Shown here: one piece after another, positions 1 through 64,000 of the stretch
Layout: each line of letters begins with the position of its first letter
Numbering within the stretch: the stretch's first letter is position 1
Assembly (NCBI RefSeq): GCF_025998535.1
Contig: NZ_AP024233.1
Span: forward strand, 904,217 to 968,216
Origin: Desulfolithobacter dissulfuricans
GTDB lineage: Bacteria > Desulfobacterota > Desulfobulbia > Desulfobulbales > Desulfobulbaceae
Length of the DNA stretch: 64,000 bases
Reading direction: 5' to 3'
Notes under the pieces: model-generated
The model's database searches: none
The model's input: the letters and a program-made list of their open reading frames with translations, nothing else
Told to the model about the DNA's origin: nothing
Program-made: the position numbers and the translations under genes

Positions 1-1245
1 GTGCAGTCAGATATCAGCTGTCGGGATGGAGATCGGTGTCTGATCGGTCTGGAGCAGGCCCGCAGCATGATTTTGGAGATCCCCTTTCTGGAGCAGGAGA
101 AGGTGGCCCTTGACCGGGCCTGTGGCCGTATAGCGGCCCGGGACATCCGGGCGACGTCGGATTGCCCTTCTCTTGATGCCTCACTCAAGGACGGGTATGC
201 TGTCTTTTCTCCGGACCTGGAAGGTGCGTCTAAGTCCAGCCCGGTGGCCCTTGAGATCTCCGGGACGGTCACGGCCGGCCAGGGAGATGGGGATGTTTTG
301 CTGCATCCGGGGCATGCCGTGCGGATCATGACCGGTTCGGTCCTGCCCCGGGGAGCCACCGCGGTCCTGGCCGCGGAATTTGCCCGGGAAGAAGAAAATG
401 GGCGCCGGGTGATCGCTCTGCGTGATGCCGGACCCGGGCGCAATATCCTGGCCCGGGGCAGCGATGTCCGGGCCGGCACAGTGCTTGCCCGGGCCGGTAC
501 CCGTCTTTCTCCGGCCGGGGTCGGCCTGCTGGCCGCCGGTGGGGTTGCCTGCCTTGATGTGGTCAGGAGACCGCGGGTGGTGATCGTGGCCACCGGCAGT
601 GAGCTGGTTGCGCCCGGTCAGCCCATCGGTCCGGGCCAGGTGGCGGCCAGCAACATGGTAACACTGGCGGCGGAACTGGAGAGGATCGGGATCCAGGCCG
701 AAACCGTCATCATCCGGGACAACCTGGAGCAGCTCGCCCGGGAACTCCATCCCTTGATGGAACGTTTTGACGTGGTTTTGACCTGCGGCGGGGTCCTGGA
801 CGGGGATAAGGATTTTACTCTGGAGGCCATGGACCGCCTGGGGGTAGAGATGCGGTTTCGCCGGGTCCGGGTGGGGCCCGGCAAGGGAGTGTGCATGGGT
901 TGGCGCCGGGAGACCCTGGTCTTCAACCTGCCCGGCGGCCCGCCATCCAACCATGTGGCCTTTCTGCTCCTGGCCCTGCCGGGGATTCTGCGGCGGGGCG
1001 GTGTGCAGGATCCTTTTGCCAGTCGGATCCATGCCGCTGCCAGTGGTTGGTTGCGCGGCCAGGAGGGGTGGACCCAGGTCATTTACGGCCGGTTGCGGGA
1101 AAAAAATGGACAGCTTGTGGCCAGTCCCCTTTTGGGAATGAGCCGGTTGCAGGCCATGGCAGTGGCGAATTGCCTTATTGAAATACCTGAACAGAAAGCG
1201 GCCCTGGAGGCCGGAGAGATAACAACAGTATGGAAGATCGTGTAA
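1..1245 (+). CDS. moeA: Molybdopterin molybdenumtransferase (MoeA-like)
   Basis: Inserts molybdate or tungstate into adenylylated molybdopterin in the cytoplasm. The 414-residue length matches the MoeA family. Family landmarks are visible: a DGYAV segment near residue 66, the ITGS-like IMTGS near 110, VATGSEL near 200, a GGVLDGDKDF segment near 263 and an LPGGPP segment near 308. Several are diverged from classical MoeA (PGKG instead of PGKP, LPGGP instead of LPGNP), so this may be a specialised paralogue; two more MoeA-type genes lie at 16.7-20.0 kb. The GTG at base 1 gives a near-complete protein, but the true start could lie upstream of the window. It overlaps fdhD by 16 bases, which suggests translational coupling and a role in formate dehydrogenase maturation. 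Confidence 0.88.
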   Translation: MQSDISCRDGDRCLIGLEQARSMILEIPFLEQEKVALDRACGRIAARDIRATSDCPSLDASLKDGYAVFSPDLEGASKSSPVALEISGTVTAGQGDGDVLLHPGHAVRIMTGSVLPRGATAVLAAEFAREEENGRRVIALRDAGPGRNILARGSDVRAGTVLARAGTRLSPAGVGLLAAGGVACLDVVRRPRVVIVATGSELVAPGQPIGPGQVAASNMVTLAAELERIGIQAETVIIRDNLEQLARELHPLMERFDVVLTCGGVLDGDKDFTLEAMDRLGVEMRFRRVRVGPGKGVCMGWRRETLVFNLPGGPPSNHVAFLLLALPGILRRGGVQDPFASRIHAAASGWLRGQEGWTQVIYGRLREKNGQLVASPLLGMSRLQAMAVANCLIEIPEQKAALEAGEITTVWKIV

Positions 1246-2003
1246 CGCTTGTTCAGAACACAACAGTGGTGACCCCGGATGGCCGGGAAGACCGTGAAGA
1301 ATGCCTGGCCATTGAGGTGCCGTACAAGGTGGCGCTCAATGATCGGGAAATCGGGGCCTCCATGGTGCTGGAGACAGGGCTTGAGGAATTCGGAGCCGGA
1401 TTTCTTTTCGGGCAGGGCTATATTACCGCGCCAGGCCAGGTGCGGGAGGTGCTGGTCTGTCCCGAGGGACGTATCTCCGTGTATGCGGACGTGGATGATG
1501 ATGCTGAGCCAAAGGAGGTTATTGTGACATCCGGTTGTGGGGGTACCGGCAAGATTTCCCGGGAAATGCTGGAGGGCGCTTTTGATCCGCTTCAGGAGTA
1601 CTCGATTACCTTTGACGAGATCCGCCGGTTTATCCGCCAGGTGCTTCACGCTTCACCACTGGGTCAGGCCACCCATTGTGTGCATGGGTGCGGGTTCTGG
1701 GCCGATGGGAAACTGCAGGGTTTTTACGAGGATGTGGGGCGCCATAATGCCGTAGACAAGGTGATTGGCGCCATTTTGCTGGGGAAATTCAGTGCCCGGG
1801 GTGCCATCTACACCACCGGTCGGCTGACCTCGGACATGGTGCTCAAATGCGCCCGGATAGGGATTCCCATCATCATGTCACGCACGGCCCCCTCTTCCCT
1901 GGGTCTTGCCATTGCCCGGCGGGCCGGGGTGACCCTTGCCGCCTATGCCCGTCCGGAACGGGTCAATATCTTCAACGAATCCTTCCGAATCATAACCGAC
2001 TGA
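1230..2003 (+). CDS. fdhD: Formate dehydrogenase accessory sulfurtransferase FdhD
   Basis: FdhD passes sulfur from a cysteine desulfurase to the Mo/W-bisPGD cofactor of formate dehydrogenase. The 257-residue protein carries the family signature EDVGRHNAVDKVIG in its second half and an HCVHGCG segment just before it. The usual CxxC loop reads SGCGGTGK here: Cys103 is kept, but the second cysteine is replaced by Thr. In E. coli the first cysteine is the essential one (established knowledge). The ATG lies inside the end of the moeA-like gene. No formate dehydrogenase structural gene is in the window. Confidence 0.93.
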   Translation: MEDRVTLVQNTTVVTPDGREDREECLAIEVPYKVALNDREIGASMVLETGLEEFGAGFLFGQGYITAPGQVREVLVCPEGRISVYADVDDDAEPKEVIVTSGCGGTGKISREMLEGAFDPLQEYSITFDEIRRFIRQVLHASPLGQATHCVHGCGFWADGKLQGFYEDVGRHNAVDKVIGAILLGKFSARGAIYTTGRLTSDMVLKCARIGIPIIMSRTAPSSLGLAIARRAGVTLAAYARPERVNIFNESFRIITD

Positions 2004-2244
2004 CCCCCGCCTTTTCCGGTTTCGCCCGGTAGCTTTCAGCCCGCTTTTTTCCTCTTCGTTCCTTCGTGTCTTGGCCGGAGGACCTTCCTCGCGGCTCATG
2101 CTGTCATTTTAAGTTAATACTGGTTAATTAAAGATTGAAAAAGAGATAGTGCTCTTGTATATGGAGAAAATGTTATCCCTGGATGACCTGTGGTCCAGGG
2201 CCGTTGGTTTTGAAGCATCATACATTCGTTTACGGGGGAGAAGC
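2004..2244. other. Intergenic leader between fdhD and the HTH/binding-domain gene
   Basis: No gene is supported here. The second half is AT-rich, with GGTTAAT- and TTAAGTTAAT-like motifs around 2110-2135, and probably holds the promoter of the downstream regulator. In-frame GTG/ATG codons at 2149 and 2161 would lengthen the next protein but lack ribosome-binding sites. Confidence 0.4.
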
Positions 2245-3171
2245 ATGGTAGCGGAAGGGGAAAAGGTCTTTCTCAGTACCAGAGAGGTGGCTGAGTTGCT
2301 CGATGTCAACGAAAAGGTCGTCTACACCCTGATCGCGGAAAAGGGGCTGCCGGCCACCAAGGTGACCGGTAAGTGGCTTTTTCCCCGGCATCTGGTCACC
2401 GCCTGGATAGAAACCAGTGTCCAGAACCGTCCCCTGGAGGGAGCCGGGGTCCTGGACGAGAACCTCCTGGTTATCGCCGGCAGTAACGACCCCCTGCTGG
2501 AGCGTCTTGTCAGCCAGTACAACGCTCAGTTCCAGGAAACTCTGGCTGTCTTTGGTTCGGTGGGCAGCCTTGGAGGGTTGCGGGCCCTGGATCAGGGACT
2601 GTGCCGGATCGGTTGCGCCCATCTCATGCACAGTGACGAGTCGGGCTACAACTTCGCCTACCTGGACCGGCAGATGACCGGTCCCCGGCCGGTGGTGGTT
2701 AACTTCTGCTACCGGGAACAGGGACTTCTGGTGGCCCCCGGAAATCCGAAAAAGATTACCGGGATCCCCTCCCTGGCCGGGGGAGAACTGGTCATGGTCA
2801 ACCGCGGCCCGAGCACCGGAACCCGGGTGCTTTTCGATCATGAGCTTAAAAAACATGGTCTCAGGGGCGAGCAGATACCTGGTTACGGAGTCGAACTGGG
2901 GACCCACCTGGCCGTGGGCCTCGAGGTCCTGGCCGGGCGGGCGGATGTGGGCCCGGGTATCCGTACGGTGGCTACCCTGCTCGGGCTGGATTTCGTTTCC
3001 CTGCGCTGGGAACGGTTTGATCTGCTCATTTCCAAGAAGCGGTTTTTTGACCGGCCGGTGCAGCGGTTTCTCGGCTTGCTGCAGGAGGAATCTTTTCACG
3101 AGATTGCCCGCACCCTGGATGGCTATGACCTGAAATCCAGCGGCAAGATGGTCTATCCCGACTCAGACTGA
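2245..3171 (+). CDS. HTH (excisionase-type) regulator with PBP-like substrate-binding domain
   Basis: 308 residues from the ATG at 2245, which has a GGGGGAG ribosome-binding site about 5 bases upstream. Residues 8-55 form a MerR/excisionase-type helix-turn-helix (LSTREVAELLDVNEKVVY...KVTGKWLFP). The remaining ~240 residues are a periplasmic-binding-protein fold (PBP_like type) with GSNDPLLERL at its start and NRGPSTGTRVLFDHEL in the middle. The same domain is fused to MoeA at 16692-18626. There is no signal peptide, so it is cytoplasmic. Its position just before tupABC and after moeA/fdhD suggests a metal- or cofactor-responsive regulator of tungstate uptake; that role is inferred. Confidence 0.85.
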   Translation: MVAEGEKVFLSTREVAELLDVNEKVVYTLIAEKGLPATKVTGKWLFPRHLVTAWIETSVQNRPLEGAGVLDENLLVIAGSNDPLLERLVSQYNAQFQETLAVFGSVGSLGGLRALDQGLCRIGCAHLMHSDESGYNFAYLDRQMTGPRPVVVNFCYREQGLLVAPGNPKKITGIPSLAGGELVMVNRGPSTGTRVLFDHELKKHGLRGEQIPGYGVELGTHLAVGLEVLAGRADVGPGIRTVATLLGLDFVSLRWERFDLLISKKRFFDRPVQRFLGLLQEESFHEIARTLDGYDLKSSGKMVYPDSD

Positions 3172-3250
3172 GACGGTTCGAGCCCCTGTACCATCACCTG
3201 CCGGGGGCGCTGGAGACCCCGGGTTACTATCACATGTGAGGAGTGAAAAA

Positions 3251-4069
3251 ATGTTTTGGCAGAAACTGTTGTTCCCTGTTGTGCTGGCTCTGGTTCTGAT
3301 TTCTTCGCCCGTTCAGGCCGGAGAAATCCTGATGATGGCCACGACCACCAGTACCGACAATACCGGGCTGCTTGATTATCTTGCGCCGGTGTTTGAAAAG
3401 GACACGGGTATCACCCTTCGCTGGGTGGCCGTGGGAACCGGCAAGGCCCTGCAGCTTGGGCGGAACTGCGATGTGGATATTTTGTTTGTCCATGCACCGG
3501 CCGCGGAAAAAAAGTTTGTAAAAAACGGTTTTGGTACAAATCGCCAGCAGGTAATGTATAATGATTTCGTGATTATCGGGCCTGTCGAGGATCCGGCTGG
3601 AATCAAGGGGCTGACACCGAACGCTGCCTTGAAGAAAATAGAGAAAAAGCAGGCCCTGTTTCTGAGCCGGGGTGACAATTCAGGAACCAACAAGAAAGAA
3701 CGTGCTCTCTGGAAGCAGGCCCTGGGATGGGTTCCGGAAAAGCAGCAGTGGTACCTCCAGACCGGTCAGGGAATGCTGTCCACGATCAATATGGCGGCTG
3801 AAAAGAAGGGGTACACACTGACCGACAGGGGAACCTGGATAAAATACATGGCCCAGAAGGGCGAAGCGAATCAGCTCATGATCGTGGTTGAGGGTGATTC
3901 CGGCCTGTTCAATCAGTACAGCGTGATTACGATCAACAAGGACTGTCCCAAGGTGCAGACTGCACTTGCAGACCGTTTCACCCGGTGGGTTACGAGTGAG
4001 AAAATACAGCAATTGATCAAGGACTTCAGGCTGTTGGGGCAACCTCTGTTTATTCCCAGCGCAAAATAA
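3251..4069 (+). CDS. tupA: Tungstate ABC transporter, substrate-binding protein TupA
   Basis: Periplasmic binding protein for tungstate. It has an N-terminal signal peptide (about residues 1-24, ending VQAGE) followed by the TupA-type motif MMATTTSTDNTGLLDYL, whose TTTSTxNTG stretch supplies oxyanion ligands in this family. LSRGDNSGTNKKE near the middle is also family-typical. The chosen ATG has GAGGAG 7 bases upstream; a GTG at 3236 would overlap that site. Length (272 residues) is normal. It is followed by a strong stem-loop and then tupB and tupC. Confidence 0.93.
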   Translation: MFWQKLLFPVVLALVLISSPVQAGEILMMATTTSTDNTGLLDYLAPVFEKDTGITLRWVAVGTGKALQLGRNCDVDILFVHAPAAEKKFVKNGFGTNRQQVMYNDFVIIGPVEDPAGIKGLTPNAALKKIEKKQALFLSRGDNSGTNKKERALWKQALGWVPEKQQWYLQTGQGMLSTINMAAEKKGYTLTDRGTWIKYMAQKGEANQLMIVVEGDSGLFNQYSVITINKDCPKVQTALADRFTRWVTSEKIQQLIKDFRLLGQPLFIPSAK

Positions 4070-4111
4070 TGCTGCTTCCCCGGCCTGGGTGACAGCACAT
4101 GGATTCATGAG

Positions 4112-4151
4112 GAAAATCCCGTTTTCCGCCCTGGCGGGAAACGGGATTTTC
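4112..4151 (+). terminator. Stem-loop between tupA and tupB
   Basis: A 19-bp inverted repeat (left arm 4112-4130, right arm 4133-4151) with a single G-U wobble would form a very stable hairpin just after tupA. It is followed by CATGAAAACCC rather than a clean U-run. It could act as a partial terminator or a 3' mRNA stabiliser, giving more binding protein than permease. Confidence 0.7.
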
Positions 4152-4172
4152 ATGAAAACCCATTATGCTGCC

Positions 4173-4235
4173 AACCGATAACCGATAACCGATAACCGAT
4201 AACCGATAACCGATAACTGATAATCGTCAACTGAT
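4173..4235 (+). repeat. Heptamer tandem repeat AACCGAT upstream of tupB
   Basis: Six perfect direct copies of AACCGAT (4173-4214) are followed by three degenerate copies (AACTGAT, AATCGTC, AACTGAT) that run up to the GTG start of tupB. The array occupies the leader where a Shine-Dalgarno would be expected, and no good one is visible. Confidence 0.9.
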
Positions 4236-4238
4236 AAC

Positions 4239-4934
4239 GTGACACTCTTTACAGAAGGTTTTGTTCGGGCACTCCAGCTCCTTGCATCCGGTGATCCGGG
4301 AGTGTACTCGGCCATCGGTGCCACGGTTACGGTTTCTACCTGGTCACTGGCGGCAAGCCTGGTCATTGGCGTGCCGGCTGGTTTCATGCTGGGGTACTGC
4401 CGGTTTCCGGGCAAGCGTATTGTCCGAACCATTGTGGATACCCTGCTTGCCCTGCCCACGGTGTTCATAGGCCTTGTGGTGTATACCCTGCTCTCCAGAA
4501 GCGGCCCCCTTGGGGAGCTGAACCTGCTTTTCAGTCTGAGCGGTATTGCCATTGGCCAGACCGTGCTCGGCCTTCCCATAATTATTGCCCTGACTGCTTC
4601 CCAGGTGGAAACACTGGATCAGCGGTTGTACAGTACGCTGATCGGCCTGGGAGCCCGGCCCGCTCAGGTGCTGCTGGCCACCGTGCTCGAGGCCCGGTTT
4701 GGACTGCTCGCAGCAGCAGTTACAGCCTATGGCCGTATTCTGACCGAGGTCGGCATCTCCATGATGGTGGGCGGTAATATCAAGTACCATACCCGCACCA
4801 TTACCACTGCCATTGCCCTGGAGACCGGCAAGGGCGAATTTATAACCGGTATTGCCCTGGGGCTGGTTCTGCTGGCCATTGCCCTGGTGGTGAACGGTTC
4901 GCTTTCGGTGTTGAAAAAACGGTGGCCTGTATGA
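4239..4934 (+). CDS. tupB: Tungstate ABC transporter, permease TupB
   Basis: Inner-membrane permease of the tungstate importer, 231 residues, with about five hydrophobic segments. The EAA-type cytoplasmic loop that contacts the ATPase is seen near residues 140-165 (LIGLGARPAQVLLATVLEARFGLLAA). The GTG start directly follows the AACCGAT repeat array and lacks a recognisable ribosome-binding site. The gene ends in an ATGA overlap with tupC, so the two are translationally coupled. Between MoeA/FdhD and a tungsten AOR, tungstate is the most likely substrate; molybdate cannot be excluded from sequence alone. Confidence 0.92.
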   Translation: MTLFTEGFVRALQLLASGDPGVYSAIGATVTVSTWSLAASLVIGVPAGFMLGYCRFPGKRIVRTIVDTLLALPTVFIGLVVYTLLSRSGPLGELNLLFSLSGIAIGQTVLGLPIIIALTASQVETLDQRLYSTLIGLGARPAQVLLATVLEARFGLLAAAVTAYGRILTEVGISMMVGGNIKYHTRTITTAIALETGKGEFITGIALGLVLLAIALVVNGSLSVLKKRWPV

Positions 4935-5956
4935 GCGCGCTGTATCGTTTACAGAATGTTCGCCAGTCCTATGATGGCCGCACAGTCCTGGCGATTGACG
5001 ATCTTGAATTACCGGAAAATGGTATTATCGGCTTTTTCGGTCCCAACGGCAGCGGCAAGTCAACCCTGTTCAGCCTGCTGTCGCTTGTTTCCCGGCCATG
5101 TTCCGGAAAAATACTTTTCAGGGGACTGGATACGGAAAAGCTGCAACCGGAGCAGAGGCGCTGCATAACTATTCTGCCCCAGGAGCCGTACCTTCTTAAA
5201 CGAACAGTGTTTGACAATGTGGCGTATGGTCTGAAGATACGCGATATTCGGGATGGGCTGGAAAAGAAGGTGCACGAAGCCCTTTCCTGGGTCGGTCTTC
5301 CCGCGTCATTTGCCGGTCGAAAATGGTACCAGCTTTCCGGAGGGGAGGTGCAGCGGGTGGCGCTTGCCGGCAGGTTGATCCTGCGTCCCGAAGTGCTGAT
5401 TCTTGATGAACCCACTGCCAGCGTGGATATCGGTTCTGCGCAACGGATCCGGGAGGCTGTTTTTCTGGCCAGAAAACAGTGGCAGACCACCCTGCTGATC
5501 GCCAGTCATGATCAGGGGTGGCTTGATCAGGTCAGTAATTACCGGGTCGGCCTTTTCCAGGGAAGGGTGGTCAACCACGGTGCGGTAAATTTCCTGTTCG
5601 GGCCGTGGCAGGAAAACGGCGCGGATCAGATGGTAAAAAAATTTCCTGACGGCCAGATACTCGTGCTTCCCGGGCCGGCGGACAAAAACAGAAATGTTTC
5701 CGTTGCCATGCTGGATCCGGCAAAGATCAGCATCTGTTGCAGCGGTATGAATTCTCCAGCCGGAAAGCTCGGTCTTTCCGGCATGGTCAGTACGGTGCGC
5801 CGGCAGCGTCACCGGGAGGAACTGCTCGTGGATGTGATGGTGAGCGGATTCCTTTTTCAGGTATGTCTGCCGGCCCATGATGTGAAAACGCGGCAGCTGT
5901 GGCCGGGCACCGCAGTCATGCTCGATTTTTCCCCGGATGGAGTCCGCTGGCTCTAG
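4931..5956 (+). CDS. tupC: Tungstate ABC transporter, ATP-binding protein TupC
   Basis: Cytoplasmic ATPase of the tungstate importer, 341 residues. Walker A GPNGSGKST lies near residue 37, the signature LSGGEVQRVALAGR near 135 and Walker B VLILDEPTA near 158. Residues 230-341 lie beyond the ATPase core and resemble a TOBE/MOP oxyanion-binding domain, which would let intracellular tungstate regulate transport. The ATG overlaps the tupB stop (ATGA); an upstream GTG at 4922 is less likely. Confidence 0.92.
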   Translation: MSALYRLQNVRQSYDGRTVLAIDDLELPENGIIGFFGPNGSGKSTLFSLLSLVSRPCSGKILFRGLDTEKLQPEQRRCITILPQEPYLLKRTVFDNVAYGLKIRDIRDGLEKKVHEALSWVGLPASFAGRKWYQLSGGEVQRVALAGRLILRPEVLILDEPTASVDIGSAQRIREAVFLARKQWQTTLLIASHDQGWLDQVSNYRVGLFQGRVVNHGAVNFLFGPWQENGADQMVKKFPDGQILVLPGPADKNRNVSVAMLDPAKISICCSGMNSPAGKLGLSGMVSTVRRQRHREELLVDVMVSGFLFQVCLPAHDVKTRQLWPGTAVMLDFSPDGVRWL

Positions 5957-5964
5957 AATCTGTC

Positions 5965-6345
5965 TCAGGAGAGGCCGGGCATTTTGCGGAATCTTTCCAG
6001 CAGGGCAAGAGCGTCTTTTTCCGTCGGAGGATCCGGGATCGGCTCCATCATGCCAAGACCCTCACTTTTTTCATGCCACTCCTCCGCGTCCATGGATGTG
6101 ATCATGGTCGTGTTCATCATGGCACTTATGCCAAGGAGTTCCATGACCAGTTCAAGGGGTTTTTTGTTTTTGTCCCGGATTTCCTGGTCAATGATGACAA
6201 GATGCGGGGTATGCTCCCGGACCGTGTGCAACGCGTCGTCCCCGGAATCGATCTGTTTCAGTGTGATGTCCGGAGCCGATGCAAGGGCGGCGGTAAAGTC
6301 GCCGAGTTCTTCTTTTCGTGGTGAGACAAGTAAAAGAGTATACAT
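5965..6345 (-). CDS. Degenerate response-regulator receiver domain protein
   Basis: 126 residues, a stand-alone CheY-like fold. The protein starts MYTLLLVSPRKEEL, and LVIIDQEIRD near residue 55 supplies the likely phospho-acceptor Asp. TTMIT near 80 matches the conserved Thr/Ser strand. The acidic pair near the N-terminus (normally DD) is replaced by SPRK, and the conserved Lys-Pro near the C-terminus is not evident (EPIPDPP), so phosphorylation may be lost. The start at 6345 has AGGAAA upstream. It is the last gene of the leftward NifX/MinD cluster and may be a protein-binding module. Confidence 0.72.
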   Translation of the reverse strand: MYTLLLVSPRKEELGDFTAALASAPDITLKQIDSGDDALHTVREHTPHLVIIDQEIRDKNKKPLELVMELLGISAMMNTTMITSMDAEEWHEKSEGLGMMEPIPDPPTEKDALALLERFRKMPGLS

Positions 6346-6554
6346 ACTGATTTCCTGTTGTGATTCCCGTAAATCAAGGTGATGAGGCACTGGGGCACGT
6401 TGAGAGGAGGAATTGCGCGCCTTTTGTGCCTCGAACCTTGAATTTCTTGATTACTCCAGCTCTGGCGCAACTTCAAACTAAGCTGCGTGATTGACGTTGT
6501 GCGAGCAGCAGCGGCCTATGCGGGGCTGTCCGGTGTCGATGACTGGCACAGTAA
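6346..6554. other. Intergenic region
   Basis: About 200 bases between the receiver and NTF2-like genes; no gene, repeat or strong terminator was recognised. Confidence 0.4.
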
Positions 6555-7034
6555 TCAACCGGCAGAAAAAGGAATGGAGGAATGGTGGAGGTTGATTTTA
6601 AGATTACCATTCTGATCTTTAAAATAACCGAATGTATATTCGACCTTCACCTCATTTCCGCTGGTTTCGGTAAAGTAATAATTCTCCATGGCTACAGCAT
6701 AGCCGTCATGAATGTAAATCCCTTTGTTATCAAACCGTACCTTGATCCATGGATGAAGAGCAAAGCCGTTGTCTTCCTGATACTTGTCATTGCCGCCAAC
6801 AAAGTAGGAAAGAGCACCTTCTTTTGTCAGACGAAATTGCTCCACGCCAGCCTTGGTGGGCTTGAAGAGAACCGGGCCATCTTCAAAAGCATATAACGTG
6901 TCGAGATGGTTTTCTGCGGCTTCAATGTAGTCGCCGCCATCGGTAAATATCTTGCCAATGGCTACAATGCCTGCCCCCCATTTCTCTTGTGCCAATTGTA
7001 TTTCATCAGTTGTAATTGTCATATTTTTTACCAT
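6555..7034 (-). CDS. NTF2/SnoaL-like domain protein of unknown function
   Basis: 159 residues from an ATG with AGGAGT upstream. The sequence has an N-terminal helix-rich segment (EIQLAQEKWGAGIVAIGKIF) and later beta strands, ending in KINLHHSSIPFS, a pattern typical of NTF2-like cone folds. No signal peptide or membrane segment is present. It is separated by only two bases from the upstream NifU-like gene, so it belongs to the same operon. Homologues are sometimes labelled phosphoribosyl-AMP cyclohydrolase in annotations; nothing in the sequence supports that enzyme. Confidence 0.7.
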   Translation of the reverse strand: MVKNMTITTDEIQLAQEKWGAGIVAIGKIFTDGGDYIEAAENHLDTLYAFEDGPVLFKPTKAGVEQFRLTKEGALSYFVGGNDKYQEDNGFALHPWIKVRFDNKGIYIHDGYAVAMENYYFTETSGNEVKVEYTFGYFKDQNGNLKINLHHSSIPFSAG

Positions 7035-7036
7035 GA

Positions 7037-7462
7037 TTAACACTCCTGTGACACCTGTGAATCTTGTGCCATCTTTTTGCGCATGGCCTCGGCTATGGCC
7101 TCGCCCAGGGTGTTGACGGCAAGGCGGGCACAATGCATGTGGTCATCGGGCAGGGTCCAGAGGACATTTTTAATATCTTCAGGCTCAATCTGCAGAGCCT
7201 GGTCCAGGGTTTTGTGTTTTGCCAGTTCTCCAGCCACGCTGGCGCAGGCCCTGGTAAAGACACATCCTTCCGGGAGGACACGAATATCATCAATGGTGTT
7301 GTCGCTCACCTTCAGGTCGATGCGCATGGCATCGCCGCATGATCCGACCAGGCGGCTGGAACCGTCCGGATCGTCAAGAGTGCCAAGGTTTCGTGGTTTG
7401 TTGGCATGCGTTAAAAACGCCTGGCCAAGTTCTTCTATTGCTGTTTCATCGTGGTTTGACAT
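7037..7462 (-). CDS. NifU/IscU-type iron-sulfur scaffold protein
   Basis: 141 residues resembling the N-terminal scaffold domain of NifU/IscU, which assembles Fe-S clusters on three cysteines. Matching cysteines are visible: Cys42 in GSCGD, Cys73 in RACASVAG and Cys111 in HMHCARLA. An extra Cys67 lies in EGCVF. The pattern is looser than housekeeping IscU and the LPPVK chaperone motif is absent (LWTLPDDH instead), so this is a divergent scaffold probably dedicated to the neighbouring NifX/MinD proteins. The ATG at 7462 was preferred because the conserved region begins just after it. Confidence 0.82.
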   Translation of the reverse strand: MSNHDETAIEELGQAFLTHANKPRNLGTLDDPDGSSRLVGSCGDAMRIDLKVSDNTIDDIRVLPEGCVFTRACASVAGELAKHKTLDQALQIEPEDIKNVLWTLPDDHMHCARLAVNTLGEAIAEAMRKKMAQDSQVSQEC

Positions 7463-7566
7463 GGTACGGCAGTTTATTTCCAAATGAATAGTATGCCGGA
7501 AACACACAGTGAACCTTGATTGAATGGTCTGGATGTTTCCGGCGCGCTGCAGATAGAGACCGGTAA

Positions 7567-7938
7567 TTACCGACCGCCGCCACCGCAGGTGAACTCCTGG
7601 GTAAACTGCTGCAACTGGCCGGCAATAAATGCTTCAACCGCGGCGCCGACCGTAGGCGCGTTGCCGGCATAGTACACATCAATACCTACCTGGTTAAAAC
7701 CCATGAGCGGGCGCATGCCCATGCCACTGGCAAGCAGTATCTTGACGCCGTTGTCGGCAAGATACTGAACCGGTGCCATGCAGCCGCCCTGCTGATGCGG
7801 TACGCTGGGCAGGGTGCGGACTTCCTTTACCTGCCCGTCGGCGACCTCCACGACAGTGTACAGGTCGCAGTGGCCAAAGTGGGCGCCAAAAGCGGCTTCC
7901 AGGCCGCCGGGATGGGTTGAGGGGATGCCAATAAGCAT
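7567..7938 (-). CDS. NifX/NifB-domain (dinitrogenase Fe-Mo cofactor biosynthesis family) protein
   Basis: 123 residues, the cofactor-carrier fold shared by NifX, NafY and the Desulfovibrio orange protein. Landmarks are FGAHFGHCDLYTVVE near residue 17 (His and Cys candidates for metal binding), GGCMAPVQYL near 53 and ILLASGMGMRP near 67. The C-terminus ends in CGGGGR, an unusual cysteine-glycine tail. The ATG at 7938 has AAGGAG upstream. It directly follows the two MinD-type ATPases, as in the orange-protein locus, so it may carry a Mo- or Fe-containing cluster. The cargo is inferred, not visible. Confidence 0.85.
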   Translation of the reverse strand: MLIGIPSTHPGGLEAAFGAHFGHCDLYTVVEVADGQVKEVRTLPSVPHQQGGCMAPVQYLADNGVKILLASGMGMRPLMGFNQVGIDVYYAGNAPTVGAAVEAFIAGQLQQFTQEFTCGGGGR

Positions 7939-7975
7939 TGTCGTGTTCTCCTTGTCTGGTTGTAATGGGGTTTGT

Positions 7976-8845
7976 TTATCCGGCAAGCTCCTCTATTCTG
8001 GTCCATGCCTGTCGGATCTCTCTGCCGATTTCTGTTTCGCCAAGTTCGGTGACCGCGCGTTCCTGGACCATGGCCTCAGTGATCACCGGATCGTGCGGCA
8101 GCCTGGCCAGGAGGGGATAGTTTCTCTCTCGGCAATACTGTTCTATCATGGCCGCCTCATCCGGGTTGAGGTCTGCCTTGTTGATAATGACGCCTGACCG
8201 GATGCGGAAATGATCGCAGAGCGAGGCCACTCGCTCCAGATCGTGGCGGCCGGATGGCGTCGGTTCGGTAACAAGGACCGCAAAATTCGCTCCGGACAGG
8301 GAGCTGATGACCGGGCAGCCGATTCCCGGGGCTCCGTCACTGAGGATGAGGTCAATATTGTTTTCCCGGGCCAGTTTTTTGGCTTCATTTTTAAGAAGAG
8401 CCACCAGGCGGCCGGAATTTTCTTCACCGGGAAAAAGCTGTGCATGCACCATGGTGCCGAACCGTGTGGTGGAGACGTACCATGTGCCGCAATGTTTTTC
8501 CGGGAATTCAATGGTTTGTTCCGGGCAGAAGGAGACACAGACCTTGCAGCCTTCGCACCGGATCGGATCGACGGTAAACCTGTCGTTCTCCTGCCGGATC
8601 GCATTGTAACGACACATTTGCGCGCAGGTTCCGCACCCGGTGCATCCATCCTGATTTATCCGCGCCTCGTTACCGGCGTAAAAAGCGACCTCCTGTTCGT
8701 GACAAGGCTGCAGAAGAAGATGCAGGTCAGGCGCATCAACGTCCAGGTCGCAGATGATCTTGTTGTCTGCAAGGTGGGAAAACGCCGCAGTAAGAGAGGT
8801 TTTTCCTGTGCCCCCCTTGCCGCTGATGATCAGTATTTCACGCAT
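7976..8845 (-). CDS. MinD-superfamily P-loop ATPase with inserted 2[4Fe-4S] ferredoxin domain (second of pair)
   Basis: 289 residues. A deviant Walker A, GKGGTGKTS, is at residues 9-17. Two ferredoxin motifs are inserted after the first strand-helix unit: Cys68/71/74/78 and Cys97/100/103/107. The downstream half carries GAPGIGCPVISSL and VIINKADLN, typical of the Mrp/MinD family. Homologues (for example DVU2103/2104 of Desulfovibrio) accompany the orange protein. The start at 8845 has AAAGGAGG and overlaps the preceding ATPase by 8 bases. It probably acts as a heterodimer with that protein in ATP-driven cluster assembly. Confidence 0.9.
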   Translation of the reverse strand: MREILIISGKGGTGKTSLTAAFSHLADNKIICDLDVDAPDLHLLLQPCHEQEVAFYAGNEARINQDGCTGCGTCAQMCRYNAIRQENDRFTVDPIRCEGCKVCVSFCPEQTIEFPEKHCGTWYVSTTRFGTMVHAQLFPGEENSGRLVALLKNEAKKLARENNIDLILSDGAPGIGCPVISSLSGANFAVLVTEPTPSGRHDLERVASLCDHFRIRSGVIINKADLNPDEAAMIEQYCRERNYPLLARLPHDPVITEAMVQERAVTELGETEIGREIRQAWTRIEELAG

Positions 8846-9716
8846 GGGACACCTCCTTTCCGGAGTCAGCGGCCAGGTCGCGGATTTTTTCACGGAGCGA
8901 GACAAAAACAGTGCCAAGTTCGTCCGAAACTCCGGCTATTACCCGGCCACGCGAATACGCCTCGGCAATGGAGCGGTCAAAGGGAATTTCAGCCAGTATC
9001 GGAATGTTTTTTTTCTTGCAGAAATCATAGATGTCGCGGGTCCCGAGTCCGGCCCGGTTGATGACAACTCCCATGGGTTTTCCCAATGGTGAAAAGGATT
9101 CCCAGGCCAGCTTGAAATCGTGAAAGCCAAACGGTGTGGCATCGGTGACCAACACAATGACATCGCTGTCTATGACCGAGCAGATAGCAGGGCAGCTCAC
9201 CCCTGGAGGCGCATCAATGATGACATCCTGATTTGTCTCCAGCAGGGTTTGCTGCATCTGTTTTTTAACCTGCTCCATAAAGGGCGGGCTCATTGCCTCA
9301 CCTATGCGCAGGGTGCCCATGAGAAAATCAATTTTTCCAGCCCGGCCCTGACGGATTTCACCCAGTTCCCGTCTGCCTGCCTGCAATGCATTCTCCCTGC
9401 ATACAGCAATACAGCCACCGCAACCGTGGCACATGTCCGGGTACAGGGTCAGCGTGGAAAGCATCATGGAGATGGCCTTGAACTGACACAACTCCACGCA
9501 GTTTCCGCACCCGGTGCATTTTTCCGCGTCCAGTTCCGGAACCTCCATCCAAGCCTTGGCCGGCGAACCCAGTTCGGGCCACAGAAAAAGATGCAGATTC
9601 GGCTCCTCGACATCAAGATCCACCACCTGCAGCGGAGCATCCCATACGGTGGCAAGGGAGGCGGTGACCGTGGTTTTGCCGGTGCCGCCCTTGCCGCTGG
9701 CAACAGTAATAATCAT
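8838..9716 (-). CDS. MinD-superfamily P-loop ATPase with inserted 2[4Fe-4S] ferredoxin domain (first of pair)
   Basis: 292 residues with Walker A GKGGTGKTT at 8-16 and two four-cysteine ferredoxin motifs (Cys67/70/73/77 and Cys96/99/102/106). APPGVSCP and VVINRAGLG mark the second half. It is the paralogue of the next gene and precedes it with an 8-base overlap, the usual arrangement of such pairs. A GGGGG stretch provides the ribosome-binding site. Transcription comes from the NifX/DUF134 genes to the right. Confidence 0.9.
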   Translation of the reverse strand: MIITVASGKGGTGKTTVTASLATVWDAPLQVVDLDVEEPNLHLFLWPELGSPAKAWMEVPELDAEKCTGCGNCVELCQFKAISMMLSTLTLYPDMCHGCGGCIAVCRENALQAGRRELGEIRQGRAGKIDFLMGTLRIGEAMSPPFMEQVKKQMQQTLLETNQDVIIDAPPGVSCPAICSVIDSDVIVLVTDATPFGFHDFKLAWESFSPLGKPMGVVINRAGLGTRDIYDFCKKKNIPILAEIPFDRSIAEAYSRGRVIAGVSDELGTVFVSLREKIRDLAADSGKEVSHA

Positions 9717-9781
9717 GATTTTACCCCCGCTGTAACACAGCGGTTACGTGTTTCACTCAATTGTGGGTTTCAGGTTTGTTG

Positions 9782-10135
9782 CTACCGGTTCGGTTTGTCT
9801 GCAAAGGGAATTTCCCCTTTTTGAAATTTCTCGATCGCCTCGCGTACGGTCATGTTGTCGCAATCCTGCCCCACCTTGATGCCCGCTGTCGCAAGGGCCT
9901 GGAAGGCCTTGGGGCCGACATAGCCGCTGAGCACAACTTCTGCACCAGCTTTGGCCACGTTTTCAGCGGTCTGGATGCCAGCACCCTGACTCATGGTCTG
10001 GCTTGCGCCGTTGTCAATGTACCGGGCCTCCATGGTTTCCAGGTCCATAACGAGAAATCCCCCGGCGCGGCCAAACCGGGGATCAACCTGGTCGTCAAGG
10101 GTAGGGTCTTCACTGGTTACGGCTATCTTTTTCAC
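9782..10135 (-). CDS. NifX/NifB-domain cofactor-binding protein
   Basis: 117 residues: MKKIAVTSEDPTLDDQVDPRFGRAGGFLVMD, then GASQTMSQGAGIQTAENVAKAG, VVLSGYVGPKAFQAL and a short charged tail. This is the compact NifX fold seen in stand-alone carriers of the orange-protein type; the only cysteine is in GQDCDN. It begins with GTG overlapping the DUF134 stop by four bases. The homologous pair is a single fused reading frame at 14113-14859, which supports a functional link between the regulator and this protein. Confidence 0.88.
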   Translation of the reverse strand: MKKIAVTSEDPTLDDQVDPRFGRAGGFLVMDLETMEARYIDNGASQTMSQGAGIQTAENVAKAGAEVVLSGYVGPKAFQALATAGIKVGQDCDNMTVREAIEKFQKGEIPFADKPNR

Positions 10136-10494
10136 TGTATTTTCTCCCGTGTGTACAGATATAGGTTTGTTTTTCTGGTATCGGCCTGGATATCAGGCTC
10201 GCATTTCATCATGAAATTACCGCCCTCGATACGAATGGCCATGCCTTCGGTAATCGCCTGCGAAACAACCCGGCTGGCCTCTGCCAGGATCCGGCCAAAG
10301 GTGTGAGGGGACACATTCATCTGGCGGGCAGCGGTATTGAGATCCAGTCCTTCCGTGTCGGCCAGGCGCAGGGCTTCTACCCCTTCAATGGGCAGATAGA
10401 CCTCGGTCAGCTCCCTGAGCGGGATACCGCGCGGTTTGAAATAACGGACCCTTGGCATCCGGGCCACCAGTCGGCATTTTTTAGGGCGTGGCAT
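10132..10494 (-). CDS. DUF134 helix-turn-helix regulator (class A)
   Basis: 120 residues. It begins MPRPKKCRLVARMPRVRYFKP, the hallmark of DUF134, followed by a helix-turn-helix (LNTAARQMNVSPHTFGRILAEA) around residues 55-80. Family members are predicted DNA-binding proteins found beside NifX-type genes. A perfect 8-bp-arm palindrome, TTTTGCTCATGCGAGCAAAA, lies 16 bases upstream of the start and is a good candidate autoregulatory operator. The gene overlaps nifX-like by GTGA. Confidence 0.88.
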   Translation of the reverse strand: MPRPKKCRLVARMPRVRYFKPRGIPLRELTEVYLPIEGVEALRLADTEGLDLNTAARQMNVSPHTFGRILAEASRVVSQAITEGMAIRIEGGNFMMKCEPDIQADTRKTNLYLYTREKIQ

Positions 10495-10509
10495 GTCAAT
10501 TCCCCTATA

Positions 10510-10529
10510 TTTTGCTCATGCGAGCAAAA
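10510..10529. promoter_or_regulatory. Palindromic operator candidate, class A
   Basis: TTTTGCTCATGCGAGCAAAA has perfect 8-bp arms around ATGC, just upstream of the class A DUF134 gene. A variant copy occurs at the equivalent place upstream of the paralogue (14875-14894), which supports a real binding site. Confidence 0.7.
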
Positions 10530-10613
10530 CAATATGGCGTGGGCCTGTTTCTGTCAACCGGAAAATGAACCAGGGCCGCAGGAAAAAATCCGCGGCCCTG
10601 GTGGAAGATCAGA

Positions 10614-10829
10614 TTACCTTCTGCCCATCATGCGGCCCCTGTTACCACCACCGCTGCCTCTTCCCTTTTTCCGGCCGCCTCTTCCCATGCCGCAGCCACG
10701 GTTGTTGCCCTGGCCAATGCTGCCGGCTTCAGGCATGTCGTTCCTTCCGGTTCCGGCAGCGCATTGGCCGGCTCCTCTTCCAGTTCCGGGTCCCTGTCCC
10801 TGTGGGCCTGTTCCATTCATTCCAGGCAT
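10614..10829 (-). CDS. DUF5320 Gly/Arg-rich small protein
   Basis: 71 residues starting MPGMNGTGPQGQGPGTGRGAGQC, the standard DUF5320 opening, then low-complexity Gly/Arg-rich sequence ending RGRMMGRR. A strong ribosome-binding site (AGGAGGTG) precedes the ATG. Function is unknown; members are repeatedly found between DUF134 and NifX-type genes, as here and again at 15015-15227. The two cysteines and abundant Gly/Met could bind metal, but this is speculation. Confidence 0.8.
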   Translation of the reverse strand: MPGMNGTGPQGQGPGTGRGAGQCAAGTGRNDMPEAGSIGQGNNRGCGMGRGGRKKGRGSGGGNRGRMMGRR

Positions 10830-10876
10830 GATACACCTCCTGTGCTGTTGGTTGTGCCTCTGAGAGGCATGGTAAA

Positions 10877-11236
10877 TTATCCGTGTCGTTTCTGTTTCCC
10901 GCATCTCTGCCTGCCATGGCCGCAGAAGTCGTCATTTTCAGAGCCAACAAGATGATAGTTGCCTCCTTCAATGCGGATCGCCCAGCCGTTTGCCAGCGCC
11001 CTTGCCACAATGCTTCTTGCTTCGGCGAGGATTCGGCACAGCGTTGGTGTGGAGACGTCCATCATCCGCGCTGCTTCCTCGCGGCTTACGCCTTCGGCGT
11101 CAACCAGCCGCAATGCCTCAAATCCTTCCAGCGGAAGCGTAACTCCCTTTAAACTGTGCAGGGCAACGCCCCTGGGTTTGTAGAATGTGGATACCGGCAT
11201 GTGCCGGATACGGCGATGTTTTCTCGGTCGAATCAT
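10877..11236 (-). CDS. DUF134 helix-turn-helix regulator (class B)
   Basis: 119 residues, MIRPRKHRRIRHMPVSTFYKPRG at the N-terminus and an HTH (VSREEAARMMDVSTPTLCRI) near residues 50-70. It differs clearly from the class A gene (10132-10494) and is nearly identical in the HTH to 15322-15675. The C-terminus carries Cys/His (DFCGHGRQRCG). The start has AAGGAG. Upstream is a distinct palindrome, ATGAAACATATTTCAT. It is the first gene of the leftward cluster and so probably its main regulator. Confidence 0.88.
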   Translation of the reverse strand: MIRPRKHRRIRHMPVSTFYKPRGVALHSLKGVTLPLEGFEALRLVDAEGVSREEAARMMDVSTPTLCRILAEARSIVARALANGWAIRIEGGNYHLVGSENDDFCGHGRQRCGKQKRHG

Positions 11237-11250
11237 TCTGTCTCCTTGTT

Positions 11251-11266
11251 ATGAAACATATTTCAT
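11251..11266. promoter_or_regulatory. Palindromic operator candidate, class B
   Basis: ATGAAACATATTTCAT, an inverted repeat with one mismatched pair, 14 bases upstream of the class B DUF134 start. The paralogous gene has the perfect version at 15690-15705, and both are followed by a shared ACAATAGGTA. Confidence 0.7.
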
Positions 11267-11506
11267 AATTGACAATAGGTATCCAATCGGCACAAGTCAA
11301 GAAAAAGGGGTGGAGAGTATGATTTTATCGCCAGCTGAGAAAAAGAGGAGCCGGCCAGTACATCCCTCTGGCAGGCCGTAGGTATATTTACCTATGCCAT
11401 TTCCGGTATTTTTTCCTATTTATTTCCATAACTCAGCGAGATAATATGAAATTGATTGACGAAAAGTTACTTGTCAAAAAAGTGTTTCAGCATTGGAGGT
11501 GGCATT

Positions 11507-11899
11507 ATGGCATTAATAAAATGGAGAGATTCGTATTCTGTCGGTGTTGAGCAGTTTGACCGGCAGCATGTTAAGCTTGTCGAGTTAATCAATGAGATAT
11601 TTATGATGGTGCTCCACAAAAAGAGTGTTGCCTCTCTTCATGATTCCATCGAAACACTCATTGAATATACCCAGGTCCATTTTGCAGATGAAGAGGCAGC
11701 CATGGAAAAAGCCGGTTACCCTTTATTAGGCGCACATAAACAGGAACATGCCCAGTTGGAACAGGAGGTTCTCATGTTTTATGACCGGGTAAAAAATGGG
11801 GAGGAGGTTGTCACCGAGTTCTATCAATTTTTAAGGGAATGGTTGCTCAACCACATCGTTGAGTCCGATATGAAGTATGCTGAATATCTTGCCCACTAA
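11507..11899 (+). CDS. Bacteriohemerythrin
   Basis: 130-residue O2-binding di-iron protein. All seven canonical ligands are present: His21, His58, Glu62, His77, His81, His116 and Asp121. The start MALIKWRDSYSVGV follows GGAGGTGGC. It is monocistronic and transcribed away from the DUF134 cluster. In anaerobes such proteins bind or deliver oxygen and may protect oxygen-sensitive metalloenzymes such as those encoded nearby. Confidence 0.95.
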   Translation: MALIKWRDSYSVGVEQFDRQHVKLVELINEIFMMVLHKKSVASLHDSIETLIEYTQVHFADEEAAMEKAGYPLLGAHKQEHAQLEQEVLMFYDRVKNGEEVVTEFYQFLREWLLNHIVESDMKYAEYLAH

Positions 11900-12173
11900 T
11901 AAATGTTGGTATAAACAGTCAGAAAGAAGGTGGATCAAGAAAGCGGGATGATAGTGGGGCGACAGGCATATGCATGCCGTGTGCCATGAAATGGGTGTAA
12001 TGAAATATCATGATGCACGGTTCTACCGGTTTCCGGGACAGAAATGAACCGGGCCTGTCGGCGCCCGATGCATGGAATTGATTGACATGGCAGTATGATT
12101 TCTGTTTTCATGTCTGGCTGTCATGCAAAACCGTTCCTTATCTTTAATCAAACCATTTTCAGAGTGATAATCC
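11900..12173. other. Intergenic region upstream of nhaA
   Basis: No gene is supported. A TTGACA at 12082-12087 might be a -35 element for nhaA, but no convincing -10 follows at the right distance. Confidence 0.35.
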
Positions 12174-13478
12174 ATGGGCGCAACCCCGTCTAAAAATTTC
12201 TTTGAACGTTTTCTCCACTCGCAGAGTGCAAGTTCTGTTGTCCTCATTTTTGCTACCCTGACCGCGGTCATCTGGGCCAATTCTCCCTGGGCCGATATCT
12301 ACCAGAAGTTGAGCCATCTCGATATCGGCACCTATTTCAACGGCAAACAGTACCATCTTTCCCTGGATCACTGGGTCAAGGACGGGCTGATGGCCATCTT
12401 CTTCTTTGTAGTCGGTCTGGAAATCAAGCGGGAGATTCTGACCGGCGAACTTTCCTGCCTGAAAAAAGCCATGCTGCCGGTGATGGCAGCCTTTGGCGGC
12501 GCCGTGGTTCCGGCCCTGGTCTATTTTGCCTTTAATCCCGGCGGACCCGAGGCCAGCGGCTGGGGTGTGCCCATGGCCACCGATATCGCCTTTGCCCTGG
12601 GGCTGCTGGCCCTGTTTGGCAGACGGGTACCCATTACCCTGAAGGTCTTCCTCACAGCCTTGGCCATTGTCGACGATCTGATGGCGGTCCTGGTCATTGC
12701 CCTGTTTTACACCGAGCAGATCAACTTCCTGCCGCTGGTCATCGCCCTTTTTCTGCTGGCCATCCTGGCCCCCATTGTCCGAAACCGGATTCGCCGACCG
12801 GTCTGCACTTTCCTGATCATCGTCGGGGTCTGGCTCTGTGTCTTTCTCTCGGGAATCCATGCCACCATTGCCGGCGTTATCCTGGCCATGGTGGTGCCGG
12901 TGAAGGCGACCATCGAGCCGAAAAAGTTTTTCCAGACCCTGAAAAAGTACAACGGCCTGCTCAAAGAGAGCAAGATGACCAGGCACTCCATGATCACGGA
13001 CCGGGAACAGCGTAAGGCCATTGAGCAGATCTATCTGGCTGCCGAGGGGATGATCCCGGTCGGGATCCGCCTGGAGGAAATGCTCCATCCCATCCAGGCC
13101 TTTCTCATTCTGCCGATCTTTGCCCTGTTTGCCGCCGGGGTCACCGTTGATGCCGGTATGCTGGCCGCCTTTCCCAGCAGCGTCAGCCTGGGGATCATGA
13201 CCGGGCTGATTCTCGGTAAGCCGCTCGGCATCATGGGTTTCAGCTTCCTGGTCGTCAAGATGAACATGAGCTCTCTTCCTTCGCGGGTGACCTGGGGGCA
13301 GCTCTGGGGCGTTTCCCTGCTTGGCGGTATCGGTTTTACCATGGCCATTTTCATCAGCGAGCTTGCCTTTGCCGATGCGGCCATGGTCGCCGATGCAAAA
13401 ATCGCCATCTTCCTGGCCTCGATTCTGGCCGCCATTCTTGGTTTTCTTGTCCTGAGCAGGACGCTGCCCAAAAAATAA
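12174..13478 (+). CDS. nhaA: Na+/H+ antiporter NhaA
   Basis: 434 residues with about 11-12 hydrophobic segments. It exchanges Na+ for H+ across the inner membrane. VVGLEIKREILTGEL near residue 80, MATDIAFALG near 138 (transport Asp) and AIVDDLMAV near 163 (the paired Asp of the ion site) match NhaA. The region between about 240 and 300 is longer and more polar than in E. coli NhaA, as in many marine and deltaproteobacterial forms. It suggests life in saline or marine conditions. A 25-bp tandem duplication follows the stop. Confidence 0.95.
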   Translation: MGATPSKNFFERFLHSQSASSVVLIFATLTAVIWANSPWADIYQKLSHLDIGTYFNGKQYHLSLDHWVKDGLMAIFFFVVGLEIKREILTGELSCLKKAMLPVMAAFGGAVVPALVYFAFNPGGPEASGWGVPMATDIAFALGLLALFGRRVPITLKVFLTALAIVDDLMAVLVIALFYTEQINFLPLVIALFLLAILAPIVRNRIRRPVCTFLIIVGVWLCVFLSGIHATIAGVILAMVVPVKATIEPKKFFQTLKKYNGLLKESKMTRHSMITDREQRKAIEQIYLAAEGMIPVGIRLEEMLHPIQAFLILPIFALFAAGVTVDAGMLAAFPSSVSLGIMTGLILGKPLGIMGFSFLVVKMNMSSLPSRVTWGQLWGVSLLGGIGFTMAIFISELAFADAAMVADAKIAIFLASILAAILGFLVLSRTLPKK

Positions 13479-13514
13479 CCCCGCAAGGAACGTAAACCAG
13501 CATGACTGGACCAG

Positions 13515-13564
13515 GTAAGCGACCGAAGGGAGACTCCGGGTAAGCGACCGAAGGGAGACTCCGG
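13515..13564. repeat. 25-bp tandem direct repeat
   Basis: Two perfect back-to-back copies of a 25-bp unit (13515-13539 and 13540-13564) beginning GTAAGCGACCGAAGGGAGAC lie just after nhaA. They separate the antiporter from the decayed MinD copy. Origin unknown. Confidence 0.85.
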
Positions 13565-13645
13565 GTTCCGGCACTGTCCACCCACAACAGACCATGAAAA
13601 TCATCCTGTAATTACAAAATGTTGTGGTGACCTTCGGGCAAAGAG

Positions 13646-14037
13646 TCAACCGGCGAGCTCTTCTATTTTTTTCCATGCCAGCCTGATCTGGTCCCCGATT
13701 TCCGAGTCGCCGGGTTCGGTGATTGCCCGTGCCCTGACCATGGCCTCGGTAATCACCGGATCATGGGGCAATTTTGCCAGAAGCGGATAGCTTTTCTCCC
13801 GGTAATACAGTTCTATGCCTTTCGTCTCATCAGGATTGAGACCAGCCTTGTTGATGATGACTCAGGCCCGGATTCGGAAATGATCGCAGAGGGTAGCCAC
13901 CCGTTCCAGGTCATGGCGCGCGGCCCGACGGAGTAGGTTCTATGACCAGGACAGCAAAATGCGCCCCGGAAAGGGAACTGATTACAGGGCAGCCGATTTC
14001 CGGTGCCGCCCTTGCCGCTGACGACAGTAATAAGCAT
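13646..14037 (-). pseudogene. Remnant of fused MinD-type ATPase pair
   Basis: The 5' end (MLITVVSGKGGTG) matches the first MinD ATPase (8838-9716); after the P-loop it jumps into the second half of the second ATPase (matching GCPVISSLSGA...HDLERVA...VIINKAGLNPDE...KIEELAG). A segment equivalent to roughly 1.2 kb, including all ferredoxin cysteines, is missing. The junction sits in GCACCGG (complement of 14000-14006). Further lesions are a 4-base insertion after SGR and a Gly codon changed to TGA just before VIINKAG. It cannot make a functional ATPase. Confidence 0.88.
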
Positions 14038-14112
14038 AATTATTCTCCCGCCGTACATCAGGGTGTTCTGATTGTATGTATTTCCGCGGAATACGAAGAC
14101 TCCCGTTCTCAG

Positions 14113-14859
14113 TTACCTGTTCGGCCTGTCGGCAATGGGGATTTCGCCTTTTTTAAATTTCTCGATCGCCTCGCGAACGGTCATGTTGTCGCAATCCTGT
14201 CCCACCTTGATACCCGCCGCGGTCAGTGCCTGGAAGGCCTTGGGGCCGATATAGCCACTGAGCACAACACCAGCCCCGGCCCGGGCCACGTTTTCGGCAG
14301 CCTGGATACCCGCACCCTGGCCCAGGGACTGGCTTGCGCCATTGTCAATGTAGTGGGTTTCCATGGTGTCCGGATCGACAAGGAGAAATCCCCCGGCGCG
14401 GCCAAATCGGGGATCAACCTGATCGTCAAGGGAAGGTCCTTCGCTGGATACGGCTATCTTTTGCATTGCTTTCTCTCCTTTCTGTGCAGATAATGTTTTT
14501 TTCCTGCTGTTGTCAGGCCGGCTGTCTGGCACGGTACTTTCGGTTTTCTGTTCATCTGCGGATTCGCCTTTTACTATGAAATCACCACCTTCGATACGAA
14601 TGGCCATGCCTTCGGTAATCGCCTGGGAAACAACCCGGCGGGCCTGGGCCAGGATACGGCCAAGGGTGTGACGGGAGACATTCATCTGGCGGGCAGCGGT
14701 ATTGAGATCCAGTCCTTCGGTGTCCACCAACCGCAGGGCCTCTGCCCCTTCAACGGGCAGATAGACCTCGGTCAGCTCCCTTAAGGGGATACCGCGCGGT
14801 TTGAAGTAGCGAACCCGGGGCATCCGGGCCACCTGTCTGCATTTTTTGGGGCGTGGCAT
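14113..14859 (-). CDS. DUF134 regulator fused to NifX-domain protein
   Basis: 248 residues. Residues 1-110 are a class A DUF134 protein (MPRPKKCRQVARMPRVRYFKP, HTH near 55-80). Residues 132-248 are a NifX domain (KIAVSSEGPSLDDQVDPRFG...). The first gene cluster has these as two genes overlapping by four bases; here a ~20-residue linker joins them in one frame. An internal ATG at 14466 with AAGGAGAG upstream could still give free NifX protein. A degenerate class A palindrome lies upstream at 14875-14894. Confidence 0.85.
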   Translation of the reverse strand: MPRPKKCRQVARMPRVRYFKPRGIPLRELTEVYLPVEGAEALRLVDTEGLDLNTAARQMNVSRHTLGRILAQARRVVSQAITEGMAIRIEGGDFIVKGESADEQKTESTVPDSRPDNSRKKTLSAQKGEKAMQKIAVSSEGPSLDDQVDPRFGRAGGFLLVDPDTMETHYIDNGASQSLGQGAGIQAAENVARAGAGVVLSGYIGPKAFQALTAAGIKVGQDCDNMTVREAIEKFKKGEIPIADRPNR

Positions 14860-14874
14860 TGTGTCTTCCTTTTA

Positions 14875-14894
14875 TTTTGCTCAAATGCGCAAAA
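14875..14894. promoter_or_regulatory. Palindromic operator candidate, class A copy
   Basis: TTTTGCTCAAATGCGCAAAA, an imperfect version of the palindrome at 10510-10529, at the same place relative to the class A DUF134 start. Confidence 0.6.
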
Positions 14895-15014
14895 AAAAAT
14901 ATGGTGCGAAACTGGTCCTGTCAACCTGAAAAACAAAGGGGCCGCAGGAAGAAGTCATGCGGCCCCGGGGAGAGTTGCGCTGCTCTCCCTGTTTGGGTTG
15001 TTGAGGATGGTTAT

Positions 15015-15227
15015 TTATCTGTTGCCTGAGCGGTTTCTGCTGCCACAGCCACAGTTCCTTCCTCTTTTCTGTCCGCGCCCTTTCATGCCGTGGCCGCATC
15101 TGTTATCCTGGCCTGTGCCGCCGGTTTCAGTCATGTTGTTTCTTCTGGCTCCGGCCGCGCACCGCCCGGCGCCTCTGCCGGTCTTTGGCCCTTGTCCTTC
15201 CGGGCCTGTCCCGTTCATTCCAGGCAT
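15015..15227 (-). CDS. DUF5320 Gly/Arg-rich small protein (second copy)
   Basis: 70 residues, MPGMNGTGPEGQGPKTGRGAGRC then Gly/Arg/Cys-rich sequence ending CGCGSRNRSGNR. It is the counterpart of 10614-10829 with the same AGGAGGTGTATC leader. The tail here has CGCG, so cysteine content differs between copies. Confidence 0.78.
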   Translation of the reverse strand: MPGMNGTGPEGQGPKTGRGAGRCAAGARRNNMTETGGTGQDNRCGHGMKGRGQKRGRNCGCGSRNRSGNR

Positions 15228-15321
15228 GATACACCTCCTGTGTGTATATCTTTGCGGTTTTGCAGGTACCATTGTTTCCGGCAATGGAGCTGCTGTCTGT
15301 TATGTTTATGTGATGCTGTTT

Positions 15322-15675
15322 TTATCGTCTCTTTCTTCTGCGACAGTGAAATGGAGATTCGCAGGGTTCCTGGTGCTCCTGGTCAACTAACGTGTAGTCG
15401 CCGCCTTCGATGCGAAGGGCCCAGCCGTTGGCCAGTGCCCTTGCCACGATACTTCTGGCCTCGGCAAGGATCCTGCACAGGGTAGGAGTGGAGACATCCA
15501 TCATCCGTGCTGCTTCCTCGCGGCTCACCCCTTCGGCGTCAACCAGCCGTAGCGCCTCAAATCCTTCCAGCGGCAGTGTAACCCCTTTCATGTCATGCAG
15601 GGCAATTCCCCGGGGTTTGTAAAATGTCGACGCCGGCATGCGCCGGATACATCGATTTTTTCTCGGGCGAGCCAT
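15322..15675 (-). CDS. DUF134 helix-turn-helix regulator (class B, second copy)
   Basis: 117 residues, MARPRKNRCIRRMPASTFYKPRG; the HTH VSREEAARMMDVSTPTLCRI is identical to the first class B copy, so both probably bind the same operator. The start has AGGAGGC upstream, and the perfect palindrome ATGAAATATATTTCAT lies at 15690-15705. It heads the second, decayed cluster. Confidence 0.87.
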   Translation of the reverse strand: MARPRKNRCIRRMPASTFYKPRGIALHDMKGVTLPLEGFEALRLVDAEGVSREEAARMMDVSTPTLCRILAEARSIVARALANGWALRIEGGDYTLVDQEHQEPCESPFHCRRRKRR

Positions 15676-15689
15676 CGTTGCCTCCTGTT

Positions 15690-15705
15690 ATGAAATATAT
15701 TTCAT
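15690..15705. promoter_or_regulatory. Palindromic operator candidate, class B copy
   Basis: A perfect 16-base palindrome, ATGAAATATATTTCAT, 15 bases upstream of the class B DUF134 start, followed by ACAATAGGTA exactly as in the first copy. Confidence 0.75.
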
Positions 15706-16076
15706 ATTTAACAATAGGTAGTCTTCGGGCGGGAGTCAATGAAAAAAATGATAGGTTGTGGAAAAATAGTATCTGGTTACCACTGAACCTCAGCCTGAAG
15801 AGAAGATACCAACGCTTGGCGCCACGGAGCCGGGCAGCAATAAAAACCGCCCGAACTTCTCGTTCCTCCGCTCCTGCGGTGAACGTTCCATCACCCCTGG
15901 TATCGCTCCAGCGGTACCCTGATGTACCTGGCAGGGATGGCCCATGGTTCGCAAGGTCCGCAGACAACCCTTGCCAAGACCAGTAGCTCCGACACCTGTT
16001 TCCGGCATCACCCCGCAGAGCGGGGCATTGCCTGCTGGGGGAGCAGGTATTTCTCGCCGGAAGAGAAGAGAAAAAC
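15706..16076. other. Gene-poor stretch with two adjacent hairpins
   Basis: No recognisable gene. Two short stem-loops stand side by side: CCCCGC-AGA-GCGGGG at 16011-16025 and CCTGCT-GGGGG-AGCAGG at 16031-16047. They could end transcription from either side or be debris of a decayed gene. Confidence 0.5.
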
Positions 16077-16481
16077 TCAGGGTTGATTGGAAGAGGGGGA
16101 TGACTCTTCCTGTGCAACCTGGTTGTTACTGGTCGGCAGTCTCAGAACAATAAAAACAGGAATGGAAAGCATGCCGATGACCAGGAGCTTAAAACAGGTC
16201 GACGTGAGCAGGATGGTGGAGATGGCGCCACTGCAGATAATGGCACCAAGCGCCAGGTGTTTCGATTTTTTCGGGATGGACCGCGAGATGTGCCACTGGC
16301 GAATCATTGGTCCGAATATGCGGTTAGTACATAACCAGGCATGGGCACGATCAGAGGACTTGGCAAAGCAGGCGGCCGCCAGGAGAACAAACGGCACTGT
16401 GGGCAACAAGGGCAGTACGACCCCTAAGACCCCAGGCCCAGTGAAACAAAACCGGTGGTCAGAAACAGTGGCTTGATAATC
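16077..16481 (-). pseudogene. DUF454 (YbaN-like) inner-membrane protein, frameshifted
   Basis: The readable part LGVVLPLLPTVPFVLLAAACFAKSS...FGPMIRQW is typical of the small DUF454 membrane family. The expected N-terminus (IIKPLFLTTGFVSLGLG) is present on the minus strand in another frame, so one base is missing in a G run (complement of 16430-16433). No ATG precedes that N-terminal frame before a TGA. This is either a real pseudogene or a sequencing error in a homopolymer; the lost start favours decay. Confidence 0.75.
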
Positions 16482-16524
16482 TTTCTGTCCCCCTGGCAGA
16501 TGTTTTTGGCTCAGTGCCAGTTAG

Positions 16525-16687
16525 CACCTGTCCAGAAATGGTCTTTCCGAGTCTCGCAGGCTCGCTTACCTCGCCCGATCTCTGCGTCATCCTCAAAAAA
16601 TAATGCTCGGAATATTACGCATATGCCTGCGCCTATTTTTTTTGAATTCCTTGATCTCGAACGAAAATCCTCATTTCTGGACAGACA
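16525..16687. mobile_element. MITE-like element with 13-bp terminal inverted repeats
   Basis: 163 bp, non-coding. Terminal inverted repeats CTGTCCAGAAATG (16528-16540) and its complement (16672-16684) are perfect. The 8-bp direct repeats CCAGTTAG flank it at 16517-16524 and 16688-16695, consistent with target duplication. It sits right at the stop codon of the MoeA fusion gene. The parent transposon is not in the window. Confidence 0.7.
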
Positions 16688-16691
16688 CCAG

Positions 16692-18626
16692 TTAGGTACT
16701 TTTCAGGGTAACCCTGTTCCCGGTTTCCTTGGTCGAATATCCGCCCATGGCTTCCACGGCCTGTTTGAACTCGCTCGTCGTGATGATCTCCAGTACCCGC
16801 CGGATCATTTCCAGGTTCAAAAATTCCTCGGGAATGATCAGGTCGTAGCGCTCTTCGGTGACCGGGATGAAATCAAGCCCTAATGCCCGGGCTGCCGCCA
16901 GAATGCCGAGCCCGGCATCGGCCTTGCCGGACAGCACGGCCACGGCCACGGCCATGTGGGTGTATTCCTCGGCGTCGTAGCCGGATATCACGTCCGGATC
17001 CAGATCCGCCTTTTCCAGTTCATGGTCCAGGAGCACCCTGGTGCCGGAGCCGGCCTGGCGGTTGATGAAGGTGATGTCTTCCCTGGTCAGGTCGTGAACC
17101 GACTCGATACCTTTGGGATTGCCTGGTCGGACCATGAAACCCTGCTGCCGGTGCACCAGAGTGATGAGCGCAACCTCGCGGTTTTTCAGGTACCGCTTGA
17201 TATAGCTTACGTTGTACTCGCCGGTTTCCGGATCGAGCAGGTGGGATCCGGCCATGTGGGTCATGTTGTCGCGGATTGCCATGATTCCGCCCAGGGAACC
17301 GACATGGGTAGATGCCAGGGGATAGGCCGGGGTGGATTTTTTCAGGAAATCATGGAGCAGGTCGAGGCAGAGGTCATGGCTGCCGGTGCAGAGGATGGTT
17401 TTTTCGATCTGTTCCAGTGGTCTCAGCAGCTCAATATTGACCACGCTGCCACGGGTTTCGCCTTCCGACGAGGCGGGAATACGCAACATGGCATTGGCCC
17501 GGGTCAGGGTGGTGATGGCTCCGGCCCCTTTCTTGAGCGGCAGGGCCACCAGCTGTGCGCCGATCTTGCCGGCAATCATCCGCCGAAACTCCTCGATACC
17601 GCCCCTGGATGGCAGGTCTCTTGCCAGCACTGCCCTGGCCGTGATCGGATCCGGCAGGCTCAGGCCCTGCATCATGGCCAGCAGGGGCACAACAAACTGT
17701 TCAAAGGAAATGATGGCCGAGACCGGATACCCGGGATTGCCCACCACCGGCTTGCCGTCAATGACGCCCAGGATCGTGGGTTTGCCGGGCATGATGGTGA
17801 CTCCGTGCACCAGCACCTCACCAAGCTCGTCGATAACCTGAACCGTGTAGTCGGCGCTGCCGGCCGATGAGCCTGCATTGATGATCACCACGTCAGCGTC
17901 GGATTCCACAGCAGAGCGAAGATGGTTTTTTATATTCTCGTAATCATCGGCAATGATTTTTGTCACTGTCACTTCGCTGCCAGCCTGTCTGGCCAGCGCG
18001 GCCAGGACCGCTGAATTGGATTCAATGGTTTTCCCTGGCGGCGGGGTATCCGTACAGTACTCGAGATCAACCAGCTCGGTGCCGGTGGGGATAATGGTGA
18101 GCCTGGGCCGTTTTCTAACCGTTACCTGCGGACAGCCCGCGGTGAGCAGGGCGGCAACGTCCGGCGGGGTAATGAGGTGGTTGCTGGGAAAGAGCAGCTC
18201 AGTGGCGACAATGTCTTCACCGACCTTGCGTACGTTCTGCCAGGGATACACCGGGGCCCGGATAACCCCCTGCTTCTGGTCATCGGTGAGCAGGACATGT
18301 TCGATCATGACCACCGCGTCCTTACCCTCGGGCATGGGATGTCCGGTATTGATGAAAACCGCCTGGCCAGACTCGATGTCCAGAGTGATCGGGTTGTCGT
18401 CCGCGGCGCCAAAGGTGTCCTCGGCCTTGACGGCCAGCCCGTCCATGGCTGCGGAATGGAAGGAAGGTGAGGAGAGCCGGGCGCTTACCGCCGCCGCAGT
18501 CACCCGTCCGGCAGCCTCCCGGCTGGGTATGGTTTCCTCTCCGGTAGCATAGTCTTTGAATCGTGACCAAAAGAGACGCTGCGCCTCTTCAAGGGGCTGC
18601 ATGTTGAGATATATTTTTCGTTTCAT
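16692..18626 (-). CDS. MoeA fused to PBP-like substrate-binding domain
   Basis: 644 residues. Residues 1-400 are MoeA: SFHSAAMDGLAV near 60, INTGHPMPEGKDAV near 95, IPTGTELV near 180, NAGSSAGSADYT near 250, MPGKPT near 278 and GNPGYPVSA near 295. Residues about 410-640 are a PBP-like domain (CTGSHDLCLDLL...INRQAGSGTRVLLDHELEK...SGKADAGLG), the same as in the HTH protein at 2245-3171. Such fusions occur in anaerobes and archaea and may couple metal insertion to ligand sensing. The start at 18626 was chosen over a GTG at 18671 because the MoeA N-terminus begins there. Confidence 0.88.
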   Translation of the reverse strand: MKRKIYLNMQPLEEAQRLFWSRFKDYATGEETIPSREAAGRVTAAAVSARLSSPSFHSAAMDGLAVKAEDTFGAADDNPITLDIESGQAVFINTGHPMPEGKDAVVMIEHVLLTDDQKQGVIRAPVYPWQNVRKVGEDIVATELLFPSNHLITPPDVAALLTAGCPQVTVRKRPRLTIIPTGTELVDLEYCTDTPPPGKTIESNSAVLAALARQAGSEVTVTKIIADDYENIKNHLRSAVESDADVVIINAGSSAGSADYTVQVIDELGEVLVHGVTIMPGKPTILGVIDGKPVVGNPGYPVSAIISFEQFVVPLLAMMQGLSLPDPITARAVLARDLPSRGGIEEFRRMIAGKIGAQLVALPLKKGAGAITTLTRANAMLRIPASSEGETRGSVVNIELLRPLEQIEKTILCTGSHDLCLDLLHDFLKKSTPAYPLASTHVGSLGGIMAIRDNMTHMAGSHLLDPETGEYNVSYIKRYLKNREVALITLVHRQQGFMVRPGNPKGIESVHDLTREDITFINRQAGSGTRVLLDHELEKADLDPDVISGYDAEEYTHMAVAVAVLSGKADAGLGILAAARALGLDFIPVTEERYDLIIPEEFLNLEMIRRVLEIITTSEFKQAVEAMGGYSTKETGNRVTLKST

Positions 18627-18784
18627 GGCGTTTTCTATGAAAGTCGCGTCCCGCCTTTCTGGGGGCGACACTTTTCATGTTTCGTTGTGCAGGCCGTGCG
18701 AGCCTGCATGGATGTTATTGTAAAAGTTCGTTTCACCGAGCGGTTCATTGGTGCAACTGATTCAAGACAGTCTCAGGTGTCGTG

Positions 18785-20023
18785 TCAGGGAAAAAGCAGC
18801 ACCCTGGCTGACGCTCCCTGATCCAGCCCTTCGCTGTCCCTGTGGATCACAAGGAGTCCATCCGCCCTTACCAGCGGGGAGAGCAGGCCGGATTTACCGT
18901 AAATCGGGGTGGCCAGGGGTGGCTGACCCGGTTCCTGCCAGCTGAGCTGGACCCGGACATATTCTTCCCGGCCAATGGCAGAGGGAATCTGCTGGGTGGT
19001 TGTTGCCTGGATCTGCTGCAGGCCATGGTCGGCGGGCAGGCCGGAAAAAAGGCGCAGCAGAGGCCGGACAAAGAGATGAAAGACCACTATGGCCGATGCC
19101 ACATGGCCGGGCAGGCCGAACAGGGCCTTGTTGTCGACCGACGCTAAAATGGTGGGTTTGCCTGGCCGGATGGCCACCCCGTGTGCCAGCAGTTCGGAGG
19201 AGGGCAGTTCTTCCAGGACCTGCAGGGTGAAGTCGCGGCGGCCAACGGAACTGCCGCCGGAGAGCAGCACCATATCAGCATCTGCAACTGCTTGTCTGCA
19301 TGCTGCAAGCATGTCGTCAAAACTGTCTTCAATAATGCCAAGTTGTTTCGGGATTCCGCCAGCCTCCCGGACAAGGGCGGCAAGCGTGGTGGAGTTGATG
19401 TCCCGGATCTGGCCCGGGGCAGGGGTCTGGTCCGGAGGGACCAGTTCGTCTCCGGTGGAGAGGATGGCAACTTGAGGCTGGCGGTACACGGGCACGGTGG
19501 TGATACCAAGTCCGGCCAGGACTCCGAGATCCTGGGGCCGCAGTTTTCTGCCCCTTTCCAGGATAACTTGCCCCGTTTCAAAATCTTCACCTGCCCGGAT
19601 CACGTTCTCGCCCGGTGCCACCGGACGGAAGATTTCCACGGTGTCGTCATCCAGCAGGTGGGTGTATTCCACCATCACCACCCCGTCGGCCTTGGCGGGC
19701 AGGGCGCCTCCAGTCCAGATCCTGGCGGTTTGTCCAGGTTTCAGAGTGATATCCTGGCCCGGGCTGCCCATGGCGATTTCGCCGACAATGGTGAGGAGCG
19801 CCGGTTCAGATTCGCTGCAGCCGAAGGTGTCCCTGGCCCGGACCGCAAAACCGTCCATGGTGGAACGGGAAAAGGGCGGGAGTTGTTCCGGGGCTGTGAC
19901 GTTTTCTGCCAGTATCCTGCCGTCGGCTTCGGCAAGCGGAATCTGCACGCCGGCCAGCGGCTGGAATCTGGAGAAAAGCTGGAGGAACTCTGTGGAACTG
20001 ATGAGCTGGAAAAAACCTTTCAT
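18785..20023 (-). CDS. moeA: Molybdopterin molybdenumtransferase MoeA
   Basis: 412 residues with the clearest classical MoeA motifs in the window: RSTMDGFAV near 53, IWTGGALPAKADGVV near 107, LSTGDELV near 190, LSGGSSVGRRDFT near 255, RPGKPT near 287 and GLPGHVASA near 302. It inserts the metal into MPT-AMP. It sits 14 bases after the UPF0210 stop and before the MoeA-PBP fusion, in one leftward operon with a ThiF-like activator. Confidence 0.92.
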   Translation of the reverse strand: MKGFFQLISSTEFLQLFSRFQPLAGVQIPLAEADGRILAENVTAPEQLPPFSRSTMDGFAVRARDTFGCSESEPALLTIVGEIAMGSPGQDITLKPGQTARIWTGGALPAKADGVVMVEYTHLLDDDTVEIFRPVAPGENVIRAGEDFETGQVILERGRKLRPQDLGVLAGLGITTVPVYRQPQVAILSTGDELVPPDQTPAPGQIRDINSTTLAALVREAGGIPKQLGIIEDSFDDMLAACRQAVADADMVLLSGGSSVGRRDFTLQVLEELPSSELLAHGVAIRPGKPTILASVDNKALFGLPGHVASAIVVFHLFVRPLLRLFSGLPADHGLQQIQATTTQQIPSAIGREEYVRVQLSWQEPGQPPLATPIYGKSGLLSPLVRADGLLVIHRDSEGLDQGASARVLLFP

Positions 20024-20036
20024 ACGGCAATGTTCC

Positions 20037-21410
20037 TTAATTTTTCAGGCTGTTGATCGGGGCCGGTATTTTGCCGCCAAAGCCGATGAACCGGCTTGAT
20101 TTGCCACTGTTTCGTACCTCCAGGATGGCGGATTCTCCGAACAGGCCGCCAAAGGAGACAAAATCACCCGCTTCCTTGCCCGGTACCGGGATGATCCGTA
20201 CCGCTGTGGTCTTGTGGTTGATCATGCCGATCGCCATCTCGTCGGCCATGATGGCGGAAATGGTGGCCGCATCCACCGAGCCGGGAATGGCGACCATGTC
20301 CAGGCCTACCGAGCAGACCGAGGTCATGGCTTCCAGTTTTTCCAGGGACAGGCTGCCATTTGCCACCGCCGCTGCCAGCTCGGCATCCTCGCACACCGGG
20401 ATAAAGGCCCCGCTCAGGCCGCCGGCGCTCTGGCTGGCAAAGGTGCCACCCTTTTTCACCGCGTCGTTGAGCATGGCGACAATGGCTGTGGAGCCAGGGG
20501 CGCCGATGTCGTCCACCCCGAGAATTCTGAGAATCTCGCCCACCGAGTCGCCGATCCTCGGGGTGGGCGCCAGGGACACATCGACAATGCCGAAAGGTAC
20601 GCCGAGTCGCTGGGCAACCCGACGGCCGATCAGCTCGCCGCACCTGGTGACCCGGAAAGCGGTCTGCTTGATTTCATCGGCCAGGTCGTGCAGCCCGGGG
20701 CTGTCGCCCTGCTCGAGTCGCCGCTCCAGGGCCCGGGCAATGACCCCGGGACCGGAGACCCCGACATTGATCACCACCTCATGCTGGCCAGTGCCGTGGA
20801 TGGCCCCGGCCATGAACGGGTTGGCCTCGGGCTGGTTGGCAAAGATGACCAGCTTGGCGGCCCCGAAGCCACCGGTGTCAGCCGAACGCTCGGCCACATC
20901 TTTTATCGTGTGGCCCAGCATGGCCACCGCATCCATGTTGATCCCATATTTGCTCGATCCGGCATTGATCGAGGCGCAGACCTTGGAGGTGCAGCTCAGA
21001 GCCTCGGGAATGGCAAGAATCAGCTCGCGTGCTCCTCCACTCATGCCGTTTTCCACATTGGCCGAGAACCCGCCGAGAAAGTCAATGCCAACCTCGCTGG
21101 CCGCCTCGTCCAGTGCCTTGGCCAGCAGGACGAACTCCTCCCGGGTATAACCGGCGCCAATGGAACCGATGGGGGTGACGGCAATCCGCTTGTTCACCAC
21201 AGGGATTCCGTATTTACGGGCAATTTTTTCACAGGTCGGTACCAGGTTGCCGGCATAACGGCATATCTTTTCCCGGATGCGCTGGCAGGTGGTGCCGGCA
21301 TCGCGGCTGCGGCAGTCATGGAGGTCAATGCCCATGGTCACGGCGCGGACATCGAGGTTTTCCTTCTGGATCATGTCCACGGTGGAGAGTATCTGGTCGG
21401 ATCGAATCAT
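20037..21410 (-). CDS. UPF0210/PFL family protein (DUF711)
   Basis: 457 residues, full length for UPF0210. Recognisable stretches are TMGIDLHDCRSRD near 25, RIAVTPIGSIGAGY near 75, GFSANVENGMSGG near 110 and NVGVSGPGVIARAL near 215. The family is related to pyruvate formate-lyase-like barrel proteins by structural prediction, but the reaction is unknown. It is almost always paired with an ACT-domain protein, as here. Cytoplasmic, no membrane segment. Confidence 0.92.
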   Translation of the reverse strand: MIRSDQILSTVDMIQKENLDVRAVTMGIDLHDCRSRDAGTTCQRIREKICRYAGNLVPTCEKIARKYGIPVVNKRIAVTPIGSIGAGYTREEFVLLAKALDEAASEVGIDFLGGFSANVENGMSGGARELILAIPEALSCTSKVCASINAGSSKYGINMDAVAMLGHTIKDVAERSADTGGFGAAKLVIFANQPEANPFMAGAIHGTGQHEVVINVGVSGPGVIARALERRLEQGDSPGLHDLADEIKQTAFRVTRCGELIGRRVAQRLGVPFGIVDVSLAPTPRIGDSVGEILRILGVDDIGAPGSTAIVAMLNDAVKKGGTFASQSAGGLSGAFIPVCEDAELAAAVANGSLSLEKLEAMTSVCSVGLDMVAIPGSVDAATISAIMADEMAIGMINHKTTAVRIIPVPGKEAGDFVSFGGLFGESAILEVRNSGKSSRFIGFGGKIPAPINSLKN

Positions 21411-21444
21411 GGCATTCTGTCTGTGTTAATTTTTCAAGGTGCCC

Positions 21445-22017
21445 TTAGAATATCTTGATCTCATTGGTGGCCTTGAAGATATCGTAATGCTGCAGCACCA
21501 TGTTGAGGTCGGTCTCCCGGGCAAAGTGGTCCAGTCTGCGGCGCAGCTCGTCCATGGACGCACAGCGGCTGAGATCGACAAAGAGGATCATGATATAGCG
21601 GTCCTCGGCCACGGTGGTGGAGAGGTCCAGGATGTTGATCTCGTTGTCGGCACAGAACTTTGACACCGTGGCCACGAAACCGATCCGGTCCTCGCCCTCG
21701 GCCGTGAGTACATAGCTGTTTTCAAGGCTGGGAGCGGTCTCGTCGACAAGGTCGGTCCTGATCTCCCGAACCTGGACCGCCAGTCTGCCAAGCTCCGGGT
21801 CAGGCAGGCGGCTGAGCTTGTCGAGGATGGTTGCCTCATCGGTGTCTGCGGGAAAGGAGGCGTGCAGAATCATGGTGAAGTAGCCGCGCAGCACCTGCTG
21901 GCGCATGTCGGCCAGATCACCGCCCATATAGGAGATGGCCCCGGAAACATCGGCGATGATGCCGACCCGGTCCCGGGCCATAATGGAGATTACGTATTCT
22001 TTTCGTGTCTGTTTCAT
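21445..22017 (-). CDS. Tandem ACT-domain protein
   Basis: 190 residues with two ACT domains (about 8-85 and 100-180). Both start with the typical DRVGIIADVSGAI / DRIGFVATVSKFC stretch, which places glycines for amino-acid or small-ligand binding. It resembles the GcvR class. There is no DNA-binding domain. Its pairing with UPF0210 is widely conserved, so it probably regulates or stabilises that protein. Confidence 0.87.
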   Translation of the reverse strand: MKQTRKEYVISIMARDRVGIIADVSGAISYMGGDLADMRQQVLRGYFTMILHASFPADTDEATILDKLSRLPDPELGRLAVQVREIRTDLVDETAPSLENSYVLTAEGEDRIGFVATVSKFCADNEINILDLSTTVAEDRYIMILFVDLSRCASMDELRRRLDHFARETDLNMVLQHYDIFKATNEIKIF

Positions 22018-22073
22018 GGAGGGGCTGTTTGCCGTTTTTTAAAGTATGGGTCTCTTGGCAGAGACCCTGGATG

Positions 22074-22763
22074 CTATCCGATCAGCTCAAAGCTGAGGCT
22101 GCGTAAATCCACGCTCATCCAGGTGTCGTGCAGGGGCGAATCCTGGTCCAGGATCAGCTTGCAGGTTTCCATGGCCTGCAGGGACGCGATCACCCCCACG
22201 GTACACGACAGCACCGAGGGCGGCCTGGCTTCAGGGTCTGCCGTTGTGTTCCGGTACAGATCAGCCACCAGCGTGGAGCCCGGCATCTGTACCCCGACCT
22301 GGCCATACCACCGCTCCACCGCGCCATGGACCAGGGGGATGTGCTTCCCTTGACAGAGAAGGGAGAGCGCTCTTCTCGCCGGGCCATTATCCAGGCAGTC
22401 CACCACCACGTCGGTGGCGGAAAAAAGCTCATTCACGGCCTCCTGGAAGGGTGCAACGACCGGGATAGCTTCGGTGAGGCCGTGCACTTCCCGGACCCGC
22501 CTGGCTGCCACCTCGGCCTTGGGATATCCCAGGGTATGCCTGGTTGCATAGAGCTGGCGGTTGCAGTTGGAGGGCTCGAACCGGTCCGGATCACAGAGCA
22601 GCAACCGGCCAACCCCCAGTCTGAGCAGCTCTTCGATGACCAGTCCCCCGAGCCCGCCGCAGCCGATGACGGTCACTGTTGCCTGGCCAAGTCGCTGCTG
22701 TTCCCCGGCATTCAGGGTTCCGAGGTTGCGACTGAACAGCTGGAGGGAATCGTCTGTAAGCAC
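22074..22763 (-). CDS. ThiF/MoeB/HesA-type E1-like adenylyltransferase
   Basis: 229 residues. An adenylate-binding Rossmann motif GCGGLGGLVIEELLRLG is at about 34-50, followed by DPDRFEPSNCNRQ (nucleotide-binding Asp, Asn, Arg) and DCLDNGPARR near 120. The CxxC zinc pair of MoeB is absent. A cysteine in SCTVGVIAS near 190 is the candidate thioester residue. It probably activates a MoaD/ThiS-like C-terminal Gly-Gly protein (for example 26773-27000). It is the first gene of the leftward cofactor operon. Confidence 0.88.
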   Translation of the reverse strand: MLTDDSLQLFSRNLGTLNAGEQQRLGQATVTVIGCGGLGGLVIEELLRLGVGRLLLCDPDRFEPSNCNRQLYATRHTLGYPKAEVAARRVREVHGLTEAIPVVAPFQEAVNELFSATDVVVDCLDNGPARRALSLLCQGKHIPLVHGAVERWYGQVGVQMPGSTLVADLYRNTTADPEARPPSVLSCTVGVIASLQAMETCKLILDQDSPLHDTWMSVDLRSLSFELIG

Positions 22764-22927
22764 TGTCTGTACCAGTGGTTGAGATTCTTGTGGTATCCTG
22801 GCTCCACAGTCGGGCCCTACTCGGATATAATGGCGCCTATATTACAGATATTATGAAGGCCCATCCAGCTATTTTGTATCCCGGGGCAAGAAAGATGTTC
22901 CCGCAGGCCGGTGGCGGCAGGAGACGC

Positions 22928-22971
22928 TTGACAATGTGTGCGAAGCTAATTATCAAAAATATGTGATAATT
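22928..22971 (+). promoter_or_regulatory. Promoter with overlapping palindromic operator for peroxiredoxin
   Basis: TTGACA (22928-22933), a 17-base spacer and TATCAA (22951-22956) form a sigma-70-type promoter. The palindrome AATTATC...GATAATT (22948-22971) covers the -10 and start region, so a repressor could block transcription. The identity of the regulator (PerR-, Fur- or Rex-like) cannot be told. Confidence 0.6.
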
Positions 22972-23052
22972 TTTATTATGTTGGTGCGGATCGGTATATT
23001 TGCCAGGAGGCCGGTCCATCTGCAAACCGTGTACAACAAAGAGGAGGTGCGT

Positions 23053-23772
23053 ATGTCAGATGAAGGAGCCATTGGCTGTGCCAGACCCACTGGAGGTCCG
23101 GTGGGAGAGGAAGGGCAACAGGAGAATGTCAGCGCAAAAGAAACGAACCAGGAGGAGCAGGTGATGATCAAGGTTGGTCAGAAGGCGCCGGATTTTACGG
23201 CGCCGGGATACCATAAGGGTGAGTTTGTTCAGGTAAAACTTTCTGATTATCTTGGCAAGTGGGTGTTACTCTGTTTTTATCCGGGTGATTTCACTTTTGT
23301 CTGAGCGACGGAGATCTCGGCAGTTGCCGAGAAATATCCCGAACTGCAGAAGCTGGGTGTCGAGGTTCTGTCCATGTCCATCGATTCCATGTTTGTCCAC
23401 AAGGTCTGGAACGATGAGGAACTGGCAAAGATGGTCGACGGCGGAATACCTTTTCCCATGCTCTCCGACGCCGGCGGCCGGGTTGGCAAGGTGTACGGTG
23501 TCTATGACGAGGAGGCCGGGGTGGAAACCCGGGGTCGCTTTATCATCGATCCTGACGGGGTGATCCAGGGCTACGAGGTCCTGACCCCGCCGGTGGGACG
23601 CAATGTCAATGAAACCCTGCGTCAGATCCAGGCCTTCCAGCTTGTCCGCGAAACCGGTGGCGGCGAGGCGACCCCGTCCGGCTGGCGGCCGGGCAAGAAG
23701 ACCCTGAAGCCGGGCATCAACCTGGTGGGCAGGGTCTGGGAGGAGTGGAAGACCGACCAGGCCTTTGATTGA
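23053..23772 (+). CDS. Selenocysteine peroxiredoxin (AhpC/Prx1-like, in-frame TGA = Sec84)
   Basis: 239 residues if TGA at 23302-23304 is read as selenocysteine. The sequence before it ([12 protein letters not shown]) and after it ([14 protein letters not shown]) match the peroxidatic motif GDFTFVCPTE exactly, with Sec in place of the catalytic Cys. Conservation continues in frame to 23772. The usual resolving-Cys motif EVCPAGW reads EATPSGW, so this is a 1-Sec enzyme. An N-terminal extension of about 37 residues (with [12 protein letters not shown]) precedes the core; the ATG at 23053 has GAGGAGGT, and an internal ATG at 23164 also has a site. It reduces peroxides. Confidence 0.92.
23302..23331 (+). 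promoter_or_regulatory. UGA Sec codon and bacterial SECIS-like hairpin
   Basis: Immediately after the UGA, CTCGGC (23316-23321), loop AGTT and GCCGAG (23326-23331) form a perfect 6-bp stem whose apical loop contains GU about 20 bases after the codon. Size, distance and loop GU match bacterial SECIS elements recognised by SelB. The stem lies within coding sequence, as expected in bacteria. Confidence 0.75.
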
Positions 23773-23805
23773 TATTGTCGCAATCTCTGTCTGAAAGTAC
23801 GAATC

Positions 23806-23834
23806 GGCGGTCCAGTGATGGGCCGCCTTTTTTT
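23806..23834 (+). terminator. Rho-independent terminator after peroxiredoxin
   Basis: GGCGGTCC-AGTGAT-GGGCCGCC stem (one G-U pair) followed by seven T. Confidence 0.88.
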
Positions 23835-23862
23835 GTTCCACGATACCTGGTGGTGTGGTGTC

Positions 23863-25143
23863 CTATCTGGCCACCAGCCGGGCCAGCCACATGGTCAGGG
23901 GCGGGTAGAGGGTGATCAGGAGCAGGTCCAGGATCAGGATGGCCAGGAACGGCAGGATCCGGCGACTCACCGCCCCGAGCCGATCCCCGGAGATGGCGCA
24001 GGAGACGATCAGGCAGATGCCCATGGGCGGAGTGAGCATACCGATGGCCAGGTTGGTGACCACGATCACGCCCAGGTGCACCAGGTCAATCTGCAGGGCC
24101 GGGAGCATGGTGACGATCATGGGCACCAGGAGGATCAGCGAGGCCGTGGTCTCGATAAAGGTACCGGCCAGCAGCAAAATCAGGTTGATCAGCAGCAGCA
24201 GGAGGACCGGGTTGTCGGTCAATCCCAGCAGAGAGCCGGCCATCTTTGCCGGGATATCTTCAATGGCCGCGATCCAGCTGAAGATCGAGGCCATGGCGAT
24301 GATGAACATGACGATGGCCGAGGTGATGGCACCGTCCCGGAAAAGACCGGGCAGGTCCTTGATGTCTATCTTCCGGTAGACAAACATGCCGAGCACCAGG
24401 GCATAGACCACGGCCACGGCTGCGGACTCGGTGGCAGTGAAGATTCCAAACAGGATACCGCCCAGGATAATCGCCGGTGCACCCAGGGCCAGCAGGGCCC
24501 GTCTGCCCGTCCGCCAGACTTCGGTCAGGGAAAAGGACGTGGTGGCTGAATAATCATATTTCAGGGAAAGAATGGCGGAGACCGCGATCAGGGACAAGCC
24601 GATCAGGAGGCCCGGGAAGATGCCGGCGGCAAAGAGTTGACCGATGGAGGCCCCGGTGAGATAACCGAAGATGATCATGGGGATGGAGGGGGGAATGATC
24701 ACCCCGATGGAGCCACCCGAGGCCTGGACCGCAGCGGCGAAATCCGAGTCATAACCACACCGTTTCATGGCCGGGATCAGGACCGCGCCCACGGCGGCGG
24801 CATCGGCGGCCGCAGAGCCGGAGATGCCGGCGAAAAACATGGCCGAAACAATGGCCACCGCCGCCATGCCACCGGGCAGCCAGCCCACCAGAGCGGCGGC
24901 AAAATCAATGATCCTTCGACTGATACCGCCGGCCTCCATCAGGACCCCGGCAAACATGAACAATGGCACGGCCATGAGATGGAACGAGTCGGTGCCGGCA
25001 AACATCCGCTGGGCCACCATCATGAGGGGGAAATCACCCTTGGCCACCAAGGCCAGTACCGAGGCGGTGCCGATGGCCAGGGCAATGGGCATGTTGATCA
25101 GAAACAGGACCAGGAGACCAAGAAGGAGAATGGTGCCGGTCAT
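23863..25143 (-). CDS. dctM: TRAP transporter large permease (DctM-like)
   Basis: 426 residues, about 12 hydrophobic segments, typical of DctM/SiaM. FMFAGVLMEAGGISRRIIDFA near 60 and GSIGVIIPPSIPMIIFG near 145 are family signatures. It couples Na+ or H+ flow to organic-acid uptake. The ATG at 25143 overlaps the DctQ stop (ATGA). An upstream extension to 25236 has no conserved sequence. Confidence 0.93.
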   Translation of the reverse strand: MTGTILLLGLLVLFLINMPIALAIGTASVLALVAKGDFPLMMVAQRMFAGTDSFHLMAVPLFMFAGVLMEAGGISRRIIDFAAALVGWLPGGMAAVAIVSAMFFAGISGSAAADAAAVGAVLIPAMKRCGYDSDFAAAVQASGGSIGVIIPPSIPMIIFGYLTGASIGQLFAAGIFPGLLIGLSLIAVSAILSLKYDYSATTSFSLTEVWRTGRRALLALGAPAIILGGILFGIFTATESAAVAVVYALVLGMFVYRKIDIKDLPGLFRDGAITSAIVMFIIAMASIFSWIAAIEDIPAKMAGSLLGLTDNPVLLLLLINLILLLAGTFIETTASLILLVPMIVTMLPALQIDLVHLGVIVVTNLAIGMLTPPMGICLIVSCAISGDRLGAVSRRILPFLAILILDLLLITLYPPLTMWLARLVAR

Positions 25144-25640
25144 CTGCGCAGTTCCTCCAGTTCGCGTAACAGGAAGATCAGGCCGTAGAGGAAAAAGATC
25201 AGGCCGCTGGCCGGGATGATGGCCAGAATGAGCCACTTGGGTATGCCCAGTGCCGGAGAGATCTGCAAGCGGACAAACCAGGCAAAGCGGGTGCCGCTGA
25301 TGATCAGGACCATGAAAAAAAACAGGGCCAGCAGGTGGCCCAGCAGCCGCAGCTTCCTGGCCATTGGCCCGGGAAGCCTGGCGGTAAGCAGGTCCACCCC
25401 GGGATGCAGGCCGCGGTGATAGGCAGCTGTGGCGCCCAGAAAGCTCAGGTAGACGAGCATGTAGCGGGCCAGCTCCTCGGACCAGAAAAGGGACTGGTTG
25501 AGGACATAGCGGCAGAAGACCTGCACACCGATGATGAGTGCCATGGACATCCCGAGGGTGGCCAGCAGGTATTCAACCAGACGGTTGAGGAGTGATCCGA
25601 GCCGGTCGAGCCGGGCAATGACGCCAGAGAGCATGCTCAT
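25140..25640 (-). CDS. dctQ: TRAP transporter small permease (DctQ-like)
   Basis: About 166 residues with four membrane segments. VFCRYVLNQSLFWSEELARYMLVYLSFLGA, read here in pieces around residues 42-70, is the DctQ hallmark. The exact start is uncertain: ATG at 25640 and 25634 are both plausible, without a strong ribosome-binding site. It forms the membrane complex with DctM. Confidence 0.9.
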   Translation of the reverse strand: MSMLSGVIARLDRLGSLLNRLVEYLLATLGMSMALIIGVQVFCRYVLNQSLFWSEELARYMLVYLSFLGATAAYHRGLHPGVDLLTARLPGPMARKLRLLGHLLALFFFMVLIISGTRFAWFVRLQISPALGIPKWLILAIIPASGLIFFLYGLIFLLRELEELRR

Positions 25641-25695
25641 AAAAAAAGGACAGGCTCCATGCCTGTCCCCCTCGAACAACGGATCCGCTGCTTCC

Positions 25696-26676
25696 TTACT
25701 GTGTCGCTTCCAGCATTTTGAGCAGCAGGGAGTGGACTTTGGGTTCCCGGTAGAGTTTCATCTCCTTGAGACCGGCGACCTTGGCCCGGAACGAGGCCAG
25801 GTCCGGATGTTCCTCGACGATCATGCCCTTTTCCTTGAGCAGGGCCAGGCGGGCGGCGTTCCTGGCCCGGTTATCCCTGCGGCCGAATCGGGCTGCTTCG
25901 CGCATGGCCTCCTGAATCATGGCCTGATCGTCGGGCGACAGCGTGTTCCACCACATCAGCGAGGCCACATCGATATGGGCCGAGTAGACATGGCGGGTCA
26001 GGGTCATGTACTTCTGGATCTCGTAGAACTTGTAGACCACCATGACCCAGAGGGGATTCTCCTGGCCATCGATCACGCCCTGCTCCAACTCGGTGTAGAT
26101 GGGCCAGGGCATGGGGGTCGGGTTGGCGCCCAGGGCCTGCCAGATGGCCTTGTGCAGCGGCGAGGCCATAACCCGGATCTTGAGTCCTCGGACATCGTCG
26201 GCCGTGCGGACTGGACGCTTGTTGTTGGTCAGGTTGCGAAAACCGTTTTCAGAGAAACACAGACCCTTGAACCCCACGCTTTCCAGGTCATCGAGGATGA
26301 TCCTGCCCAGCGGTCCGTCAAGGATCTCGTCGGCCTGGGCATTGTCCCTGAACAGAAAGGGATAGTTGATCACCCGGACAATGGGATCAAAGGTATCAAA
26401 GGGACCCACGGTGACCACACCCATCTGGATGGTGTTCATCTGGATCTGCTGCAGAATTTCGGTTTCATTGCCAATGGACTTGGAATGAAAGATCTGGACC
26501 GTGTATCTGCCGCCGGAACGTGACTCCAGCAGCTCCTTGAACTTCTCGGCCACAATGTTCTGGGCCGAACCAGGCTTGGTGACCACGCCCAGCTTGATGA
26601 CCCGGGCCGCCAGGACCGGCGTGCCGGCCATACAGGAAAACAGCAGGACGAGTAGGGAAAAGATGATTTTTTTCAT
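25696..26676 (-). CDS. dctP: TRAP transporter substrate-binding protein (DctP-like)
   Basis: 326 residues with a signal peptide (MKKIIFSLLVLLFSCMAGTPVLA). Central motifs GLKIRVMASPLHKAIWQALGANPTPM and YTELEQGVIDGQENPL carry the ligand-anchoring Arg and the conserved domain-swap region of DctP proteins. It binds a carboxylate in the periplasm. It is encoded after AOR and MoaD, so the substrate may feed or result from aldehyde/carboxylate metabolism; that link is inferred. Confidence 0.92.
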   Translation of the reverse strand: MKKIIFSLLVLLFSCMAGTPVLAARVIKLGVVTKPGSAQNIVAEKFKELLESRSGGRYTVQIFHSKSIGNETEILQQIQMNTIQMGVVTVGPFDTFDPIVRVINYPFLFRDNAQADEILDGPLGRIILDDLESVGFKGLCFSENGFRNLTNNKRPVRTADDVRGLKIRVMASPLHKAIWQALGANPTPMPWPIYTELEQGVIDGQENPLWVMVVYKFYEIQKYMTLTRHVYSAHIDVASLMWWNTLSPDDQAMIQEAMREAARFGRRDNRARNAARLALLKEKGMIVEEHPDLASFRAKVAGLKEMKLYREPKVHSLLLKMLEATQ

Positions 26677-26772
26677 GGGAAGATCCGTGGAATCCATCAG
26701 CCGTGATCGGACATCGCTCTCCGGCCGCACAGGATGGCTTGGCAGCGGGTCAAGCGGTTCAGCCGCCGCCTA

Positions 26773-27000
26773 TCAGCCGCCGCCTATTTTCGGAAAAATT
26801 GCAACCGTGTCGCCGTCGGCAAGCACCGTGTCCATGCCGGCCTGGCGGTTGTTGACCATAATAACGCCCACATCATCGGGATCAATGCCAAGCGCTGTGA
26901 CAATGGCGCCGGGCGTGGTTCCCTCGTCATACCGGAAGGCCGCCTCCTTGAAGCGGCCTTCACGGAAATAGGCAAACAGTTTGACCTTGATGTCCACCAC
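26773..27000 (-). CDS. MoaD/ThiS-family sulfur carrier protein
   Basis: 75-residue ubiquitin-like protein ending KIGGG, so a C-terminal Gly-Gly can be thiocarboxylated by an E1-like enzyme (candidate at 22074-22763). VIMVNNRQAGMDTVLADGDTVAIFP is the MoaD core. It starts with GTG three bases after the AOR stop, so it is co-expressed with AOR and probably supplies sulfur for the tungstopterin dithiolene. Confidence 0.88.
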   Translation of the reverse strand: MVDIKVKLFAYFREGRFKEAAFRYDEGTTPGAIVTALGIDPDDVGVIMVNNRQAGMDTVLADGDTVAIFPKIGGG

Positions 27001-27002
27001 GT

Positions 27003-28730
27003 CTAGAAGTCCCAGAATTTGGCGATCTCTTCTTCGGTATAGTCCCAGACCACGTTATGGGGGGCAATGGGCTCTTCCATGAAGAATTCAGGCAGCTGGT
27101 CGTCCTTGGAGGTGAATCCTGCCGCCTGGTTGAAGGCTCGCTCGGTCTTGAGGATGGTGGCCCCGAGATTTGTGACATCGTCCCCGGTCAGGTTGATGCC
27201 GAACCGGGCGTTGATCATGTCGATGAGGGCCGGCAGGCAGCTTTCGTCGTCCAGGGCGGCAAAGGCGATGAACAGGCACATGCCGGTGGAGTCGATGGCA
27301 GCGGTGGCAATCTGCAGATTACGCGACAGCTCGATCTGTCCCTCCTTGGAGAGCGGATCCAGTGATCCGCCCACGCCCAGGATGTTGGTGGCAATGGTGT
27401 AGCCCATGGTGTGATCGGCACCCTGGGTGGAGGTGGCGTAGGTGATGCCGATACCCTTGACCGCCCGCGGATCATAGGCCGGAATGGCCTGGTTCTTGAC
27501 CACCGGCACCCGGGTGACGCCAAAGGCCCGGCCCACCGAGGCAGCGCCGTTGCCGATGATCCGGCCAAGCGGGGTGCCCTTGGCGATCTCTTCTTTCAGG
27601 ATCCGGCAGATACCCTCTCCGTCACCGAACTCGAGCACTCCGGCTTCCATGGCCACACCCATGGCCACCGAGGTTTCAATGGTGTCGATACCGATATCAT
27701 CCATCAGGTGGTCTGCCTCGGCGATATGGTCGAGGTTGTCCACGCAGCAGTCGGCGCCCATGGCCCAGATGGACTCGTATTCGAAACCGGAAGTCTTGTA
27801 GTTGCCGTTCTTGTCGTTGAAGATCTGCGAACACTGGATGACACAGCCCTTGTGGCAGTTATGCCGCGGTTTGCCGCTCCGCTCGACGATCATGTCGTGC
27901 ATGGTCTCACCGGAGATCGCTTCGTGGCCCTCGAACTGGCCGGAGGTGAAGTTCCGTGTGGGCAGGGCGCCGGCCTCGTTGATGATGTTGACCAGGACGT
28001 TGGTGCCGTACTGGGCCAGGGCCTGGCTGATGGGATTGTCCACCAGAGCCTTGGCAAAGGTCTTGTTGGCAGCGGCGAATTTTTCCGGATCCGCCAGCTC
28101 GATTTTGGCATCGGTCGGGTCAATGGCGATGAATTTGATCCGCTTGGAGCCCATGACCGCACCCAGGCCGCCACGGCCGTTGGAGCGCAGTTTGCCATCA
28201 GGATCCTTGACCGAGATATTGGCTGCCGAGAGACGCATCTCGCCGGCAGGACCGATGGTGATGACGCCGTTTGTCTCACCCATCCGCTGGTGTACCGCGT
28301 CCACCACGGCAAAGTTACCCTTGCCGATCAGCTCGCTCTCCTCGTTGATGGTGATGCCGTCCTTGGTAAAGTGCAGGCTGTACCAGATGTCATCCTTGGG
28401 CTGTCCTTCGATGATCAGGGCCTTGCAGCCAAGTTTTGCCAGCATCTGCGCGGCCGTGCCGCCGGCATTGGCTTCCTTGATGGTCCCGGTGAGCGGACTC
28501 TTGGCGCCGATGGACAGCCGGCCGGAATTGGCAGCCGGGGTACCCGAAAGCAGTCCCGGAGCAATGACCAGCTTGTTTTTCGGTCCCAGGGGGTGGCAGG
28601 TGGGTTCAACTTCGGCCGCGACGATGGTCGAAGTGAGACCCCGGCCGCCAAGGCCCATCCATTCCGAAGGAACGTCTTCTATGCTGGTGGTAAGGTCGGT
28701 CATGTTGACACGATAGATTCTGTCTGCCAT
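27003..28730 (-). CDS. aor: Aldehyde:ferredoxin oxidoreductase (tungsten-dependent)
   Basis: 575 residues, normal for the AOR family. It oxidises aldehydes to acids (or reduces acids) with ferredoxin. The N-terminal domain has GGRGLTSTIV, and GRGGLGAVMGSKRIKFIAI near 187-205 is the bis-pterin-binding signature. NCHKGCVIQCSQ near 294 and a later Cys in STGMCLFIAF near 490 supply the [4Fe-4S] ligands. The ATG has AAGGAG upstream. It heads the operon AOR-moaD-dctPQM. The tupABC genes in the same window fit a tungsten enzyme. Confidence 0.94.
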   Translation of the reverse strand: MADRIYRVNMTDLTTSIEDVPSEWMGLGGRGLTSTIVAAEVEPTCHPLGPKNKLVIAPGLLSGTPAANSGRLSIGAKSPLTGTIKEANAGGTAAQMLAKLGCKALIIEGQPKDDIWYSLHFTKDGITINEESELIGKGNFAVVDAVHQRMGETNGVITIGPAGEMRLSAANISVKDPDGKLRSNGRGGLGAVMGSKRIKFIAIDPTDAKIELADPEKFAAANKTFAKALVDNPISQALAQYGTNVLVNIINEAGALPTRNFTSGQFEGHEAISGETMHDMIVERSGKPRHNCHKGCVIQCSQIFNDKNGNYKTSGFEYESIWAMGADCCVDNLDHIAEADHLMDDIGIDTIETSVAMGVAMEAGVLEFGDGEGICRILKEEIAKGTPLGRIIGNGAASVGRAFGVTRVPVVKNQAIPAYDPRAVKGIGITYATSTQGADHTMGYTIATNILGVGGSLDPLSKEGQIELSRNLQIATAAIDSTGMCLFIAFAALDDESCLPALIDMINARFGINLTGDDVTNLGATILKTERAFNQAAGFTSKDDQLPEFFMEEPIAPHNVVWDYTEEEIAKFWDF

Positions 28731-28834
28731 TGTCAGTTCTCCTTGAGTAATACCTAAGGTTCCTGGATCAGGTTATTCAATGTCCTTGATTGGACAGTAA
28801 AGCTGTCATGTCGTCAAAACAGAGCAGCGTGTCT

Positions 28835-29191
28835 TTAATGGGTCGTGTTTTCCTGGACACCCAGAACTTTGGCCAGGATCATCTTCTTGCGCGCCTCATC
28901 GGGTTCCGGCTTGACCCAGCTGATGAACTGATGGGTAACCCGCATGAAGGCACCATCGTCTTTCTTGCACTGGTCGCAGATGGATTCGGCCTGGTCACGG
29001 TACATGATGATTTCGCTGGCCGGGTCTCCATCCCTGTTTACGGCGGCCATTTTCCGGCAGCCGCAGTCCAGGCGGATAACCGCGACCCCGACAGCATCCG
29101 GACTACCCTCGAGGATACCCTCCACCATGGCCCGTTCGCCCTTTTCCGGAGACCAGTTCCGGCGGCCCTTGTTTTTCTTTTTTTGTGTCAT
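28835..29191 (-). CDS. Hypothetical small protein with CxC and CxxC motifs
   Basis: 118 residues of unknown function. It opens with a basic stretch (TQKKKNKGRRNWSPEKGER), then IRLDCGCRKMAAVNRDGD and ESICDQCKKDDG, which could make a zinc- or iron-binding site. The C-terminus is charged and helical. There is no signal peptide. The start at 29191 is tentative. It is transcribed toward AOR and is separated from it by about 100 bases. Confidence 0.65.
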   Translation of the reverse strand: MTQKKKNKGRRNWSPEKGERAMVEGILEGSPDAVGVAVIRLDCGCRKMAAVNRDGDPASEIIMYRDQAESICDQCKKDDGAFMRVTHQFISWVKPEPDEARKKMILAKVLGVQENTTH

Positions 29192-29370
29192 GGAATGAGA
29201 ACTCACAGTAAGAGATTTATGATCTGGCAATCTATTCTGGATACCAGCCCATGGTCAACATAATTTTTCCCGGCCGGAGGTCTTCGGGGCGGTGGCCGGA
29301 ATTTGTTTATCATATCGAATCAACATGTTGTTGCTTGGTCACTGTGGCACGGTGCTCTCCATCTTTTATC

Positions 29371-29399
29371 TTGACAAACCCGAGCGCGGTGGATTAGAG
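29371..29399 (+). promoter_or_regulatory. Promoter candidate for ferredoxin
   Basis: TTGACA, a 17-base spacer and TTAGAG about 100 bases upstream of the ferredoxin start. The -35 is perfect, the -10 weak. Confidence 0.45.
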
Positions 29400-29498
29400 G
29401 AAGGGCAACTTGCCTCCCGCCTTTTAGTTGTGGAAGGAGGTCTGATAAAGGTTGTCAAAATACCCATAAGTTTAATTCATTGAAACGGAGGTAGAATC

Positions 29499-29684
29499 AT
29501 GTGGGAAATCGTCGTTGATAAAGACAAGTGTGCTGGTTGTGAAGAGTGCGTAAACGCCTGCCCTGCACAGGTTTACGAGATGGTTGACGGCAAGTCCGAG
29601 CCTGTTGAGCCGGATGAGTGCCTGGGCTGCGAGACCTGTGTTGAGGTCTGCCCTGAAGGTGCAATCACCGTTACCGAAGTCTGA
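29499..29684 (+). CDS. 2[4Fe-4S] ferredoxin
   Basis: 61 residues with two complete cluster motifs: Cys11/14/17/21 and Cys41/44/47/51. It is acidic and cytoplasmic. GGAGGT precedes the ATG. It is monocistronic, bounded by a strong terminator. It could serve as electron partner for the nearby AOR, though it is on the opposite strand. Confidence 0.95.
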   Translation: MWEIVVDKDKCAGCEECVNACPAQVYEMVDGKSEPVEPDECLGCETCVEVCPEGAITVTEV

Positions 29685-29710
29685 TTTCACCAGCTCACAC
29701 GGTGTATCGG

Positions 29711-29755
29711 TAAGCCCATTCCCCGGCCGGGGGATGGGCTTATCTCGTTTTCAGG
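29711..29755 (+). terminator. Rho-independent terminator after ferredoxin
   Basis: A 14-bp stem (TAAGCCCATTCCCC / GGGGGATGGGCTTA) with a GGCC loop, followed by a T-rich tract. Confidence 0.85.
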
Positions 29756-29758
29756 GAT

Positions 29759-30205
29759 ATGAGAAAAAAAACGTTTAGACTGGCACGACTGAAACCGGGG
29801 GTGAACCGTTCGGTTCATCTTTTTGTTGCCTCTCTGCTCTGGACATCCATCGGAATCATGCTCATCGTACGGGGGTGGGGCTGGATGGGCCCGGGATCCG
29901 GTCGCTGGCTGGTGCTTCCTGCCGTGGCCCTGGGGATAGCGAAATCTTTCCTGGTTCTGGACAGGGCAACCCGGCGCAGCGTGGCGCGAATCATCGAACT
30001 CCGGGATGGAACCTGTCTGGGGGCCGTCTACTCCTGGAAAACCTGGGCCCTGGTGGGACTTATGATGGCCTCCGGGATTACCATGCGGGCCCTGACCGAG
30101 CCGGGGCGGGTCGTGGGCACGGTCTATGTGGCCATCGGATGCGGTCTGCTCTTCTCCAGTCGCCATGGCTGGCTTGCCTGGTTCAAATGGATGCACCATG
30201 ATTGA
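29759..30205 (+). CDS. Integral membrane protein of unknown function
   Basis: 148 residues with about four hydrophobic segments (roughly 20-40, 48-68, 90-110, 115-135). A conserved-looking motif RATRRSVARIIELRDGTCLGAVYSWKTW lies between segments two and three. No family was recognised with certainty. It overlaps alr by eight bases, so it is translationally coupled to alanine racemase, which might hint at a cell-envelope role. Confidence 0.75.
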   Translation: MRKKTFRLARLKPGVNRSVHLFVASLLWTSIGIMLIVRGWGWMGPGSGRWLVLPAVALGIAKSFLVLDRATRRSVARIIELRDGTCLGAVYSWKTWALVGLMMASGITMRALTEPGRVVGTVYVAIGCGLLFSSRHGWLAWFKWMHHD

Positions 30206-31328
30206 ATCGCTCAACAGGGTGGAAATATCGCGCCCTGCTCTGCGGCACAATATGCAGCTGCTTCGGCGGATGGCTCGAAAGGCCGGAGTCATGGCCATGG
30301 TCAAGGCCGATGGCTATGGTCATGGTATGCTGGAATGCGCCAGGGTCTTTGCCGGGGCCGGAGCGGCCGCCTTCGGGGTGGCCGAGGTGGTCGAGGGGGT
30401 TACCCTGCGGCAGGCCGGTATTTCCCAGCCCGTGTTTGTTCTCGCCGGTCTCCTGCCCGAGCTTGTTCCTCCCCTTTTTGACTTTGATCTGACCCCGGTC
30501 CTGGTGGACGATACTCTGCTGCCATCACTGTCCCGGGAGGCCACCAGGAAGGGCCGCAGCATAGACGTCCATCTCAAGGTGGATGCCGGGATGGGCCGCC
30601 AGGGGTGCACCCTGGACCAGGCTCCCCTGGTGATTCGCCGGATCATGGACACTCCGGGGGTGCAGCTCAAAGGCATTCTGGCCCATTTTCCCATGGCCGA
30701 TGACCGTGACTCACCCAGCACCATGGAAGTGCTGACCGGGTTTACCGCCCTGGTGGAGTCGCTTGGCGACCAACTGCCCGATGGACTCTGTCTGCATATT
30801 GCCAACTCGGGCGGCCTGCTGTATTTTGCCGGTACCCGTTTTGACATGGTCCGTCCGGGCATTTCCCTCTACGGCTGTTATCCCGATGGGCTCACCGGCC
30901 GGGAACTGGCGGTCGGGGAAAGGCTGCAGCCGGCCATGCGGTTCGTGAGCCGGGTCATCCAGGTGAAAGATGTTCCCGCTGGAAGCGGACTCGGCTACGG
31001 TCATATCTACACCACCGGCCGGCAGACCCGACTTGCCCTGTTGCCGGTGGGCTATGAAGACGGTTATCTCCGGATCCTCTCCAACCGGGCCGAGGTCCTG
31101 GTTCATGGCTGCCGGGCCCCGGTGGTCGGACGCATATCCATGAATCTGACCATGGTGGATGTCACTGACCTCCAGGAGGTCAGGCCCGGCGACGAAGTGG
31201 TGCTGCTTGGCCGCCAGGGAGCAGAGGAGATCAGTTGTGACGAGATCGCCGCCTGGATGGGGACCATCAACTACGAGGTACTCTGTCTGTTTGGTAATCT
31301 GAACCGGCGGGTCTATATGGATGACTGA
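30198..31328 (+). CDS. alr: Alanine racemase
   Basis: 376 residues. It converts L- to D-alanine for peptidoglycan. The PLP lysine is Lys36 in MVKADGYGHG; the catalytic Tyr is in GLGYGHIYTT near residue 257; RPGISLYG near 215 is also conserved. The ATG at 30198 overlaps the upstream stop; the longer in-frame start at 30126 adds no conserved sequence. Confidence 0.95.
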   Translation: MIESLNRVEISRPALRHNMQLLRRMARKAGVMAMVKADGYGHGMLECARVFAGAGAAAFGVAEVVEGVTLRQAGISQPVFVLAGLLPELVPPLFDFDLTPVLVDDTLLPSLSREATRKGRSIDVHLKVDAGMGRQGCTLDQAPLVIRRIMDTPGVQLKGILAHFPMADDRDSPSTMEVLTGFTALVESLGDQLPDGLCLHIANSGGLLYFAGTRFDMVRPGISLYGCYPDGLTGRELAVGERLQPAMRFVSRVIQVKDVPAGSGLGYGHIYTTGRQTRLALLPVGYEDGYLRILSNRAEVLVHGCRAPVVGRISMNLTMVDVTDLQEVRPGDEVVLLGRQGAEEISCDEIAAWMGTINYEVLCLFGNLNRRVYMDD

Positions 31329-31369
31329 CTTTTTACGAGTTTATCAATCTGGATATTTATTAAAAACTG

Positions 31370-33025
31370 ATGATTAAATCACAGCTGAAACAACTTGTTG
31401 ACGACTGCTTTGACCAGGGGGTCGCAAAAGGCCTCTGGACCGACGCTGCGGCGGGAAAGTATACCGTGGAGGTTCCCCGGCACGAGGGACAGGGGGATTT
31501 TTCCACCAACATGGCCCTGGTGGTGGCGGGCAGGGAAAAACGCAACCCGCGGGAAGTGGCGGGCCAGCTGGCCGACATGCTGGCCGCTCACAGCCATATC
31601 ATAGACAAGGTGGAGATCGCCGGGCCGGGCTTTGTCAATCTCTTCCTCTGTGACTCCATCTGGAGTTCGGTTCTCACGCCCATCCATGAGCAGGGTGAGC
31701 GGTTCGGGCTCAGCAGCCTGGGTGAGGGGACCAGGGTCCTGGTGGAGTTTGTCTCCGCCAATCCCACCGGCCCGCTCTCCATCGGGCATGGCCGTAACGG
31801 GATCCTGGGCGACACCATAGCCCGGCTCCTGGAGGCGGTGGGCTATGACGTGAGCCGGGAGTATTATTTCAACGATGCCGGCCGGCAGATGCGGGTGCTG
31901 GGCGAATCGCTCAAGGCCCGTTACCTGGAGCTGCTGGGAGAGGAATATGAGTTTCCCGAGGACGGCTACCAGGGCGGTTACCTCTATGATATCGCCCGCT
32001 CCATCATCGATGAACAGGGGAGCGCCCTGAAAGACAGCGAGGTGACGGTCTTCAAGGAGATCGCCCAGAAGGCCATCTTTGCTGACATCGACCAGACACT
32101 CAAGCGGATCGGTATCCATTTTGATTCCTATTTCAACGAGCATACCCTGTATGAAAAGGGACTGATCGACGACGTGGTGGCCCGGCTGCGGGAAAAGGGC
32201 CTGGTATATGAAAAGGACGGGGCCACCTGGTTCAAGACCTCCGAGTTCGGTCAGGAGCAGGACCGGGTCATCATCAAGAAGAGTGGCGAGCCCACCTACC
32301 GGCTGCCCGATATTGCCTATCACCGGGAAAAGTTCCGCCGTGGTTTCGACTGGATGATCGATATCTTCGGTGCCGACCATATCGCCACCGTGCCCGATGT
32401 CCTGGCCGGGGTCCGGGCGCTGGGCTATGATGATTCAAAAATCCAGGTAGTGCTGCACCAGTTCGTTACCCTGACCCGGGAGGGGAAACAGGTCAAGATG
32501 TCCACCCGCAAGGCCACCTTTGTCACCGTCGACGAACTGGTGGACGAGGTCGGGGTGGATGCTCTGCGCTTTTTCTTTCTCATGCGCAAGCCCGATTCGC
32601 AGCTGGAATTCGACCTGGACCTGGCCACCAGGGAAAGCCAGGAAAATCCGGTCTACTATGTTCAGTATGCCCATGCCCGGCTCTGCAGTATCGAGCGCCA
32701 GGCAGCTGAGAAAGGGGTGATCATCCCCTCGCCGGACGAGGCGGACCTGGGCCGGCTGCAGGAGGTGGAAGAGTACAACCTGCTGAAAACCATGGCCGAG
32801 TATCCAACGCTTGTGGCCGGGGCGGCCCGCGATCTGGCCCCCCACCGGATTATTTTCTATCTCATGGATCTGGCCGGCCAGTTTCACAGCTTCTACAACA
32901 AGCACAAGGTCCTGGGCGAGGATCCTGAACTCACAGGGGCCCGGCTGGCCCTTTGCGCCGGTCTCAAGACCGTGATCGGTAACGGTCTGCGTCTGGTGGG
33001 TCTGAGTACCCCGGAAAAAATGTAA
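31370..33025 (+). CDS. argS: Arginine-tRNA ligase
   Basis: 551 residues, class I synthetase. The HIGH-type motif is PLSIGHGRNGILGD near 138-150, the KMSK region reads VKMSTRKATF near 375, and the C-terminal helical anticodon-binding domain contains YYVQYAHARLCSI. No clear ribosome-binding site precedes the ATG, so the start is set by conservation. Confidence 0.96.
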   Translation: MIKSQLKQLVDDCFDQGVAKGLWTDAAAGKYTVEVPRHEGQGDFSTNMALVVAGREKRNPREVAGQLADMLAAHSHIIDKVEIAGPGFVNLFLCDSIWSSVLTPIHEQGERFGLSSLGEGTRVLVEFVSANPTGPLSIGHGRNGILGDTIARLLEAVGYDVSREYYFNDAGRQMRVLGESLKARYLELLGEEYEFPEDGYQGGYLYDIARSIIDEQGSALKDSEVTVFKEIAQKAIFADIDQTLKRIGIHFDSYFNEHTLYEKGLIDDVVARLREKGLVYEKDGATWFKTSEFGQEQDRVIIKKSGEPTYRLPDIAYHREKFRRGFDWMIDIFGADHIATVPDVLAGVRALGYDDSKIQVVLHQFVTLTREGKQVKMSTRKATFVTVDELVDEVGVDALRFFFLMRKPDSQLEFDLDLATRESQENPVYYVQYAHARLCSIERQAAEKGVIIPSPDEADLGRLQEVEEYNLLKTMAEYPTLVAGAARDLAPHRIIFYLMDLAGQFHSFYNKHKVLGEDPELTGARLALCAGLKTVIGNGLRLVGLSTPEKM

Positions 33026-33046
33026 CCAGTAACCAGTAACACCTCC

Positions 33047-33334
33047 ATGGCCCGGAAGAAAACAACCCGATCCCGGAAAAAGAGCCGAACCGGAAAACGG
33101 TTCCGGTTCCAGCTCAGCCTGAGCGGTCTGCTGGGTATCGGGGTGGTCTGTTTCTGTCTCTTTCTCTGGATGTTTCTCCTGGGGATCTGGGCCGGGCAGA
33201 CGATTCTGCTGCCGCCGGCGGAGAAAGAGCGGCGCAGCGCCACTGTTGAACAGAAACCTGGCCGGGAGACACAACTGCCCGTTATCCGGCCAGAGAGCAG
33301 AAAACGGGCCGTGACCCCTGGGAAAACCGGTTGA
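33047..33334 (+). CDS. Single-pass membrane protein following argS
   Basis: 95 residues: a very basic N-terminus (KKTTRSRKKSRTGKRFRF), one transmembrane helix (about 28-50) and a short extracytoplasmic tail. The pattern recalls the N-terminal half of SPOR-domain proteins, which often follow argS in this phylum, but no SPOR domain is present, so it could be a shortened relative. A short AACCAGT-type repeat lies between it and argS. Confidence 0.65.
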   Translation: MARKKTTRSRKKSRTGKRFRFQLSLSGLLGIGVVCFCLFLWMFLLGIWAGQTILLPPAEKERRSATVEQKPGRETQLPVIRPESRKRAVTPGKTG

Positions 33335-33394
33335 GCCAGGGTTCGGCCTGGGCCAGCGGTATCGGATCGCCGGGGAATGCACCCTGTTGATGGC

Positions 33395-33423
33395 TTGACC
33401 GGATCGACCGGGCTGAGTACTAT
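33395..33423 (+). promoter_or_regulatory. Promoter candidate for short N-acetylglutamate synthase
   Basis: TTGACC, a 17-base spacer and TACTAT. Transcription would start near 33430, which makes the ATG at 33459 a better start than the one at 33435. Confidence 0.6.
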
Positions 33424-33458
33424 ACAATATTTTTATGGTTACCTGCAGAGATACACAG

Positions 33459-33944
33459 ATGCCGGGCCGTATCCGGCCGGCCCGGATGGGTGATGTGCCG
33501 GATATTCACGGACTGCTGCGTCAGTTTGCCAGCCAGGGGCTGCTTCTTGGCCGTTCCATCAGTTCCCTTTACGACAGTCTGCGTGATTTCATCGTTTTTG
33601 AGGCCGATGGCGCGATTCAGGGTGTATGCGCCCTGCATATCTGCTGGGAAGATCTGGCGGAAATCCGTTCCCTGGCCGTTCCCGAGCAGCAGCAGGGGCG
33701 CGGCATCGGCACCAAGCTGGTGAATTCCTGCCTGGACGAAGCCAGAAGCCTGGAGATCGGCCAGGTCTTCACCCTGACCTACCAGCCCGGTTTTTTTCGG
33801 AAACTGGGTTTTACCGATATCGATAAGCGGGACCTGCCCCACAAGATCTGGAGCGATTGTCTCAACTGTCCACAGTTCCCCGATTGTGACGAGGAGGCGC
33901 TTATCTGGACGTCACCCGATTTTTCCGCCGCCGGTACCGGGTAA
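33459..33944 (+). CDS. GNAT N-acetyltransferase, short N-acetylglutamate synthase type
   Basis: 161 residues. The GNAT core LAEIRSLAVPEQQQGRGIGTKLVN near 73-98 holds the acetyl-CoA loop. LLGRSISSLYDSLRDFIVFE and the C-terminal CLNCPQFPDCDEEA are characteristic of the short ArgA-like synthases that start arginine synthesis in some anaerobes. argJ, which can also acetylate glutamate, is at 58.9 kb. An alternative start at 33435 adds eight residues. Confidence 0.85.
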   Translation: MPGRIRPARMGDVPDIHGLLRQFASQGLLLGRSISSLYDSLRDFIVFEADGAIQGVCALHICWEDLAEIRSLAVPEQQQGRGIGTKLVNSCLDEARSLEIGQVFTLTYQPGFFRKLGFTDIDKRDLPHKIWSDCLNCPQFPDCDEEALIWTSPDFSAAGTG

Positions 33945-34005
33945 CGTTTAGCTGGCGCCTGCAGCCACGTCCAGGCAGGGGCCAGAGTTCACCAAGAGAA
34001 GAGTT

Positions 34006-34026
34006 ACGGAGCGACTCCGTACGGAG
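34006..34026 (+). promoter_or_regulatory. Alternative hairpins over the secA ribosome-binding site
   Basis: ACGGAG-CGA-CTCCGT (34006-34020) is directly followed by a second ACGGAG (34021-34026) that contains the Shine-Dalgarno of secA. CTCCGT can pair with either copy, so the site can be free or masked. It may control secA translation; this is inferred from pairing only. Confidence 0.45.
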
Positions 34027-34032
34027 ATACAG

Positions 34033-36582
<2,550 letters not shown>

Positions 36583-36626
36583 CAGGGAGCAGAGCCTGCC
36601 TGCATCCGATAGCCTGAAAATGAAAC

Positions 36627-36665
36627 AAAAAAACCCGCCCGGGGATTCCCGGAGCGGGTTTTTTT
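36627..36665. terminator. Bidirectional terminator between secA and amphi-Trp gene
   Basis: AACCCGCCCGGG pairs with CCCGGAGCGGGTT (one bulge). It is preceded by an A-run and followed by a T-run, so it can serve both converging genes. Confidence 0.9.
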
Positions 36666-36689
36666 AACCTGTCTGGATTGAGAGCAGGG

Positions 36690-36968
36690 TTAACCGATGG
36701 TTACGCTGGTATCTTCATCCTGTGCATCGGGATACCATTCCAGTTCGATTTCCAGGCTCCGCTTGGTACCCTTTCTCTTCTTGGTTTCATCCTCCACCTT
36801 GATCTCCAGGACCATGGAGCGGGGGAAATCGAGAACGATCTCGTTGCCCCCCTGGCTGAGGGTCATATGGCCCTGCTCGATCTTATCCGCCATCTGGCGC
36901 AGCATGGCGCATACTTCGGTTACGCTCTTTTTCTCTTCACTCTTGAACAGAACTTTTTCGCGTCCCAT
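36690..36968 (-). CDS. Amphi-Trp domain-containing protein
   Basis: 92 residues. The amphi-Trp family is a small alternating-strand protein named for a conserved Trp near the C-terminus; here LEIELEWYPD carries it. The N-terminus KVLFKSEEKKSVTEVCAMLRQMADKIEQG is typical. The role is unknown. AGGAGG precedes the ATG. Confidence 0.85.
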   Translation of the reverse strand: MGREKVLFKSEEKKSVTEVCAMLRQMADKIEQGHMTLSQGGNEIVLDFPRSMVLEIKVEDETKKRKGTKRSLEIELEWYPDAQDEDTSVTIG

Positions 36969-37189
36969 AAAGACCTCCTGTTTATTTGTTGTATGGGGCG
37001 TGGGGCATGATTGCCCATGAGTTCCATATATATTATGGGATCGAAAATAGGTGGTGTCAAGGTGTCCACGTGATAGCTTTTGTTTTTTATCTCGTTGTTT
37101 TTGTTTCGATTTTTTATGATCTATCTTTCGGAATAATCGACGGTTCGCGGGCCGGATCGACCGGATACCCCCTGGCTTGCAACACCGCT
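36969..37189. other. Intergenic region
   Basis: AT-rich in the middle, with no gene recognised; probably holds the promoter of the leftward amphi-Trp gene. Confidence 0.35.
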
Positions 37190-38122
37190 CTACCCACGCA
37201 GTTTGTCCGGGGCAAAGAGGTTCTTTTCCATGTGCTTGATCTCGTCGATGCCGGAGATGACGATTTCAGGATCGGTCTGCAGGAGTTCCGGGGCCAGCTT
37301 ACCCTCGTACTCCACGTTGGAGAGAATATGTTTGATGCAGTTGAGCCGGGCCTTTTTCTTGACGTCCGAGCGGATGATGGTCCACGGGGTGAGGGTCCGG
37401 TTGGTTTCGTTGAGCATCTGGAATTTCTTCACCGAGTACTTGTCCCAGTATTTCTGGGCCAGGTTGTCCACCGGTGAGAGTTTATATTGCTTGAGCGGAT
37501 CGGTCTTGCGGGCCTCGAACCGTTTGGCCTGCTCCTCCCTGGAGACGGAAAAATAGAACTTGAACAGTTTGATGCCATCCTTGACCAGCATCTCCTCAAA
37601 GAGGGGAACGTCTTTTAAAAACCGTTTGTGCTGCTGGTCGGTGCAGAACCCCATGACCGGCTCGACCATGGCCCGGTTGTACCAGGAGCGGTCAAAAAGT
37701 ACCAGTTCCCCGGCAGCGGGCAGGTGCGGGACGTAACGCTGGAAATACCACTGGGTCAGTTCGGTGTCGCTGGGCTTGGAGAGCGCCACCACCCTGGTGT
37801 TTCTGGGATTGAGAAAGGCGGTGATCCGTTTGATGGTTCCGCCCTTTCCGGCCGCATCCCGGCCCTCGAAAATGGCCAGGATACGCATGCCGGTGGCCTT
37901 CATGTGGGTCTGGAGTTTCATCAGTTCGATCTGCAGCTGCTTGAGCTCGATCTCATACTCGAGCTGGGCCTTTTTGACCCAGATAGGGCAGTGGTTTGGG
38001 CTCTCTTTCCGGTCCTTGAACTTATAGGCTGTTCCTTCGAGCAGCCTGAAATCGGCCCGCATATCCTTTTTATTTTTTTTGTTTTTATGTTTCTTGTTCT
38101 TTCCGTGTTTGGCCTGGCCCAT
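37190..38122 (-). CDS. ppk2: Polyphosphate kinase 2 family protein
   Basis: 310 residues, class I-like PPK2, which transfers phosphate between polyphosphate and nucleoside diphosphates. Walker A FEGRDAAGKGGTIKR is near 108-122, Walker B LFDRSWYNRAMVEPVMGF near 167-185, and the lid FYFSVSREEQAKRFEAR near 228-245. The N-terminus is unusually Lys-rich (KHGKNKKHKNKKNKK). AGGTAGCC precedes the ATG. A second PPK2 lies just upstream. Confidence 0.93.
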   Translation of the reverse strand: MGQAKHGKNKKHKNKKNKKDMRADFRLLEGTAYKFKDRKESPNHCPIWVKKAQLEYEIELKQLQIELMKLQTHMKATGMRILAIFEGRDAAGKGGTIKRITAFLNPRNTRVVALSKPSDTELTQWYFQRYVPHLPAAGELVLFDRSWYNRAMVEPVMGFCTDQQHKRFLKDVPLFEEMLVKDGIKLFKFYFSVSREEQAKRFEARKTDPLKQYKLSPVDNLAQKYWDKYSVKKFQMLNETNRTLTPWTIIRSDVKKKARLNCIKHILSNVEYEGKLAPELLQTDPEIVISGIDEIKHMEKNLFAPDKLRG

Positions 38123-38156
38123 GGCTACCTCCGGGATATGTCCATTCCTTGGATGG

Positions 38157-39158
38157 CTACGAGAGAAATTTTCCGTGTTTTTTGCGCTGTTTTTCCATGA
38201 TTTTCAGCTCTTTGTTCCCCGGGACGATGATCGCGGGATCCGGAAGAAAATCCAGCGTCCGGCTTCGGCCCGTGTACTTGGTGGAGCTGAGAATGAGCTT
38301 CATGGTGTTGAGCCGGGCCTGATGCTTGTCGTCGGAGCGGACAATGAACCAGGGGCATTTTTTGGTGTGGGTCTTTTTCAGCAGCCGGTACTTCATCTCG
38401 GTGAACTCGTCCCAGAGTTCCTGGGCCTGGAGGTCCACCTCGCTCAGCTTCCACTGACGCAGGGGATCGTTTTTGCGGCGCTCGAAACGGCGGGCCTGCT
38501 CTTCCTTGGAAACCGAAAAATAGAGTTTGAGCAGGGTGGTCTTGCCGTCATCGATGAAGTTTTCCTCGTAGATGGTGACTTTTTTCATGAACCGCCGATA
38601 CTGTTCCTTTGTACAGAACCCCATGACCGGTTCCACCATGGCCCGGTTATACCAGGACCGGTCAAAAAGGACGATTTCTCCGGCCTGGGGAAACTGCTCG
38701 ATGTAGCGCTTCATGTGCAGCTGGGTGCGCTGGATGGAGTTGGGCTTGCCCAGGGCCACAACCCGGTAGTGCTTCTCGTTCATGTAGCGGGTGACCCTCC
38801 GGATGGTGCCGCCTTTGCCCGAGGCGTCGCGGCCGTCAAAGAGAATGATCATCTTCTTGCCGGTTCGCTCAAGGTGGTGCTGGAGCTTGATCAGCTCGGC
38901 CTGGTAGGGCTTGAGTTCCTCGGCGTTGTAATATTTTTCAAGTGCTCGTTCGAGGATCTTGTCCTTGTCTCGCTTGCGCAGGATCTTGCGTATTTTTTTC
39001 CATTTTTCATCGGTTGACTCAAAGGCGTCGAGTTTTTCGTCGATCCGTTCCAGGGCCTCCCTGATGATTTCCGACATCCGGAAATTCTGGGTTCCCTCTG
39101 AGTCTGCGGTGATCGCGGCCTGCTCTTCTGGTGTTTTCCGCGGGGCTTTGCCTGCCAT
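38157..39158 (-). CDS. ppk2: Polyphosphate kinase 2 family protein (second)
   Basis: 333 residues with the same motifs as its neighbour: FDGRDASGKGGTIRR, LFDRSWYNRAMVEPVMGF and YFSVSKEEQARRFERR. An extra N-terminal helical region of about 80 residues (EALERIDEKLDAFESTDEKWKKIRKIL) distinguishes it. The two copies are tandem and co-directional and could differ in ADP/GDP preference or direction. GGGAGG precedes the ATG at 39158. Confidence 0.93.
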   Translation of the reverse strand: MAGKAPRKTPEEQAAITADSEGTQNFRMSEIIREALERIDEKLDAFESTDEKWKKIRKILRKRDKDKILERALEKYYNAEELKPYQAELIKLQHHLERTGKKMIILFDGRDASGKGGTIRRVTRYMNEKHYRVVALGKPNSIQRTQLHMKRYIEQFPQAGEIVLFDRSWYNRAMVEPVMGFCTKEQYRRFMKKVTIYEENFIDDGKTTLLKLYFSVSKEEQARRFERRKNDPLRQWKLSEVDLQAQELWDEFTEMKYRLLKKTHTKKCPWFIVRSDDKHQARLNTMKLILSSTKYTGRSRTLDFLPDPAIIVPGNKELKIMEKQRKKHGKFLS

Positions 39159-39340
39159 TGTTCTTTTCCTCCCGTTGTCATGGCAGCGTGCAGGCGTATT
39201 GCTCGCTGCAGCCACGGACAGAAATCGCATGGTGTCGTTTTTGACCGCTCAGGCGGCCGGTGAAACGCTTAACCTTTAAAAGTATCACATATTTCTCCAC
39301 AGGGACAGTTTTTCCTGGATGGGGCACCACAGGGCCGGCT

Positions 39341-40282
39341 TCAGGAGGAAAGAAGCTCGGTCAGCCGGTGAAGCGGGGTGCGGATCTCACAGCGCACGTC
39401 ATGGATGTGGATACTCTCGAAACTGAGCGAGGTGATGACAAGAAAGGCATCGCCGGGAAGCCTGTTACCCAGGATGGTTCCGGCCGCCCTGGCGGTCTCC
39501 CGTACGGTATCTTCGGCAAACTGCGGCTGACCATGCGACCGATAGACGATTTCTGCCTCATCCGGTCGTTTCAGGAGGTCCTGGGTGGTGTGCAGGGCCT
39601 TGGACAGACAGAGAAACAGATCATCGTAGGAGAGCGCATTGTCCCGGCTGGTGACCCGGATAGTGGTCAGGGAACGCTGGGAATGGGTGGGAAGCAGAGA
39701 CGAGTCAGCGGGAAAGCCCGGTAGTTCCCGGTTATAGAGCTGGGTACAGGGACAGGCCGTGATATGGTGCAGCGACAGGCCCATGGTCACCAGGGGCGCG
39801 CTGTCCTTTTCCAGGATGATTTCCGCAGAGATTTCCGCACTGTCCACCGATACCTTGTCGCTGATCACGGTCCTGCTGAGATGGGGAATTTTGCCCCGGA
39901 GTTCTATCCGGACCCTGGTGCCGTGCTGGCGCTCAAGAACACGATCGGCGAGTGCGCAGCCATATTGCCTGAGATCGGAAAAATCTGTCTCGTAGAGCTC
40001 AGAGACCACCTCCTCCATGCGCGACATGTGGATGCCCTTGACCGCTGGAGGCAGGTTGACCGCAATATCTGCTGAAAAGGGTATTCTGCCCTGGGGTAAC
40101 CGGACCCATACCGTTTTGTTGCTGATCCCCGCTTCGGTGACCGCAAGATCAAAGGCCGGCTGCTGTTCCGGCACGTCGGTGCAGTGCTGCAGGGCCCGTA
40201 TGTGGGCGGTATCGTCAAAGCTGCTTTTCAGAGAAGAGCGTGCCTCTGCAGGCTTGTGAACCAGTCCTGGACCGTGTTCCAT
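39341..40282 (-). CDS. folE2: GTP cyclohydrolase FolE2 (type IB)
   Basis: 313 residues. It makes dihydroneopterin triphosphate from GTP for folate synthesis, using a metal less strictly zinc than FolE. The metal cysteine is in HHITACPCTQLYN near 180. KGIHMSRMEE near 82 and SFESIHIHDVRCEI near the end are also conserved. Its 5' end overlaps the glycosyltransferase gene by 55 bases, so either its start is somewhat later or the overlap is real. Confidence 0.92.
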   Translation of the reverse strand: MEHGPGLVHKPAEARSSLKSSFDDTAHIRALQHCTDVPEQQPAFDLAVTEAGISNKTVWVRLPQGRIPFSADIAVNLPPAVKGIHMSRMEEVVSELYETDFSDLRQYGCALADRVLERQHGTRVRIELRGKIPHLSRTVISDKVSVDSAEISAEIILEKDSAPLVTMGLSLHHITACPCTQLYNRELPGFPADSSLLPTHSQRSLTTIRVTSRDNALSYDDLFLCLSKALHTTQDLLKRPDEAEIVYRSHGQPQFAEDTVRETARAAGTILGNRLPGDAFLVITSLSFESIHIHDVRCEIRTPLHRLTELLSS

Positions 40283-41043
40283 GTGTGATGCTCCTTGGAG
40301 ACAATATGTAAATGGGTGGTGAGAAAATCAGCCAGGTCCCGGTCATCCGGGCAATGGCTGGCCGCGTAGAGCTGGACCCGCCGGACCAGGGCCGGTATCT
40401 CTTTCGATCTGGTGCCGTCCAGGCAGCATATGGAGTCCCGGTGCAGGTAGCGATCAGTGATGATCTGCGGGCAGAAACCAAAGGGGAGCCGGGTGGCAAG
40501 GCGGAGAAAGAAACACCAGTCCTCTCCCAGCGGTTCATCACCGAATCCACCGGCTGCCCCGTAGGCCTGCCTGGTGACAGCCACGGACGAGGGGACCAGG
40601 AAACACCAGCGGGCCAGGCGGGAAAAACAAAAACACTCCCCCGGAGCGATCGACCACTGATCCGGGATGAGGAAATTACAGCCACCGATCTCGTCCACGG
40701 TCCGGGTCCGGCCAAAGGCCACCTGGAAACCATCTTCAATCTTCCGGCGCAACAGCGCGGCATGATCCGGGTGCCAGCGATCATCGGAATCCAGAAAAAG
40801 AAAGAGATCCGCCCCGGAGGCCCGGACCCCGGCGTCCCTGGCCAGCCCCGCTCCCAGGCCATCGGTCCGCAGGACGATGATTGCGGGATAACGCTCCCTG
40901 ATCAAGGCCCCGGTGCCATCGGTGGAGCCATCGTCCACCACGATGATTTCATCCACCGGCTCTGTCTGGCAAAGGACACTGTCGATGGCCCGGGTGATCA
41001 TCGTTTTTCGGTTACGGGTGGGAATGACAGCTGCGGTCTGCAT
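40228..41043 (-). CDS. Glycosyltransferase family 2 protein
   Basis: 271 residues. The GT-A fold starts AAVIPTRNRKTMITRAIDSVL, IIVVDDGSTDGT binds the nucleotide, and FLFLDSDDRWHPDH has the DxD-like metal site near 84. A C-terminal region without membrane segments follows. The acceptor is unknown; the gene is isolated from other surface-polysaccharide genes. Confidence 0.9.
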   Translation of the reverse strand: MQTAAVIPTRNRKTMITRAIDSVLCQTEPVDEIIVVDDGSTDGTGALIRERYPAIIVLRTDGLGAGLARDAGVRASGADLFLFLDSDDRWHPDHAALLRRKIEDGFQVAFGRTRTVDEIGGCNFLIPDQWSIAPGECFCFSRLARWCFLVPSSVAVTRQAYGAAGGFGDEPLGEDWCFFLRLATRLPFGFCPQIITDRYLHRDSICCLDGTRSKEIPALVRRVQLYAASHCPDDRDLADFLTTHLHIVSKEHHTWNTVQDWFTSLQRHALL

Positions 41044-41252
41044 GTAAAATATCCCTGTGATACTGCCTGATCAGGATTGGTTACTGATCTCCATTGTAGC
41101 AGGGGAAAAGAAAAAGACAACCTCGTCAATCCGCTTCGATACCACATCGTGTACATGGTAACGGACTGGATTTCCAGGATATATGCTTGGGCCACAGAGA
41201 TTGTCCGTTGCCTTTATCTTCGGGCTTTACAGGGAAAAATTCCGGGTGTCGT

Positions 41253-41282
41253 TTGCAATTTTTTGATCTTCCTGCCTATACT
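41253..41282 (+). promoter_or_regulatory. Promoter candidate for rhodanese-like gene
   Basis: TTGCAA, an 18-base spacer and TATACT, about 55 bases upstream of the ATG at 41339. The rest of 41044-41338 shows no gene. Confidence 0.5.
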
Positions 41283-41338
41283 GGGTTGAAGAATAGAGGA
41301 CCTGAAAAGGCAACAACGAATCAATATTGGAGGTAGTA

Positions 41339-41779
41339 ATGACCGCAGGAAGAGTCAAACTGGCCGTCGTATTCTGGCTGCTTATGTGTGTCACGGCCTT
41401 TGCGGCCATGGATTATAACTTTGTCGAACCCGATCAGCTCACCAGCTGGCTGGACAGCAGGGAGCCGCTGCTCCTGGTCGATATCCAGAAACCAAACGAT
41501 TTCAAGAAGCATCATTTCTTCGGCGCCGTGGAGACCGATGCCTATCCGGTGAAAACCGGTGGCGAGAGGCGCAGGCTCAAGAAAGCCGTTGATATGTTTG
41601 AGGAAAGTGGAGGCACGGTGGTCATTATCGGCCCCCGCGGAACCAGGGCGGAAAAGCGGGCCTTTGAATATCTGCGCAATCACGGCGTCCCGGCTGACAA
41701 GATCTATATCCTCAAGGGCGGGATAAAGAAATGGCCGGACAAGGAGATGCTTCTCGATACCGCCGGAGGCTGTGCCTGA
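41339..41779 (+). CDS. Exported rhodanese-like protein lacking the active-site Cys
   Basis: 146 residues with a signal peptide (MTAGRVKLAVVFWLLMCVTAFA). The rhodanese fold is visible (LLLVDIQKPNDFKKHHFFGAVETDAYPV; YILKGGIKKWPDKE), but the catalytic loop that normally reads CRGGTRS is GPRGTRA, so sulfur transfer is unlikely. It may bind rather than transfer sulfur. GGAGGT precedes the ATG. Confidence 0.87.
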   Translation: MTAGRVKLAVVFWLLMCVTAFAAMDYNFVEPDQLTSWLDSREPLLLVDIQKPNDFKKHHFFGAVETDAYPVKTGGERRRLKKAVDMFEESGGTVVIIGPRGTRAEKRAFEYLRNHGVPADKIYILKGGIKKWPDKEMLLDTAGGCA

Positions 41780-41805
41780 GCGGCCCGGTCCTGCGATCCA
41801 TCAAT

Positions 41806-42560
41806 CTATAACTGCTGGTTGCCGGGCGGGAAGCAGAGAGCCGCTTCCCGGATACGCCCGGCCAGCGTGTGCTCCACGAAGGCAGCGGTCCGGGGAAACA
41901 TCAGGTCAAGGTACTGGCCGATTTCTTTCTCCGTGGCCGTTGTTTTTGTTTGGCAGAACAAACATTTTCTTTCCCCGCCACCGGTGGATGGCAGACCGTG
42001 TTCCTCCAGCAGGTGCCTGGCGATGTGCTTGTCGGAAAAGGGCTCGTAGAGCGGGTAGGCGGTGGTGATACCGAACTGGCTGGAAAAATCGGCCAGTTTC
42101 TCCATGAACACCTGGGTCTGCTCCGGGTAATAGCCCTGTTTGGAGGTGTAGCCCACCAGAATCAGGGGCACATGGTTGCGGATGCAGTAGATAATACCCT
42201 TGGTATGCATGGCCAGCTTGCAGGCCACGCAGACCAGGTTTTTCCCGCCGCAGCGCGGCATCAGGTCTTCGTAGTGGTCCAGCCACAGTCCCTGGAACAG
42301 CCTGCCGCTGTCCAGCTCTATGTACTCTGTATCCGGTTCCGGTCTTCCTGTCGGACTCTGGGCCTTCAGTATCTCCCGGGCCACCTGGTAGCGTTGCTGC
42401 GGGAAGCTGTGAAAGCGGCTCATGCCGTTTTTCATGTGCAGCAGGTGGATGGCCTGCGGTCGGGGATTTCAGGATGACTTCCCTGCATGGCAAGGGCGTA
42501 GAGGGCCAGGGAGTCCTTGCCCCCGGAGAAGAGAATGGCCAGATCGTGTGGTTGTTCCAT
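41806..42560 (-). pseudogene. PP-loop ATP pyrophosphatase-family gene, frameshifted
   Basis: The start at 42560 reads MEQPHDLAILFSGGKDSLALYALAMQG, a perfect PP-loop (SGGKDS). The frame then closes, and the expected continuation (PQAIHLLHMKNGMSRF...) is in another frame from about 42468 down to 41806. The downstream part has CVACKLAMHTKGIIYC and CLFCQTKT, suggesting metal or thiol chemistry as in tRNA-thiolation-type enzymes. The lesion lies between about 42432 and 42468, near a GGGG run, so either a true frameshift or a sequence error. Confidence 0.75.
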
Positions 42561-42581
42561 GGCTGCAGTACCTGGTTCTGG

Positions 42582-43232
42582 TTATGATCGGTTTTTTCGG
42601 GGTATCCGGTAGCGGAGAAACAGCTCTCCTGTGGGGGCGGCCCGCCACTGTGCAAGCATAAGCTCCAGCATGGGAGCACCGAGATGATCGGGTCCGTCTG
42701 CCAGGCAGGCGGTGTCAACCCTGCCCGATATCTTCGGAGCCAGGGTCAGCAGCAGTTCATCGACAATGCCCGCCCTGAGCGCCTCGTGGTTGAGGCGTCC
42801 CCCGCCTTCGATCAACAGCCGTTTAACGCCCCGCCCGGCCAGTTCCTCCAGGACCGCCTCCAGAGGGACCATGCCCCGGGAATCCACGTCCGTGCCGATG
42901 ATTTCCGCGGTTTCGCCCATGGATTCCCGCAGGGCTGACATCCGTTGCCCGGGGCAGAAGACCAGCGGCCGACAGTCCGGATCGGAAAAAATCTTTCTGG
43001 TCCGGGGCAGGGCGGTGGAGGATGTGATCAGGCAGCGCAGCCGGGCCGGATCCAGGATCCCGTCCGGGCCGCGCATCTCAGGGTCCGACTCCCTGAGCGA
43101 GCCGGCCCCCAGCAGGCTGGCGTCGGTTTCCGCGCGCATCTGCTCGAGAAATCTCCGGTCCTCCCGGCTGCCGAATCCGGCCGGGGCAATCCTGCCATCC
43201 AGGGTGGCGATGCAGATGATACTGACTTGCAT
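42582..43232 (-). CDS. RibD C-terminal/dihydrofolate reductase-like protein
   Basis: 216 residues starting MQVSIICIATLDGRIAP, the typical opening of RibD-C reductases. SLLGAGSLRESDPEMRG near 50 and GVKRLLIEGGGRLNHEAL near 145 (NADPH-binding Gly-rich) follow. It probably reduces a pteridine- or pyrimidine-like substrate; exact role unknown. It is not linked to riboflavin genes here. Confidence 0.85.
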   Translation of the reverse strand: MQVSIICIATLDGRIAPAGFGSREDRRFLEQMRAETDASLLGAGSLRESDPEMRGPDGILDPARLRCLITSSTALPRTRKIFSDPDCRPLVFCPGQRMSALRESMGETAEIIGTDVDSRGMVPLEAVLEELAGRGVKRLLIEGGGRLNHEALRAGIVDELLLTLAPKISGRVDTACLADGPDHLGAPMLELMLAQWRAAPTGELFLRYRIPRKNRS

Positions 43233-43239
43233 GGGGTTC

Positions 43240-43955
43240 TCAGTTGAGTTTGCGTCCCTGGCGGTACATGACACCATATATGGGCGGGAGCAGGTTTTCG
43301 GCCAGGGTGCGGACCACCCTGTCCACGTCGTAGGGGGTACGGAAATGACGGACCCGGACCTGGTCCCCATTCAGCTCGAGCACCGCCCATGAGGCCGCCG
43401 GATTACCGTCGAACATGCGGCCCACCGAGCCGGGGTTGATGAAATGGCGGCCCAGAACCTTCTTGTGATAGGGGGTATGCGAGTGGCCGGTGATGATGAT
43501 GGAGCAGTCGGTCTTCCTGGCCAGCTCCTGAAAGCGAAGGGTCGGGGTATCGCTGAAGAGAAACTCATCCGGGCTCGCCGGGCTGCCGTGGAAAACGCCG
43601 ATCCGCCATCCCTCCATCTCCAGTATCGCCTGCTGTTTCATCCCGCCTAGATAGGCAGCGTTTTCCGGGCTCAGGTGGTCCGCGGTCCAGGTGTACATGA
43701 TGCGTTTTTCAGCCTTGCGCGGTTTTTTGAAATTTTTGCCCCGCAGCAGTCGCCGGACTTTGTGGTCGGTGTTGCCAAGGATGGAGATCACCTCGTGATC
43801 CCGCAGCCAGGCAAGGGTTTCGTTGGGAAAGGGGCATAGACCGTGGCGTCACCGGCGTGGATGATTGCGTCAAACTCGTCCGGGCTCCAGTGGGTGGCCA
43901 CTGCCTCAAGTGCTGGAAAATTTCCATGAATATCGGCAAGCAGGAGGAATTTCAT
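43240..43955 (-). pseudogene. Metallophosphoesterase (YfcE/MJ0936-type), frameshifted
   Basis: The start at 43955 reads MKFLLLADIHGNFPALEAV...IIHAGDATVY, with the metal motifs DxH and GD. The frame is then lost at a GGG run (43825-43827, one base short) and resumes as NETLAWLRDHEVISILGNTDHKV in the next frame, with later motifs GVFHGSP and ITGHSHTPY intact. Only one base is missing, so a sequencing error or very recent mutation is possible. Confidence 0.8.
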
Positions 43956-44178
43956 GTTCTGTCGGCACTGTCAGGCACTTTGAAAAATGGCGATTGTTGC
44001 GCAGTGGTGCAGCTTACCAGGTCAAGATACAGGGGAATGAAAAAATAAACATACCTGACCTGTGAAAAATTTTCAAAGTGGCCTTAAAAATCCAACGGAC
44101 TCTTCGCCTCTTCCAGGGTAACGATTCTTACTCCCTGGCCGACATTCGGCATTGTTGTCGCGTAGTGGGTTCGTTCAA
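43956..44178. other. Intergenic region
   Basis: About 220 bases between the phosphoesterase start and the chemoreceptor stop; no gene or strong structure recognised. Confidence 0.35.
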
Positions 44179-46347
44179 CTACAGTTTGAACGTTGATGCA
44201 AGTTCACGCAATGCTTCCGACAGTTTTGACAGCTCCAACACACTTTCCATCATCTGTTTGCTTGCATTAGCCATTTCCAAGGTTGACTGATTGACCTCAG
44301 CGATTTCCTTTGAAATATCTGTAGAGACCATGGAACCCTGGGAGACATTTTCATTGACCTCCTGAAGCCCTTGGGCTGCCTGGGTCATGTTGTCTGCTAT
44401 CTCCCTGGTCGTCGCTGTCTGCTGTTCCACCGCTGCGGCGATGGCTGCCACCGTATTGTTGACCTCGTCGATAACCGAGGATATCTGGGTGATGCTGGTG
44501 ACCGTGTCCTTGGTCGAATTCTGAATACCTTCGATCTGTGCTTTAATCTCTCCTGTGGCTTCAGCCGTCTGCTTGGCGAGTTCCTTGATTTCATTGGCCA
44601 CCACCGCAAATCCCTTGCCCGCCTCACCAGCCCTTGCCGCCTCGATGGTGGCGTTGAGCGCCAGCAGGTTGGTCTGGTCCGAGATATCGGTAATGGTCTC
44701 TGTAACCTTGCCGATTTCCACGGCAGCCCGTCCCAACTCATTGACCTTTTGCGAAGCTGTTTTTACGTCAGAGACGGCTTCACTGGAAATGGCACTTGCC
44801 CTTGAAGTATTTTCGGCGATTTCATTAATTGCTGAAGTCATGTCGTCGGTAGCCGAAACAACGAGGCTGATATTGGTCGTTGCCTCCTCGGCAGCAGACG
44901 CCACAGAATCCATATTCACGCTCATCTCCTCGGCGGCCGCCGCCACGGTGGAAGCTTTTGCACTGTTCAACTCGGAGATACCCGTCACCTGTTCAGAAAT
45001 ACTCGAAAGTTCAGTTGCCGCAGAAGACGTGGTGTGTACGTTGCCAACCAATTCCCCAATGAGTTTGCGTAAACTCAGGTTCATGGCATGCAGTGATGTC
45101 GTCAGGCTTCCTACCTCGTCTTTTCGCTTTCGCAACCTTTCCGGTACATCATTTGAGAGATCTCCACGGGAAATTTTTTCAAGAAGATCCACCGTTTCCT
45201 CTATGGGACGACTGATTCCGCGGGCGACCACAAGTCCGGAGCTGAAGCCGAGGAACAGGCCGAGTAATATAGTGATCAGAATCGCTCTTCTCGCCATAGC
45301 GACAACCTTGGCCGCTGCATCGTCCGACATGTCGCTCACCCTGTCGGCATCCTCAACGATGGAATCTATAACCGATGCTGCATTGTCTGCGTCCTGCTCC
45401 AGTTGCACTGTCAACTGCGCTGCCCTGTTCTTTGCCTGGATATAGTTACCGTGTTTGGCGAACAGACCATCGGGACCAATTGCCGTCTCCACCCATTGGT
45501 CAAAAGAATTTTTCAAATCCTCGACGGCCCGTTTCTCAGCTGTTGTTTCCGAAAACTGCAACAAGGTGTCAAAATGTGGCTTCATCAGTTCGACCAAGGC
45601 CGCAAATTCACGTTCGCTGGACGCTATTTCCTCCTCTGTTTCCCCAGCCAGGTATTCGCCGCTGGTATCTCGAAGGTCTGCCTGCAGGTACCGAAGGCGA
45701 AGAGCCGCCTCCACCATGGGATAATCGTGATCGAAAAGATTTCCGAGAATTCTGTTGAGTTCAGCCACAGAACCGTTTCCCCGGGCTTCCATGCTGTCAC
45801 CCAACTCCTCGGCCACTGCCATTTCATCCCGATTTCTTTTTATGACTTTTTCAAGCTTTTCTGCCAGAGTTGTCCCCACGGTATCGAACTGTTCAAGTAA
45901 CTGTTCTGCTTCCTTCTTGCTGACCAATTCGTCCCGGTGGGCGACATACATCTGCCCAACCCTTCTTACAAGAGATTGTTGCTTCTTCCTTGCCTCTTCA
46001 ATTCTTTTGAGAATATCCGGGTCGGTGACCAGGTTTTTCAGCTCGTTATAGGCAACGTCATATTCGCCGGCAAGTTGGTCAAACTCGATCCGAAGTTGCT
46101 TGAGGGCTGCAACATCGTCTTCGGCCAATATTTCTTCGGCTACCTTGTTTGCTTCCCACAAATTGGCAATCAGATCGTCTGATGTTTCAACCATGGGAGC
46201 AGCAACGTCCACAACGCGGTTCAGAATTTTGTTGATCTTTCCGATGTAAATGAGACCGACTATGCCTCCAATACTGGCAACCACTGTCACCAGCGTGAAC
46301 ATCACGACCAGTTTTTTGCCTATACTCCACGAGTTCACTTTGCTCAT
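44179..46347 (-). CDS. Methyl-accepting chemotaxis protein
   Basis: 722 residues. TM1 is at about 12-34 and TM2 at about 362-385. The ~325-residue periplasmic part between them is helix-rich and looks like a double four-helix bundle. HAMP follows TM2 ([23 protein letters not shown]), then the signalling hairpin with [26 protein letters not shown]. No pentapeptide tether for CheR is at the C-terminus (STFKL). The ATG has AGGAGAG upstream. The signal is unknown. Confidence 0.95.
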
Positions 46348-46452
46348 ACAGCTCTCCTATATAAAACTGTTTCTTGCTGCATGGGAGTCTATGTAGCAGC
46401 TTCCATCTATTAAGGCGCTTTATTCAGATTGTTTTTTCAAAAAAGACTGCGC

Positions 46453-46471
46453 AAAAATGATTATCAATAAT
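46453..46471. promoter_or_regulatory. Fur-box-like site upstream of chemoreceptor
   Basis: AAAAATGATTATCAATAAT matches 13 of 19 positions of the classical Fur box by eye. It lies about 105 bases upstream of the chemoreceptor start in an AT-rich stretch, so chance similarity is possible. Confidence 0.35.
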
Positions 46472-46569
46472 AATTGGATACAAGACTGAAATGCACAAGT
46501 CAACTATTTTCAAATATTACTGGATATTATATCATGGTTATTACCGTTCAACGGAAGTGGATCATATTT

Positions 46570-47690
46570 CACTGGTGTCCGGTTATATCTAGCTGAAATC
46601 AAATAACATTTTTTGTGGATTGTCGATTTTGTGTTTAGCAGGCGGTCGTTCAAACAGCGCCCATAAACTCTGCCTTTTGAACAGGTTCAGCTGCAGTAAC
46701 CGCTGGATTTGAGTAATTGACTGACCGAGATTTGTCAGGAACTTCATATAAGCGAGAACCAGCATGGTGATCAAGGCCACCCAGATCTGCGTCATGACAG
46801 CGTTGCGACTGGTGCCCAGAAAGGTCTTGATCTTCAGGTTCTGCTTGATCCACTTGAAAAACAGCTCGATCTTCCAACGAGCCTTGTAGATATCGGCAAT
46901 GGTTTTGGCGGCAAGGTGAAAATTATTGGTCAGAAAAAAGTACTGCTTGCCAGTCTCTGGATCCCTGTAACCGATCCTACGTAACGGAATGGGGCAGTCA
47001 CCGGCCCTGGGCCGGTCAGGATAATGGTCTGATCAGAGGTGAGTCCTTTGTTTTTGAGGACAGAGCGCCGTTCGACGACACGGTACTTGATGTTGCTTTT
47101 GAGACGGGTGACGAGGTAATTCTTTCTCTCATTGAGTTGGTAGAGCCAGGCAAAATCGATATAGGCTCTGTCTGCAGCCACAATGGAACCGGCAGACAGT
47201 GTCAGTGTTCTCGCAAAGGCAAGATCTGAAGTCTTGGCATCGGTGATACTGGCGAATTGCGGAATATGGCCATCCGCTGATAGGTTTTCTCGAAAAAGGC
47301 CTGGAAGAATTCAGCAGTCCGGTTGTTGTTTGCATCGGCAAGGGTGGATTTCTTCACCGGTTTTAATCCAAGGTGGTACAACCTGCCCGCCTGGGCCTGC
47401 AGGGACGCACTGATATCCCGAAGGCTTGCTCTACCGGTGATTTGCGCAAACATCATGGCTGTAAATTGTCCCCAGCGGCTCAACGCGCGGTATGTACGCT
47501 GGGGCCGAAACTGACCATTTTCCAGCGTTTGAAAATCATGTCTGTCAATAAGTTGGAGCAATTGAGCGAGTACCGTGTTGCCATGAGCCATGGCCTGAAT
47601 CTCCTTTTATGTTAAGCTGTTAGCGGTAACAACAATATACACGAAAGGAGCTCTTCAGGCCGTATCTATTTCCTTAACCGGACAGCAGTG
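46570..47690 (-). mobile_element. IS4-family insertion sequence remnant
   Basis: 1,121 bp with terminal inverted repeats CACTGGTGTCCGGTTA (46570-46585) and TAACCGGACAGCAGTG (47675-47690), 15 of 16 matching. Inside is one broken transposase gene. No clear flanking direct repeat is seen. Confidence 0.8.
46589..47591 (-). pseudogene. IS4-family transposase (DUF4372-type N-terminus), multiply frameshifted
   Basis: The start MAHGNTVLAQLLQLIDRHDFQTLE and FTAMMFAQITGRASLRDISASL match the N-terminal domain of IS4-type transposases. The rest is spread over at least three frames (47202-47591, 46930-47181, 46589-46795), including ADRAYIDFAWLYQLNERKNYLVTRLK from the catalytic region. It is not functional. 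Confidence 0.88.
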
Positions 47691-48153
47691 ATTCATCGTA
47701 GATTTTGTGCAGTTTTCTGAGCATCAAATACTTTTCTCCGATCATGCGGAACCTGATGACCTTATTCAGTTTTCCCAGGGTATTGATAACTCGCGGATCC
47801 TTTTTGTCGGTTTTGTTGTTATCATTGGTCTCCACTACTCGGAATTTTGCTACGCACTCGGCATTGACATAGTTGGTGAAAAATCCAAGTCTCCTGGCAG
47901 TTCTCATGAGTTTATTCTGAAACTGTCCGGTCGGTTCGCAGATGATCCGCAACCCCTTTCTGCCATGCTCAAGGGCTATATCACGATAAGTGATCAGCCT
48001 TTTTTCAATAATTGTCGTACGGTTGCTGCAGGTGTCGGAAAATTCAGCCCCGTCGATTTCAAAGAAAAAGCACAGGGTATCTTTGTGAACATCCACCGAA
48101 ATATCGACAATATTATCCAGGTTGATTTTCTGAGCAGTTCGCGTAACTTTCAT
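47691..48153 (-). pseudogene. IS110-family transposase, 3' truncated by the IS4 element
   Basis: The N-terminal DEDD domain is visible: ISVDVHKDTLCFFFEIDG, then LRIICEPTGQFQNKLMRTARRLG and NDNNKTDKKDPRVINTL (catalytic acids). It ends at HKIYDE, where the IS4 inverted repeat begins. The C-terminal Ser domain is lost. AAGGAGAAGCC precedes the ATG at 48153. Its upstream side abuts a half attC site; a subgroup of IS110 (IS1111-attC) is known to target such sites. Confidence 0.85.
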
Positions 48154-48257
48154 TGTGGCTTCTCCTTTTGTGTTGATAGTATCCGTTGTGATCGAAACAC
48201 TCACATTATACATCAGCTCTTGAAGGAGAAGCCTTTTTGCCTGGCTGCCAAATAGTA

Positions 48258-48305
48258 TGTCCAGCGGACGGCAAAAAGCGCCGCCGCTGATGTGAGGCGT
48301 TATGC
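48258..48305 (+). other. Half of an integron attC recombination site
   Basis: CCAGCGGACGGC, a loop AAAAA and GCGCCGCCGCTGA form the attC stem with the single unpaired A typical of the L'' arm, followed by TGTGAGGC and the R' core GTTATGC (48299-48305). The R'' half expected to the left is missing and replaced by the IS110-side sequence. The next gene starts 33 bases later, as in cassettes. Confidence 0.65.
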
Positions 48306-48337
48306 TTCAAGAAATTTTATCATAAAATAGAAATACC

Positions 48338-48968
48338 ATGAAAGTATGCTACTGTGATGAAAGTGGAACAGGAGATGAGCCAATTGCTGTATTAGTAGGG
48401 GTTGTTGTCGATTCTCAAAGAATGCATGTTACAAAAGAGCATTGGGGAAGCTTGTTGGAAAGCTTATCAACAGCAATCGACAGAGAGTTAAGCGAGATAC
48501 ACACTCGTAACTTTTATGCTGGTAGTGGTATTTGGCATGGAATGGACGGAAATAAACGGTCTGAAGTGATTAGCCTTATATTTAATTGGATAAAGGAAAG
48601 GAAACATCATTTTGTATACTCAAGTGTTATAAAAGAAAAATATTATGCAAACCTAGAGGCAGGAAATATCCCCATTGAACTTAATACGTTATGGAGATTT
48701 CTTGGTTTTCATTTGGTTCTTTCTATGCAAAAAAAATTTCAGACCGAAAACAAAAATAAAGGGAATACTATCTTCGTTTTTGACAACGAGGAAAGAGAGC
48801 AAATGAGGTTTACAGACCTCATCAACAACCCGCCAGCCTGGAGTGAATCATATTACAGAAAAGAGAAGAAAAAGCCCCCTCTTAACCAAATAGTAGATGT
48901 CCCATATTTTGGTGACTCAAAACAAGTTCCCCTCATTCAAGTTGCTGATGTTATGGCTTTTTTTCTCA
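48338..48968 (+). pseudogene. DUF3800 protein, 5' part (split by IS66)
   Basis: The N-terminal ~210 residues of a DUF3800 protein: VCYCDESGTGDEP at the start (the YxDESG motif), FVFDNEERE in the middle and VPLIQVADVMAFFL at the break. The reading frame resumes exactly after the IS at 51410. The intact gene would encode about 273 residues. It is markedly AT-rich compared with its surroundings, which indicates transfer; DUF3800 genes are common integron cargo. A nuclease-like fold has been proposed for the family; function is unproven. Confidence 0.9.
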
Positions 48969-49058
48969 GTAAGCGCAAAAAGAACCGCATCTTCAATAAC
49001 ACGGTAAGTTCTGCCATACTGTCAAGCAACCATGATACCTAATCACAGGAGGTTGCGT

Positions 49059-49409
49059 ATGAGCAGAAAGAACGAGCAGGTAAATGATGCACTTGGCCAG
49101 CACCACTGGCAGGCCCATGTAAAAGCTCTTGAACGGAGCGGTCTGAGTCGGGCCGAGTACTGTCGCCGGAGGGGATTATCCTACCATGCTCTGACCTACT
49201 GGTGCCGGAAGCTGGCCCGCTCCGATGGCAATCAGGAGAGAAGACTGGTTCCCGCCGGTGTTTTACATGGTGCCTGCCGGACTCGTGTCCAGAGAGGATC
49301 TGCTCCATTACGGATTACCTGCCTGCCCGGCAACCTGACCGTGGAAGTGGAGAACGACTTTTCGCCTTCTGCCCTTTCCAGGTTGCTGGCGGTCCTGGAG
49401 CAGCGATAA
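49059..49409 (+). CDS. tnpA: IS66 accessory protein TnpA
   Basis: 116 residues. The N-terminal helix-turn-helix (WQAHVKALERSGLSRAEYCRRRGLSYHALTYWCRKL) is the usual IS66 OrfA domain for end binding. AGGAGG precedes the ATG. Its stop overlaps the tnpB start by one base (TAATG). Confidence 0.92.
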   Translation: MSRKNEQVNDALGQHHWQAHVKALERSGLSRAEYCRRRGLSYHALTYWCRKLARSDGNQERRLVPAGVLHGACRTRVQRGSAPLRITCLPGNLTVEVENDFSPSALSRLLAVLEQR

Positions 49410-49762
49410 TGTTTTTTCCCGCAAGTTCTGTCCGGGTCTATATCGCCCCGGGTCCAACAGACATGCGCAAGTCGATCAACGGGTTGTCCATTCTGGTTGC
49501 CGAGGAGCTGGAACTGGACCCTTTGTCCGGTCATCTGTTCGGATTCTGCAACCGGAAGCGGGATATGGTCAAGGTGCTCTACTGGGACAGCAACGGATTT
49601 TGCCTGTGGCACAAACGGCTGGAAAAGGATCGGTTCAGCTGGCCGCAGACTGAGGCAGAGGTCCTTGCCATCAGGGGTCGGGAGCTGGCCTGGCTGTTGG
49701 ATGGCCTGTCCCTGGACCGATGCTGTGGGCACGAGGAACTGCGCTATGAATTGGTGGTGTAA
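49409..49762 (+). CDS. tnpB: IS66 accessory protein TnpB
   Basis: 117 residues, the IS66 OrfB family: VYIAPGPTDMRKSINGLSILV near 10 and LFGFCNRKRDMVKVLYWDSNGFCLWHKRLEKDRF near 43-76. It is required for IS66 transposition with TnpA; its exact role is unknown. Start-stop overlap with tnpA implies coupling. Confidence 0.95.
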   Translation: MFFPASSVRVYIAPGPTDMRKSINGLSILVAEELELDPLSGHLFGFCNRKRDMVKVLYWDSNGFCLWHKRLEKDRFSWPQTEAEVLAIRGRELAWLLDGLSLDRCCGHEELRYELVV

Positions 49763-49821
49763 AGCACACTTTTTTGCAGAAAAACCTTGAAAAAACAAGA
49801 TGATATGTTACATATACGTCT

Positions 49822-51390
49822 ATGAAAATAGACGTATCCACATTGCCCGAAGACAGCGAACAGCTCAAGCAGATCCTGCTTGAGATCCTTGAGCGCCATG
49901 ACCGGGAAACCAGCATCCTGCACGAGCAGGTCCGCCATCTGAGGGCCTTGCTGTTCAGTCGCACGAGCGAAAAAACTCCTGTTGTTAACAACAAGGTCCA
50001 ACTGCCCCTGTTCGATATGCCCGAGCCTTCGGATGTGGAGCCTGCCGACCCTGGGGTTGAGGTCACTGGTCATACCCGCAGGAAGCGCGGCCGGAAACCT
50101 CTGCCCGAGGACCTGCCCAGGATCGAGGTCGTTCATGATATCGACGACAAGGACAAGGTCTGCCGTTGCGGCTGCGAGCTGACCCGCATAGGGGAGGAGG
50201 TGTCCGAGCAGCTCGATATCGTTCCGGCCCGGGTGCAGGTGATTCGTCATATCCGTCCCAAGTATGCCTGCAGGAACTGTGAAGGCGTGCAGGACGAGGG
50301 GCCGACAGTAAAGGTTGCTCCGCCGCCGGCACAGATTATCCCGAAGTCCATTGCCACGGCTGGGTTGCTGTCTCATATCCTGGTGGCAAAGTTTGTTGAC
50401 CACCTGCCGTTTTATCGGCAGGAAAAGCTGTTTGCCCGCATTGGGCTGGAACTGTCGCGTGCATCCATGTGCAACTGGGCCATGCAGGCGGCCAAAGCCT
50501 GCCAGCCCCTGCTCAACCTGCTCCAGGAGGAAGTTCTTGCCGGGTCTTATATCCATGCCGATGAGACCACGGTCCAGGTCCTGAAGGAGCCGGGCCGGAA
50601 GCCGACGTCAAAATCCTACATGTGGATCTTTCAAAGGGGAGATCCCGACAGGCAGGTGTTGATCTATCAGTACCATCCGACCCGGAGCGGAGATGTGGCC
50701 AGGAACTTCCTCGATGGTTTCAGGGGATACGTGCAGACAGACGGCTATTCCGGTTATGATTTTCTTGACCAGGTTGATGGGATCCGACATGTCGGCTGCT
50801 GGGCACACGCACGACGTAAGTTCAAGGATGTGGTCAGGGCCCAGGGCAAAAACAGAAAACGCGGCAGTGCGGACAAGGCACTGGGTTATATCTCCAGGCT
50901 CTACAGCCTGGAAAAGAAATGGAAGAAAACAGGGCTTGTCCGGGAGGAGATCCATCGGCTGCGCCAGGAACAGTCCAGGCCGATCCTGGATGACTTTTAC
51001 AGATGGCTGGTGAAAAGATCCTCCCAGACACCGCCCAAGGGGTTACTCGGCCAGGCCATTTCCTACTCCCTGCGCCAGTGGGATCGTCTTGTGGGCTACC
51101 TGGAAGATGGGAGGCTGTCCATGGACAACAACAGAGCGGAAAACAGTATCCGTCCCTTTGTCGTCGGCCGCAAGAACTGGCTCTTTTCAGGCACTCCGGA
51201 AGGAGCTAAGGCCAGCGCCCTGATCTACAGCCTGGTCGAGACAGCCAGGGCCAATAGACAGGAGCCTTACAACTACCTGCGCTACATCTTCGAGAAGATA
51301 CCCCTGGCTGCCACCCTGGAGGATTACGAGGCCATGCTGCCGTGGAATATTGATCCCAGGCAGTTGATCGGCCAGTTAGGTGGGGATTAA
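49822..51390 (+). CDS. tnpC: IS66 transposase TnpC
   Basis: 522-residue DDE transposase. An N-terminal coiled coil (about 5-45) and zinc-ribbon-like segment (CRCGCELTRIG...CRNCEG) precede the DDE core: SYIHADETTVQVL (first Asp), YVQTDGYSGYD (second Asp) and SMDNNRAENSIRPFVVGRKNWLF (Glu). All catalytic positions appear intact. Confidence 0.96.
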   Translation: MKIDVSTLPEDSEQLKQILLEILERHDRETSILHEQVRHLRALLFSRTSEKTPVVNNKVQLPLFDMPEPSDVEPADPGVEVTGHTRRKRGRKPLPEDLPRIEVVHDIDDKDKVCRCGCELTRIGEEVSEQLDIVPARVQVIRHIRPKYACRNCEGVQDEGPTVKVAPPPAQIIPKSIATAGLLSHILVAKFVDHLPFYRQEKLFARIGLELSRASMCNWAMQAAKACQPLLNLLQEEVLAGSYIHADETTVQVLKEPGRKPTSKSYMWIFQRGDPDRQVLIYQYHPTRSGDVARNFLDGFRGYVQTDGYSGYDFLDQVDGIRHVGCWAHARRKFKDVVRAQGKNRKRGSADKALGYISRLYSLEKKWKKTGLVREEIHRLRQEQSRPILDDFYRWLVKRSSQTPPKGLLGQAISYSLRQWDRLVGYLEDGRLSMDNNRAENSIRPFVVGRKNWLFSGTPEGAKASALIYSLVETARANRQEPYNYLRYIFEKIPLAATLEDYEAMLPWNIDPRQLIGQLGGD

Positions 51391-51401
51391 TTTGCGGTTA
51401 C

Positions 51402-51600
51402 TTTTCTCAGAAAATACGCAGAATTAAAAGAAGGTTATTCAGCGCCGAAGTACAAAGGGGAAATCGAGAAAGTCACTGACTGGGTAAGAACAATAGGTAA
51501 TAGGTCTATAGGCCGGTCAATTATTTATCCTAGCAGAGGACGATGTGAGTGTTCAGATTTATTTTACCAACATGCCCCAGTGGCAATAACTTCCCTGTAA
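51402..51600 (+). pseudogene. DUF3800 protein, 3' part (split by IS66)
   Basis: After the second copy of the target duplication, the frame continues FLRKYAELKEGYSAPKYKGEIEK and ends at TAA 51598-51600 (PVAITSL). Joining it to 48338-48968 restores one DUF3800 frame. Confidence 0.88.
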
Positions 51601-51624
51601 CTAACTGTAATTAAAACAAAAACA

Positions 51625-51631
51625 GCATAAC
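51625..51631 (+). other. Possible attC R'' core after the DUF3800 cassette
   Basis: GCATAAC, the exact complement of the R' core GTTATGC before the gene, lies 24 bases after the DUF3800 stop, where a cassette's own attC should start. No matching stem follows, so the rest would have been lost. Confidence 0.35.
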
Positions 51632-51639
51632 CCTTAGAA

Positions 51640-52152
51640 GGCCCCTGGTTGTCAAGAGACAAAAATAATTTTGAAGCGAAAATTAATCGCCCTTCAGCCG
51701 AAGGCTGACTGATCTTTGAAAACGCCCTATCTTGGGTTTCATATTCGGTGACAGCAATTCTGCACCAAACACCTATCGAGGATCAACCATCCCGCCAGCA
51801 GGAAAGGAGTTGGTTTTCACTCGAAGCGGATAACCTGTCCGGTCGAGAATGGGCCCAACAACTGCTCGTCGGAGACCGGACAGGTTATCCGCGAACTTGC
51901 AAGCAGTTCCTGCCGGGGACAGCTGCTGCAAGCAGGGCTTGCAGCGTCCTAGAAACGATCACGTACCCTCATGCCGTCCCAGTCAAAGAAGCGTGGTCAT
52001 GCAAAAAAACAAAACATGCCGGAGTTAGTGTCGGGTTCGGGGAGGAGCAGAACCATATCAAAGAATCAGTATGTAAACGGAGCAGGACGGACGGCCAATC
52101 AAAGCAACTGGCTGCCGAGATGCGGCATAGCACCGATCAGTGTGATTTCCGC
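51640..52152. other. Gene-poor accessory stretch with a long perfect inverted repeat
   Basis: No gene is supported. It contains a 19-bp perfect inverted repeat (51826-51844 and 51874-51892) around a 29-base centre, and several smaller hairpins at 51900-51950. Open frames across it lack family features. Confidence 0.5.
51826..51892. repeat. 19-bp perfect inverted repeat
   Basis: Left arm 51826-51844 starts GCGGATAACC; right arm 51874-51892 is its exact complement. It could be a transposon end, a recombination site or a large RNA hairpin. Confidence 0.85.
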
Positions 52153-52218
52153 AGTTCCGGGGACAGTATATATAATACATATGGAGGTGTCATGAATGTA
52201 TATACTGTCCCCGGAACT
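52153..52218. repeat. 66-bp palindromic repeat, copy 1
   Basis: Perfect 20-bp arms AGTTCCGGGGACAGTATATA around a centre with GGAGGTGTCATG. It recurs at 56315-56380 in the same orientation with one base difference. The arm resembles palindromes linked to REP-associated tyrosine transposases, but no such gene is here. Confidence 0.9.
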
Positions 52219-52354
52219 TCTGCCCGGTAATGAAACATCTCGAACCTCCTGTTGGCCATTGGTACACCTCCATGGAAACGTTTTCCTGGTTTCGCGAAGG
52301 TATACCAGATCATCTGGAAGTCCGAGAACCGATTATGATCTATGATCCGAGGAA

Positions 52355-52488
52355 GTGGCTCGATTACCATGATCCTCCAGTGGCTCCATTAGATGATCAC
52401 AGGGTGGCTCGATTAGCCTGATCATCGGGTGGCTCCATTACGGCGATCATGAGGTGGCCCGATTAGGGTGATCATGAAATGGCTCTAT
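52355..52488 (+). repeat. 25-bp tandem repeat array (five units plus partial)
   Basis: Units start at 52355, 52380, 52404, 52429 and 52454, each of the form GTGGCTCSATTA-N-GATCAT-, 24-25 bp, with a partial sixth (ATGGCTCTAT) at 52479. Alternate units carry C or G after GTGGCTC. It resembles multiple terminal repeats for transposase binding at the end of IS21-type elements. Confidence 0.85.
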
Positions 52489-52907
52489 ATGGAGTGTCAT
52501 TAACAGCTCCCTTTCGGGTCAGGACCATCCTGACGGATAATGGTAAGGAGTTCACGGACCGGTTCTGTGCCCACGGTGAAAGGAAACCCACAGGACAGCA
52601 TCCTTTTGATCAGGTATGTACAGAGCACCAGATAGATCATCGTCTCATCAGGCCAAAACACCCCCAGACCAACGGCATGGTCGAGAGGTTCAATGCTAGA
52701 ATAGCCGAGGTCGTCGGCCAGACAAAGTTCCGGTCTGCCCGACATCTCAAGGAAACCTTGACTGATTACTGTCGAATATATAATCATCACATTCCGCAGA
52801 AAAACCTTGGCCACATAACACCAATACAGGCCCTGAAACAATGGAAGGAAACAAACCCGGAACTCTTTAAAAAATCAGTTTACAATCTCTCGGGACCCGA
52901 CAGGTGA
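52489..52907 (+). pseudogene. IS481/rve-type transposase, 3' fragment
   Basis: The readable part FRVRTILTDNGKEFTDRFCAHG, HRLIRPKHPQTNGMVERFNARI and YNHHIPQKNLGHITPIQAL is the C-terminal half of an integrase-core transposase, with the second Asp (TDNG) and the Glu (VERFN). The N-terminal half and first catalytic Asp are missing; the 25-bp array takes their place. Confidence 0.85.
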
Positions 52908-53075
52908 TGAGGCTGGCTTGGTTGTAGCCTTGGTCGGTCACTACGCAAAGAAGTTCCGGCGATTCATCTCCAAGAGTCTCAAGGTTATCTTTGACTGTTG
53001 CCAGAGTTTCGGTGATACAGGCAGTATCGCCCTGATCGGCCGGAAAAATGGCTCCTCGACGTTTCGTGTGGCTTT
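52908..53075 (-). pseudogene. Transposase fragment (DDE type)
   Basis: On the minus strand DTACITETLATVKDNLETLGDESPELLCVVTDQGYNQASLI, here read in pieces, looks like the part of an IS1182/ISNCY-type transposase around the second Asp (VTDQGYN). Too short for a firm family. Confidence 0.45.
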
Positions 53076-53268
53076 GAGTAAAAAGTGTCAAATCCACACG
53101 AAAACGAGAGTCAGTGATTCCCGAATGGCGCCGATAACATCCGCACAATTTATGCCTTACGCCAAGAGTTGGAGCGGCATGGAGGGAGGGAAAATTCGCT
53201 ACCGTGTTAAATCTCCTGGTGAAAACATTAACAAGGCATGTTAATGTTTTTCTTGACCCAATGACATA

Positions 53269-53604
53269 ATGGATATATATTTCAAGACAAGGAAGCTGCA
53301 AAAGCTGTGCTGTCTGAGTAGGGAGGCGCAAAAGCAGCTGGGAGCAAAAATGGCACGTAAGCTTCAGCAGCGATTGATGGAGCTGAAAGCCGCATCCACT
53401 CTTGATGACATCTCACGACTCCCACCAGCCCGTTGTCACGAACTGACAGGAAACCGTAAAGGGCAATTATCAGTGGATCTGGAACATCCTTACCGTTTGC
53501 TGTTTGTCCCCGCTCACAACCCGCTTCCCACGAAAGAGGACGGTGGTGTGGACTGGGCCAGTATAACAGAAATCGAGATCATCGGGATTGTCGACACCCA
53601 TTGA
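53269..53604 (+). CDS. higB: HigB/RelE-type killer protein
   Basis: 111 residues. A RelE-like fold: KLQKLCCLSREAQKQLGAKMARKLQQRLMELKAA and LPPARCHELTGNRKGQLSVDLEHPYRLLFVPAH. Family toxins cut mRNA on the ribosome. It lies 11 bases before the HTH-ImmA gene, the reversed order (toxin first) usual for HigBA. Confidence 0.85.
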   Translation: MDIYFKTRKLQKLCCLSREAQKQLGAKMARKLQQRLMELKAASTLDDISRLPPARCHELTGNRKGQLSVDLEHPYRLLFVPAHNPLPTKEDGGVDWASITEIEIIGIVDTH

Positions 53605-53615
53605 AGGAGGATGTG

Positions 53616-54698
53616 ATGGCTGGTGCTACCAAAAAATACGGCTTTGAACCGGACTACGCCATCCCTCCCGGAGAAACCCTGCGGGAAGTGATGGAGTCCC
53701 TCGGCATGAGCCAGAAAGAACTGGCCCGGCGTACTGATCTTACCGTGCAGTCCGTAAACCGCATTTTCAAAGGAACGCAGCCTATCACTTATGAAACCGC
53801 CAACCGGCTGGAACTTGCCACCGGAGTGCCTGCGGCCATGTGGAACAATCTCGAAGCTCAGTACCGCGAACAGCTCGCCAGAATTCACGAGCGGGAGAAG
53901 TTGCAGGCCGATCTGGACTGGCTGAAGGATATCCCTGTGGCGGAACTGGCGAAAAGAGGAGTTTTGCTCCGCGCCAAAGACAAGATTGAGCAATTGCGCG
54001 AAGTGCTGAAATTTTACGGTGTCAGCAGTGTGGAGGCATGGCGCCGGATATGGGAAACGCCGGCAGTGGCTGCCCGCCGCTCGCCGTGTTTCGAGAGCGA
54101 GGCCGGGCCCGCTTCAGCCTGGATACGACTTGGCGAACTGCAGGCCAGGGCGATAGACTGCCAGCCGTTTGATAAAACGAGTTTCAGGAACGCCTTGCGC
54201 CAGATACGAAACCTGACCCGAGAACCCGCTCATATCTTTGCTCCGGAAATGCAACGGCTCTGCGCTGAATCAGGAGTGGCCCTTGCCCTGGTTAAAGAAA
54301 TGAAAAAGGTCCCATGGAATGGGGCCACCAAATGGTTGACGCCGCAAAAGGCCATGATCCTGCTTTGTCTGCGCGGCAGAGGAGAAGACAAGTTCTGGTT
54401 CTCTTTCTTTCACGAAGCCGGTCACATCTTGTACGACAGTAAGAAGGATCTGTTGATCAACGACGGCAGCCAGGACGACCCGCGGGAGAAACGCGCCAAC
54501 GATTTTGCCGCAGAATTTCTGATTCCCTCAAAATATGACGATACCATTCGCCGGATTCGCTCAAAAGCCGAAATCGTGAGACTTGCGGACCAGTTAGACA
54601 TCGCGCCGGGAATCGTTGCCGGCCGTTATCAGTTTCTTACAGGGAATTGGCATTATTTCAAAGAGTTGATCCGAAGTCTGGAATGGGCCGACTCATGA
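53616..54698 (+). CDS. HigA-type XRE antitoxin fused to ImmA/IrrE metallopeptidase domain
   Basis: 360 residues. Residues 14-75 are an XRE helix-turn-helix (GETLREVMESLGMSQKELARRTDLTVQSVNRIF). The C-terminal half has the zinc-peptidase motif FFHEAGHILYDSKK near 265 with a downstream KRANDFAAEFLIP Glu. Such ImmA domains cleave repressors. The fusion may allow signal-dependent release of HigB. AAGGAGG precedes the ATG. Confidence 0.88.
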   Translation: MAGATKKYGFEPDYAIPPGETLREVMESLGMSQKELARRTDLTVQSVNRIFKGTQPITYETANRLELATGVPAAMWNNLEAQYREQLARIHEREKLQADLDWLKDIPVAELAKRGVLLRAKDKIEQLREVLKFYGVSSVEAWRRIWETPAVAARRSPCFESEAGPASAWIRLGELQARAIDCQPFDKTSFRNALRQIRNLTREPAHIFAPEMQRLCAESGVALALVKEMKKVPWNGATKWLTPQKAMILLCLRGRGEDKFWFSFFHEAGHILYDSKKDLLINDGSQDDPREKRANDFAAEFLIPSKYDDTIRRIRSKAEIVRLADQLDIAPGIVAGRYQFLTGNWHYFKELIRSLEWADS

Positions 54699-54787
54699 GC
54701 CATTCCAAATTTCTCCCTTCCTCCTCCCAAATGGAAAATGATGCATCTGGCTTCGTCATGGCTGTGAAGCTGTGAAGTAAAGAAGAA

Positions 54788-56011
54788 ATGGACAGGAAAA
54801 AGCACAAATGGACCTTTCGCGCCCGTTTCAGGCGTCACGCCTTTGGCTGGCGTTCGCAGTCGGCCATAACGCGCATCAAGGAGGCGGTGGCGGAAATCAG
54901 GAAGACGGCCCGCAAGGACCCGGTGCTGGGTGCCGAGGGCGCAGTGTTGCTTCTGGAGAAACTGTCGCCCGCCCTGGAACATGTGGACAGTTCGTCGGGC
55001 GCCATCGGCACGGCGGTCAACAACGCCATCGAAACACTGGTGCCGATCATCGCCGGGGCACCGGCGGATGACAGTCTGCGCGATACATGGTTGGACCGTC
55101 TCTGGGCCGCGGTGGAGGAAGACGTAATGCCCTACATCGAGTTGCTTCCCGAGTATTGGGGCGAGCTTTGCGTGACCCGGCAGCGGGCATCATACTGGGC
55201 GGATGGGTTTATCGACACGGTAAGGCTGGTCTGGTCTCGGGAAAGAAAAGCGGGCGAGGGCTACTTCAAGGGCACTTCTGCCTGCCTGAGCGCTTTGTTC
55301 TCCGCCGGGCGGCATGAGGAAATCCTGGAGCTGCTCGACCTTGCGCCGCATACATTCTGGCATTACCGGCAGTGGGGCGTCAAAGCCCTGGCGGCCATGG
55401 GCAGAAAGGCCGATGCGATCCGCTACGCGGAGGACTCCCGTGACGACTATTCAAGCCCGGTCGCCATCTCCCGGGCCTGCGAAGAAATCCTGCTGTCAAG
55501 CGGCATGGTTGAAGAGGCCTACCGCCGTTACGCCATTGAAGCCAATCAGAAAACGACCTATCTGGCGACCTTTCGCGCCATCGCCAGAAAATACCCGGAC
55601 AAGTCCGCAAGCGATATCCTCCATGATCTCGTGGCCAGTACTCCTGGCAATGAAGGCAAGTGGTTTGCGGCCGCCAAATCAGCAGGGCTTTACAAGGAGG
55701 CCATTGAACTGGCCAACCGGGCGCCCTGTGATCCCAGGACACTGACCCGGGCGGCGCGGGACATGGCCGCCGAAGAACCGCGTTTTGCCGTCGAGGCCGG
55801 CATGGCGGCGCTCCGGTGGCTTACCAGGGGATATGGCTACGAAATAACCGGTCTCGATGTGCTGGCGGCCTACGACCACACCATGAAGGCTGCCCAGAAT
55901 GCGGGATGCGAAGCCGAAACCCTTGGCCGTATCCGCAAACTGGTCGCGGGCGAGGACCACGGTGAACGGTTCGTTGCCAAAATTCTCGGGCCGGAACGTG
56001 GCTTACGTTAA
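54788..56011 (+). CDS. Helical-repeat protein of unknown function
   Basis: 407 residues, mostly alpha-helical, with TPR/HEAT-like periodicity from about 150 on (EEILELLDLAPHTFWHYRQWGVKALAAMGRKADAIRYAE in pieces; GLYKEAIELANRAP). A basic N-terminus (RKKHKWTFRARFRRHAFGWR). No catalytic motif was recognised. It lies in the island bounded by the 66-bp palindromes, downstream of HigBA, and GC content is backbone-like, so it may be a defence or regulatory cargo gene; that is a guess. Confidence 0.7.
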   Translation: MDRKKHKWTFRARFRRHAFGWRSQSAITRIKEAVAEIRKTARKDPVLGAEGAVLLLEKLSPALEHVDSSSGAIGTAVNNAIETLVPIIAGAPADDSLRDTWLDRLWAAVEEDVMPYIELLPEYWGELCVTRQRASYWADGFIDTVRLVWSRERKAGEGYFKGTSACLSALFSAGRHEEILELLDLAPHTFWHYRQWGVKALAAMGRKADAIRYAEDSRDDYSSPVAISRACEEILLSSGMVEEAYRRYAIEANQKTTYLATFRAIARKYPDKSASDILHDLVASTPGNEGKWFAAAKSAGLYKEAIELANRAPCDPRTLTRAARDMAAEEPRFAVEAGMAALRWLTRGYGYEITGLDVLAAYDHTMKAAQNAGCEAETLGRIRKLVAGEDHGERFVAKILGPERGLR

Positions 56012-56314
56012 CATGCAAGCACCGATTGCAGCTTATCCAAGCCGCAAATTTTGCCGTCCGCATGAATGGCAAGCTTTAGCCAAGTCTGAACCACCACCGT
56101 GCCCCGCGGCCAGTTTTTCAGGAGCCGGTTTGTAACTACGCCAATTTGACAAGCTCAAATTTACTTTCAGCCAGAACCGGCGTTTTCGGCCAATAATTGA
56201 CACCTCGGCGCAATCCCGCATCTGGCGCGGGTTTCGGCTGGCACGATTTTTTCGTGTGTGCCTACGTCATTGCACCTGTTGAATCCCGAAAACCCGCTTG
56301 GGGCGCCAGTTCCC

Positions 56315-56380
56315 AGTTCCGGGGACAGTATATATAATACATATGGAGGTGTCATGAATGTATATACTGTCCTCGGAACT
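56315..56380. repeat. 66-bp palindromic repeat, copy 2
   Basis: Identical to 52153-52218 but for one C-to-T change in the right arm, same orientation. Flanking bases extend the stem by three pairs (CCC/GGG). Confidence 0.9.
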
Positions 56381-56425
56381 GGGCCACTCTGTCTCGATGC
56401 GCACAAAATAATACTCGCAAAATGG

Positions 56426-56455
56426 CACCATAATGGTGTACGATATGGCATCGTA
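56426..56455. promoter_or_regulatory. Double palindrome operator upstream of Phd/ParE pair
   Basis: CACCATAATGGTG (56426-56438) and TACGATATGGCATCGTA (56439-56455) are adjacent palindromes 33 bases before the antitoxin start, the usual place for antitoxin autoregulation. Confidence 0.6.
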
Positions 56456-56487
56456 TAGGATTCATGCAGCCATCGCGAGGTGAAAAT

Positions 56488-56766
56488 ATGCCAATCAGTA
56501 TTACCGAAGATATCCGGTCCATAACTGACCTGAAACGAAACACGAATTCCGTTCTGGATCAAATTCACAAAACAAAGCGTCCCGTTATTTTAACAGTTAA
56601 TGGAAAGGCTGAGGCAGTCTTGGTCGACGCCAAAGAATATGAAAAAATATTAAATGCATTTAATCTGTTAAAGCTTCTCGCACCCGCAGAAGAAGATATC
56701 AAGGAAGGGAGGGTCGCCGAAGTGAAAGAATTTTTCCAGGAGTTCAAGTGTGGCAAAGAAATATAG
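56488..56766 (+). CDS. Phd/YefM-family antitoxin
   Basis: 92 residues. MPISITEDIRSITDLKRNTNSVLDQIHKTKRPVILTVNGKAEAVLV is the DNA-binding Phd/YefM domain; the acidic C-terminal tail (AEEDIKEGRVAEVKEFFQEF) should wrap the toxin. GAGGTG precedes the ATG. It overlaps the toxin by 17 bases. Confidence 0.92.
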   Translation: MPISITEDIRSITDLKRNTNSVLDQIHKTKRPVILTVNGKAEAVLVDAKEYEKILNAFNLLKLLAPAEEDIKEGRVAEVKEFFQEFKCGKEI

Positions 56767-57049
56767 AGTCTATATTACGTTCAAAGCCAAAACAGACCTG
56801 GAGCACATCTTCTACTACATTGCTGAAGACAGCATTAATAATGCAAAAAAATTCATTCTCGAATTAGAAGAAAAAATCTACAGCCTTGAGACTATGCCGG
56901 AAAGATTTGCGCTGATCCCGGAAAACATCTTTTTTGGCACAAATTATCGGCAAATTACACACAAGAAATATCGCGCCATATACAAGATAAGAGGTAATTC
57001 AGTTTTTATCATGAGGGTTATTCATGGTGCGAAACTGTTGGATCTATAA
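56750..57049 (+). CDS. ParE/RelE-family toxin
   Basis: 99 residues, GTG start. VYITFKAKTDLEHIFYYIAEDSINNAKKFILELEEKI and YRAIYKIRGNSVFIMRVIHGAKLL are typical of ParE/RelE toxins, which hit gyrase or mRNA. The AT-rich composition fits a mobile pair. Confidence 0.9.
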   Translation: MAKKYRVYITFKAKTDLEHIFYYIAEDSINNAKKFILELEEKIYSLETMPERFALIPENIFFGTNYRQITHKKYRAIYKIRGNSVFIMRVIHGAKLLDL

Positions 57050-57136
57050 AGGAAACAAGTGGTAACGAATGAGGTTTGAGAGCGAGAAAAACGAGCGAAT
57101 CACAATCTGAACCGTTCGCCGTTTCTATTTTTCACT

Positions 57137-57209
57137 GCTCCCTGCTGTTTCGCACCTGCCTGACTGATTTTATGACCAGGTGCGAAAGAGCAGGGGGCTT
57201 TTTTTGTTT
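57137..57209 (+). terminator. Terminator after the toxin-antitoxin pair
   Basis: A long two-part stem: GCTCCCTGCT with GAGCAGGGGGC outside and TTCGCACCTG with CAGGTGCGAA (perfect 10 bp) inside, followed by a long T-run. Confidence 0.85.
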
Positions 57210-57245
57210 TTGAGCGTCAGGAATATTTCACGTCTTTCCAGCTAA

Positions 57246-58706
57246 TTACAGAAGCGGGCCCAGGATCAGGGCTGTGTTTTCCAGAAAACGTTGTCTGAGG
57301 GGGCGGGCCTGCAGGTGGTCCAGGGTAAGTTCCCGGGCCGCGTCGCAGTACTCCATCTGCAGCTTTCGCATCCGGGAGGTGAACTTTTTATTATAGACAA
57401 ACAGCGTCAGTTCAAAGTTGAGCCAGAAGGAGCGCATGTCCATGTTGACTGAACCGATCAGGCAGAAATCATTGTCAACGCTGATGGTCTTGGAGTGCAG
57501 CAGGCCGCCGGTGAACGCCATGATTCGCACTCCGGCACGGATCAGCTCTCCGTACCGGGCCTGGCTGGCATAATGGACCAGGCGGGAATCATTTTTTTCC
57601 GGCACGATCAGGGTGACCTCCACCCCGCGCATGGCCGCTGATTTGAGAGCGATGAGCAGGGCATTGTCAGGTACGAAATAGGGCGTGGTGATAATCAGCT
57701 CCCGGCGGGCGGCATAGATGGTGGTCAGCAACAGGTTGTGGATGGCGCCCTCGGTGATGCCGGGCCCGGATGGCACCAGCTGGACCGGGGCATCCCCGGC
57801 CGGGGCCACGGCATGGTTGTCGGAAGAGGCGGCGATATCCTGGTAGCTCTCCCCGCTTTCCATCATCCAGTCGTGGAGAAAGGAGGATGACATTACCTCG
57901 ACAACGGGGCCCCGGATACGGACCATGGTGTCGATCCACTGGCCAACCCCCTGTTCCTGCTTGAAGTAGCGTGGATCCACCAGGTTCTGGCTGCCGGTGT
58001 AGCCGATCTCGCCGTCGATGACCACGATCTTGCGGTGGTTGCGCAGGTCGATGCGGACAAAGAGTGCCCGCAGGAGCCCGGCCGGCAGGGCCTCGACCAC
58101 CTGGATTCCGTGATGTCGCATTTTGCGCACCATGGAGGATTTGAGAAAGGGTTTGCTGCCGATGGAATCGAGCAGAACCCGGCAGGTCACACCCCGCCGG
58201 GCGGCCCGGATAAGGGCGTTTACGACCTCGTCGGCAAAGCCGCCCCGATGCCAGATGTAGAATTCGAGAAAACAGCTTGATCGGGCCTGGTTGATATCCC
58301 GGAGCAGACTGTGAAAAAAGTCTTCCGAGCTGTCCAGCAGAGTCAGGTCATTGCTTGGCAGGGCCGGGATGCCGAGGATGGCATCGGCCTGGCGGTGGAT
58401 GGGGTCGCATTCCGGATTGATGGAGAGCCAGTCCACCTGGGGGCGCCGGCTCAGCTTCCGGGCCCACTTGGAGAGGCGCTGCAGGTCGGCGGCGGCTCTC
58501 CGGGCTCTTCGCTCTCCAAGCCTGTTTTCACCGAACAAAAGGTAGATGATCGCCCCGGCAAAAGGCAGCAGGAGAATGACCACCAGCCAGGCCATGGTCA
58601 CGCTGGGCTCGCGTTTGCGCATGATAACCCGCAGGGACAGGCCGATGCGGATTCCCAGGTCAGCGAGAAAAATAATCGTGGTGACGATCCAGGAAAGTTG
58701 ATTCAT
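57246..58706 (-). CDS. cls: Cardiolipin synthase (phospholipase D family)
   Basis: 486 residues. Two N-terminal membrane helices (about 3-25 and 36-58) and two HKD-type motifs: NHRKIVVIDGEIGYTGSQN near 223 and HSKTISVDNDFCLIGSVN near 402. It condenses two phosphatidylglycerols at the inner membrane. The start at 58706 is set by homology; the upstream extension to 58805 lacks conserved sequence. Confidence 0.93.
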   Translation of the reverse strand: MNQLSWIVTTIIFLADLGIRIGLSLRVIMRKREPSVTMAWLVVILLLPFAGAIIYLLFGENRLGERRARRAAADLQRLSKWARKLSRRPQVDWLSINPECDPIHRQADAILGIPALPSNDLTLLDSSEDFFHSLLRDINQARSSCFLEFYIWHRGGFADEVVNALIRAARRGVTCRVLLDSIGSKPFLKSSMVRKMRHHGIQVVEALPAGLLRALFVRIDLRNHRKIVVIDGEIGYTGSQNLVDPRYFKQEQGVGQWIDTMVRIRGPVVEVMSSSFLHDWMMESGESYQDIAASSDNHAVAPAGDAPVQLVPSGPGITEGAIHNLLLTTIYAARRELIITTPYFVPDNALLIALKSAAMRGVEVTLIVPEKNDSRLVHYASQARYGELIRAGVRIMAFTGGLLHSKTISVDNDFCLIGSVNMDMRSFWLNFELTLFVYNKKFTSRMRKLQMEYCDAARELTLDHLQARPLRQRFLENTALILGPLL

Positions 58707-58914
58707 GGGACAGGCTGGTAGAGGTTGGGCGCTGGATTGGAGAAAATATCCTCCTGCGATACAAGATGTCCGTGAACAATTGCACATGAAATGCGCATCA
58801 GTCAAGTTTTACGTTTTAAGTTTTACCGTATAAGTGGTAAGTTTAGGTCTTAATGTCTGCCTGTGGAGACGGCAGAAAACCAACCTGGAACCATGCAGGA
58901 AGGAGTAGAAAAAG
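58707..58914. other. Intergenic region between cls and argJ
   Basis: Divergent promoter region with a short AT-rich segment (AAGTTTTACGTTTTAAGTTT) near 58805; no gene. Confidence 0.4.
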
Positions 58915-60096
58915 GTGATTAAGGGATTTTCCGCAGCCGCGGTCGCAGCGGGCATCCGCTATGAGGGACGGCTGGATCTGGGTTTGATATATTCAGACAC
59001 TCCGGCGGTGGCGGCCGGCGTCTTTACCACCAATCGGGTCAAGGCGGCCCCGGTGCTGCTGGATATGGAACGGCTGCGCCACGGTCGGGCCCAGGCGATT
59101 CTGGTCAACTCCGGCAATGCCAATGCCTGTACCGGTGATGCCGGTATGCAGGCGGCCCTGGCCACCAGCGCCATGGTGGCCGATCGACTGGGTATCGATG
59201 CGGATCTGGTCCAGGTGGCCTCCACCGGCGTGATCGGCGAACCCATGTCCGAGGAACCCTTTGCCCGGGCCATGGATACCCTGGTGGGCAAGTTGTCGTC
59301 TGACGGATTCGACGATCTTGCCCGGGCGATCATGACCACCGATACAGTGCCCAAGACAGCCCGGACGACCATCGAGGTGGATGGCCACGAGGTCAATATC
59401 TTCGGGGTGGCCAAGGGGGCCGGCATGATCATGCCGGACATGGCCACCATGCTCTGCTTTGTCCTGACCGATGCCCAGATCGTCTTTCCGGAACTGCGGC
59501 GCATGCTGGTTGCCGGAGTGGAGCAGTCGTTCAACCGGATAACCGTTGACGGGGACACAAGCACCAACGACTCCGTCCTGATCCTGGCCAACGGCGCAGC
59601 CGGAAATCCCTGGATAGATGAAGAGAACCGGGCCGCCGGCGAGCTTTTTGCCGGCGCTCTTGACACCGTGCTCAAGGACCTGGCCCTGCAGATAGTGGCC
59701 GACGGCGAGGGTGCCACCAAGCTGGTGACCATCCGTATTGTCGGGGCCAGAGATTTTGAAGGGGCCATGAGCGCGGCCCAGACCATCGCCAACTCCGCCC
59801 TGGTGAAGACCGCTTTTTTCGGCGAGGACGCCAACTGGGGGCGGATAATCGCCGCGCTTGGCCGTTCCGACTGTCCTTTCAGTCCCGATCGGGTAGGTAT
59901 CTGGTTTGATGAGGTGCAGATGGTGGAAAACGGCCAGGGATGCGGCCCTGAGGCCGAGGCCGCAGCCACCCGGGTACTGAAGAAAGATCGGTTCACAGTG
60001 ACCGTGGATCTCTATGACGGCAGTGAGAGTGCAGAGGTTTATACCTGTGATTTTTCACTTGATTATGTGAAAATTAACGCTGATTACCGTACCTGA
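58915..60096 (+). CDS. argJ: Glutamate N-acetyltransferase/amino-acid acetyltransferase ArgJ
   Basis: 393 residues. It recycles acetyl from N-acetylornithine to glutamate (arginine synthesis). The self-cleavage site is in KGAGMIMPDMATML between Ala177 and Thr178, Thr178 being the nucleophile. NSGNANACTG near 65-74 and GEDANWGRIIAALGRSD near 302 are conserved. GTG start with AAGGAG upstream. Confidence 0.96.
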   Translation: MIKGFSAAAVAAGIRYEGRLDLGLIYSDTPAVAAGVFTTNRVKAAPVLLDMERLRHGRAQAILVNSGNANACTGDAGMQAALATSAMVADRLGIDADLVQVASTGVIGEPMSEEPFARAMDTLVGKLSSDGFDDLARAIMTTDTVPKTARTTIEVDGHEVNIFGVAKGAGMIMPDMATMLCFVLTDAQIVFPELRRMLVAGVEQSFNRITVDGDTSTNDSVLILANGAAGNPWIDEENRAAGELFAGALDTVLKDLALQIVADGEGATKLVTIRIVGARDFEGAMSAAQTIANSALVKTAFFGEDANWGRIIAALGRSDCPFSPDRVGIWFDEVQMVENGQGCGPEAEAAATRVLKKDRFTVTVDLYDGSESAEVYTCDFSLDYVKINADYRT

Positions 60097-60108
60097 GGAC
60101 CGTTATTG

Positions 60109-61671
60109 ATGTCTAAGAACATTCCTGATACCTGGTATCTGCCCGAGGAACTCGAGATCGAGCCCTTTGTTGCGGATCTGGCCGAGGCCTTCGGGGTGGC
60201 GGTGGAACAGGCCGGGCAGCACCGGCGGATCTTTTACGACAGCTTCGACTGGCGGCTCTACCGGAAGAAATGGCTCCTGGAATGCACTGAGGAGGGTTGG
60301 CGGCTTTGCGAATACGGGTCTGGCCGAACCCGGGCCGCGCTGGCCGATATCTCCTGTCAGGGGCCTCGTTTTGCCTGGGATTTTCCTGACTCGTCCCTGC
60401 AGCGCCTTCTGCACACCGCTCTGGATGTCCGCTGCCTGCTGCCCCTGGTTACCCTGGATGAGAGGCGTACCCGGGTGCGGATTCTCAACCGGGACGAAAA
60501 AACCGTGGCCTTTCTCTACCTGGAAGAGCTGCATGTCCAGGAAGGGGAACGGGTGCTGCGCACGGTCCGACTGCAGGGTGTGCGGGGCTACGTCAAGAAA
60601 TACAGAGCCGTGCGCCGTTTTCTTGAGCAGTACGGTATCAATGAGTCGGCCTCGCCCCATTTCGAGTTCGAGGAAGGGCTCAAGGCCGTGGGCCGGACGC
60701 CCGGTGATTACAGTTCAAAATTCACCATCAGGCTGGACCCCGCCATGACAGCCGGCCAGGCGGCAAGGACCATTTTCCTGCAGCTGCTTGGCGTAATGGA
60801 GCGTAACCTGCCGGGAATTTTCGACGATCTTGATTCCGAGTTTCTCCATGATTTCCGGGTGGCAATCCGCCGCACCCGCACCGGTCTTGCCCAGTTCAAA
60901 AAAGTCCTGCCCGCCGAGACCACGGCCCTTTTTAAAAACGAGTTCGCATGGCTGGGGCGGGTCACCGGGCCCACCCGGGATCTTGATGTTTACCTGCTTT
61001 ACCGGGATGATTACCTGGCCAGGCTGCCCGAGGTACTCCAGCCCGGACTTGACGAATTTTTTCAGGATCTCGCCCGGCGCAGGCAGGAAGAGTTCAAGCG
61101 GCTGGTGCGGGCCCTGCAAGCACCGCGGTACCGGGAAATTGTCAGCAGCTGGCGGGAGTACCTGCAGTCGGACCGGGAAGAGGAACCTGCGGCGGCGGGT
61201 ATGCCTGTGACGGATTTTGCCCGGCAGATCATCTACCGGCGCTATCGGCGGGTCATGAAGGACGGGCGCGCCATCACCGACCGTTCGCCGGACGAGAGTC
61301 TGCACAGGCTGCGCATTCAATGCAAGAAACTGCGCTATGCCCTGGAATTCTTCACCTCCCTCTTTCCCGAAGAAGATATGACCCGGGTTATCAAGCAGCT
61401 CAAGAAGCTGCAGAATAATCTTGGTGATTTCAATGATCTGTCCGTGCAGCAGGATATGCTGCGCCGCCATCTCGCCGAGCTCCGGACCGGAAGCAGGAAA
61501 AATCTCCAGCTGGCAGCGGCGCTGGGCGGCCTGCTCACCAACCTGTACCATGAACAGGAGCGGGTACGAAAGCGGTTCGCCACCACCTTTCAACGATTCG
61601 GTGACAGTGACAACACAGCGCTGTTCAAGCGGTTATTCGCTGACTCCAGGGCACGAGGTCGTCAGAAATGA
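60109..61671 (+). CDS. CYTH-like/CHAD domain protein
   Basis: 520 residues. Residues about 20-190 look like a diverged CYTH (triphosphate tunnel) domain (YDSFDWRLYRKKWLLECTEEGW). Residues about 210-510 are a CHAD domain rich in His, Arg and Lys: FLHDFRVAIRRTRTGLAQFKKVL and LHRLRIQCKKLRYALEFF. CHAD domains bind polyphosphate. It is followed by parA- and sixA-like genes with start-stop overlap, and PPK2 genes are in the window. Confidence 0.9.
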   Translation: MSKNIPDTWYLPEELEIEPFVADLAEAFGVAVEQAGQHRRIFYDSFDWRLYRKKWLLECTEEGWRLCEYGSGRTRAALADISCQGPRFAWDFPDSSLQRLLHTALDVRCLLPLVTLDERRTRVRILNRDEKTVAFLYLEELHVQEGERVLRTVRLQGVRGYVKKYRAVRRFLEQYGINESASPHFEFEEGLKAVGRTPGDYSSKFTIRLDPAMTAGQAARTIFLQLLGVMERNLPGIFDDLDSEFLHDFRVAIRRTRTGLAQFKKVLPAETTALFKNEFAWLGRVTGPTRDLDVYLLYRDDYLARLPEVLQPGLDEFFQDLARRRQEEFKRLVRALQAPRYREIVSSWREYLQSDREEEPAAAGMPVTDFARQIIYRRYRRVMKDGRAITDRSPDESLHRLRIQCKKLRYALEFFTSLFPEEDMTRVIKQLKKLQNNLGDFNDLSVQQDMLRRHLAELRTGSRKNLQLAAALGGLLTNLYHEQERVRKRFATTFQRFGDSDNTALFKRLFADSRARGRQK

Positions 61672-62417
61672 GTGTTATAGCGGTATATAATATCAAGGGT
61701 GGAGTGGGTAAGACCGCAACCGCGGTCAATCTGTCCTACCTCTCGTCGAACCATGGGGTCAATACCCTGCTCTGTGACATGGATTCCCAGGGGTCAGCCA
61801 CCTATTATTTTCGCATCCGGCCGGCCAGGAAGTTCAATACCAGAAAACTGCTCAAGGGCGGTAAACACGTGGATCGCAACATCCGGGGGACCGATTACCC
61901 CGGGCTTGACCTGCTGCCGGCCGATTTTTCCTATAGAAACATCGATATCGCCCTGGATGATCTGAAAAAATCGCGCCAGCGGATATCCAGGGTGCTCAAG
62001 CCGCTCAAAAAGGAATATGGCCACATATTCCTCGACTGCCCCCCCAATGTGACGCTCCTGTCCGAAAACATCTTCCATGCCGCCGACTGGATCCTGGTTC
62101 CCCTCATTCCCACAACCCTGTCCCACCTGGCCATGCAGCAGCTGCTGAACTTTCTGGAGGAAATCGGCCAGGATCGGTCCAAAGTACTGGTGTTCTTTTC
62201 CATGGTGGAAAAACGCAAGAACATGCACGGGGAGATGATGCGGCAGCTCGAGGGCCAGCCTGGAATCCTGCGCAGTCATATTCCCTTTCTTGCCGATGTG
62301 GAAAAGATGGGGCTCTACCGACAGCCGGTGACCGCGGCCCTGCCTTCATCCGCGGCGTCTGCAGCCTACCGGGAACTGTGGGATGAAATCTGTGCCCATA
62401 TTGGAGCAGACCGGTAG
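61668..62417 (+). CDS. ParA/Soj-family ATPase
   Basis: 249 residues with deviant Walker A KGGVGKTA near 10-17, Walker A' DMDSQGSATYYF near 38 and Walker B HIFLDCPP near 120. It starts in an ATGA overlap with the CHAD gene and has no parB partner, so it probably positions a cellular body, perhaps polyphosphate granules, rather than a plasmid. That is inferred from context. Confidence 0.9.
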   Translation: MSVIAVYNIKGGVGKTATAVNLSYLSSNHGVNTLLCDMDSQGSATYYFRIRPARKFNTRKLLKGGKHVDRNIRGTDYPGLDLLPADFSYRNIDIALDDLKKSRQRISRVLKPLKKEYGHIFLDCPPNVTLLSENIFHAADWILVPLIPTTLSHLAMQQLLNFLEEIGQDRSKVLVFFSMVEKRKNMHGEMMRQLEGQPGILRSHIPFLADVEKMGLYRQPVTAALPSSAASAAYRELWDEICAHIGADR

Positions 62418-62564
62418 ACCGGTGACAGAGGTACCAGATGGTGGGGGATGGCTGTGTCCGGTTCTGGCAGGGGCTGCGCCGGCCGTATTCTTGCCTGGAA
62501 GATTCACTGTTCCGTTTTCCGACCGTCTGAATGTTGTCAACCATGCCAAAATGATGCGAGATCG

Positions 62565-63071
62565 ATGAAACAGATACTGCTGTGCCGCCATGCCAAATCA
62601 AGCTGGAAAGATCCTGGTCTGGTCGACCGGGACCGGCCGCTTGCCAGACGCGGCAGGCGTGATGCGCCGCGCATGGGCCGCGAGCTCGCCCGTCGCTGTA
62701 TACGTGTGGACAGAATTCTCTGCAGTCCGGCAAAAAGAACCCGCAAGACCGCCCGCAAGATAGCCCGGGAAATCGACTTTCCCCGCAGGGGTATAGTTCT
62801 GGTGGAAGAGATCTATGGTGCCGACTCCGGTATGCTGCTTAAGCTGATCCGGGCCCAGAAGAAAAAATACCATCACCTGATGCTGGTGGGGCACAACTCA
62901 GCCATAACGGAGCTGGCAAACACCCTGGGTGATCTGGATATCGCCAACGTACCTACCTGTGGGGTGGTTGGTTTTTCCTTTGCTGTGGAGCGGTGGGAAG
63001 ATGTGCGGCAAGGCTGCGGGACTCCCCTGTTCTTCCTCTATCCCAAACTGCTTGCCCGGCAGTCTGACTGA
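62565..63071 (+). CDS. SixA-type histidine phosphatase
   Basis: 168 residues. The RHG-like motif CRHAKSSWKD at the N-terminus gives the catalytic His; GHNSAITELAN near 115 the second His; the Arg of LCSPAKRTRKTA near 58 binds phosphate. It may remove phosphate from phosphohistidine or a small substrate. Third gene of the CHAD operon, 148 bases after parA. Confidence 0.9.
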   Translation: MKQILLCRHAKSSWKDPGLVDRDRPLARRGRRDAPRMGRELARRCIRVDRILCSPAKRTRKTARKIAREIDFPRRGIVLVEEIYGADSGMLLKLIRAQKKKYHHLMLVGHNSAITELANTLGDLDIANVPTCGVVGFSFAVERWEDVRQGCGTPLFFLYPKLLARQSD

Positions 63072-63073
63072 CC

Positions 63074-64000
63074 ATGGCCGACAAGATAAGCAGATCCGGG
63101 CGTCTGCTCGACAGGACAACCCTGCCCGAGGGACTTCTGCCGCTGATTCTGGCCACGGTGATCGGGGCCCTGACCGGCCTGGCCGCCGTGTTTTTCATTC
63201 ATCTCATCGCCTGGATCCAGCACGGCTCCTATACGGCGGCTTATTATCTGTTTCCCCGCCTGGGCATGTGGACCTATGTTCTGGTGCCGGTTGGTGGAGC
63301 CCTGCTTGGCGGCCCGCTGATCGCATGGTTTGCCAGCGAGGCCAAGGGACATGGAGTCCCTGAGGTTATGCAGGCCCTGGTCATGCGCGGTGGCCGGATC
63401 CGACCGCGGGTGGCCATTGTCAAGATCCTGGCCTCGGCGCTCTGTATCGGCACCGGTGGGTCGGCCGGCCGGGAAGGACCCATCGTCCAGGTCGGCTCGG
63501 CACTCGGTTCGGTGACAGGCCAGCTCCTTCACCTGTCTGACGAGCGAATCAAGAACCTTGTTTCCTGCGGGGCTGCTGCCGGTATCGCCGCCACTTTCAA
63601 CGCTCCCATCGCCGGGGTGGCCTTTGCCATCGAGGTCCTGATGGGTGAGCTGCAGGTCCGGATGTTTGGCAACGTGGTGATCTCGGCGGTGGCGGCCTCC
63701 ATTGTCAGCCAGAAGTTTCTCGGTGACCGGCCCGCCTTCACCGTCCCTACCTATACCTTTGATTCCCCGGTGGCCATCCTGCTCTACCTGGCTCTGGGTC
63801 TGGTGGCGGCCCTGGTGGGGGTGATGTTCATACGCATGCTGAGCTGGTTCGAGGATCTGTTCGATAACTGGCGCTTTCCCGATGTCCTCAAGCCGGCGGT
63901 CGGTGCCCTGCTCCTTGGCCTGCTCGGATTCGGCTACCTGCACCTGCCGGGGATCAGTTTCTCCGGACCGACCGAGTTCCAGCTCGGCATGCCGCTGATT
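63074..64000 (+). CDS. ClC-type chloride channel/antiporter (3' end outside window)
   Basis: First 309 residues, open to the window end. The ClC signatures are GTGGSAGREGPIVQVGSALGS near 137-157 (GREGP with the gating Glu) and CGAAAGIAATFNAPIAGVAFAIE near 177. About nine helices are visible so far. It starts three bases after the SixA stop. C-terminal CBS domains, if any, lie beyond the window. Confidence 0.93.
   Translation, partial: MADKISRSGRLLDRTTLPEGLLPLILATVIGALTGLAAVFFIHLIAWIQHGSYTAAYYLFPRLGMWTYVLVPVGGALLGGPLIAWFASEAKGHGVPEVMQALVMRGGRIRPRVAIVKILASALCIGTGGSAGREGPIVQVGSALGSVTGQLLHLSDERIKNLVSCGAAAGIAATFNAPIAGVAFAIEVLMGELQVRMFGNVVISAVAASIVSQKFLGDRPAFTVPTYTFDSPVAILLYLALGLVAALVGVMFIRMLSWFEDLFDNWRFPDVLKPAVGALLLGLLGFGYLHLPGISFSGPTEFQLGMPLI

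Follow-up and report, generated by a model that had tools for sequence, protein, structure and literature searches.

A 64,000-nt stretch of the Desulfolithobacter dissulfuricans genome (GCF_025998535.1, NZ_AP024233.1, 904,217-968,216; the window, to which all coordinates refer) carries a genuine orange protein (ORP) operon in one intact and one decayed copy. The structure of ORP is known and its Mo-Cu cluster unusual, yet we know of no agreed job for it. The best reading of the locus, which we consider fairly probable on the sequence evidence, is that DUF134 is an autorepressor that would bind putative operators of ORP operons, with its NifX/ORP partner probably reporting cluster supply. A search of freely available literature found no published function for DUF134/UPF0251, DUF5320 or the COG pairs.

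Organization of the two modules

Module 1 (6555-11236, minus strand) is the intact ORP operon and has the order DUF134B, DUF5320, DUF134A, ORP, MinD1, MinD2, NifX2, NifU-like, NTF2-like.

10877-11236, minus strand, DUF134B copy 1 (PF02001, 73.4 bits; HTH_23)
10614-10829, minus strand, DUF5320 copy 1, Gly-rich MPGMNGTGPQGQGP..TGR (PF17253, 26.6 bits, just below the cut-off of 27)
10132-10494, minus strand, DUF134A copy 1 (PF02001, 64.4 bits)
9782-10135, minus strand, NifX1, the ORP orthologue (Pfam Nitro_FeMo-Co; 2wfb match; GTG start overlaps the DUF134A stop)
8838-9716, minus strand, MinD1, P-loop ATPase with an inserted 2x[4Fe-4S] ferredoxin (Pfam and motifs)
7976-8845, minus strand, MinD2, P-loop ATPase with an inserted 2x[4Fe-4S] ferredoxin, Orp3/Orp4-like (Pfam CbiA, Fer4)
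7567-7938, minus strand, NifX2, an HFGHC-type NifX (PF02579, 66.8 bits)
7037-7462, minus strand, NifU/IscU-like scaffold (PF01592, NifU_N, 81.5 bits)
6555-7034, minus strand, NTF2-like protein at the end of module 1, resembling a metal-independent (iota-type) carbonic anhydrase (NF047901)

Module 2 (13646-15675) lies on the same strand in the same direction.

15322-15675, minus strand, DUF134B copy 2 (PF02001, 73.3 bits)
15015-15227, minus strand, DUF5320 copy 2 (PF17253, 36.3 bits)
14113-14859, minus strand, DUF134A2-ORP2 fusion, 248 aa (PF02001 and Nitro_FeMo-Co in one frame)
13646-14037, minus strand, MinD pseudogene with a frameshift, the start of MinD1 running into the end of MinD2 (blastn against module 1)

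The Pfam matches confirm the original prediction of two co-directional modules that share the order DUF134(B), DUF5320, DUF134(A), NifX, MinD, and they revise both gene lists. Module 1 is intact as predicted, but it does not stop at 7567; its true end is at about 6555, and its MinD is a pair of genes (8838-9716 and 7976-8845) rather than one. The extra NifU-like and second NifX genes were correctly recognized, whereas the protein called NTF2-like matches the carbonic anhydrase model NF047901 along its length, though at a score far under the cut-off (131 bits against 350; the longer ORF aligns from residue 29 to 190 with profile positions 40-204). No relative of this protein was found in 80 other ORP loci. 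In module 2, DUF134B and DUF5320 are separate genes as described, but DUF134A and NifX form one frame and the MinD is a pseudogene. Unrelated hemerythrin and NhaA genes (Pfam) on the plus strand separate the modules. Four of the five DUF134 genes of the genome lie within these two modules.

The pseudogene fuses the first ~40 nt of a MinD1 copy, with a junction at ~14000, to the final third of a MinD2 copy. Compared to module 1 by blastn, it lacks ~1.3 kb and contains a frameshifting 4-bp insertion and an in-frame stop. No Pfam domains were found in this ORF, and a functional MinD in module 2 was ruled out. The DUF134, DUF5320 and ORP frames of module 2 are open despite the lost MinD frame; their pairwise dN/dS against module 1 is 0.15-0.28, a value that cannot date selection relative to the MinD loss. 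A recent tandem duplication as the simple account was ruled out by the DNA identity of 75-83% between modules, a dS of 0.4-1.2, and a tree in which the module 2 ORP lies closer to fused ORPs from other Desulfobulbaceae-like genomes than to the module 1 ORP. The modules called duplicated are related, but they are not fresh copies. Given its decay and the closeness of its ORP to fused ORPs elsewhere, module 2 is, judged from its sequence, an old duplicate or an import.

Identification of the orange protein operon

NifX1 matches the D. gigas ORP (PDB 2wfb) with an E value of 8.9e-45 (next best match, 1.2e-11) and 61.5% (~62%) identity over 117 residues. The NifX1 copies of both modules group with 2wfb in an ORP clade of 83 rows (support 99/99) that is without MTH1175 or Thermotoga proteins, and not with housekeeping proteins. 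NifX2 belongs to a separate clade of 71 rows (support 98/99). Its nearest NCBIfam is NF041136 (52 bits, profile positions 260-365 only), the Di-Nase part of MrpORP; NifX2 has no Mrp part and was ruled out as MrpORP. A search of the same genome for MrpORP gave an Mrp-only match at C1:821380 with nothing above cut-off, and the NifX part was absent. The ORP-MinD-MinD-NifX order is found in most of 56 testable ORP loci (MinD pair in 50/56, second NifX in 54/56), and a NifU gene follows in 17 of the 56. The predicted likeness to the ORP locus thus proved stronger than proposed: the 2wfb sequence match, the clade and the recurring gene order identify this as an ORP locus.

The D. gigas ORP binds its Mo-Cu sulfide cluster non-covalently and was solved as a single domain, whereas the window ORP, known here from sequence, is preceded by or fused to DUF134. 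The D. vulgaris Hildenborough orp locus (Orp3, 4, 5, 8, 9) likewise has an ORP, a ferredoxin-bearing ATPase pair and a further NifX-type domain. Here too ORP adjoins paired ATPases, each with two [4Fe-4S] ferredoxin motifs; MinD2 contains GKGGTGKT and two CxxCxxCxxxC motifs. The D. vulgaris genes form two divergent operons under sigma54, DVU2106 and IHF, and MrpORP is an Mrp-NifX fusion (PMC6345978, PMC3897727). In contrast, the window module is one-directional with sigma70-type promoters and DUF134 genes with palindromes, its NifX2 is without Mrp, and a NifU-like scaffold is added. A search of all frames of the 64-kb window did not find the GAFTGA motif of a sigma54 activator.

The D. vulgaris ORP complex has been proposed to act in septum placement/cell division (PMC3897727, PMC6345978). 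If the ORP operon served that function, with metal carriage secondary, MinD-like ATPases would be at home in it. However, these MinDs have two ferredoxin motifs, and the NifU and second NifX often added make up a cluster-assembly set. We regard a cell division role as distinctly unlikely.

The original prediction also tied the module to tungsten and molybdenum genes. MoeA-, FdhD-, TupA-, TupB- and TupC-like genes are located in window positions 1-5956, two MoeA genes at 16692-20023 and an AOR-like gene at 27003-28730, as would suit a module that serves the neighboring tungstate transporter, MoeA and AOR genes in a W/Mo cofactor system. Yet relatives of the window MoeA, FdhD, TupA, TupB and AOR were found in none of 80 other ORP loci (0.97 Mb), and MoeA was present in 2 of 67 DUF134 survey loci. 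The ORP survey rules out the linkage as a general feature. The proximity therefore looks local, and a W/Mo function for the module is most improbable.

Fusion of DUF134 to the orange protein

The four window DUF134 proteins score 64-73 bits against PF02001, well above the cut-off of 27. DUF134B also matches HTH_23 above its Pfam cut-off, an HTH of the DNA-binding type. The DUF134 HTH is sigma region-4-like: Sigma70_r4_2 is matched at E<=0.01 in 21 of 33 members, and the HTH model fits SigR region 4 at 0.7 Å over 43 columns (E 0.3). In the AlphaFold model of DUF134A2-ORP2, the ORP part fits 2wfb (TM 0.95, 0.9 Å) and is connected to a separate HTH domain by a disordered linker; the pTM is 0.48 and no domain packing is predicted.

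Upstream sequence is available for 75 of 80 ORP homologues. DUF134 is fused in frame to ORP in 30 of the 75 and adjacent in 5; in the other 40, the 1.5 kb upstream contain no DUF134. The ORP tree requires at least 15 changes between the fused and unfused states, and four loci (L060, L067, L073, L088) fuse DUF134 to a NifX of a second, different type. Elsewhere, a same-strand NifX lies no more than 300 bp from 33 of 68 DUF134 genes, and 8 of these are fused. DUF134 enrichment in ORP genomes is weak overall (p 0.06), but the link holds for close ORPs (p 5e-5). The survey thus shows the co-occurrence of DUF134 and NifX that had been anticipated, as fusion, as adjacency and in a common palindrome.

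The linker DNA of the fusion contains a candidate internal start.

14113-14466, minus strand, free ORP2 from an ATG at 14466 preceded by AAAGGAGAG

A Shine-Dalgarno site plus ATG at the ORP boundary is kept in 27 of 29 fused frames compared to 9 of 175 other ATGs. This conservation suggests that one fused gene probably makes two proteins, the fusion and free ORP. Free ORP could even be the main product and the fusion incidental.

DUF134 might instead answer another signal (metal, redox or sulfide through its own residues, such as Cys7, or another partner), with the ORP fusion only coupling production and keeping both together. Most DUF134 genes are indeed unfused and many have no NifX neighbor, Cys7 is nearly invariant among fused DUF134 members, and the internal start would give free ORP. 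However, fusions in two NifX subfamilies and the repeated changes of state point to a functional tie between the DUF134 and NifX folds, and the pairing of fused and free products is reminiscent of a regulator that its free ligand carrier titrates. We think a separate signal rather unlikely.

Palindromes at DUF134 and orange protein promoters

Upstream of DUF134 genes, promoters coincide in part with a 20-bp palindrome (TTATGARCATATGYTCATAA or a variant of it). There are two putative operator variants, B (TTATGAA..TTCATAA) and A (TTTTGCTC..GAGCAAAA), and two paralogues, DUF134B and DUF134A.

10510-10529, minus strand, A-type putative operator TTTTGCTCGCATGAGCAAAA, directly after the DUF134A promoter -10 and 35 nt before the gene
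14875-14894, minus strand, A-type putative operator TTTTGCGCATTTGAGCAAAA, module 2 (palindrome scan)
11249-11268, minus strand, B-type putative operator TTATGAAATATGTTTCATAA at about +1, module 1 (palindrome scan)
15688-15707, minus strand, B-type putative operator ATATGAAATATATTTCATAA, module 2 (palindrome scan)
10529-10557, minus strand, promoter-like TTGACA-N17-TATTGT of the DUF134A-ORP-MinD unit (10/12 matches, among the region's best three)
11272-11300, minus strand, promoter-like TTGACT-N17-TATTGT of DUF134B, module 1 (promoter scan)
14896-14924, minus strand, promoter-like TTGACA-N17-TATTTT, module 2 (promoter scan)
15711-15739, minus strand, promoter-like TTGACT-N17-TATTGT of DUF134B2, with a spacer that differs from the module 1 spacer (promoter scan)
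10569-10602, minus strand, GC-rich hairpin between DUF5320 and DUF134A (13-pair stem)
14938-14966, minus strand, GC-rich hairpin between DUF5320 and DUF134A2, similar to the module 1 hairpin

The palindromes are positioned at +1 or between -35 and -10. The A-type palindrome occurs at two places in the whole genome, both upstream of DUF134A. The B-type, within 3 mismatches, is likewise found at two genome places only, and the window has 4 matches against 0.03 expected. The hairpin at 10569-10602 is a possible terminator of the DUF134B-DUF5320 unit, and one like it is also present in two other loci (L105, L106).

Across genomes, a palindrome within 5 mismatches is upstream of 65 of 128 DUF134 genes (0.5 expected), a set from which the consensus was partly drawn. 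The independent set of 40 ORP operons without a DUF134 neighbor, none of which contributed to the consensus, has a palindrome within 4 mismatches in 13 (0.02 expected). The loci are related, and therefore the counts are not independent. All 12 ORP genomes with a palindrome but no DUF134 neighbor encode DUF134 elsewhere, compared to 9 of 15 others (p 0.017). In a same-order genome, an ORP-MinD-MinD operon has the palindrome in front and DUF134 on another contig. The palindrome is absent from 27 of the 40 ORP loci lacking DUF134 within 1.5 kb upstream, and some loci without a nearby DUF134 carry a sigma54-activator motif instead. DUF134 control is therefore not universal. A scan of 158 genomes, with 20 regions inspected, gave an ORP operon (L250) and a regulator-NifX-ORP cluster (L257) as the clear targets other than DUF134; most 3-mismatch sites in the scan fall inside unrelated genes or between them and resemble chance matches.

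Binding of DUF134 to the palindrome is drawn from co-occurrence, and DUF134 matches known HTH families only weakly and in part (Pfam HTH_23, Sigma70_r4_2), as might be expected if another regulator bound these sites and DUF134 had a role elsewhere, for example RNA-polymerase-associated or structural. Yet in this genome both operator types are found only upstream of the four linked DUF134 genes, and operator and DUF134 go together across genomes. A different regulator is highly unlikely.

A proposed cluster-responsive repressor

The sequence itself establishes the identity of the locus, the fusion, the internal start, and the palindromes with their positions. We infer DNA binding and repression by DUF134, with the ORP cluster as the signal. 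In this autorepressor reading, the NifU-like scaffold, the two ferredoxin-bearing MinDs, ORP and the HFGHC-type NifX would assemble, hold and pass on a metal-sulfide cluster. DUF134 proteins would exert control in place of the sigma54 activator of D. vulgaris. These small HTH proteins, probably dimers, would bind the 20-bp palindromes on the promoters of their own genes and of the ORP operons, and by occupying sites over the promoters they would repress these operons. ORP, fused to DUF134A or made from the same message, plus free ORP from the internal start, would probably be the ligand-binding half. Its cluster state would alter operator binding by DUF134, and the operon would thus be tuned to cluster supply. 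IscR and ModE are HTH proteins that bind DNA according to the cluster or metal they carry and that feed back on the matching pathway. DUF134-ORP is proposed to be alike in logic, but its DNA-binding and ligand-binding families differ and it is not a member of either group.

More tentatively, DUF134-ORP proteins of anaerobes may form a new family of transcription factors that sense a metal-sulfide cluster, a possibility we hold with some doubt. ORP would be the sensing half of the repressor, made both fused and free from one gene by the conserved internal start. The free form and the cluster would act through a 20-bp operator, common to Desulfobacterota and Holophagaceae-like genomes, to set how strongly the cluster-handling operon is expressed. 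With the fusion in 30 of 75 close ORP loci, the kept internal start and the common operator, the roles of ORP and DUF134 become testable questions. These data suggest a first testable role for both proteins, a switch that may act through the common 20-bp palindrome.

The window contains an orp locus

The genes of the two modules are the following.

Module 1
10877-11236, minus strand, DUF134B
10614-10829, minus strand, DUF5320
10132-10494, minus strand, DUF134A
9782-10135, minus strand, NifX1
8838-9716, minus strand, MinD1
7976-8845, minus strand, MinD2
7567-7938, minus strand, NifX2
7037-7462, minus strand, NifU-like
6555-7034, minus strand, NTF2-like protein, HHSS motif close to the C terminus
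Module 2
15322-15675, minus strand, DUF134B
15015-15227, minus strand, DUF5320
14113-14859, minus strand, DUF134A and NifX as a single 248-aa frame

NifX1 matches the D. gigas orange protein (ORP; structure 2wfb) over its full length at 8.9e-45, and the next solved NifX protein scores 1.2e-11. A tree of 177 NifX domains places the two NifX1 copies of the window within an 83-row clade (99/99) that contains 2wfb and not the MTH1175 and Thermotoga proteins; NifX2 belongs to a distinct HFGHC clade (98/99). NifX2 is similar to the NifX part of MrpORP, the Mrp-NifX fusion of the D. vulgaris orp locus; it has no attached Mrp part, and the best MrpORP match in the same genome lacks the NifX part. MinD1 and MinD2 each have a P-loop (GKGGTGKT) and a pair of CxxCxxCxxxC motifs, as described for the D. 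vulgaris ATPases Orp3 and Orp4 (PMC6345978).

Neighborhoods were compared for 80 ORP homologues from public genomes, the best 80 of >500 candidates, and the proportions describe close ORPs; the loci come mostly from metagenome bins, and the genomes are related, so counts are not independent. Among the 56 of these best 80 of >500 with sufficient downstream sequence, a MinD pair directly follows ORP in 50, a second NifX is present in 54, and NifU in 17. The window locus is an orp locus, as the original prediction of a resemblance to the orange-protein locus had it, and the NifU-like, second NifX, and NTF2-like additions to module 1 are all present. The NTF2-like protein matches a metal-independent carbonic anhydrase model well under the model cut-off, and no relative was found in the other 80 ORP loci (best 80 of >500 candidates). 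Elsewhere on contig C1, C-terminal NifX domains occur on a NifB-like protein (273530-273793, L190), apparently without radical-SAM cysteines near its N terminus, and on a CDF (cation-efflux) transporter-like protein (1957869-1958117, L191).

MoeA, FdhD, tungstate-transporter-like, and AOR-like genes are present in the window, and a tie between them and the modules had been proposed. They are near, but 0/80 of the other ORP loci (best 80 of >500, flanks up to 8 kb) contain relatives; therefore, we do not build on this linkage. A PBP-like domain is common to two proteins beside tungstate-transporter-like genes, a MoeA fusion (16692-18671) and an HTH fusion (2149-3171). At 16500-16700, beside the MoeA gene, a gtccagaaatgg stretch recurs in inverted copies and may represent a small mobile element or repeat.

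Module 2 is decayed

The predicted order DUF134(B)-DUF5320-DUF134(A)-NifX-MinD is present in both modules on the minus strand, except that DUF134A and NifX form one frame in module 2 and its MinD is a remnant. Alignment to module 1 (blastn) shows that the first ~40 nt of the remnant match the MinD1 start and the remainder the MinD2 end, with ~1.3 kb missing between the pieces, a 4-bp insertion, and stops. Module 2 therefore formerly had a MinD pair, since lost. Where module 2 is intact, dN/dS relative to module 1 is 0.15-0.28 and dS 0.4-1.2, indicating that the proteins were constrained for most of their divergence and that the split is not recent. A short tandem repeat, gtaagcgaccgaagggagactccggg, is found at 13515-13570, just past the NhaA gene and near the end of module 2.

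DUF134 is linked and fused to ORP

The genome encodes five DUF134 genes, four within the modules; the fifth (C1:1361168-1361443; L004, L093, L254) adjoins an HFGHC-type NifX. In the 75 loci with upstream sequence (best 80 of >500), DUF134 is fused in frame to ORP in 30 and adjacent in 5, and no DUF134 lies within 1.5 kb upstream in 40. DUF134 is also fused to HFGHC-type NifX (L060, L067, L073, L088), and the ORP tree requires at least 15 changes of fused state. A genome survey of the phylum found DUF134 above cut-off in 55/158 genomes, more commonly in those with a close ORP (18/25 versus 37/133, p 5e-5); with a looser ORP set the association is weak (p 0.06). A same-strand NifX lies within 300 bp of 33/68 DUF134 genes in the fetched loci. 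The predicted tie of DUF134 to NifX modules thus extends to other genomes.

With DUF134-ORP linkers often as short as 5-30 codons, translation must run through the fusion. At the ORP boundary, 27/29 fused frames keep a ribosome-binding sequence and an ATG, whereas 9/175 other in-frame ATGs of these genes have such a sequence; fusion genes therefore likely yield both fused and free ORP.

In an AlphaFold model of the DUF134A-ORP fusion, built on 31 sequences, two domains are predicted with confidence and the linker between them is disordered (residues 100-130, pLDDT <50); the relative placing of the domains is not predicted (pTM 0.48). The C-terminal domain is ORP (2wfb, TM 0.95, 0.9 Å). The N-terminal domain contains a sigma-region-4-like HTH, with a match to SigR 5fgm (0.7 Å, 43 columns, E 0.3) that is weak alone. 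Profile matches to HTH_23 (27/33 DUF134 proteins) and Sigma70_r4_2 (21/33), both at E≤0.01, agree with this HTH.

Putative operators precede DUF134 genes and ORP operons

Two 20-bp palindromes are candidate operators. TTATGAAAYATATTTCATAW precedes both DUF134B genes, and the 3.6-Mb genome has no other site within 3 mismatches of it. TTTTGCKCRYWTGAGCAAAA precedes both DUF134A genes and likewise occurs only there. Palindromes of one kind precede DUF134 genes of other genomes. Their consensus, TTATGARCATATGYTCATAA, derived partly from the sequences scored, occurs in 65/128 DUF134 upstreams at ≤5 mismatches and 34/128 at ≤3, versus 0.5 and 0.0 expected from dinucleotide shuffles. The independent test set was the 200 nt before ORP in operons without an adjoining DUF134: 13/40 contain the motif at ≤4 mismatches versus 0.02 expected (best 80 of >500). 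All 12 genomes of these motif-bearing operons encode DUF134 elsewhere, compared to 9/15 of the others (p 0.017). In G126, a genome of the same order, a 1-mismatch motif precedes an ORP-MinD-MinD operon and DUF134 is on another contig. Near that DUF134 (L251, G126:C3, ~3116), a 2-mismatch palindrome separates divergent DUF302-type-like and FAD/NAD oxidoreductase-like genes. In the genome of the window, a 3-mismatch copy of the palindrome (TTGTAAACATATGCACATAA) lies ~90 bp past the fifth DUF134.

Upstream of DUF134B and DUF134A alike, in each of the two modules, the promoter-like TTGAC[AT]-N17-TATT[GT]T is directly followed by the operator, and the spacers differ. Elsewhere the palindrome occupies the gap between -35 and -10, for example in L039. 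The palindromes thus sit on promoters, where repressors usually bind. A GC-rich hairpin between DUF5320 and DUF134A (10569-10602, 14938-14966), also kept in the related loci L105 and L106, splits the two promoters of each module; DUF134B-DUF5320 and DUF134A-ORP-MinD thus look like two transcription units.

Control of the orp locus

The D. vulgaris orp locus is controlled by sigma54, the activator DVU2106, and IHF (PMC3897727), whereas the window locus has DUF134 with palindromes instead. No GAFTGA motif occurs in any frame within the window; a sigma54-activator motif is found in some DUF134-free ORP loci (L120, L121, L125, L133). A literature search, mostly without subscription papers, found no paper on DUF134 function or a DUF134-ORP fusion. 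The sequence supports the neighborhoods, the fusion, the internal start, and the operators; we infer DUF134 binding, the direction of control, and the signal. By homology, the scaffold, the ATPases, and the two NifX-fold carriers would handle a metal-sulfide cluster. By binding the palindromes, DUF134 would repress the ORP operon and the DUF134 gene itself; feedback of the cluster state probably comes from ORP as a fused or co-translated partner. The orp locus itself is known, but its proposed control here is different and apparently undescribed.
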